Source: a virus. Taken from it: a stretch of 26,283 bases of DNA. Positions 1-26,283 of the stretch are shown piece after piece (within the stretch, counting starts at the first letter, position 1; every line of letters begins with the position of its first letter). The stretch lies in the IMG/VR virus record IMGVR_UViG_3300042874_000085, positions 1 through 26,283 of that record; one strand, given 5' to 3'. The notes beneath the pieces were generated by a model. It made no database searches and had not been told where the DNA came from. It was given only the letters and a program-made list of their open reading frames with translations. Both the position numbers and the translations under genes were made by a program.

Positions 1-84
1 AACTTCAACGGTCTCTACTACTTCTGGAGTAACTTCTACTACTTCTACTACTTCTTCAGGAGTCTCGGTCTTTTTTGGTTTCAT
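1..84 (-). CDS. acidic Val/Glu-rich protein, N-terminal part only
   Basis: An open frame begins with ATG at 84 and runs off the left edge after 28 codons. The visible peptide starts MKPKKTETPEE and continues as an acidic, repetitive tract rich in V-V-E and T-P-E units. It has a basic start followed by negative charge, with no recognisable domain. It is the last visible gene of the leftward operon, 122 nt beyond the Cys-rich small gene. No Shine-Dalgarno sequence precedes it, as elsewhere in the window; the upstream 40 nt are almost pure A/T. I do not recognise it. The repeat character could also belong to a low-complexity linker. Confidence 0.5.
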   Translation of the reverse strand, partial: MKPKKTETPEEVVEVVEVTPEVVETVEV

Positions 85-206
85 ATATAGTTTATTTAAT
101 GTTTATTTTTTAATGTTTATTGCACTATATGCTGACGCATACAGTTATCGACCTTCCTTTTTTACTCTACACCATCGGTATGATTGGTTCAATAGCTACT
201 TGTGGA

Positions 207-368
207 TTACTTTTTACACCTACAACAGACCTCTTTTGGTAAATGTTCAAAGACAGCAATGCTGTCCCGCCAATGAATCGGGCGTTTTTTATCGCCTGTG
301 TTCATTTTGATAGCCATACAGATAGGACATTGTGCCAGCATCTTGATGCCGATGATTTTTATTTTCAT
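207..368 (-). CDS. small Cys-rich (possible zinc-binding) protein, 53 aa
   Basis: The ATG at 368 lies one base after the TAA of the resolvase gene (TAA-T-ATG), the tight junction used repeatedly in this genome. The 53-residue product has CPIC at residues 14-17 and CCRC at 48-51 near the C-terminus, two paired-cysteine knuckles about 30 residues apart that could bind one zinc ion as in a small zinc ribbon. The middle is mixed polar with an IHWRD segment. It ends in CKK. No family was recognised; its place downstream of a helicase and a resolvase suggests a nucleic-acid role, which is inference. A palindrome and a T-run seen on the plus strand near 255-292 lie inside this coding region. Confidence 0.55.
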   Translation of the reverse strand: MKIKIIGIKMLAQCPICMAIKMNTGDKKRPIHWRDSIAVFEHLPKEVCCRCKK

Positions 369-369
369 A

Positions 370-747
370 TTAGATTAGAGTCCCTAATTCAATGGCGCGT
401 TCTTCTGTAAGCGATTTACGCCCACAAGTACGCCGTTCTTGATACCAAACATCAATATCTATAGCATAGGCGTTATACCCGTCTTTATTCTCTGCTGGGT
501 AGCAACAGATGCACCAAGAGGGAACTTTATCAAGAGTCATACCATCAAATTCTTTGAGTGCTCGGCCGACATCTTTTATCTTAATGTTGAGTCTTTGGTG
601 TTTTGCCTTCATCAAGTTAGTTATCTGATGGTCAGCGAACGCATCGAATGGAATCGACTTGCCTATCGTCCTCTTAACCTCCCAAGAGATAGGTGGTAGA
701 CGATTGGCGGCCATCAATTCTGCTGTTATTTTTGATTCGAGTTTCAT
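370..747 (-). CDS. Hjc-like / PD-(D/E)XK Holliday-junction resolvase-type nuclease
   Basis: The 125-residue product has a catalytic-looking E-x-K (WEVK, E23 and K25), followed by IPFDAFADHQITNL and AKH. This matches the layout of small phage Holliday-junction resolvase-like nucleases, in which the E-x-K strand is followed by an F-x-x-h-x-x-H-Q-h-x-x-L segment. The end (KSLTEERA) is also typical of that group. The expected upstream acidic residue of the PD motif is not obvious. I chose ATG at 747 because its ATGA overlaps the helicase stop TGA, implying termination-reinitiation. A GTG at 786 in the same frame is an alternative; an AGGAGG lies only about 2 nt before it but is also the helicase codons for K-E-G. 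The nuclease would cut branched DNA during recombination or before packaging, next to the helicase that could make such branches. Confidence 0.7.
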   Translation of the reverse strand: MKLESKITAELMAANRLPPISWEVKRTIGKSIPFDAFADHQITNLMKAKHQRLNIKIKDVGRALKEFDGMTLDKVPSWCICCYPAENKDGYNAYAIDIDVWYQERRTCGRKSLTEERAIELGTLI

Positions 748-2807
748 TTGTCTATTTTTATCTTGTACAAAACCATTCCATGCCACCCCTCCTTTTTACT
801 AGTACGAATGTCTGGTAGGTTCCCGTTCTTGTACAACTCGATACTTTCCGCATATCCTATCGCTTTCACATTTCCACTAAAGTCTACTATCCGAGCGTGT
901 TCTTTTTCTGGATGGATACGTAAGATACGACCAATCATCTGAGAGTAAAGTGCCAATGAGCGAGTGGGTCGTATCATCACTAAACCATCTAGGCGTGGGT
1001 GGTCAAAGCCAGTAGTGAGACACGATACATTTAATACCACTTTGATTTCTCCTTTCTTGAACTTGTCTATAATTTCTTTACGGTCTTTCTTTTTAGTTCC
1101 TGCCGATACCACGGCAGAGTTCTGTATCACTTCACTATATCTGGTTGCTTGTTCAACAGATGTGCAGAACACCAAGACGGAATGTGAAATATTAGCGAGT
1201 CGAACAATCGCATCTAAGATGTTTTCTTCATGTGGCAATATAAGAGCTTCATATTGGTCTAGTCGGAAGTCCGACTTTGACTTGTTGACGGGGATACTCT
1301 CATGTTGCAGTTTAGTGTTATCAAAATAAGTTGGTCTGTGTAGGAAACCTTGTCGTACCATTTCTTGCGTTGGGATATTAAAAATTATGCCACCATTCCA
1401 AAAGTTCTCTTTTGCTCGACCACGCATCCTAGTGATGACTTTAATTGTAGTCACTTGTTCATCAAAATACGGTGGGGCATACGTAGTGGAAAGTCGAAAC
1501 GGCGTGGCAGTTACACCCACTACTTTCTTAGGATTAATTTGATTAAGAAACCTTAAGTACATCGTATCAGACATATCACAAGCAACACTGTGACACTCAT
1601 CTATTATTACTAATGGAAAGTGTCTAAATAACTCAGGGGTGTTTACAACTGAACCGATTGTAGCTAAGGTTATTTTCTTGACTACTTTCTCACCCATTGA
1701 TGCCGAATACACACCGATGTCTTCGGTTGAACAGACCATCTCTAACTTTTCTTTGTTCTGTTCTAGAATCTCGGCTGATGGTTGCAGTACGAGTGTTGGT
1801 ACATTAAGTTGACGAACAGAATCAGCTATTACATAAGACTTGCCACTATTATGTGTTATAAACTTATTCCTTTTTCCAATACAATATGTGTATGGTGCTT
1901 CTCGCATACAGATTGAATAGTAAGGCTCTGAAATTTTGACCTCGAGTTTGCTGTAGCTATTTCGCAAAGTGTCTCCCGTGTGACTTGAGGATATCTTTTT
2001 TGAAGGATATCGTAATGCCTCTTCTTCTCCAACATCTTCCTTCCCTCCATGTTTTTGAGATAGTGTTGTCGTATCTTCTTCCTCGAAAAGTCCCCCAATT
2101 TGTAGTTCCGTGGGTGTGTTGGTATTTTTATTTTGCCTGTCTTGTGTCCAATCCAAGCATTGTATTTTACCGTACACCATTCCAAATTCTCCGCCCTGTT
2201 GTCGTTTCTCTTTCCGTTCAAATGATTTACTACTGGTAGCTTTCGTGGATTCAGTAACCAATTCTTTGCAACTATCCTGTGAACCTTTACAGTGTGTCCG
2301 TCCATCATGGTACGTAAGTAACCGTTCGCATCGTGGGCAGGTTTCATTACAGCAACTATGTTTCCCCCGTATTGCCTCGTGGTTAAGAGTCTGCCCATAT
2401 TGCTTACAAAGTAATTCGAGCTGAATCCTTTGGCTCTCTTCCATTTCTCTCCAGATAAGCTGATAGAGCGGATAGAATCCTTCTCCGTTAAAGAAAGGGT
2501 GGTCGTAGGTCGTTGTGATTGTTTCATTCTCATAAGTAAATGATAACATTGGTTTAGGATTTAGACTAGTCCTAAACATTTCATCAATTACGCCAGGAAC
2601 AGATTTTCTACTATACTCATCGTAAGAAATTACAATGTCACCACGTTTAACTTCTTGAACTAATTTATATGTACCATCCCACATCGGAATAGAAGTATTT
2701 TTTGCTAAACAACCAGTTGGCAATACTAAAACATCTCGTATTGGTATCTCGTATCTGTCTACGATAGCTTGTACTGCTTGAGATTGGTAAGGGCGAAGGG
2801 TTAACAT
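744..2807 (-). CDS. SF2 DNA helicase interrupted by an intein
   Basis: This is a 687-residue precursor. The host protein is a superfamily 2 helicase: LRPYQSQAV (Q-like motif, residues 4-12), Walker A formed by PTG (30-32) plus SGKS (321-324), motif II DECH (403-406), motif III-like TATP (433-436), and motif VI QMIGRILR (623-630). Residues 33-320 are an intein, so the spliced helicase would be about 399 residues and would regain PTGSGKS. Related SF2 proteins of phages act as UvsW/SSL2-like branch-migration or unwinding helicases. The start ATG overlaps the stop of the Mom-like gene by 7 nt, and the stop overlaps the resolvase start (ATGA). Without splicing the P-loop is split and the ATPase should be inactive. 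Confidence 0.88.
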   Translation of the reverse strand: MLTLRPYQSQAVQAIVDRYEIPIRDVLVLPTGCLAKNTSIPMWDGTYKLVQEVKRGDIVISYDEYSRKSVPGVIDEMFRTSLNPKPMLSFTYENETITTTYDHPFFNGEGFYPLYQLIWREMEESQRIQLELLCKQYGQTLNHEAIRGKHSCCNETCPRCERLLTYHDGRTHCKGSQDSCKELVTESTKATSSKSFERKEKRQQGGEFGMVYGKIQCLDWTQDRQNKNTNTPTELQIGGLFEEEDTTTLSQKHGGKEDVGEEEALRYPSKKISSSHTGDTLRNSYSKLEVKISEPYYSICMREAPYTYCIGKRNKFITHNSGKSYVIADSVRQLNVPTLVLQPSAEILEQNKEKLEMVCSTEDIGVYSASMGEKVVKKITLATIGSVVNTPELFRHFPLVIIDECHSVACDMSDTMYLRFLNQINPKKVVGVTATPFRLSTTYAPPYFDEQVTTIKVITRMRGRAKENFWNGGIIFNIPTQEMVRQGFLHRPTYFDNTKLQHESIPVNKSKSDFRLDQYEALILPHEENILDAIVRLANISHSVLVFCTSVEQATRYSEVIQNSAVVSAGTKKKDRKEIIDKFKKGEIKVVLNVSCLTTGFDHPRLDGLVMIRPTRSLALYSQMIGRILRIHPEKEHARIVDFSGNVKAIGYAESIELYKNGNLPDIRTSKKEGWHGMVLYKIKIDK
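1848..2711 (-). mobile_element. intein in the helicase Walker A motif (288 aa)
   Basis: The intein runs from Cys33 to Asn320 of the helicase precursor. Its first residues are CLAKNTSI (block A nucleophile Cys). Block B is TTYDHPFF with the T-x-x-H pattern, and the C-terminal blocks are SEPYYSI, followed by KFITHN with the penultimate His and terminal Asn; the first extein residue is Ser321. Removing it restores an intact P-loop, which fixes the boundaries. The central 150 residues in this frame show no in-frame LAGLIDADG or HNH domain; they are rich in K, E, S, T and G with a Cys cluster (CCNETCPRC). The homing endonuclease is instead encoded by an overlapping ORF in the +1 frame (1856-2533). 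All key splicing residues are visible, so it is probably active. Confidence 0.88.
1856..2533 (-). CDS. NUMOD4-HNH homing endonuclease, nested out of frame in the intein
   Basis: This 225-codon ORF is read in the +1 frame relative to the helicase. Residues 28-60 are a NUMOD4 motif (GEKWKRAKGF, then YFVSNMGRLL). Residues 84-121 are an HNH_3 core: VHRIVAKNW, VVNHLNGKRNDNRAENLEW, then CT. The C-terminal 100 residues are basic and probably contain a DNA-recognition helix (QVTRETLCEIA). All the usual catalytic positions are present (H85, N103-H104, N112/N116). ATGs at 2533 or 2527 are possible starts; both lie over the intein block B coding region, and NUMOD4 begins about 80 nt later. No ribosome-binding site is visible. 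The stop is 8 nt before the intein end. It would cut the intein-less helicase allele. How it is translated is unknown: internal initiation or a +1 frameshift are both possible. Confidence 0.8.
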   Translation of the reverse strand: MRMKQSQRPTTTLSLTEKDSIRSISLSGEKWKRAKGFSSNYFVSNMGRLLTTRQYGGNIVAVMKPAHDANGYLRTMMDGHTVKVHRIVAKNWLLNPRKLPVVNHLNGKRNDNRAENLEWCTVKYNAWIGHKTGKIKIPTHPRNYKLGDFSRKKIRQHYLKNMEGRKMLEKKRHYDILQKRYPQVTRETLCEIATANSRSKFQSLTIQSVCEKHHTHIVLEKGISL

Positions 2808-3370
2808 GCTAATTTATATTTTTTTCGCTTCACTGGTAAAATCCAAATTATTTTGGGTAATCCTGTTTCAACTGTTGCTTCTCCTTTTTTGACAGCTTCT
2901 CGTAATGCGTATGAATATGGTCTATCTATACTGAGTGAACGTGGATGATAAATTTTTTCACCCCAAATTACATACTTACTTTTACTTGTGTTGCCAGCAT
3001 TATAAAAACCAGATGCTTTATAAATGGTACCCAAGTGTCCAACCGTGGGGTCTGAATAAGAGAGGATGTTTTCATAATCAGTATTATCACGAATCCATTT
3101 TTTAATTTGTCCAATAAAATATGACTCACTATTTTGTGGTGCATCATCTATACATACCATTCTGCGTATATCAATGGCTTTAGGATATTTTTTTTGATGT
3201 CGTGGTAATCCCATAACAGAACCACCAACCATTTCACCGTCTAGGTATAAAGCAAAGCATGTTGAAATGCCACCACCCATATTTCCTTTTTTATAATGGA
3301 ATTGTTCTAGAAGGTGTCGAATATCAGCAAATCTACATTCCTTTATTTCACATCTGGTTTTATCTAGCAT
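2801..3370 (-). CDS. Mom-like GNAT-fold DNA-modification acyltransferase
   Basis: The 189-residue product resembles the Mom group of GNAT-fold proteins that modify adenine in phage DNA. It has an N-terminal HYKKG segment, GGSVMGLP, then RRMVCIDDAPQNSESYFIG (residues about 69-87), SYSDPTVGHLGTIYKASGF (about 105-123) and YNAGNTS. The R-h-x-h-x-D-x-x-x-x-N-S-x-S and GH-x-GT-h-Y-x-A-x-x-F patterns are the conserved blocks of that family as I know it. In phage Mu, Mom protects DNA from host restriction, so an anti-restriction role is inferred here. It is the second gene of the leftward operon and overlaps the HTH gene stop and the helicase start by 7 nt each. A different GNAT substrate cannot be excluded. 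Confidence 0.62.
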   Translation of the reverse strand: MLDKTRCEIKECRFADIRHLLEQFHYKKGNMGGGISTCFALYLDGEMVGGSVMGLPRHQKKYPKAIDIRRMVCIDDAPQNSESYFIGQIKKWIRDNTDYENILSYSDPTVGHLGTIYKASGFYNAGNTSKSKYVIWGEKIYHPRSLSIDRPYSYALREAVKKGEATVETGLPKIIWILPVKRKKYKLAC

Positions 3371-3654
3371 GCTAACTTAAAATTTCGTATTCCATTCAAG
3401 AATGAGCTACGTAATACTTTAATTTGATTAAGTTCTTGTTCAGAAAAGTCACTCGGATGATTTATAGAGACAAGTTCATCAAGTATTTGAATGGATCTAG
3501 TATATGTCTCTAAACTAGAGACACGCTCAGTAGTTTTCTTTAGCAAACGAGAAACCGTAGACTGATTTATTTTTAGTACCTCAGCTATCTCTGATTGTTT
3601 TATGCCTTTGCGGTGCATTTCAGTGACTATCCGCTGTATTTGGTAATTACCCAT
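3364..3654 (-). CDS. HTH transcriptional regulator, likely autoregulated
   Basis: This is a 96-residue protein. Residues 18-40 (IKQSEIAEVLKINQSTVSRLL) form a classical helix-turn-helix of the Sin-resolvase/MarR-like 'ASEIA..L.is.sTVsRlL' type; the remainder is helical and lacks a ligand or catalytic domain. I start at ATG 3654, not at an upstream ATG at 3714, because the longer version would place the first residues inside the promoter region. It is the first gene of the leftward operon. Its start lies 9 nt after the -10 box of its own promoter, and a perfect inverted repeat between the divergent promoters is the obvious candidate operator. Whether it represses one or both arms is inference. 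Confidence 0.75.
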   Translation of the reverse strand: MGNYQIQRIVTEMHRKGIKQSEIAEVLKINQSTVSRLLKKTTERVSSLETYTRSIQILDELVSINHPSDFSEQELNQIKVLRSSFLNGIRNFKLAC

Positions 3655-3663
3655 GATATACAC

Positions 3664-3702
3664 AGTATACCAATTTGCATACCAATATGCAAGTGCTATA
3701 CT
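3664..3702. promoter_or_regulatory. divergent overlapping promoters with a shared inverted-repeat operator
   Basis: A perfect inverted repeat TTGCATA-N4-TATGCAA lies at 3675-3692. Its left arm holds the plus-strand -35 (TTTGCA, 3674-3679), 17 bp before an extended -10 TGCTATACT (box 3697-3702). Its right arm, read on the minus strand, is the -35 TTGCAT (3687-3692), 17 bp before TGGTATACT (box 3664-3669). Plus-strand transcription should start at about 3709, the A of the primase ATG, giving a leaderless mRNA. Minus-strand transcription should start a few bases before 3654. A protein dimer on the repeat would cover both -35 elements; the adjacent HTH protein is the likely ligand. Confidence 0.72.
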
Positions 3703-3708
3703 ACCAGC

Positions 3709-4629
3709 ATGCAAGAAAATAGGTTATTAAACTGGCTTTCAACTCGTGGCATTTCTCCTAATGTCATCGAGCTTTTTAATATTACAGTCCATGAACATTA
3801 TGAGTTTGGCGAGTGTCTGCGTATACCTATAGAAGATACTGGATTATCCAAATACAGACGTGACCCTGCGTATGATATTAAACCTAAGTACACCTCCGAT
3901 AGAGGACTCAAAGCTACTTTATATGGTTGGAATAATGCGAAGACACACAAATCAATTTTAGTTACCGAGGGTGAGCTTGATACGCTTATCGCTTGGAGTA
4001 ATAACATCCCAGCTGTATCATCAACTGCTGGAGCTAGAACCTTTAATGAAGATTGGTTTGATTTATTAAAGGACAAAGAAATAACCCTTTGTTTTGATAA
4101 TGATGAAGCGGGAGCCGAGGGTATGGTGAGAATACTCCAAAATTTCCCTCAAGCTAAAGTGGTTCTCATTCCTAACCGACCAAATATAAAAGACTTAACT
4201 GATTACGTTAAATACGGAGGGAATATATATGAGTTATTAAAAACAGCTAAACACTATACTAGTGTGGAGCAAGTCAAGGAAGAAAGAGCTTTACGTATCA
4301 GTGTGTTTGAGTCTGTTATTTTCCACGATGAATATATTGATAAGTTTACTCCCCAAGTAATGCCTAACAGTCGCCCTGTAAAGGCTATAAATAACAGCCT
4401 AAAAGAACAGATTAAAACTTATCCTATAGATAACTTAATTACGTTCCACCGGCGAAAGGTGCATTGTATTTGGCACAGTGAAAAAACAGCTTCTCTGACT
4501 TATAACCCAAAGACAAATCGTGTCCACTGCTTCGGGTGTGGTAAGCATGGTGATGTAATAGATGTCTACCGTCAGTTGCATGGTTGTGATTTCACTACCG
4601 CCGTTAATGACTTACAAAAACTTATATGA
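3709..4629 (+). CDS. primase-like protein: Toprim domain with C-terminal CHC2 zinc finger
   Basis: This is a 306-residue protein. A Toprim domain spans about residues 80-165, with VTEGELD (catalytic E87) and CFDNDEAG (D130, D132). A CHC2-type zinc finger lies at about 247-295: C253-x2-H256, KTAS, then C274-FG-C277 followed by GKHGDVI. In DnaG and phage T7-type primases the zinc finger precedes Toprim; here it follows it. The N-terminal 75 residues resemble part of the segment that normally precedes Toprim. It would prime DNA synthesis together with the helicase encoded next, which it overlaps by ATGA. I chose ATG 3709 because a good promoter predicts the transcript to begin there; an upstream in-frame ATG at 3595 would run through the promoter region and the HTH gene. 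Confidence 0.8.
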   Translation: MQENRLLNWLSTRGISPNVIELFNITVHEHYEFGECLRIPIEDTGLSKYRRDPAYDIKPKYTSDRGLKATLYGWNNAKTHKSILVTEGELDTLIAWSNNIPAVSSTAGARTFNEDWFDLLKDKEITLCFDNDEAGAEGMVRILQNFPQAKVVLIPNRPNIKDLTDYVKYGGNIYELLKTAKHYTSVEQVKEERALRISVFESVIFHDEYIDKFTPQVMPNSRPVKAINNSLKEQIKTYPIDNLITFHRRKVHCIWHSEKTASLTYNPKTNRVHCFGCGKHGDVIDVYRQLHGCDFTTAVNDLQKLI

Positions 4630-5831
4630 CTCTCGAAGAAATAAAACAAAGAGTGCGAGAAAATTACTACATGGAGGATGACACCATTATTGATGTAGCT
4701 CTGGCTTGTATTATTGCTAATCGGTTACAACTAGGTGATCCAACATGGCTTGTTATTATTGGTGCTTCCTCGGGTGGAAAATCACAAATCTTGAGACCTT
4801 TAGCCATGACAGACCGCAAGTATATACATCCGATAGATGACATCACTGAAAACACTTTTCTCTCTGGTGGTGTAGCCAAGGGAGGTAAAGATATTTCTTT
4901 TTTGAATACGCATGTTGGTAAGGCGGGTATGTTATCCATAAGTGACTTGACTGTATTGTTTTCTCGCAACAGTGAGTCTCGTAACGCTATCCTGTCACAA
5001 TTTCGCATGCTCTATGACGGTGAAATGACTAAGCGAGTGGGTAATAAGGAGGACTCAGTACATTGGAAAGGTTATTTAGGTGTCATTGCTGGAAGCACTC
5101 CAAGTATTTATTCTCACATGGAAGATGTGGCAGACATGGGTGAACGCTTTATTTATTTCCGTATGAAGCCCTATGATGAGCGTAAAGCCACTAAGATAGC
5201 TCTCTCCCGTAAATTATTTGGTCGCAAACTAGATGAAGAATTGGCTGAGCTATACAGTGAGTATATTGTTGATGTTGTACGAAATGCTACTCCAAATAAT
5301 ATTGAGATAACGGAAGAAGAACAAAATCATATTATTGATATTGCTGTACTAGCCGAAAAGATGCGTACCGTGAATAAAATAGATAAATATACTAAGGATA
5401 TTGAACGTATACCAACGCCTGCTATGCCAATGCGTACTGCCCTACAAATAACTAACTTCGCCAAAGCACTGAAGTTAATGCGTGGTGGTAATTTGTCAAA
5501 AAGTGACATGGATATATTATATTGGCTTGGATTTTCTCTAGCTAACGAGGAGAAACGAGCTGTCATTAAGATACTTTGTGAAAGTGCTTATGGCTTATCC
5601 GCTCAAACTATTGCCGACCAAGTTGGTCTATCTACTCCAGTAATACGTTCTGTTTTACAAAATTTGGCTTCAACTAAGGTTATTGAGAGAAATGGTGACA
5701 GCAATAACCTCACTTGGCAGATAAAAGATGCTCAGATATTAAAGATATTCGAGCGTATGTTTGGAACAGTTAAAGTATACCGAGAAGACCGTAATCTCAC
5801 GGCAGAGGAAGACGAAGATGCGCCGTTTTAA
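4626..5831 (+). CDS. P-loop ATPase, probable replicative helicase or loader
   Basis: This is a 401-residue protein with a Walker A GASSGGKS at residues 46-53, a Walker B-like stretch near 103-109 (GMLSISD), a probable sensor segment GVIAGSTPSI (about 152-161) and an arginine-rich helix after it (MGERFIYFRM). The C-terminal 90 residues contain a winged-helix-like region (SAQTIADQVGLSTPVIRSVL). This domain plan is seen in phage and mobile-element helicase-like ATPases that partner with primases. It is translationally coupled to the primase gene by an ATGA overlap. Its last 35 nt are overlapped on the other strand by the HNH gene. The exact helicase superfamily cannot be fixed by eye. Confidence 0.68.
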   Translation: MTLEEIKQRVRENYYMEDDTIIDVALACIIANRLQLGDPTWLVIIGASSGGKSQILRPLAMTDRKYIHPIDDITENTFLSGGVAKGGKDISFLNTHVGKAGMLSISDLTVLFSRNSESRNAILSQFRMLYDGEMTKRVGNKEDSVHWKGYLGVIAGSTPSIYSHMEDVADMGERFIYFRMKPYDERKATKIALSRKLFGRKLDEELAELYSEYIVDVVRNATPNNIEITEEEQNHIIDIAVLAEKMRTVNKIDKYTKDIERIPTPAMPMRTALQITNFAKALKLMRGGNLSKSDMDILYWLGFSLANEEKRAVIKILCESAYGLSAQTIADQVGLSTPVIRSVLQNLASTKVIERNGDSNNLTWQIKDAQILKIFERMFGTVKVYREDRNLTAEEDEDAPF

Positions 5832-6312
5832 TGATAAAAGAAATAACTCGTGTTGGTACGCCGTACTGCACACTTAGTTCTATGATGTTTTTTTGTGGAT
5901 ATGATTTTTTAATATCGTTTTTTTGTTCTGGGGATAACCGTGATATTGAACCACGGTTTTTTTCCATTATGTTATTCATGCTTTCAGTATGAGTACCAAG
6001 CCAAAGGTGTTCAGGATTTATACAAGCTGGATTATCACAGGTGTGGCACACAAATTTAGTTCTATCGTTAATAAAACCATTTTTTAATTCAAAAGATAAT
6101 CTATGAGAACCTACCACCTTTCCTTTGAAGGAGATTCTTCCATAACCATTTTTAGACAATAGTCCAGTATAAATAAAACAACCATTTTCTGTCTTTTCAT
6201 ACCTACCTGAAAAGACAGAATTCCATGAGGGTCGTGATGCTTTTATTGCGGTACTTATCTTGCTTATTACCTCTTTTCGAGACTCATTTTTTTTCCACCA
6301 TTTCTTTTTCAT
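5797..6312 (-). CDS. free-standing HNH homing endonuclease
   Basis: This is a 171-residue HNH protein. It has a very basic N-terminus (MKKKWWKKN), a CFIYTG/GYGRISFKGK beta region, then GSHRLSFEL, VCHTCDNPACINPEHLWLG (residues 88-106) and THTESMNN, the typical HNH_3 core with a zinc-like pair of CxxC/CxN motifs. The C-terminus carries a likely DNA-recognition helix (NIIELSVQYGVPTRVISF). It is encoded against its neighbours and converges on the helicase gene with a 35-nt overlap, as expected for a homing gene inserted between modules. It has its own sigma70-like promoter. It is unrelated in detail to the nested HNH in the intein, which has a NUMOD4 domain. Confidence 0.85.
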   Translation of the reverse strand: MKKKWWKKNESRKEVISKISTAIKASRPSWNSVFSGRYEKTENGCFIYTGLLSKNGYGRISFKGKVVGSHRLSFELKNGFINDRTKFVCHTCDNPACINPEHLWLGTHTESMNNIMEKNRGSISRLSPEQKNDIKKSYPQKNIIELSVQYGVPTRVISFIIKTAHLRLPLP

Positions 6313-6392
6313 TTTGTATCGGTATTAATTTATATGGATATATTTTATACTGGAAAAAAAAATAGTCAATGTTTTTAATACCGATACAAAAT
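6311..6392. repeat. 18-bp perfect inverted repeat around the HNH promoter
   Basis: Left arm 6311-6328 and right arm 6375-6392 are perfect reverse complements (core GTATCGGTATTAA), 46 bp apart. The left arm begins within the start codon of the HNH gene; the right arm lies upstream of its promoter. The interval holds the -35 and -10 elements. It may be an operator or a cruciform, or the remnant of a duplicated target made when the endonuclease gene arrived. Confidence 0.75.
6342..6369 (-). promoter_or_regulatory. sigma70-type promoter for the HNH gene
   Basis: On the minus strand a TTGACT -35 (6364-6369) is followed by a 16-bp T-rich spacer and a TAAAAT -10 (6342-6347), placing the start of transcription near 6335, about 25 nt before the HNH ATG. 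Confidence 0.55.
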
Positions 6393-6405
6393 TGGAGACG
6401 ATTGA

Positions 6406-6447
6406 AAAATGCAAAAAACGCCTAAGATTAAGCGTTTTTTGCATTTT
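6406..6447. terminator. bidirectional intrinsic terminator
   Basis: A perfect 16-bp inverted repeat (6406-6421 and 6432-6447) with a 10-nt loop. The stem has a GCG core flanked by six A on one side and six T on the other, so it can end transcripts in either direction. It lies between the leftward HNH gene and the rightward packaging genes. Confidence 0.72.
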
Positions 6448-6455
6448 GAGTAAAG

Positions 6456-6494
6456 GGTTACCATACCCCCATATGGGGATATGGTAATCTTTTT
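6456..6494 (+). terminator. rho-independent terminator, rightward
   Basis: A hairpin at 6456-6489 has an ATAT loop, a four-pair C/G upper stem, one C-A mismatch and a ten-pair lower stem, followed by TTTTT (6490-6494). It would stop rightward readthrough from the primase/helicase genes before the virion operon. Confidence 0.7.
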
Positions 6495-6592
6495 ATATAT
6501 ACTTGTCAAGTACTTATTTGTAATAGGGAATTGTATTGTCCTTTGTCAAGGAATTTGGGGGGTAAGTTAGTATGGAAACAGAAAATAAAAAA

Positions 6593-6601
6593 TGTTATAG
6601 T
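6593..6601 (+). promoter_or_regulatory. extended -10 promoter for the packaging operon
   Basis: TGTTATAGT, an extended -10 element (box 6596-6601), lies 32 nt before the first virion-side gene and downstream of two terminators. No clear -35 is seen at the standard distance. Confidence 0.5.
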
Positions 6602-6633
6602 ATTTAGATATTAGGATTTAATTTAATTAAAAA

Positions 6634-6912
6634 ATGAGAGCGTTTGGTTATGAAATTCGTAGAGTAGAAGAAGACTTGAAAAGTGTTATCTTGAATAAGA
6701 TTGAAGCCAATGCGAAGGCTGGTCTTATACAAGCAAGAGTAGAGTTGAGACACCACAAACTATTATTAGAGCAATGCCAAGTAAAGTTAGTTCCAAATGA
6801 TGAAGAATTAAAAAAGGAAATTCGATTGAATGAAGAAGCAGTTGAGCGTGATATTAAAAGTATTAATAATTGGGAAACCCAAATAAGAGCAATTAAATAT
6901 GAGCGAAATTAA
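6634..6912 (+). CDS. small coiled-coil protein, function unknown
   Basis: This 92-residue protein is almost entirely charged helix (E, K, R, with regular L/I/V spacing) and is likely coiled coil, with no catalytic motif. It is the first gene of the rightward operon, after two terminators, and directly precedes another small gene and the terminases. It overlaps the following gene by 14 nt. A packaging or early regulatory role would fit the position but has no direct support. The start is an ATG after an A/T-only tract without Shine-Dalgarno pairing. Confidence 0.6.
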   Translation: MRAFGYEIRRVEEDLKSVILNKIEANAKAGLIQARVELRHHKLLLEQCQVKLVPNDEELKKEIRLNEEAVERDIKSINNWETQIRAIKYERN

Positions 6913-7078
6913 AAAAGAGATGTTGGTAGATGATAAAAAGGCTGAGGAGTTTAAGGTAGAACTTCGTGCGTTAGAGGATAAATATGAGTTTCGTTTGGAG
7001 CCAATATTAAATTATTCGGTGCGTGGTATCGTACCCACAATCAATGTAGTCAGGGTGGAGAAACCAAAAGTAGAATAA
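6899..7078 (+). CDS. small hypothetical protein, 59 aa
   Basis: Starting at ATG 6899 inside the end of the previous gene, this frame encodes 59 residues beginning MSEIKKEML. The first half is acidic helix; the second half (NYSVRGIVPTINVVRVEK) is beta-like. The 14-nt overlap with the gene before it and 18-nt gap to the small terminase support real coding. I recognise no family. Confidence 0.6.
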   Translation: MSEIKKEMLVDDKKAEEFKVELRALEDKYEFRLEPILNYSVRGIVPTINVVRVEKPKVE

Positions 7079-7081
7079 GTG

Positions 7082-7090
7082 TGGTATCAT
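7082..7090 (+). promoter_or_regulatory. extended -10 element before small terminase, leaderless start
   Basis: TGGTATCAT, with its box at 7085-7090, sits exactly 6 nt before ATG 7097. A start of transcription at the usual distance would fall on the A of the start codon. Confidence 0.5.
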
Positions 7091-7096
7091 TGACGA

Positions 7097-7516
7097 ATGA
7101 AACAACAAGGGAAATCATATACTCCAGAAGAACGAACTCAAATTATAGAAAGTTTACGACCATATCTTGAAATGGGATTTAGTAGGCGAAAATCTTGTGC
7201 CTTCTTAGGTTTTGATGACACAACATTATCTAAGTGGGTTCAGGATGATGCTGGTCTTTCGATAAAACTAACTTCGTGGGAAAATGTGAATACAGCTCTA
7301 GCATTGGCTAATATACACCAAGCACTTAAAAATGAGTCAATACTGGTAAAAGAAAAAGGAGAAGTAAAACTTGATAATAGTTGGAAATTGGTATCTAAAC
7401 TTGAAGATGGTTACAAAGATAAATTAGATGTTACAAGTAATGACAAGACAATGACAGTGACTGGTTTTACTTTTGTTAAGAATGGCGACAATAACACCGC
7501 AGATAATTCCGACTAA
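7097..7516 (+). CDS. terS: terminase small subunit
   Basis: This is a 139-residue protein with an N-terminal helix-turn-helix-like region (residues 9-50, with FSRRKSCAFLGFDDTTLSKW), a helical middle (residues 60-85) and a flexible C-terminus. Size, HTH and position immediately before the large terminase fit a small terminase subunit, which recognises the packaging site and assembles as a ring. It overlaps the large subunit gene by 35 nt. Identification rests on context plus the HTH, since small terminases are divergent. Confidence 0.7.
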   Translation: MKQQGKSYTPEERTQIIESLRPYLEMGFSRRKSCAFLGFDDTTLSKWVQDDAGLSIKLTSWENVNTALALANIHQALKNESILVKEKGEVKLDNSWKLVSKLEDGYKDKLDVTSNDKTMTVTGFTFVKNGDNNTADNSD

Positions 7517-9029
7517 GAAGCAAGAGCTTGCTTGGGACAAGTGGATGGATGACACCACTCGTTTTATTGTCTTTGGTGGTGGTGCAGGTGGTGGTAAATC
7601 ATGGGTTGGGTGCGAGATGATACTCACTGGATGTTATTTTTATGCTGGTTCTAGTTGGTTTTTGGCTCGTAATGAATTGAAGCGATTAATGAATACTACG
7701 TATAAGACGTTCAAAAAAGTTTGTACGCATCACAAAATACCAGAGTCTGATTGGAGATTAGACGGGCAGTACAACATAATTTATTTTAATAATGGTTCAG
7801 AAATTCATTTACTCGATGTTGCATATAAACCAACTGATGATATGTACGAACGATTTGGTTCGTATGAATTTACAGGTGGTTTTGGCGATGAAATAAATGA
7901 GTGGGAGTTTGATGCCTATGATGTATTGAAGTCTAGAATTGGGCGTAATAATGTTTTCTCTACTTCGGAGAAAAAGATGATTTCTCCACCAGCAGATTTT
8001 CAAGATTTTCCAGAAAAATATTCTGAGTTAGTAACAATATATCCGAAGTTTTTTGGGGCGTGTAACCCAGCAAAAAACTGGGTATTTCAAGAATTTTACA
8101 AGCCTTGGAAAAATGGTACGTTATCATCAGACAAAGCTTTTATACAATCACTGTATTCTGACAATCCATATACTGCTCAAACGTATGGTGAACAACTTGC
8201 ATCAATTAAGAACGTAATTAATCGGCAACGTCTTATGGAAGGTAAGTGGGAGTACACTGATGATATTTCTGCGCTCGTTACATATGGCGCCTTGGAAGAT
8301 ATGTTTTCAAATACTGAGGCTCTTTCGGGAATAAAATATGCTGTATTTGATATAGCTAGAGGTGGTGCGGATAATGCCATTGCAAATCTCTTTGATGGCT
8401 GGCACTCATATAAACGAATTAAGTTACAGAAGACAGACGATCCGATGGAATTACGTCAAGAAATTCGGGAGATACTTTCTATTGAAAACATTGCGTATAA
8501 AAATGCTATCTATGACGATAATGGGGTTGGGTGGGCTATGTCTGGTGGAGATTTGAAAGGAATGAGACAGTTTATAGGTTCTCGTTCCCCACTACCAACA
8601 AGGGAACAGTTTAAAATACGAGTACGAAATAAAATTGACCCTAATGGATTAAACCCAAATTTTACAAACTTGAAGTCGCAAGCGGGATTTTTTCTAGCAG
8701 ATAAAATAAATAATCACGAAATATCATCAGCAATAGCTGATGATAGTGAAATAATTATTGAAGACCTTACAGCATTGTTAATTCAGGAAGATATTGAACG
8801 TGAAGGAAAACTTAAACTTAGAACGAAGGAGAATGTTAAAGATGATTTAGGTCGCTCTCCAGATTATGGTGATACGTACATTATGCGTGCATGGTTTGAT
8901 TTGTATATTAATGCACAAATGACAGATCCAAAAGAAGAGGAGCGTATATCAGGTTACTATGACATGCTTGCTCTGAAGGCTAATATGAAAATAACCAAGA
9001 AAGAAAAACCTAAAGCAGGCTTGCGATAA
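7482..9029 (+). CDS. terL: terminase large subunit (packaging ATPase and nuclease)
   Basis: A 515-residue protein from ATG 7482; a TTG at 7473 is less likely. Walker A GGAGGGKS is at residues 33-40, and Walker B with catalytic acid is GGFGDEINEW (D136, E137). The nuclease half has VFDIARGGADNA, IYDDNGVGW and DYGDTYIMRAWF, supplying the acidic residues of the RNase H-like fold. It powers DNA translocation into the prohead and cuts the concatemer. The gene follows the small subunit with a 35-nt overlap and precedes the portal, the standard order. Length is normal and no truncation or intein is seen here. Confidence 0.93.
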   Translation: MATITPQIIPTKKQELAWDKWMDDTTRFIVFGGGAGGGKSWVGCEMILTGCYFYAGSSWFLARNELKRLMNTTYKTFKKVCTHHKIPESDWRLDGQYNIIYFNNGSEIHLLDVAYKPTDDMYERFGSYEFTGGFGDEINEWEFDAYDVLKSRIGRNNVFSTSEKKMISPPADFQDFPEKYSELVTIYPKFFGACNPAKNWVFQEFYKPWKNGTLSSDKAFIQSLYSDNPYTAQTYGEQLASIKNVINRQRLMEGKWEYTDDISALVTYGALEDMFSNTEALSGIKYAVFDIARGGADNAIANLFDGWHSYKRIKLQKTDDPMELRQEIREILSIENIAYKNAIYDDNGVGWAMSGGDLKGMRQFIGSRSPLPTREQFKIRVRNKIDPNGLNPNFTNLKSQAGFFLADKINNHEISSAIADDSEIIIEDLTALLIQEDIEREGKLKLRTKENVKDDLGRSPDYGDTYIMRAWFDLYINAQMTDPKEEERISGYYDMLALKANMKITKKEKPKAGLR

Positions 9030-9034
9030 AAACA

Positions 9035-9043
9035 TGGTATAAT
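9035..9043 (+). promoter_or_regulatory. extended -10 promoter before the portal gene
   Basis: TGGTATAAT, a consensus extended -10, with its box at 9038-9043, lies 10 nt before the portal ATG. The mRNA would have a leader of only a few bases. Confidence 0.55.
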
Positions 9044-9053
9044 ATATTCAAAT

Positions 9054-10892
9054 ATGAAAATCTACGATTACGTTGAAGCACAACGCTCATTCTATGAGAC
9101 ACGTACAATCCCATTGCAGTCAGGAGATGACTACAGTCAATACCAACTTATTAAGGCAACTAACTATGCACGCCGTTCTCGGTATATTGATAATAATGCT
9201 TATGATGACATTATAGGTGAATATCCTTATGACAATATCTCAGAGTATCGTATTCGTCTTGAGGCACGCTCTACAGACCGTGATATTAAGCACATGGAGG
9301 TTGAACCAATGGATGCATCTGATGAAGCTCGTGTATCTGCTATGGTCGCTACAAAAGCACTACAAAAAAAGATGCGTGACATGCGATTCGGTAAAACTCT
9401 TAATGAGTATTCTGTAGTACGACCTCGATATGGTGCTGTTCTTTTTAAGCGAGTAGAAACTGAGAAGGGTAAAGATGTATATATCGTGCCATGGGAAAAT
9501 GTCATTACGGATATGACAGATATTCTTACTTCACCTATTGTCGAAAAACATTTTTACACTCCCGGACAACTTAAAAAACAAACGACATGGAAGAATGTCA
9601 ATGAAGCAATTACGACTGCACGTGAACAAAAAAAATCAAAAGACATTGGAGGTAAATCAAATGCAGATGCAGACACGGTTGGAACATACATCACTGTGTT
9701 TGAGGTTACTGGCGAGATAGAAAAAGCAACACTCCTTGAGGCACAAGGTGAGAAATGGACTGATGATGACATGAATGAGTTTGTGTTGGCTCGTATTATT
9801 TATGCACCACTCGGTAAAGATAAATCAGGTAAAAATACCGGTATTATATTCCGTGTCGATGAAATTACCGAAAAGGAATATCCGTATAAACTTGATGTGC
9901 GTCATCCTGTTATTGGTAGGGCATTTGGTGAAGGTATTCCTGAGGAAGTTTCTGAACATCAGAGGTGGCATAATTTTTATAAAACAGAAGAAGCTCGTGC
10001 TGTTGCCATTGGTGGTAAAATACTATTTTATACTGACGATGGTAACGTAGTAGATAGTATTTACGCAGATGGAATTGATCACGGTACAGTGCTTCAAGTT
10101 GGGGAAGGTAAAACATTTCAACAGCTTAATACTATTCCTAGTACCATACCTGTATATCAGAACATCACAGAGCAATGGGACTCTTCAGCAGATAAAAAGA
10201 CTAATTCATTCGAGGCGGTTATGGGTGAGGAGTCTAAGAGTGGGACTCCGTTCCGTGCGCAGTATTTACAAAATATAGCAGGAACATCACAGTTTGAACA
10301 AGAACTTGAAGATATGGGACTCTTTCTTGAAGAGCTTATTGGTGATTGGATTTTAGAAGATGCTCTTAATGAGGCGGCGAGTGCTGGTGAAATTGATGAC
10401 ACCTTTACTAAAGAAGAACTTGACCTTATCGACCGCACCATTATTAACAAAGAGATGATTAAGCGTGGTGCTGAGTCACTTTTGAATGGGCAACTTGTTA
10501 CACCAGAGATACAGGCGGTAATGGAAAAAGACATTACTACTGATTTGAAGCGAAAAGGTGCAAGACGTAAGATTACAGACATTCAGGAATTTATCCGTAA
10601 TGCAGGCAAAAAGGTTATTGTACGCACCACTGATGAACAACGATCTAAGGCGGTACTCTTTGAGTCATATAGTAATGCCATTAACCTTGCCAAGGGTATT
10701 GATAGAACAGACCCAGTACAACTTGCGCTTCGTGATAAGGTGCTCGATATGATTGGAGTGTCCGAACAGGAACTTATGTTGTATGTAAATCAAGCAATGC
10801 AAGCGGCAGAACAAATGGCACCGCAAGGCGGACAAGTAAAGATGCAAACAGAGCAAATGAACCAAGAGCAGAGCGTAGCACCAGTAATATAA
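9054..10892 (+). CDS. portal protein
   Basis: This is a 612-residue protein located directly after the large terminase. It is rich in charged helices with an N-terminal region (ARRSRYIDN, YDNISEYRIR), a central beta region (VYIVPWENVITD) and long C-terminal helices ending in a Met/Gln-rich tail. The segment FEAVMGEESKSGTPFRAQYLQ and the following helices suit the portal stem/wing. Portal proteins form the dodecameric DNA channel at the capsid vertex. Identification depends on size and synteny more than on a single motif. Confidence 0.78.
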   Translation: MKIYDYVEAQRSFYETRTIPLQSGDDYSQYQLIKATNYARRSRYIDNNAYDDIIGEYPYDNISEYRIRLEARSTDRDIKHMEVEPMDASDEARVSAMVATKALQKKMRDMRFGKTLNEYSVVRPRYGAVLFKRVETEKGKDVYIVPWENVITDMTDILTSPIVEKHFYTPGQLKKQTTWKNVNEAITTAREQKKSKDIGGKSNADADTVGTYITVFEVTGEIEKATLLEAQGEKWTDDDMNEFVLARIIYAPLGKDKSGKNTGIIFRVDEITEKEYPYKLDVRHPVIGRAFGEGIPEEVSEHQRWHNFYKTEEARAVAIGGKILFYTDDGNVVDSIYADGIDHGTVLQVGEGKTFQQLNTIPSTIPVYQNITEQWDSSADKKTNSFEAVMGEESKSGTPFRAQYLQNIAGTSQFEQELEDMGLFLEELIGDWILEDALNEAASAGEIDDTFTKEELDLIDRTIINKEMIKRGAESLLNGQLVTPEIQAVMEKDITTDLKRKGARRKITDIQEFIRNAGKKVIVRTTDEQRSKAVLFESYSNAINLAKGIDRTDPVQLALRDKVLDMIGVSEQELMLYVNQAMQAAEQMAPQGGQVKMQTEQMNQEQSVAPVI

Positions 10893-10893
10893 T

Positions 10894-11175
10894 ATGTGGT
10901 CAGAGCGAGAAATAACTATAGCCAAACAATTACAAGAGCCATCAACATTGGCTTTTTTGCGTAAGATATTCATAGCCACTATCACCAGTAATGATGAAGA
11001 GATTTCTAAAAATATTGTTGCCCTTGATGATGCTGAATATGGGCGCTTGATGAAAGTTGTGTACCTTGCAAAGAAAGAAAATAAATCGAGACTAAATTTG
11101 ATTGCGGAAATTTCTAAAAGGAAGCCTATTGTTGCTGGTGAAGAAAAAAAAGTTTCTACTCTTGCACCACGATGA
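10894..11175 (+). CDS. small helical protein, function unknown
   Basis: This 93-residue protein starts one base after the portal stop (TAA-T-ATG). It is mostly helical and mildly basic, with FLRKIFIATI and RLMKVVYLAKKE segments and no known motif. It sits between the portal and scaffold genes, so it may be a head-assembly accessory protein; this is inferred from position only. Confidence 0.6.
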   Translation: MWSEREITIAKQLQEPSTLAFLRKIFIATITSNDEEISKNIVALDDAEYGRLMKVVYLAKKENKSRLNLIAEISKRKPIVAGEEKKVSTLAPR

Positions 11176-11177
11176 TG

Positions 11178-11186
11178 TGGTATAAT
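11178..11186 (+). promoter_or_regulatory. extended -10 promoter for the scaffold/capsid genes
   Basis: TGGTATAAT with its box at 11181-11186, directly after the stop at 11175. Unlike the other copies it is followed by a leader of roughly 85 nt before the next ATG. Confidence 0.6.
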
Positions 11187-11278
11187 ATAGATAAGAGAAG
11201 AGCGCTCTCAACCTCTAACTGTGTAGGTTAAGTTTTTATATATAAAAGGTCTCACTAATCCTTAAGTGATATAGAGCC
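11187..11278 (+). other. structured 5' leader of the scaffold mRNA
   Basis: The leader contains the palindrome AGAGCGCTCT (11199-11208), a weak hairpin AACCT/AGGTT (11210-11214 and 11225-11229) followed by AAGTTTTT, a 14-bp A/T palindrome, and a TCACT/AGTGA hairpin. The GCGCTCTCA at 11202-11210 recurs in the leader of the adaptor gene (13210-13218). It may stabilise the message or attenuate transcription. Confidence 0.4.
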
Positions 11279-11854
11279 ATGTTTGTAGAAAACAATGAAG
11301 AAGAGATAGTTGATTCAGCTGAGACTACTATCACAGATGATGTATCAGATAACGATACCGAAAATGCAAGCAATACAGAAGATGAAGTTGCGAAGACTAC
11401 AGAAAGTAGCAAGCAACAGTCAGATAAAACTGGCGAAACTACAGAGCAAAGACGTGCTCGTATCAAGCGACAATACGAACGAGAGTTTGGTAAGCAAGAT
11501 AGTAAAGGTAGTGAAGAAGGTAGTAAAGAAAAAGAAGTAGGAAGTGATGAGCGTTACCAACGACTTGAACTCAAGACAGAAGGTATTACTTCAAAAAAGG
11601 CACAAGATGTAGTGTTGGAATACGCAAAATGGAAAGGAATTGACCCAGTAGATGCTCTTAAATCTCCAATTGTAAAAGCGGAGATTGCAGACCTTGAAAA
11701 GAAAACATCAGCTCCACCACCGTCAAAGCGTACTACAGCAGGTGCCACAGATTCGTTTGAGTATTGGGTTTCACAAGCTAAAAAAGGAAACTTCCCTCGT
11801 GGCGATAAAGCTATGATGGATAAACTCAAGAAAGCACGTATCTTTACATCATAA
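11279..11854 (+). CDS. scaffolding protein
   Basis: This is a 191-residue protein with a strongly acidic, Thr/Ser/Glu-rich N-terminal half, a central basic QRRARIKRQYEREF segment, and a helical C-terminal part that ends with basic residues (MMDKLKKARIF). Unequal charge distribution, Pro/Ser linker (APPPSKRTTAG) and a basic C-terminus placed directly before the major capsid gene are typical of phage scaffolds, which bind coat subunits with their C-terminus and leave or are cleaved before maturation. No protease gene is seen next to it. Confidence 0.68.
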   Translation: MFVENNEEEIVDSAETTITDDVSDNDTENASNTEDEVAKTTESSKQQSDKTGETTEQRRARIKRQYEREFGKQDSKGSEEGSKEKEVGSDERYQRLELKTEGITSKKAQDVVLEYAKWKGIDPVDALKSPIVKAEIADLEKKTSAPPPSKRTTAGATDSFEYWVSQAKKGNFPRGDKAMMDKLKKARIFTS

Positions 11855-11881
11855 TTTAACCCTTAAAATTAAAAATAAATT

Positions 11882-13132
11882 ATGTCAAACGTATTTGCCG
11901 AAGATGTACAGAAGCAATTCTATATGGAAGGACTTCAGGACAATCTTCGAGATTCAGTCCCAATGCTTCTTGTTTCAGAAGTTGAAACAGAGAACGCAGA
12001 ATATATTGTTAATCGCTATGGCGCAGATGTAAGCGCACAATCTACAAAGAACTCTTTGTATAGACGTGCAACAGGCTTTACATACAGCCGAGATAAAAAG
12101 TCAATCGATGAGATTGCAACCGTAACTGATGTAATTCTTTACCAAGAACTTATGCGGGAAGGTTTTGATATAGTTGCTGATCGTCAAGATAAACACGCTT
12201 TTGCACTTCGCAAAGCTGTACACCGACACTCTGTTTCAACAGGAGTATCAAGCGCCGGTTCACTCCTTGATAATGAAGTATTGGGTGGTTCTGCTTCAGC
12301 AGGAACTCCAATCACTTTATCAAGTTCAAACCCAGATGATGTAGCCGCTACTATCGTTCAAATTCTTCAAGAAGAAAACGCATACGGTGAAAACACACCA
12401 TTTGTAATGATGACTCCAAAGCAAGCTAAGTTCTTTAACCTCTTTTCACAAGGTGCTGGGTTCTCAGTAGCTGATAAAGCACTTGTTAATAGCATCTTCA
12501 CTGTTGCTGGGGGTACTCGTGTAATTCGTGGTGCGCAAGGATTTGCAGGGCTTGATGTTATCGTGACCAATGAAATGCCACGTACATCAGTTCTTACTCT
12601 TTCTGCCCCACTTGTTGCAGCCGAGACAATCACCATAAACGGTGTTGTACTTACCGCAGCAGCAACTCCAGCTACAGCAGGAGCTGTAGATGTTGAGGCA
12701 ACCACCGAAGCTCAAATTGATACGCTCGTGGCAGCTATCAATAACAGCTCGTACTACTTAGCTGGTGTTGGTGATGCTAATGATTACTTTGAAGTATCAC
12801 AAGCTAACCGTACTATCTGGGAAGCAGCCGGCGTTCGCGCTCGTAAGCTCACAACAACCACTCTTGAAGTAACTTCGTTTACAACTCTAACTGTTGCAGA
12901 AACAAGTACAGTGGGTGCATGGGGAACCGTAAAGGAACACATGCTTGCTGGTGCTTACAATGCTGTAACTATTGCTCTTCCTTCTAAGGGTATGCGTTCA
13001 GATGAAAAGACACTTTCAGCAGCCGTTGGTGGAACAGGAACACACGGTTTTGAACTTACAACTCTTCAGATGCACGATGCAGTTGTCTGGTCAAATAACG
13101 CCGGAAAGTTGGTCGATGTCCTTTGTGTATAA
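11882..13132 (+). CDS. major capsid protein, HK97-type fold with inserted domain
   Basis: This is a 416-residue protein with the usual HK97-fold pattern: an N-terminal helix/arm, VSEVETENAEYIVNRYG, a spine-helix region around residues 100-120 (DRQDKHAFALRKAVHR), and a P/A-domain core (FVMMTPKQAKFF, GFAGLDVIVTNEMP). Residues about 236-340 form a Thr/Ala-rich beta segment (ETITINGVVLTA, WEAAGVRARKLT) between the core and the C-terminal strand, probably an inserted surface domain. The C-terminus (LTTLQMHDAVVWSNNAGKLVDVL) returns to the capsid core. It follows the scaffold gene by 27 A/T-rich nt. It would be the most abundant protein in the particle. Confidence 0.82.
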   Translation: MSNVFAEDVQKQFYMEGLQDNLRDSVPMLLVSEVETENAEYIVNRYGADVSAQSTKNSLYRRATGFTYSRDKKSIDEIATVTDVILYQELMREGFDIVADRQDKHAFALRKAVHRHSVSTGVSSAGSLLDNEVLGGSASAGTPITLSSSNPDDVAATIVQILQEENAYGENTPFVMMTPKQAKFFNLFSQGAGFSVADKALVNSIFTVAGGTRVIRGAQGFAGLDVIVTNEMPRTSVLTLSAPLVAAETITINGVVLTAAATPATAGAVDVEATTEAQIDTLVAAINNSSYYLAGVGDANDYFEVSQANRTIWEAAGVRARKLTTTTLEVTSFTTLTVAETSTVGAWGTVKEHMLAGAYNAVTIALPSKGMRSDEKTLSAAVGGTGTHGFELTTLQMHDAVVWSNNAGKLVDVLCV

Positions 13133-13176
13133 GGGTTGTACATACACAAGATTGCTTTACACAAATTAAAGTAGAA

Positions 13177-13235
13177 CTCAATCCCTTTAGGGGGTTGAGT
13201 AGGGGACTGGCGCTCTCAGTCTCCTACTCAACCCC
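13177..13235 (+). promoter_or_regulatory. mutually exclusive hairpins in the capsid-adaptor gap
   Basis: Three segments can pair. A nine-base element (13177-13185) pairs with 13191-13199 through a TTTAG loop, with one G-U wobble. The same second element, extended to 13191-13209, pairs along 19 positions with 13217-13235 (18 Watson-Crick pairs and one G-U) around a 7-nt loop. No T-run follows, so it is not a simple terminator. It could act as an mRNA stability or processing element, or as an attenuator-like switch between highly expressed capsid and lower expressed adaptor. Confidence 0.75.
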
Positions 13236-13247
13236 TCAAAAATAACT

Positions 13248-13946
13248 ATGAATGAAAATACATTACAAACCATATACGATGCCGTTAAAGACCTCACTGG
13301 ACAGACTAATTTAGCTGTAGATAAGTTTATTCGAGGTGTAAACTTCGCAGTAGATGACTACACACGACAAAGATTGCTTGCAAGTCCTCGCTTTACACCA
13401 GACAGCACTCTATATGGGAATATTTCACGGGTAACGGTGTCTTTAGGTTCAGGAGTAGAGAAACTATCACTTCCTACAGAACTCATCACAATAAGGCAAA
13501 TAGAAGTATTAAACGATGATGTATACCAGCTAGTAGAGCCGACTGATATACAAGACCATTCTGATGAACCACTAAGTACCAAATACTCAGGTTCTGGTAT
13601 TCCCGAAGTGTACGACATCGAAAGTAATCATATTTATTTCTACCCAGTACCCTCTGGATCAATGACTGTACGAATGACATATCAAAGAGCGCATCCACGC
13701 TTTACCGCATCAGATTTGTCGCTTAGTTTGGGGGTTCTTTCGATAGATGAGGAGTATCTTGTACTCTATACAGCAGATTATGTAATGCTTGGTTCATCTG
13801 ATAGTGCGGTTGTAGCAGTTTCGCAACGACTTGCACAGAAACGAGTAGATATTCGTACTATGTTTGGCAATTTAGACCAAGATAGAGCGAAAAAAATGCG
13901 AGTAACACAATCAAACGCATTTAAGTTTAATAGTTTTAAAAGATAA
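13248..13946 (+). CDS. head-tail adaptor / connector protein
   Basis: This is a 232-residue protein. The N-terminal helices (MNENTLQTIYDAVKDLTG) are followed by a beta domain with LPTELITIRQIEVLNDD, and IYFYPVPSGSMTVRMTYQR (residues about 126-144), then C-terminal helices (LVLYTADYVML, SQRLAQKRVD). This is the pattern of podovirus adaptors such as the T7 gp11 and P22 gp4 families, which bind beneath the portal ring and start tail assembly. Its place after the major capsid gene agrees. The gene is preceded by the large hairpin; no Shine-Dalgarno sequence is seen. Confidence 0.72.
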   Translation: MNENTLQTIYDAVKDLTGQTNLAVDKFIRGVNFAVDDYTRQRLLASPRFTPDSTLYGNISRVTVSLGSGVEKLSLPTELITIRQIEVLNDDVYQLVEPTDIQDHSDEPLSTKYSGSGIPEVYDIESNHIYFYPVPSGSMTVRMTYQRAHPRFTASDLSLSLGVLSIDEEYLVLYTADYVMLGSSDSAVVAVSQRLAQKRVDIRTMFGNLDQDRAKKMRVTQSNAFKFNSFKR

Positions 13947-13947
13947 T

Positions 13948-14361
13948 ATGAGTACACTACACTTAAAATCATTGGAATTAGCACTTGACGCTGTTTTGGC
14001 ATTGGGAACATTAAAATTATATCCAATGGCAACAACCTTTACACCTGATGCTGGTACAGATAGTTATTTCTCTGATATTTCAGCTGAAGTAGCAAGTGGA
14101 GCTTCTGCCATTACTCTTACTGGAGTAGTTACAACGATTGATACAGTGAATAATCGTGTTGAACTTGATACTGATAACGCTACGACAGGTTCAATAACGA
14201 CAACTACAGATAAATATTCACTTGTTGTTCACACTGGAGTAGATTCTACGTCACCAGTACTCGCTACGATTGATATTACAGAAGGTACTGTATCAACAAT
14301 ATCTGGTACGATTACATTTACAGTAAACTCAGAAGGACATTTCGCTCTTAAAGCAATTTAA
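13948..14361 (+). CDS. small beta-rich virion protein, function unknown
   Basis: This is a 137-residue protein. The N-terminal 30 residues are helical, and the rest is Thr/Ser-rich beta strand with short repeats (ATTGSITTTTDKY, EGTVSTISGTITF). No catalytic motif. The start follows the adaptor stop by one base. It is likely a minor head or decoration protein by composition and neighbours; no specific family is recognised. Confidence 0.55.
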   Translation: MSTLHLKSLELALDAVLALGTLKLYPMATTFTPDAGTDSYFSDISAEVASGASAITLTGVVTTIDTVNNRVELDTDNATTGSITTTTDKYSLVVHTGVDSTSPVLATIDITEGTVSTISGTITFTVNSEGHFALKAI

Positions 14362-14364
14362 TAT

Positions 14365-15255
14365 ATGGCGTTAGTAGTTGAAACAACAACAATAGCATCA
14401 GCTTCATCTTCAGATAATTTAACAATCGCTAAACCAAGTGGAGTACAAGTTGGTGATTTGTTGTTAATTATTGCTAATGGAGCGACTTACTATCAGTTTC
14501 CTACCGTAGCTGGTTTTTCAGCTGCGGTTAATTACGGTTATAACGCCTCACTTGATGCAGCTTTAAGTATTTTATATCGTATTGCAGATGCTTCTGATGT
14601 TTCTGCTTCAAATTACACTATTGGATTAGCAGGAACTGATACATTAGGGGTGGCGGCTATGCTTCGTGTATCAGGGTGGAACTCTTCTATTAATCCTGTA
14701 TATACATTTGCTACTGCTGGTGATTATGCAGACCCAATTACAACGATTGGTGCTTCGGGATTAAATTTGAGTAGACCTTCTAATTCTTTATTGCTCATAG
14801 CAAATTGTTCTGTGTTAGATTTATCTAGTGCTACTTTTTCAGGATATTCAATTACATCATCTGGTTCTAATCCAACATGGACAGAAGTACAAGATGCACA
14901 AGTTTCTTCAGGTAGTTTACAGACAGCATTATCTGTTGCCTATGCCAATGATAGTAACCAATCTAATATAACTGCTTTTAATACAAATGTGTCATCTGAT
15001 TCTGGTGGTGGGGGAGATGCCATAGCTTCAATATTAGCTGTTATATTTGAACCAAAAAATGCAACCGCATCAAATGCATTGTTTCAAACATCTCCTGTTA
15101 CTTTTGCTACACTAACAAGTTCCACACAAAATGTATCAAATCAATTATTGGAACTTTCGCCTGAGATACCATCTCCAATAACAAAAGCAATATCTCCAAC
15201 CCAATGGCAAAATGAAACGGCTAATCCTACAACGTGGACTAATGAAACTATATGA
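14365..15255 (+). CDS. beta-sandwich virion structural protein
   Basis: This is a 296-residue protein, Ser/Thr/Ala-rich, almost all beta. The N-terminal SASSSDNLTIAKPSGVQVGDLLLIIAN segment is a pattern found often in phage and prophage surface proteins (strand, then P-x-G-hydrophobic-x-x-GDLLL). A repeated W-x-NET unit closes the protein (QWQNETANPTTWTNET). No enzymatic motif. It is probably a capsid or tail surface protein. It overlaps the next gene by ATGA. Confidence 0.6.
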   Translation: MALVVETTTIASASSSDNLTIAKPSGVQVGDLLLIIANGATYYQFPTVAGFSAAVNYGYNASLDAALSILYRIADASDVSASNYTIGLAGTDTLGVAAMLRVSGWNSSINPVYTFATAGDYADPITTIGASGLNLSRPSNSLLLIANCSVLDLSSATFSGYSITSSGSNPTWTEVQDAQVSSGSLQTALSVAYANDSNQSNITAFNTNVSSDSGGGGDAIASILAVIFEPKNATASNALFQTSPVTFATLTSSTQNVSNQLLELSPEIPSPITKAISPTQWQNETANPTTWTNETI

Positions 15256-15527
15256 GTCCCGAAGATAAGAAAAAAATAAATGACTTAGAACAGCGACTTG
15301 TTGCTATTGAGACCGTGCGTAATCTTTCGTTTATTAAAGAATTGGAACGACAACTTATTTCGGGTTCTCTTACAATTAAGACAGGAGCTAGTACAACAGG
15401 GACAACTATATCAGTACGAAATGCTGATGACACGGGGAGTGAAAGTGTTGCAGATAATTATACCGGTGGTGTGCTGACACTTTATAAAAATGGTGTAGCG
15501 ATTGGGCGTATAGGTTATTATTCGTAA
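15252..15527 (+). CDS. small coiled-coil plus beta virion protein
   Basis: This is a 91-residue protein. Residues 1-37 form a coiled-coil-like helix (KKKINDLEQRLVAIETV), followed by a beta half with GxxTTGTTISVRNADD. A short trimeric coiled coil followed by a beta tip is typical of small spikes or fibres. The start is in the ATGA overlap with the gene before it. Confidence 0.5.
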   Translation: MSPEDKKKINDLEQRLVAIETVRNLSFIKELERQLISGSLTIKTGASTTGTTISVRNADDTGSESVADNYTGGVLTLYKNGVAIGRIGYYS

Positions 15528-15540
15528 TATTATAAATAAT

Positions 15541-17271
15541 ATGCAAATACCAGATAATACAGGACAAGTACGACAAGTGAATATAGGTGATTACCTTGGG
15601 GAGATATGGGAGTCATTTAATCTTGATTTGAGTTCTATCCAAGGAAAGATAAAAACAAGTAAACAATTAAAAAAGATACTTACGGAGTCGCAAATGGGAG
15701 GAGCTAGTGCTGTTGTTGATTTGCTTATTTGGGACGGTGTATACATTCTCTGTACGGAGGATAGTATGTATACCTGTAGCGTTACAGATGACCCAACCAT
15801 TGCAACAAATTGGATTAACGATGGAGTTTCGTCTGATTTAGACTTGTCATCATCTGCGGTGGTATTTGATGACGGTACAAATAATCGTCTTCGTATTGCG
15901 CTTGATACAGATATTGCTGAATGGAATGGAGGAGGAACATACGACCCTGCGTGGTGGACAGGTGACCATTCGGGAATATCGCTTGTTTCCTTGTATCCTC
16001 ACATTATGACAGTGGTTCAGTCGCAAAAAGCAACACTTTATGTTACTGATAAGAATAGAGTCCAGTATTATGAAAAGGGTGCTACGAGTACACAGATAGT
16101 ACAGCTCGATAGCAATATGATTGCGTGTTGTCTTGCTTCAGGTCTTTCGGGTGCAATGTGGGTAGGGACATATAATGAGACATCTGGTGATGCGTATGTG
16201 TATGAAATATATACCAATGAAGAAGTTGATGGGACTCCTGTATACCGACAAGCCTATCCGATAGATGGGCGGGCGGTTCTGGCTATTTGGGTACAAGATA
16301 ATACTCCATTCATTCTAAATGAAAGAGGTATTGTGTATAAATTTAATGGTGTTGGGTTTTCTCCATTCGCACACTTCCCATTTCAATTTGACTCTCGACA
16401 CTTAGACAATGTTAGAGCAGGTTTGATACAAGCATCATCAACATCACGACCGGTGCATCCTCGTGGTGTAAAAGTTAAAGATGGATATACTTATATTTTA
16501 ATAAATACAATTTCCGAAGAAGACTCGTATGCAATAAATAATCGTTCTCATTCAGGTGTATGGGAACTCAATAACACAACAGGTTCTCTTTCACATAAAT
16601 TCGCAGCCGTTGATGGTGCAACTGATGTTGGTGCAGATGTATTAACTCGTTCCGGACCGCTACTCATTGTAGATAATGAGTATACGTTTGCACTCGCAGG
16701 TCTAGAAGTATCGGGTACTAATGATATTGGAATGTATAGTGTGACTAATACGTTTGGTACATCATATTTTGTAACACCAGAGGTACTTTCTTCGGTGGAG
16801 ACAGACTCATTCCTTAGAGTTATACATAAGGCATGTATCAAAAATGATGGTGTTATTTATACATTGTATCGCTCAACGAAACGAGACACGGCACGAGGAA
16901 CTATTAACTGGACAGGTACAACTACATTTACAACAACAGATGATTGGTCGGGAGTTGTTGAAGGTGATTTGGTGCGTATTTCACATGGGTATGGAGCAGG
17001 ACAGTGGGCGATGATAGAAAGTATTGAACATTCTTCAACTGTATACACAGTAACTGTATCAAAAGCTATTGGACTTAATACTGAGATAAGTTATGCATAT
17101 TCTGATAACTTCAATCTTGCTCAGGATACGTATGTTGCTAGTGACGGGGAGAGTAAGCGTGTTGGGTTAGATGTACAAGCGCCTTGGATACAAATTATGG
17201 TAATCCTTGAAGGAAATATTGAGTATCGTATGTTTGATTTAGTAGATACACCTAAATCCAATCGTAAGTAA
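15541..17271 (+). CDS. beta-propeller-like tail nozzle / structural protein
   Basis: This is a 576-residue protein made of repeated beta blades with W/Y-G-containing turns (LLIWDGVYILCTEDS, LAIWVQDNTPFILNE, VKDGYTYILIN, SGVWELN). Such proteins form the tail nozzle or hub in podoviruses (T7 gp12-like role). Residues about 452-525 contain a small module with the motif GYGAGQ, which is also present in the appendage protein at 24135. Position after the adaptor and before the ejection-type proteins agrees with a nozzle. The assignment is by architecture only. Confidence 0.55.
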   Translation: MQIPDNTGQVRQVNIGDYLGEIWESFNLDLSSIQGKIKTSKQLKKILTESQMGGASAVVDLLIWDGVYILCTEDSMYTCSVTDDPTIATNWINDGVSSDLDLSSSAVVFDDGTNNRLRIALDTDIAEWNGGGTYDPAWWTGDHSGISLVSLYPHIMTVVQSQKATLYVTDKNRVQYYEKGATSTQIVQLDSNMIACCLASGLSGAMWVGTYNETSGDAYVYEIYTNEEVDGTPVYRQAYPIDGRAVLAIWVQDNTPFILNERGIVYKFNGVGFSPFAHFPFQFDSRHLDNVRAGLIQASSTSRPVHPRGVKVKDGYTYILINTISEEDSYAINNRSHSGVWELNNTTGSLSHKFAAVDGATDVGADVLTRSGPLLIVDNEYTFALAGLEVSGTNDIGMYSVTNTFGTSYFVTPEVLSSVETDSFLRVIHKACIKNDGVIYTLYRSTKRDTARGTINWTGTTTFTTTDDWSGVVEGDLVRISHGYGAGQWAMIESIEHSSTVYTVTVSKAIGLNTEISYAYSDNFNLAQDTYVASDGESKRVGLDVQAPWIQIMVILEGNIEYRMFDLVDTPKSNRK

Positions 17272-17273
17272 TA

Positions 17274-17282
17274 TGTTATAAT
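17274..17282 (+). promoter_or_regulatory. extended -10 promoter before the first ejection-type protein
   Basis: TGTTATAAT with its box at 17277-17282, 9 nt before ATG 17292. Confidence 0.55.
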
Positions 17283-17291
17283 ATATAAAAT

Positions 17292-18836
17292 ATGCAATCT
17301 CAGAGAATACCCACAAGTGTAGGCATGGAGACAGTTGATGAAACTGTGGCACGAGCTAAAAAGCTTATTCAACCAACTGTTTCTGCTAATGAACTCGTAA
17401 ATCCACCAGCGAAGGTTACTCCACCTGTACCACAAATAAATACGAACACAGGCGCACGTACAGCAGGTCTTATTGATACTACAGCAACAAATACAGAGGG
17501 TTTTATTCAGGCGCAGAGTGAAGAAGCAACAAAAGCAAAAGAACTAGCTACACTTCTTGGTACTCAAACATTTGATGGCGCAGGTGAACGAGCTAATCTT
17601 ACAGAACAGTTTGGTGTGACGGCAGATACAAAACGTCTCAAAGACATTCAGACACAACTTGCGAAGCGTAATGTACAGACAGAATTACAAAAAGCACAAG
17701 CAACTGAGGGTGGAGCTGGTGCAATACAATCACAGAGAGCCTTAAATCTTGCAGATAAGCAGGCGGCTATTCGTGACGCGGGACTTGCGGCGGAAGCTAA
17801 TATACTTCAAGGAAATATTGAGACTGCTTCCACCTTGATTAACAATGCGATGAGTGACTATTATCAAGACCGTCAATTAGATAATCAGAATAAAATACAA
17901 CAACTTGAATACTTTAGTGGAATTGCTGATGATCAGACAGCGCAGTTATTGCAAAAGGAGCAGAGGAAATACGAGGAAGACCAGAAGAAGGTTGAGCGTG
18001 TATTAAATACGACAGACGCAGCAGTCGTGTCAGGTGTCGCTACTACAGACGAGATTAAACAGCTCTCAGACCCAACAATAACTGATGAAACACGTCTTCG
18101 TGTTGCACAATCTATCGTAGCACGTAAGGCTCAGCAAGAATTTAATCTTGATAGAGCAATTAAAGGACTTCAGTATGATAAACTTGGTTTAGAAATCCAG
18201 TCAGAGGAGGCCAAAATTCTTGCAGCACAAAAAGCTGAGGATGCTGGTATATTAACTCCAAATCAGGCAACTGTCGCAACAGACCTAAGAAAGGAGTTGA
18301 ATAATACTCAAGTCTATAAAAATGCGTTAGACCTTGAGGCACAAACCGGTGCGCTTTTAGCGTCTCTGGAACAGAAAAATGGAGTAAGTGATATTGCAGC
18401 AATAAATGCCTTCCAAAGACTTGCTGTTGACCCAGGTGTTGCGGTACGTGAAGGGGATGTTTCACTTCTACAGTCTGCCCAGTCATTTACTGACCAGAAG
18501 AAACTTCAAGGGCAAGGTTTGTGGGTTGGCGATAAACTTACTCCTGAAGCCAGAAAGCAAATGTCAGAGCTTGTACGAGGAGTATATAAATTTAGGGTTG
18601 ATTTAGTTGATGAAAATACATCACAAATACGCACAATGGCAAAAGAACAGGGTATTGATTACGGTAAATATGTCGGGAAAAGTTTTGCCTCTTTTGAGGA
18701 GATAATGTCTCGGGTGAACCAAGAAGATGCCATAATTTTTGGGATTGGCACAACAACAGATGAGTATTTGGATAATATATACACATCATTGTCATCTGAC
18801 CCTAATACAAATCCATTTGGAGTAAGTCTTGAATAA
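17292..18836 (+). CDS. large helical internal virion (ejection-type) protein
   Basis: This is a 514-residue protein, rich in Gln, Ala, Glu and Thr, mostly long helices. Residues about 110-240 and 300-345 are probable coiled coil (RLKDIQTQLAKRNVQTELQKA). The N-terminal 65 residues are Pro/Thr-rich and flexible. No enzymatic motif or transmembrane segment. In podoviruses, Ala/Gln-rich helical proteins following the nozzle gene are internal core or DNA-ejection proteins. It has its own extended -10 promoter and is followed by another protein of the same kind. Confidence 0.55.
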   Translation: MQSQRIPTSVGMETVDETVARAKKLIQPTVSANELVNPPAKVTPPVPQINTNTGARTAGLIDTTATNTEGFIQAQSEEATKAKELATLLGTQTFDGAGERANLTEQFGVTADTKRLKDIQTQLAKRNVQTELQKAQATEGGAGAIQSQRALNLADKQAAIRDAGLAAEANILQGNIETASTLINNAMSDYYQDRQLDNQNKIQQLEYFSGIADDQTAQLLQKEQRKYEEDQKKVERVLNTTDAAVVSGVATTDEIKQLSDPTITDETRLRVAQSIVARKAQQEFNLDRAIKGLQYDKLGLEIQSEEAKILAAQKAEDAGILTPNQATVATDLRKELNNTQVYKNALDLEAQTGALLASLEQKNGVSDIAAINAFQRLAVDPGVAVREGDVSLLQSAQSFTDQKKLQGQGLWVGDKLTPEARKQMSELVRGVYKFRVDLVDENTSQIRTMAKEQGIDYGKYVGKSFASFEEIMSRVNQEDAIIFGIGTTTDEYLDNIYTSLSSDPNTNPFGVSLE

Positions 18837-18837
18837 T

Positions 18838-20616
18838 ATGCAAATAACAAAAGAACAATTACAGAAAATCGTAGACAATGCACCCGTAGGAACGGACAAA
18901 GTTGGTGTAATAAAAGGACTTTATGACAGAGGCGTTTCTGTAAAGGGTGTTGACTCTTATGATGCTCAACAATTCTTTAGTCAGAAGGTATCTACTGACA
19001 TAAGTACACAACAGGCACAACGGGAAGAAATAAAAGCACAGATACTGGATCCAAATCTTGGAACGGGCTTCACACCATCGTTTGAATCAAAACCGGAAGA
19101 CACCCCAGTAGCGACAGTTGGTAAAACGATTGGTAACGTCCCTAAGTCTACCTTTATGCTTGGCAAGGATGTTCTTACTGCGGTTTTCAACCCAATTGAT
19201 ACAGCAAAAACAATATTCAGTTTAGTTAAAGGGCTTGGTGGTAAGATTGGAGAGAAAACACTTGAAAAAACAGAGGTGGGACAATTACTTTTGGAAAAGA
19301 TGAATGAATATCGTGTTTCTCAGGGTATTGAACCACTAAAACGAGATGAGTCTGGTAAATTACAGGCACAAACAACCGAAGAAATAGAGATGGTAAATAA
19401 GGTTGGCTCATATTTTAAGGATAGGTATGGCTCGTGGGACAATGTGAAGGAATCAACAGTAGAAGACCCAGTGGGTGTACTTTCTGATATAGCATCCATA
19501 GTATCAGGTGTAGGTTTTGCAGCTAAACAGACAGGTAATGTTTCAAAAATAAGTAGATTATCAGATGTAGGACAAACAATACAAAAAGTAGGGGATGCAA
19601 TTGAACCAATAGCAGCACTTGGAAAGGCTACCCAGAAGACTGGAAGTGTTATTTCTAATACGCTTCCCGGAAGGGTTGTGTCTGAGGCAGCACCAACACC
19701 GGGTAAGTTTGCTGAGGGTGAAATTGTAAAAGCACTAGACCTTACACAAGGGGATGTACGTAGAATAACAGAGAAGACAGGAAATGATGTAACGGATTTC
19801 ATTACACGAAATAACCTCTTGAAAGAGACACCAGAAGAAATTGCCTCAGCACTTAATAAGTTTAATGGGACTCAGTACAACCTTGTACGGAGTGAAGTTG
19901 CAAAAGTTAAGGACATTTATTCTAAAGCTCAAGTACCACGGGTTGCCGATGCGCTTAATGCCGTTAAACAGGTAGTTGATGTCCCAGGACTTGAAGACGC
20001 CGCTGTTGAAGTCAATAAATTACTTTCTCAAGACACTTATTCTCTTTCAGATATTCAAAGGGTTAAAGAAATCCTTGATGAGCGCACTAATATATTCTCA
20101 CGCTCGGGAGATGTTAAAGAAGCAGCAAAAGCGCAAGGACTTGCAAATGTGCGGGCAGACCTGCGCTCATTTGTAGAGACAGAAGTATCAAAAGCTACTA
20201 ATGGGGCAAGAGACATACAAAAGTTAAACAATGACGTAGCTACTTCGTGGGAACTTGCAGACGCAATAGTTTCACGGGAAACACGAGGACTCACTCGTCA
20301 ATATGGTTCGCTAACAAGTACACTCCTTGGAGGTGCAACTTTTGCTGGTACAGGGGACATATTTACAGCACTTGGAGTAGCAGGTATTAGTAAAATGGCA
20401 CAAACACCATCATTTAGAATTGCAATAGCTCGTTTGCTTAAATCAACACCGCTTGAAGACCTTGAAAAATGGTCTAAAGAAGTTGCAGAAGGTAATCTTT
20501 CTCCACAAACAAGACAAGCACTTTCTCAACTTATTATGTCAGCACGTGACAATGCTCAATTTATTGAGTCAGGCTCTCAAGTTATTGACGAGACTAGTGT
20601 AGAAACCACACCATAA
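18838..20616 (+). CDS. second large internal virion (ejection-type) protein
   Basis: This is a 592-residue protein from ATG 18838, one base after the previous stop. It is helical, with two weakly hydrophobic Gly/Ala segments (GVLSDIASIVSGVGFAA, residues about 214-230, and LLGGATFAGTGDIFTALGVAGI, about 500-521) that could insert into a membrane during genome ejection. The middle region (residues 285-480) is Asp/Glu/Lys-rich helices. No protease or transglycosylase motif was seen. Size and position suggest an internal ejection protein; a tape measure is less likely because no tail-tube gene is present. Confidence 0.55.
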   Translation: MQITKEQLQKIVDNAPVGTDKVGVIKGLYDRGVSVKGVDSYDAQQFFSQKVSTDISTQQAQREEIKAQILDPNLGTGFTPSFESKPEDTPVATVGKTIGNVPKSTFMLGKDVLTAVFNPIDTAKTIFSLVKGLGGKIGEKTLEKTEVGQLLLEKMNEYRVSQGIEPLKRDESGKLQAQTTEEIEMVNKVGSYFKDRYGSWDNVKESTVEDPVGVLSDIASIVSGVGFAAKQTGNVSKISRLSDVGQTIQKVGDAIEPIAALGKATQKTGSVISNTLPGRVVSEAAPTPGKFAEGEIVKALDLTQGDVRRITEKTGNDVTDFITRNNLLKETPEEIASALNKFNGTQYNLVRSEVAKVKDIYSKAQVPRVADALNAVKQVVDVPGLEDAAVEVNKLLSQDTYSLSDIQRVKEILDERTNIFSRSGDVKEAAKAQGLANVRADLRSFVETEVSKATNGARDIQKLNNDVATSWELADAIVSRETRGLTRQYGSLTSTLLGGATFAGTGDIFTALGVAGISKMAQTPSFRIAIARLLKSTPLEDLEKWSKEVAEGNLSPQTRQALSQLIMSARDNAQFIESGSQVIDETSVETTP

Positions 20617-20707
20617 ATATGACAAGTGGGATAACCCACCAACCAATAAATACTGTCACAAGAAGTAGACAGAATAGCGTGAAAGACACATTAAATATAG
20701 TCTTCAT
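20594..20707 (-). CDS. small hydrophobic membrane peptide, antisense
   Basis: On the minus strand an ATG at 20707 opens a 37-residue frame that is almost wholly hydrophobic (LFCLLLVTVFIGWWVIPLV) with a lone Lys at position 2. It forms one long, or two short, membrane segments. It lies 6 nt after the -10 box of a consensus promoter, giving the same leaderless layout as other genes here. Its stop overlaps the end of the 592-residue gene by 23 nt. Could be a regulator of lysis or superinfection exclusion; no family recognised. Small size makes chance possible. Confidence 0.42.
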   Translation of the reverse strand: MKTIFNVSFTLFCLLLVTVFIGWWVIPLVIFMVWFLH

Positions 20708-20713
20708 ACAAAA

Positions 20714-20742
20714 AACATACGCCCTTAGATTAAACGTGTCAA
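20714..20742 (-). promoter_or_regulatory. consensus sigma70-type promoter facing left
   Basis: TTGACA on the minus strand (20737-20742), a 17-bp spacer, and TATGTT (20714-20719), followed after 6 nt by ATG 20707. Confidence 0.5.
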
Positions 20743-20752
20743 TACCCTTCCT

Positions 20753-21511
20753 ATGGATAACTTAATTAAAAAACTCCACCTTATAAAAGAAAATCCCGGT
20801 TACTACAACGCTCTTTCTCCAGAAGAACAAGCGGAGTTATTCATTTTTTTGCTTACACCAAAGAAAAAAGTCTTTCAAAAACCAGTACAAATAAAGGCTA
20901 TTGACGGAATTACACCGGTGAAAGACGTAGACTACCTTAGTAAGGAAACGACACTTAAAACTCTCGAAGAGATACGTGAACAGGTACAAAAGAAGTTAGA
21001 TAAAATCCAACAGCCAGAAAAGGGAAAAGATGCGGTTATTACTCCTAAGATTATAGATGATATTCTTGAGCAAGTATTGGCTCTTGTGGAAATACCTGAA
21101 TACACACCATACGATGATACTGTTCTACGTGAAACACTTGAGGATATACAACTTGACCATGAGGAGTTGCGGGACGAGGTAGATGCGTTAAAGAAAAACC
21201 TCACAACACAATTTGTTGGAGGTGGTGTCTCTGCTAATTGGGTGAAGAATTACGTGGCGCAACAATCTTATGAACCTGTAGTAACCTTTGAAACTGTATC
21301 TCATAACTTAGACAGTATAAATGCTACTCTTAACTATACAGGAGGTGAGTTAATTTCTATGGAATACGCAAATGGTATCACCAAGACACTAAACTATACT
21401 GGAGATAAACTTACAAGTGTAGTCCTCTCTGGTGACACACCAGCTGGCATAGACTTAGTAAAGACTTATGTTTATACAGGTGATGACTTAACTGGAGTTG
21501 AATACTCTTAA
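20753..21511 (+). CDS. tail protein with coiled coil and YTG repeats
   Basis: This is a 252-residue protein. Residues 1-72 are a helical region ending in the motif DGITPVKDVDYLSKETTLKTL, which recurs in the next gene. Residues 75-150 are coiled coil. The C-terminus has tandem Y-T-G repeats (LNYTGGELISMEY, LNYTGDKLTSVVL, YVYTGDDLTGVEY) like the repeating beta units of phage fibres. It probably attaches by the N-terminal module and presents the repeats outward. No start signal except a bare ATG; a 48-codon frame on the same strand overlaps its start by 13 nt but is not convincing. Confidence 0.6.
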   Translation: MDNLIKKLHLIKENPGYYNALSPEEQAELFIFLLTPKKKVFQKPVQIKAIDGITPVKDVDYLSKETTLKTLEEIREQVQKKLDKIQQPEKGKDAVITPKIIDDILEQVLALVEIPEYTPYDDTVLRETLEDIQLDHEELRDEVDALKKNLTTQFVGGGVSANWVKNYVAQQSYEPVVTFETVSHNLDSINATLNYTGGELISMEYANGITKTLNYTGDKLTSVVLSGDTPAGIDLVKTYVYTGDDLTGVEYS

Positions 21512-21514
21512 TCG

Positions 21515-21523
21515 TGGTATAAT
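21515..21523 (+). promoter_or_regulatory. extended -10 promoter before the fibre gene
   Basis: TGGTATAAT with its box at 21518-21523, 9 nt before ATG 21533. Confidence 0.55.
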
Positions 21524-21532
21524 TATTGAAAT

Positions 21533-23620
21533 ATGTCAAATCTTGATGCAGTAAAAAAAGTAATGATGTACCAGAAAGACAAGTCTGGTTTTGTTAAAGA
21601 ACCAACAATAAAGGAAATGGCAGACCTTGTTGTACTTGTTCTATCTCAGGTAAAAGTAATCGAAGAAGCAATCAAAGCAGGGCGATTGGATGGTAAGACA
21701 CCTATAAAAGATGTGGATTATATCTCAAAAGATTCTGCTCTTAAGATGCTTACACAGGCGGTAAATCACGCTCTTAATAATGAAGAAGATAAGTTTATCA
21801 ATCGAGTAGAAGGTAAATTTAATTCCAAAGTATATCTTAGTGAAAAAAATCGTGATGAAACAGTAATAGAAGCTATTGAACGCATAAATCAAAAACTTCA
21901 TGAAGTTAAAGATGGTGTGGTTACAGAAGAGGAAGTCCAGCGTGCGGCGCAACTTGCTTTAGGAATGATTGAATTACCAGATTTTTCTAATTTGATTAAA
22001 GACAATCTTGATGGGGAAGCTGTACGAGAAGTGCTTTCTAGGCTTACAGGGGATAAACGTTATACAGTACAAATTGCTGATGTTAATGGGCTTGCACAAG
22101 CGCTTAGCCAAGTATCACAAGTACGGTCTAATAGTAGTGGCACGATTGGAAAGCAACAGGTATATGGATTTATTCGACAGGCGATTATAGACGGCATAAT
22201 CACCTCTGGTGGTACTACTACATTTTTAGGACTTACGGACACTCCAGCAACCTACGCATCACAAGCAGGTAAACTACTTGCCGTAAAAACAGGAGAAGAT
22301 GGTGTTGAATTTATTGCACCGCCTAGTGGTAGTGGTGATGTTGTTAAAGTCGGTACTCAAGTAGACAACCAAATTGGTGTATGGACTGGAGACGGAACTA
22401 TTGAGGGGGACACTAGTTTAACATTTGATACCACAACCGATACTCTAGCAACACCAAATATAGACGTTGATAATTTATTAAATGTTCAAAAGATTGACTT
22501 TGACACTACTGCTACTACTGATGCTTCACTTGGTGAAATACGATACGATGCAGACGTAGAGAACTTTGTGTTCGGTGTTTGTAGTTCGTCCATACCACTA
22601 AATCAGCCATTTTATTATGTTCGTAATAATACTGGAGCAACCATACCTAAAGGTACGCCAGTATACGCTTCAGGTACTGTCGGGGCTTCTGGTCGTATCA
22701 CAATAGCTAAAATGATTGCTGACGGAAGTATTGAGGGCAAATATTACCTAGGTTTACTTCACACTGATGTTGCAAATGGAGCAGATGGACTAGCTGTCAC
22801 CGAAGGTACACTACGTGGTATAGATACATCAGCCTTTAGTGAAGGGGATGTGCTTTATATTTCTGCTTCTACTGCCGGTGCACTTACTGCAACAGAACCA
22901 GCTTCTCCTAATCTTAGTTTAGCTACGGCTTTTGTTATTTATTCTAACGCTACAGTAGGGTCTATTGCTTTAAGAACTATGACTGGAGTAGTTGTTGATG
23001 ATATTTCGGACTTAACAGTTACAGCTACTGAACTTAATTACGTATACGGTGTAACCAGCGCTATTCAAACACAGTTAGATGCTAAACAAAATATTGATAC
23101 TCAATTAACATCTCTTGCTGGGTTGTCTTATACAGGTAACAGCAATAAGGTGATAAGTGTAAATTCTGGGGAAACAGCTTTTGAATTAGTTACACCAACA
23201 TCCGGCGGAGCCTTTAATGGAGCAAGAGTATACAAATCATCAGGACAAAGCATAACATCAACACTTACTGTTGTTACTTTTGACTCAGAGTCTTATGACA
23301 CCGATACTTATCATGATAATTTAACTAATAACAGCAGACTAACCGTGCCTAGCACTGGTTATTACCGTATTACAGGGATAGTAGCGACTGATGGAAACAC
23401 TGCCTCACGAGCGCAGATACGTGTTGATGGAACAACCCTTATTGCTTCTTTAGGAGAAGGTAACGCTGGTGCTTCAGTTCAAAATGGTACTATTGTATCA
23501 ACAGATTACTACCTAACAGCAGGACAGTACGTAGAGTTATTAGGTGCGTTCACTTCATCAACAAATACCACCACATCAGGTGTCTCTGGTACTCAGTTTT
23601 TTATTCAAAAAATAGGTTAA
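21533..23620 (+). CDS. tail fibre / receptor-binding protein with C1q-like tip
   Basis: This is a 695-residue protein. The N-terminal part carries DGKTPIKDVDYISKDSALKML (about residues 52-72), the attachment-like module shared with the gene before, followed by coiled coil. The middle has FLGLTDTPATY, PLNQPFYYVRNNTGATI and a trimer-type motif TATELNYVYGVTSAIQTQL. The C-terminal 135 residues (VYKSSGQSITSTLTVVTF to FFIQKIG) form a C1q/TNF-like jelly-roll head (RLTVPSTGYYRITGIV). Such C1q-tipped trimers bind host surface receptors. It is the clearest adhesion candidate in the window. Confidence 0.72.
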   Translation: MSNLDAVKKVMMYQKDKSGFVKEPTIKEMADLVVLVLSQVKVIEEAIKAGRLDGKTPIKDVDYISKDSALKMLTQAVNHALNNEEDKFINRVEGKFNSKVYLSEKNRDETVIEAIERINQKLHEVKDGVVTEEEVQRAAQLALGMIELPDFSNLIKDNLDGEAVREVLSRLTGDKRYTVQIADVNGLAQALSQVSQVRSNSSGTIGKQQVYGFIRQAIIDGIITSGGTTTFLGLTDTPATYASQAGKLLAVKTGEDGVEFIAPPSGSGDVVKVGTQVDNQIGVWTGDGTIEGDTSLTFDTTTDTLATPNIDVDNLLNVQKIDFDTTATTDASLGEIRYDADVENFVFGVCSSSIPLNQPFYYVRNNTGATIPKGTPVYASGTVGASGRITIAKMIADGSIEGKYYLGLLHTDVANGADGLAVTEGTLRGIDTSAFSEGDVLYISASTAGALTATEPASPNLSLATAFVIYSNATVGSIALRTMTGVVVDDISDLTVTATELNYVYGVTSAIQTQLDAKQNIDTQLTSLAGLSYTGNSNKVISVNSGETAFELVTPTSGGAFNGARVYKSSGQSITSTLTVVTFDSESYDTDTYHDNLTNNSRLTVPSTGYYRITGIVATDGNTASRAQIRVDGTTLIASLGEGNAGASVQNGTIVSTDYYLTAGQYVELLGAFTSSTNTTTSGVSGTQFFIQKIG

Positions 23621-23625
23621 TATAT

Positions 23626-23760
23626 ATGACATTCTTAAACTTAGGTGCTGATGTAACTAGATTAAAAAAGTTAGAAAAGTTATCTGTAAATTATGATGAT
23701 TTATCCACCGAGGTGCGACTAGAAATAGAGACGAGTGTAAAAGATGTGGTAGTCAAATAA
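23626..23760 (+). CDS. small hypothetical protein, 44 aa
   Basis: The ATG is 5 nt after the fibre stop. The product (MTFLNLGADVTRLKKLEK, then STEVRLEIETSVKDVV) is an amphipathic, mostly helical peptide. There is no known motif. The short gap and the following tight gene support coding. Confidence 0.45.
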   Translation: MTFLNLGADVTRLKKLEKLSVNYDDLSTEVRLEIETSVKDVVVK

Positions 23761-23762
23761 AT

Positions 23763-23912
23763 ATGAATGAAAAATATATCAATCTTTATAAGTTGAAAAA
23801 AGCAGAAAAAATACTGGAAGAAAACAAACTTAGCACAACCGCACTTAAAGCTAAGATAAATGTTGAAGACATTAAACTTAAAGAACTAAAAAAAGAATAT
23901 GGCAATAATTAA
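23763..23912 (+). CDS. small basic helical protein, 49 aa
   Basis: ATG 23763 lies two bases after the TAA of the previous small gene. The 49-residue product is Lys/Glu-rich helix with a possible small DNA-binding or coiled-coil segment (NKLSTTALKAKINVEDIKL). Its last 14 nt overlap the start of the next gene, the same overlap length as between 6634-6912 and 6899-7078. Confidence 0.5.
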   Translation: MNEKYINLYKLKKAEKILEENKLSTTALKAKINVEDIKLKELKKEYGNN

Positions 23913-24135
23913 AATTTCAACAGATTTTGGGGGCGTCTATGCCGAAGAGGCAACTCCAGACCCACGCACTATCTATATTGGTGATGAATTAAGAGCGGAA
24001 TTAGAACAGATTGAGGCTCAATTATTGGTGTTGGCTAATGAGCCTAATGAGATTTTAGTGCCGAACGATAGTAAATTTCATCAAGAGAATATGTTGAATT
24101 TAAGAAAAGAAGAAATAAATAATATTTTAATCTAA
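23899..24135 (+). CDS. small virion-associated protein, function unknown
   Basis: This is a 78-residue protein. A short beta segment (AIIKISTDFGGVY) is followed by a helical tail with RTIYIGDELRAELEQIEAQL, which looks like coiled coil. Its stop and the next ATG overlap by one base (TAATG). By position it is perhaps a connector or chaperone for the large appendage protein that follows; no motif supports this. Confidence 0.5.
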   Translation: MAIIKISTDFGGVYAEEATPDPRTIYIGDELRAELEQIEAQLLVLANEPNEILVPNDSKFHQENMLNLRKEEINNILI

Positions 24136-26063
24136 TGGCTATTACTTTTAACAATATCTGGACCAATGTAAACGGTTGTGCCTATTATGACGCATCGGGT
24201 GCGACTGATATTCTAAAACACATAATTAGAGGGAGCAATAAGAATGTCTATAATGTTGATGTGTTTCCCGATACTGGGGTTGCGGTCGGTGATGCCTTTA
24301 TTTTTGCCTTTGATTATAACAAATACGGAAAAGCTAATCAGCTTAAAGTTAATTTAGATGTTGGGATTGGCGGGACTGGAATTACAGGCGTGTGGGAGTA
24401 TGCCGTTGGTGGGTCAAACAATGCTCCTAACTGGTCGCCATTATCAGTCATATCAGACGGAACAGCTGGACTAACTGCCACTGGCTCGCAAATACTTTCT
24501 TTTAATGTTCCTGCCGATTGGGATAGTTTTCACTGGACAGGTATTTCTAGTAATCTTTATTATTGTTTTGGTATTAGATACAGAATAACAGGCTTTACCA
24601 CTTGGACAGAGGGCGGGCATATTGCCAATATATCAAACAGCACACAGGGATTGCCTTATGCAATTTATACAAGTGGATATACAAGTGGCGCTCCTTGCAC
24701 ATTAACTGATATTTATAACGCTTCGGTGGCTGGTGGCTGGGGAGTAGTTTCTAAAAATAATAATGTTTATGTTTTTGACTGTTCTTTAGTTAATTACAAT
24801 TATAGCTACATATCATCGCAGGATGAAGTTATCCAATTTAATAATAACTGGTTTTTATTGGCGGAGGGCTCTTATGCAGTCTTTTTAATCGGAGAACTGG
24901 TTAGTGGTAGTAATGTGCGAAAGGGGAGTAGTTTTATTTTTTTGGGTTCAAATTGCAATTATCCGTCTGGGGTTGTTTTTGGTGTAGATTCAATTTTATA
25001 CAATCTGCAATTCAAGCACATTGTTTTGAGTTCATCTGTTGGACTTAATGGATATTGGGGAGCTGGCATTGGAACTGTTTCAGGGCAAAAAATATATAAC
25101 TTATATGTGCAGGGGACACGACAATTAGCAGTTAATAGCAATACAGTTGCCGTTATCGGAGTAACTGCTGGTGGACTACCTACTGGGGATTGCCACATAG
25201 AAGGACACGGAGCGATTGTTAAGAATGTTACGGTATATGGTGGTCTTTATTGTATGCGACCAGTAACAATAAGTGATAAGTATGTTCACGATTGTGATAT
25301 GTCTGGAGCAACAAGTTCGCCACTTAATCCGTATTATTCAACCCTTGTTAACCCTTGGCGATTTTATACGATTGACTGTAATTATGGAACTTTTGCGGAT
25401 ATATATAAAGCAAGGTGGGTAAATTCAAGCGCTCCGATTGTTGGCGACCAAAAAGTAATGATACAGAATTCTGTCTTGCTAAGAGTGGTTGATAAAAACG
25501 GAAATGCAATAGCAGGAGCGACTGTTAAAATGACAGATAAAGACGGCAATGTTGTTTTTACTTACACCACCAATACAGACGGTTATGTCGCAAGAGAGAA
25601 CGGAACAATATCATCAGCAACCGCAAGCTCCTTAACTGATAGTTCTAAAAGTTGGACGACTAATCAATTCGGCTATCAAGAGGTTGTGATTACAAGTGGA
25701 AGTGGAGTTGGTCAAAGACGAATAATCTTTAACTCTAATGGAACAGCTACCTCTTTTAATTTTGCCCCCGATACTGTTACTACATTAGTGGCGGGAGATA
25801 GATATATTATAATCCCATATATTACCACTAAACACTTATCTCCAGCGAGTTATACACCATCATCAAGCGTCTGGTCTATCGGCTATGATTATAATCCCTT
25901 TACCCTTGAAATATCCAAAGCAGGCTACGAAACATACACTGCTAAAATGACAATCACAAATAAGGTGGATATGACAATCAAGTTAGCTCCCAATCCTAGC
26001 ATTAACTTATCCACAGGGGGACTAACTAAGAAACTAAAAGACGGTGTTTGTTTAAACTTATAA
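24135..26063 (+). CDS. large beta-rich appendage / tail spike protein with CarboxypepD-like domain
   Basis: This is a 642-residue protein. Residues 1-220 are beta-sandwich-like. Residues about 220-440 look like a right-handed beta helix (SILYNLQFKHIV, IVKNVTVYGGLYC, KYVHDCDMSG). The C-terminal region contains both halves of a carboxypeptidase-regulatory-like domain (VVDKNGNAIAGATVKMTDKDG at about 451-471, and LEISKAGYETYTAKMTI at about 589-605), separated by a module with GSGVGQRRI. No lyase or hydrolase residues could be identified, so an enzymatic spike role is only possible. Probably binds or degrades host surface glycans, or decorates the tail. Confidence 0.58.
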   Translation: MAITFNNIWTNVNGCAYYDASGATDILKHIIRGSNKNVYNVDVFPDTGVAVGDAFIFAFDYNKYGKANQLKVNLDVGIGGTGITGVWEYAVGGSNNAPNWSPLSVISDGTAGLTATGSQILSFNVPADWDSFHWTGISSNLYYCFGIRYRITGFTTWTEGGHIANISNSTQGLPYAIYTSGYTSGAPCTLTDIYNASVAGGWGVVSKNNNVYVFDCSLVNYNYSYISSQDEVIQFNNNWFLLAEGSYAVFLIGELVSGSNVRKGSSFIFLGSNCNYPSGVVFGVDSILYNLQFKHIVLSSSVGLNGYWGAGIGTVSGQKIYNLYVQGTRQLAVNSNTVAVIGVTAGGLPTGDCHIEGHGAIVKNVTVYGGLYCMRPVTISDKYVHDCDMSGATSSPLNPYYSTLVNPWRFYTIDCNYGTFADIYKARWVNSSAPIVGDQKVMIQNSVLLRVVDKNGNAIAGATVKMTDKDGNVVFTYTTNTDGYVARENGTISSATASSLTDSSKSWTTNQFGYQEVVITSGSGVGQRRIIFNSNGTATSFNFAPDTVTTLVAGDRYIIIPYITTKHLSPASYTPSSSVWSIGYDYNPFTLEISKAGYETYTAKMTITNKVDMTIKLAPNPSINLSTGGLTKKLKDGVCLNL

Positions 26064-26069
26064 GTATTT

Positions 26070-26101
26070 ATGGTTAAATAACCATTAACAAATGCTATAA
26101 T
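26070..26101 (+). promoter_or_regulatory. extended -10 promoter and inverted repeat before the holin gene
   Basis: A perfect inverted repeat ATGGTTA-AA-TAACCAT (26070-26085) overlaps the place where a -35 would lie. It is followed by the extended -10 TGCTATAAT (box 26096-26101), 8 nt before ATG 26110. This might be an operator controlling lysis timing. Confidence 0.5.
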
Positions 26102-26109
26102 ATATACGC

Positions 26110-26283
26110 ATGCAAGAACATTTTTATCAACAAGCAATGCCGTATTTTTATCATGGAGCTTTAGCTGTATTTGGCGCTCTAGTTCATGCTACAAAGGTAT
26201 ATCGCGCAGGGGGAACTAAAAACTTCCTAGACTACATCGCATTAGTATTTATGTCGTCTTTCTCTGGTGTGATGTTTTTATTA
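26110..26283 (+). CDS. LydA-like holin, N-terminal part only
   Basis: The frame runs off the right edge after 58 codons. It starts MQEHFYQQAMPYFYHGALAV and continues with FGALVHATKVYRAGGTKNF, then LDYIALVFMSSFSGVMFLL. The first membrane helix with an F-G-x-L-V pattern, the RAGG turn and the second helix with S-x-F-x-G match holins of the LydA/Phage_holin_6 type. Holins open the inner membrane for endolysin at the end of infection. An endolysin is expected just beyond the edge. Confidence 0.68.
   Translation, partial: MQEHFYQQAMPYFYHGALAVFGALVHATKVYRAGGTKNFLDYIALVFMSSFSGVMFLL

Follow-up and report, generated by a model that had tools for sequence, protein, structure and literature searches.

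Probable back-to-back extended -10 promoters with predicted leaderless transcripts between an HTH gene and a primase gene of an uncultivated phage

How can two opposed gene units of a phage be started from a gap of only 54 bp between their ATG codons? The question is raised by positions 3664-3702 (AGTATACCAATTTGCATACCAATATGCAAGTGCTATACT) of the window, i.e. the whole 26,283-nucleotide stretch of viral DNA analysed here, where a small HTH gene is read leftward and a primase-like gene rightward. An earlier note on this DNA interpreted the locus as a two-way switch for early modules, built from one inverted repeat, each arm of which serves as the -35 element of one promoter. Our analysis suggests another arrangement: the gap probably harbours a pair of back-to-back extended -10 promoters, and their mRNAs would be leaderless or nearly so.

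The features of the locus and its surroundings are collected in Table 1. The inverted repeat noticed earlier is present, this being its sole copy without mismatches in the window, and both -10 boxes are TATACT, each preceded by TGn, as read in the sequence. The two hexamers face outward, at 3697-3702 on the plus strand and 3669-3664 on the minus strand, and are separated by 27 bp (3670-3696). The primase ATG stands 6 nt beyond the rightward box; the HTH gene does begin at the other output, with its ATG at 3654, 9 nt beyond the leftward box. The centre of the palindrome (3683.5) nearly coincides with the midpoint of the -10 boxes (3683.0; an offset of at most 0.5 bp) and lies about 26 bp upstream of both predicted transcription starts.

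Table 1. Features at and around the divergent promoters (positions in the window).
Feature	Position	Strand	Basis or remark
Helicase with an intein in the Walker A motif	744..2807	-	Pfam ResIII and Helicase_C
Mom-like DNA modification protein, second in the leftward operon	2801..3370	-	Pfam Mom, 2.7e-23; not in the sister contig
Small HTH protein, 96 aa, leads the leftward operon	3364..3654	-	HTH families match at E ~1e-5 to 1e-7, mostly short of Pfam cut-offs
DnaA-box-like ATATACACA (consensus TTATCCACA)	3656..3664	+	-53 from the primase ATG; missed by the earlier note
Extended -10 of the leftward promoter, TGG-TATACT	3664..3672	-	Sequence; other genes have this signal 6-10 nt ahead of the ATG
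12-bp direct repeat ATACCAATTTGC/ATACCAATATGC, overlaps the palindrome	3667..3690	+	ATACCAAT at 3667 and 3679
Perfect inverted repeat TTGCATA-CCAA-TATGCAA, 18 bp, 7-bp arms	3675..3692		Candidate operator, read from the sequence
Extended -10 of the rightward promoter, TGC-TATACT	3694..3702	+	Register kept in 16 primase orthologs
Primase-like protein, Toprim first, CHC2 zinc finger last	3709..4629	+	Pfam
Conserved P-loop protein, GASSGGKS motif	4626..5831	+	46-60% identical relatives adjoin the primase in L101-L103

Evidence comes from the relatives of the primase. A profile scan with this protein yielded about 20 orthologous loci, and the upstream regions of 16 of them, window included, were compared; the proteins are mostly 37-50% identical, although several are closely related to each other, and the 16 regions are not 16 independent observations. 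Counting the A of the ATG as +1, the hexamer has its first base at -12 in 13 of the 16 regions and occupies -12 to -7, G is found at -14 in 14 and T at -15 in 12, while a pyrimidine precedes the start codon, at -1, in all 16. The conserved form is TGn-TATAMT; the bases separating the box from the ATG have diverged, and so have those preceding TGn. A G at -14 and a hexamer from -12 are where textbooks place the TGn and -10 elements with respect to a transcription start. Since these elements occupy the same positions relative to the ATG, transcription is predicted to start on the start codon itself, i.e. at 3709, the A of the primase ATG; the pyrimidine at -1 and the A at +1 agree with such a 5' end. 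The leftward mRNA is predicted to start at about 3657, leaving a leader of 0-3 nt before the HTH ATG. Both positions accord with the starts proposed earlier (3655-3660 and 3709); that the two mRNAs would have little or no leader was overlooked in the earlier note. The pattern of conservation argues strongly for extended -10 promoters at a fixed spacing to the ATG that function without a -35 element.

The same signal recurs elsewhere. Boxes of the TGNTATAAT type stand 6-10 nt before the ATGs at 9054, 17292, 21533 and 26110 of the window, as they do before the HTH and primase genes, and are found again in the sister contig (39,165 bp, 92-98% identical over long stretches). In the wider family, strong extended -10 boxes most often stand 6 nt from the ATG. 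The earlier proposal of two divergent promoters is supported; the extended -10 boxes exceed chance, recurring before ATGs in the window and, in register, in the primase orthologs. No Shine-Dalgarno sequence precedes the HTH or the primase ATG. The 4-mers GGAG, GAGG and AGGA are absent from their usual place in each of 20 window ORFs of at least 100 aa, and occur before only one of 31 ORFs in the sister contig. The phage and most of the relatives examined appear to be largely devoid of Shine-Dalgarno sites, which narrows the likely hosts. A literature search on Shine-Dalgarno and leaderless use in Patescibacteria returned nothing usable, and the search with the terminase gave no close cellular match: its matches are mostly Bacteroidota prophages of about 25-40% identity, which are not decisive for the host. 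No tRNA was found in the window or the sister contig.

Promoters of this kind have precedents. In Deinococcus-Thermus, a TANNNT motif placed some 6-7 bp ahead of the start codon gives leaderless mRNA, and in Deinococcus -10 boxes 6-7 bp before ORFs are common and act as promoters (PMC12340547). The distance is similar here, a -10 box ending near this position before both the primase (6 nt) and the HTH gene (9 nt), and leaderless genes exist in other phyla too; the differences are that the TGn extension is conserved in our case and that the genes belong to a phage. Divergent leaderless phage promoters as such are already known from the telomere phage PY54, whose cI and cro genes are each transcribed as leaderless mRNA, with one palindromic operator between them to which a small HTH repressor binds (PMC4488713). 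Our locus resembles PY54 in its divergent phage genes, predicted leaderless mRNAs and an intervening palindrome, here a candidate operator. However, the PY54 region is a lysogeny switch with mapped starts and proven Cro binding (PMC4488713), whereas here the starts are predicted, the modules are those of replication, and no lysogeny genes were seen among those examined. We also searched viral contigs for pairs of divergent extended -10 boxes with an ATG 5-10 nt from each box, and obtained about 10 unrelated viral groups (grouped by reading) with divergent leaderless pairs of like geometry. Back-to-back leaderless promoters seem to be common among environmental viruses. The unrelated viral contigs L160, L164, L166, L209, L221, L233 and others carry divergent extended -10 boxes, each about 6 nt from an ATG.

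The role assigned earlier to the repeat arms is not supported by these comparisons. It would require sigma-70 promoters, with the two arms as -35 hexamers jointly blocked by an HTH dimer acting as a switch, and the spacing speaks in its favour, TTG being correctly placed with respect to both TATACT boxes (TTGCAT stands 16 nt away on the plus strand and 17 nt on the minus strand). Nevertheless, we regard such an arrangement as improbable, since TTGCAT matches TTGACA at only three of six positions, and the better match, TTTGCA at a spacer of 17 (four of six), is available on one side only. The promoters of the same class do without a -35 as well: in the 16 primase upstream regions, the best hexamer scores on average 2.5 of 6, against 2.58 in shuffled sequences, and other window promoters of this kind offer no convincing -35 at a suitable spacing. 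The site does not fit the canonical sigma-70 -35/-10 class, TTGACA-like hexamers at 16-18 bp reaching only 3-4 of 6 and those of the orthologs being at chance. Early or replication modules do lie on both sides, so this part of the two-way switch stands, but nothing supports the switch itself. No sign of an integrase was seen in the sister ORFs read by eye or among the ten sister genes scanned with Pfam; compared with a CI/Cro-type lysogeny switch, with its two opposing repressors, intervening operators and genes for integration or plasmid maintenance, the locus offers one HTH gene and one palindrome.

The collision of polymerases proposed earlier has also to be reformulated, because the transcripts diverge; the predicted starts lie 52 bp from each other, and either enzyme would instead block binding of the other. 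Judging from established footprint sizes, two polymerases are not expected together on such DNA. Since only 27 bp lie between the -10 boxes, the host polymerase would be accommodated in one orientation at a time; from this geometry we infer mutual exclusion. A similar effect is known for the bidirectional promoters described by Warman and colleagues, where opposed polymerases exclude each other (PMC12825309), and polymerase bound one way would exclude the other here too. The locus nonetheless falls outside that class: its predicted starts and -10 boxes are spaced as given above, whereas the starts of Warman promoters are mostly 18, 10 or 23 bp apart on pseudo-symmetrical DNA (PMC12825309).

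If the arms are not -35 elements, what is the palindrome for? One can suggest that it represents an autoregulatory operator for a dimer of the HTH protein, a working hypothesis to which we give slightly less than an even chance. The palindrome covers the spacer of both promoters, and a promoter spacer is a usual place for a repressor. Against an operator, the palindrome is missing upstream of the primase in all orthologs except the sister; the orthologs without it do not have this HTH gene. The single sister copy is in the same place, although its conservation says little, given the overall identity of the two contigs. The protein may just as well recognise the overlapping direct repeat ATACCAATTTGC/ATACCAATATGC. 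That the palindrome is fortuitous, and that the site works through its two leaderless extended -10 promoters alone, is a possibility that we take seriously without favouring it. By itself the palindrome is unremarkable, since 9.2% of dinucleotide shuffles of the gap hold a repeat with arms of at least 7 and a gap of at most 12, and the window contains 42 such repeats; moreover, there are divergent leaderless pairs, orthologous as well as unrelated, that lack it. A chance origin is less easily reconciled with the near-perfect centring between the -10 boxes, and with the fact that, among the roughly 10 unrelated pairs, this is the only one with a 7-bp-arm repeat and also the only one with an HTH gene (short proteins being judged by reading). 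A search for further copies of the repeat, suggested earlier as a check, gave no second exact site in the window or the sister contig. A palindrome regulon was rejected on this basis, together with the scattering of TTGCATA half-sites without pattern. A terminator was also rejected: no T run follows the repeat, and it is absent from the terminator list.

A further element may contribute to the control of the primase promoter. A TTATCCACA-like 9-mer is found at -52/-53 (±1) in 9 of the 16 primase upstream regions, window included, and DnaA-type boxes stand at -45 in L113 and at -64 in L111; judging by its letters, we call the 9-mer DnaA-box-like. Across the family, 11 of 36 strong extended -10 boxes have such a box within the 60 nt upstream, as against 1.1% of random positions. 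The figure is descriptive: several of these loci nearly duplicate one another, and the alignments had been inspected before the box pattern was defined. These two counts would favour a region that mainly binds host DnaA or a similar initiator, which regulates the primase promoter or marks an origin, with the palindrome secondary. We consider this unlikely as the main function: the degenerate window copy ATATACACA has two mismatches to TTATCCACA and shares one base with the HTH -10, the box is missing or shifted in several orthologs, and its attribution to DnaA is by sequence only. The conserved box may still represent a link between host replication control and the replication genes of the phage.

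Returning to the leaderless promoter pair, its operation can be outlined tentatively. The extended -10 boxes alone would drive both promoters, a -35 hexamer not being needed, and the primase/P-loop replication operon would compete with the HTH/Mom/helicase operon for the host polymerase. The HTH protein bound to the palindrome would repress both operons at once, its own and that of the primase. A more elaborate scenario, which as a whole we find rather doubtful, combines all the elements: in the HTH-gene lineage of this uncultivated-phage family, a conserved leaderless extended -10 primase promoter, activated or repressed through a DnaA-box-like site some 53 bp ahead of it, might have received an HTH operator midway between the -10 boxes. 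A host initiator and a phage repressor would then compete on about 55 bp and so time the replication genes. The signal of the promoter and the start sites of the primase are directly readable in 16 relatives, which turns a guess about a single site into a family-wide prediction.

The gene order around the locus gives some indications on its origin. In the primase-like protein, the Toprim-then-CHC2 order is the reverse of that in DnaG. Uncultivated viruses contain at least about 17 members of this primase family (the window, L101-L103 and L108-L123); both Pfam domains were present in all four members scanned, and the P-loop protein follows where checked. A helicase-like gene is divergent from the primase in L102, L108, L110, L113 and L114. 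Opposed units of helicase and primase thus appear to be the ancestral state, and the HTH gene appears to have joined later at the head of the left unit. Small HTH genes adjoin the primase in L113 and L109 also, the latter being co-directional; the L113 gene was rejected as a relative, having no detectable similarity to the HTH gene of the window.

The assignment of the 96-aa protein to an HTH family is weak. Its structural model has five helices (mean pLDDT 77) and no confident PDB match, and by sequence its relatives are limited to the sister contig, none being found in phage records. In the sister, the HTH gene runs directly into the helicase gene. The Mom-like gene of the window is bordered on both sides by the junction TTAGCATGyTA and is exactly missing in the sister, suggesting that it was gained or lost when the flanking junction repeats recombined. 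The intein junctions of the helicase, as read from the translation, are VLPTG|CLAKNTS...FITHN|SGKS. Inside the intein-coding stretch, on the same strand and out of frame, an HNH/NUMOD4 endonuclease ORF (1856-2533, minus strand) has its own TGTTATCAT 6 nt before the ATG. An intein in the Walker A region is also carried by the terminase large subunit of a relative (L017, 8888-11365). The sister contig (L013) encodes two paralogous small proteins with the Lcl_C domain (823-1143 and 2054-2416); folds of this type occur in variable receptor-binding proteins.

Follow-up and report, generated by a model that had tools for sequence, protein, structure and literature searches.

Tailed phages need hundreds of capsid subunits and about a dozen adaptors. 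In ribosome-mediated (trp-type) or riboswitch attenuators, three RNA strands engage in mutually exclusive pairings, the order of which is set by transcription. The element described herein, composed of three strands (A, B, and C) located between a capsid gene and an adaptor gene, resembles these attenuators in all three respects, but differs from them in that neither of its hairpins is a U-run terminator in the window and that any ligand, leader peptide, or sensor would be hypothetical. Several other systems are also comparable. In the available parts of the cited reports, T7 genes 11 and 12 are expressed only by readthrough of Tphi (PMC5592923); in Clostridium operons, stem-loops behind selected genes set the transcript stability and operon stoichiometry (SRPS; PMC8219983); the programmed decay of E. 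coli operons connects protective RNA structure with operon stoichiometry (PMC5927463, PMC4423207); in the phages 7-11 and GAP52, intergenic sigma-gene hairpins with UUCG-type loops are tied to processing or transcript stability (PMC8948821); and in SU10, a capsid slippage stem-loop is a proposed frameshift signal inside the capsid gene (PMC4281155).

The A-B-C element shares with Tphi the junction between the capsid gene and the tail tube or adaptor gene, at which Tphi lowers the downstream expression. Tphi, which is annotated directly behind gene 10, has a U-run and ends T7 RNA polymerase transcripts, whereas the A-B-C element lacks a U-run and carries a second, competing hairpin. Like SRPS, it is a stable intergenic stem-loop, and judging from the protein type the gene ahead of it would be the more abundantly expressed one, but in contrast to SRPS and the decay of E. 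coli operons it is phage-borne and its processing is a proposal. A competing upstream strand for the basal stem is absent from the available parts of the SRPS and programmed-decay descriptions (PMC8219983, PMC5927463), and the hairpins of 7-11 and GAP52 are short, belong to another gene, and have no alternative partner in the available part of their description (PMC8948821). As in SU10, which gave its name to the adaptor family, structured RNA is found at the capsid gene; unlike the SU10 slippage stem-loop, however, the present element lies past the stop codon, and the frame closes 13 codons on. A search of the open-access literature, with subscription journals mostly uncovered, found no title on such a capsid-adaptor RNA element. 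What is new is a third, competing strand added to a putative control stem between the two cistrons, at the step from capsid to adaptor.

The window, i.e., the whole stretch of DNA analysed here, corresponds to positions 1-26,283 (26,283 bases) of the IMG/VR record IMGVR_UViG_3300042874_000085. The gene order near the element was terminase large subunit, probable portal, a small ORF, probable scaffold, capsid, adaptor, and presumed tail ORFs (Table 1). The single match of the portal ORF was to a hypothetical protein at the portal position in MW202577.1 (23.6% identity, E 1e-13), and PHROG and Pfam searches with the scaffold ORF returned no match. While the capsid ORF itself likewise had no match in PHROG, Pfam, or PDB, it was labeled as such because the profile of its near clade aligned with the capsids of the L017 group (hhalign probability 95.9, E 6.4e-9), seven of seven members of which matched PHROG 267 'major head protein'. 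A predicted model of its fold was unusable (mean pLDDT 42.6).

Table 1. Features of the window around the A-B-C element.
Feature	Position	Strand	Basis or remark
Terminase large subunit	7473-9029		PHROG 2
Probable portal	9054-10892		Named by position; one weak match
Promoter-like extended -10 TGGTATAAT	11178..11186	+	Sequence; precedes the scaffold and capsid genes
Probable scaffold ORF, 191 aa	11279..11854	+	Position ahead of the capsid gene
Major capsid protein ORF, 416 aa	11882..13132	+	Homology in two steps
Segment A, alternative partner of basal B	13176..13186	+	11-bp A:B hairpin; covariation
Segment B, 5' arm of the main hairpin; basal half also pairs with A	13190..13210	+	Folding, relatives, covariation
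Apical 7-nt loop GCGCUCU	13210..13216	+	G-U closing pair 13210-13216 in RNAfold
Segment C, 3' arm of the main hairpin	13216..13236	+	Folding; ends 11 nt ahead of the adaptor start codon
SU10-type adaptor ORF, 232 aa	13248..13946	+	Pfam PF24175 E 7.3e-15; PHROG 2941 virion structural protein E 5.2e-6

The capsid stop and the adaptor start are separated by 115 bases. A motif similar or identical to TGGTATAAT also precedes the scaffold ORF in L001, L002, L003, L005, L010, and L012-L016, and none was seen ahead of the scaffold ORF in L011. Given this promoter-like motif before the scaffold-capsid genes, and since no TATAAT was seen ahead of the adaptor start in the window sequence, the downstream genes would depend on readthrough. 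The earlier note had regarded the capsid gene as very highly and the adaptor gene as lower expressed, levels that we infer from the types of the two proteins. Among 19 chosen gene starts of the window, none had more than four of six matches to AGGAGG within 25 nt upstream. In front of the starts at 9054, 17292, and 21533 there is a TATAAT ending 9-10 nt short of the start codon, suggestive of mRNAs with short leaders.

In the RNAfold prediction, segments B and C paired over their entire length to form 21 uninterrupted base pairs. The pairing proposed in the earlier note (13191-13209 with 13217-13235, 19 positions with one G-U) was thus recovered, with one outer and one inner G-U pair added. 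The alternative upstream pairing, which had been placed at 13177-13185, was also present and proved to be slightly longer, spanning 11 bp between 13176-13186 and 13190-13200 with a loop of 3, so that A occupies 11 of the 21 nt of B. As had been claimed, B:C was much more stable than A:B (-39.2 vs -15.9 kcal/mol), and the sequence after the B:C stem (CAAAAATAACT) contained no U-run. The folded 101-nt stretch showed an MFE of -39.7 kcal/mol (z -6.7), none of 200 dinucleotide shuffles being equally stable, and B:C was the strongest 70-nt fold in the window (-39.4 kcal/mol; the 5243 positions evaluated averaged -10.4 with an sd of 4.3). The A segment of the window paired with B better than dinucleotide-shuffled A did (p 0.0025), an advantage that was less marked when the whole 30-nt upstream stretch was shuffled instead (p 0.036). 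The element was not among the 11 terminator-like sites found in a terminator scan of 7000-26283. A search of the window and 11 relatives against Rfam (4227 families) gave no match at the curated score, and a permissive search gave 26 matches, all under the curated score and mostly to miRNA-precursor hairpins.

Folding of successively longer RNA prefixes, which is no kinetic simulation, completed A:B once the 3' end of the RNA reached 13200 and left it intact while the apical part of B:C formed; its displacement started at 13229 and was finished at 13235. This order, together with the energies, suggested that A:B should form first and B:C last. The resting state was B:C, which lies approximately 9 kcal/mol below the combination of A:B with the apical half of B:C (-39.2 vs -30.0 kcal/mol), and hence A:B may be a mere folding intermediate. 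Two further candidate functions were rejected. Masking of the start codon by pairing was one of them: the adaptor start region was equally unpaired in the intact RNA (0.65) and after a simulated cut (0.66), and release of the start codon thus forms no part of the evidence, although steric effects may play a part. The other was readthrough or frameshifting at the capsid stop: beyond the stop, the reading frame of the capsid is closed again within 0-21 codons in the 15 loci (13 codons in the window) and shows no consistent extension.

Searches with the capsid protein yielded 44 loci with a usable capsid end, including the window, after L052, L054, and L055 had been left out for having only a partial capsid gene. 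These comprise a near clade of 12 loci (the window, L001-L005, and L011-L016; 41-99% capsid identity to the window) and a second, distant clade of 32 loci (L017, L019-L024, L028-L051, and L056). An A-B-C element was found just after the capsid stop in all 12 near-clade loci, the A:B helix of L003 and L016 containing a mismatch or bulge, and, by reading, in six of the 32 second-clade loci, of which L017, L019, L020, and L023 were called by fold and scan and L028 and L051 by eye and covariance model. Merging of identical or near-identical elements reduced these 18 of 44 loci to 15 distinct ones. No A-B-C was seen behind the capsid gene in the remaining 26 second-clade loci, 21 of which have other or no strong structures at this place. 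The expectation of the earlier note that related phages keep the hairpin therefore held for the near clade, in which both helices also covary. Its description of the hairpins as attenuator-like was likewise borne out in part. Both of the competing hairpins were confirmed, they come back at this junction in relatives, and their two helices covary, whereas reading of the tails by eye showed a U-run behind the main stem in none of the 15 distinct loci; since an attenuator needs one terminator state, a classic terminator-attenuator is not supported in the window.

A scan for A-B-C arrangements across the 44 sources (465 kb, both strands) detected, at strict cut-offs chosen after seeing the hit list (B:C ≤ -30 and A:B ≤ -12 kcal/mol), 17 sites on the plus strand, 16 of them post-capsid, and two on the minus strand; loose cut-offs (-20 and -10) gave 36 plus-strand sites, 16 of them post-capsid, and 21 on the minus strand. 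The control phages T7, phi10:1, 11b, and SU10 (156 kb) gave zero plus-strand sites and one minus-strand site at the strict setting and six on each strand at the loose one. As the scan missed L028 and L051, it may miss further A-B-C loci. A covariance model built on six sequences (R1) found L012-L016, L028, and L051, none of which was in the training set (E 2.5e-6 to 1.4e-4), and gave no match up to E 1 in the four control phages. At E ≤ 1 it missed L017, L019, L020, and L023, whose elements also lie behind the capsid gene, and R1 thus does not tie the elements of the two groups to a common descent through these four. Weaker matches were obtained in L056 (5215-5280; 0.0044), L033 (0.018, 0.3), L030 (0.084, 0.57), and L034/L035 (0.017, likewise post-capsid), as were antisense echoes of true sites.

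Covariation was evaluated on an alignment of six sequences (the window, L001-L004, and L011). Pairing in the A:B helix stood at 96.7%, and 3 of its 10 pairs had changed in both partners; 8 of 500 shuffles attained this double-change count and 1 of 500 the covariation score. In the B:C helix, pairing stood at 95.8% and both partners had changed in 8 of the 20 pairs, which none of 500 shuffles reached. Sliding of the partners by one column lowered the pairing to 51-58%. One position has changed on all three strands at once in two lineages, with both competing pairs preserved: the window has A-U-A there, L004 has G-C-G, and L011 has C-G-C. At the same position L003 has lost A:B and kept B:C, and at the next one L004 has kept A:B (A-U) and lost B:C. 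Among 11 lineages, pairing of each A with its own B summed to -144.4 kcal/mol vs -105.1 (sd 8.4) for swapped partners, the own-partner sum being reached in 0 of 50,000 permutations, with the reservations that the own B ranked first for A in only 4 of the 11 and that the A-B loop length was picked per locus, which introduces some bias toward matched pairs. When loci were taken singly, A:B attained p ≤ 0.05 in 10 of 15 upon shuffling of A and in 5 of 15 upon shuffling of the whole upstream stretch, a test that is empty for L003 and nearly so for L028 owing to the little upstream sequence to shuffle. Part of the covariation could stem from template switching that corrects palindromes. The B:C folds contained 52 G-U pairs on the plus strand vs 13 on the minus strand, and the plus-strand fold was the more stable in 13 of the 15 loci, the exceptions being L019 and L020. 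Both biases favor selection on plus-strand RNA over a DNA palindrome, and the G-U usage lends support to an RNA role on the plus strand. The comparison shows that B has been kept able to pair with both the upstream A and the downstream C, as plus-strand RNA. The evolutionary conservation of both folds points to a control element between an abundant protein and scarcer ones.

On these grounds, we prefer, tentatively, a reading that takes A-B-C for a cis-acting RNA, conserved at the border of the capsid and adaptor genes, which would divide the transcript into a plentiful scaffold-capsid portion and a less plentiful tail portion with no U-run terminator. During transcription, A:B would form first, and C would then displace A to give the far more stable B:C, which may act as a 3'-end processing site and/or as a barrier to 3'-to-5' decay; such a processing or decay-barrier stem is the most likely role of the U-less element on the present analysis. 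In its simplest form, the stem would generate or shield the 3' end of the capsid mRNA, similar to what has been described for SRPS operons (PMC8219983) and for the programmed decay of E. coli operons (PMC5927463). An RNase III site needs about two turns of double-stranded RNA, and the main stems of the 15 distinct loci, some of which have bulges, internal loops, or extra outer pairs, reach this length with 21-32 bp. B:C may be cut by an RNase III-type endonuclease that acts on double strands. Because A pairs with the basal half of B, loss of C or of the apical half could allow A:B to re-form on the capsid side as the new terminal hairpin of the capsid mRNA, and simulated upstream products ending at 13198-13202 folded into a terminal A:B hairpin. 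The conserved A strand calls for a further role beyond that of a 3'-end stem, and re-formation of A:B is the candidate that we favor for it. The net effect would be a step-down in expression from the capsid to the tail genes, the job of a leaky terminator in T7. The idea that the hairpins set the mRNA ratio by processing or stalling, raised in the earlier note, would fit both the position of the element and the terminators found there in other phages.

An extended version of this reading, which we regard as doubtful, takes A-B-C for a new RNA class that makes its own replacement 3' cap: B:C would be cut, C would leave, and A would take the basal half of B, whereby the capsid mRNA would be freed and protected and the tail part would decay, and the shared apical loop motif may recruit the cutting factor or join the two mRNA ends. 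A mirror element 5' of the scaffold gene in the L017 group had been considered as support for such re-capping and was rejected, since it failed the shuffle test in six of six loci (p 0.08 in L021 and 0.50-0.83 in L017, L019, L020, L022, and L023); in L019, L020, L022, and L023 the segment lies inside a larger fold, and the test window missed it there. The apparent mirror consists of a long hairpin and a following GCACTG. A very stable hairpin with CACTG/CAGTG repeats was observed upstream of the scaffold gene at 7873-7928 of L017, with counterparts in L019-L023.

The folding order could also serve a ribosome-sensing switch, in which a ribosome at the capsid stop covers A so that B:C forms at once, and A:B otherwise forms first and delays B:C, coupling the downstream expression to capsid translation. 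The A helix starts roughly 6-16 nt past the capsid stop in 13 of the 15 distinct loci, near the edge of a terminating ribosome, and the formation and displacement of A:B in the prefix foldings agree with such a switch. In the window and L001, however, A starts about 43 nt past the stop, outside the footprint. B:C is moreover the final structure in both cases, and folding of the RNA leaves the start region of the adaptor open. According to the available part of one report (PMC2817708), neighboring structures in an mRNA interchange quickly in vivo, which would weaken a purely kinetic switch. We consider this explanation rather unlikely.

Terminators at the same junction in other phages bring a further explanation into view, namely that B:C is a U-less terminator or pause site that halts the RNA polymerase of the host or phage or slows it down, with A:B delaying B:C and thereby setting the readthrough. 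L021 and L022 have a U-run terminator behind the capsid gene and then a TATAAT, followed in L022 by an ORF (10234-10941) taken for the adaptor; T7 has Tphi at this junction, and SU10 has an annotated terminator nearby, behind an Ig-like gene that comes after the capsid gene. L033 (6167-6257), L036 (6168-6259), and L056 (7175-7270) carry a post-capsid antiterminator/terminator pair, in which GAGGTAAGT pairs with ACTTACCTC, and the latter overlaps the stem of a terminator with six or seven U behind it, an architecture different from A-B-C. Against these precedents stands the tail behind the stem, which is devoid of a U-run in every distinct A-B-C locus including the window, and termination or pausing by the element itself is thus judged unlikely. 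The relatives seem to set the capsid-to-adaptor ratio at one and the same junction with different RNA devices, some using a U-run terminator, others an antiterminator/terminator pair, and others a three-strand switch that lacks a U-run. Such diverse devices at one junction provide a natural set for testing how a control point is rebuilt, and the three-strand switch could be used as a compact module with which to adjust gene ratios.

The apical loop raises the question of a protein-bound operator, with a CGCUC loop core on a long stem being bound by a phage or host protein, or paired with the 5' leader, for feedback on the capsid or adaptor. This core occupies the apex in 9 of the 15 distinct loci (the window, L001-L005, L017, L019, L020, and L023), but is absent from L012-L016, L028, and L051, and sits in the 3' arm in L011. 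The scaffold leader of the window (11199-11205, AGAGCGC) exactly complements the 7-nt apical loop, and the L002 leader has a 9-nt loop complement with a matching change, whereas the match in L003 and L004/L005 extends over just 6 nt (AGAGCG with CGCUCU) and no matching stretch was seen in the L017 leader. The 5'-3' loop pairing might be followed as a lead, and the operator as an explanation of the element is quite improbable. Although long near-perfect palindromes can act as DNA, the window stem is near perfect, and the minus-strand fold is the more stable in L019 and L020, a palindrome acting in replication, packaging, or as a cruciform with no RNA role is very improbable in view of the fourfold excess of G-U pairs in the plus-strand folds, the greater plus-strand stability in most loci, and the tie of the element to the capsid stop.

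As for the host, one capsid relative (55%) was found on a contig of 39 kb that had been assigned to the bin of a Ca. Shapirobacteria MAG, and an A3 profile matched 2 of 379 genomes of the Ca. Shapirobacteria phylum, one of which was that same MAG; this link is too weak to name a host for the window phage. Elsewhere in the window, three long inverted repeats were clustered in the gap between divergent ORFs (6311-6493). The ORF at 3595-4626 encodes a primase-like protein in which Toprim (121-204) lies ahead of a DnaG-type zinc ribbon (290-342), the reverse of the usual primase order. On the minus strand, 2804-3370 encodes a Mom-family protein (PF25680, E 2.7e-23) adjoining a helicase ORF, which suggests DNA modification.

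Two further RNA motifs were observed among the relatives. One lies behind the capsid gene, where GGTAAG is followed by a small hairpin and then, past CYTC or CCTC, by another hairpin that ends in GACA; it was detected by pattern in L017, L019, L020, L023, L028, L032, L033, L036, and L056 and by eye in L051, and had no Rfam match in L017, L028, L032, L033, L036, L051, and L056. The other comprises long hairpins with a conserved CAACGCTT, located approximately 780-970 nt upstream of the capsid start in L029, L033, L036, L037, L041, L046, and L056. CAACGCTT is in the loop in some of them, in L029 and L036 it pairs with a copy lying farther upstream, and a terminator-like stem with six U comes after the CAACGCTT hairpin in L029, L033, and L037.
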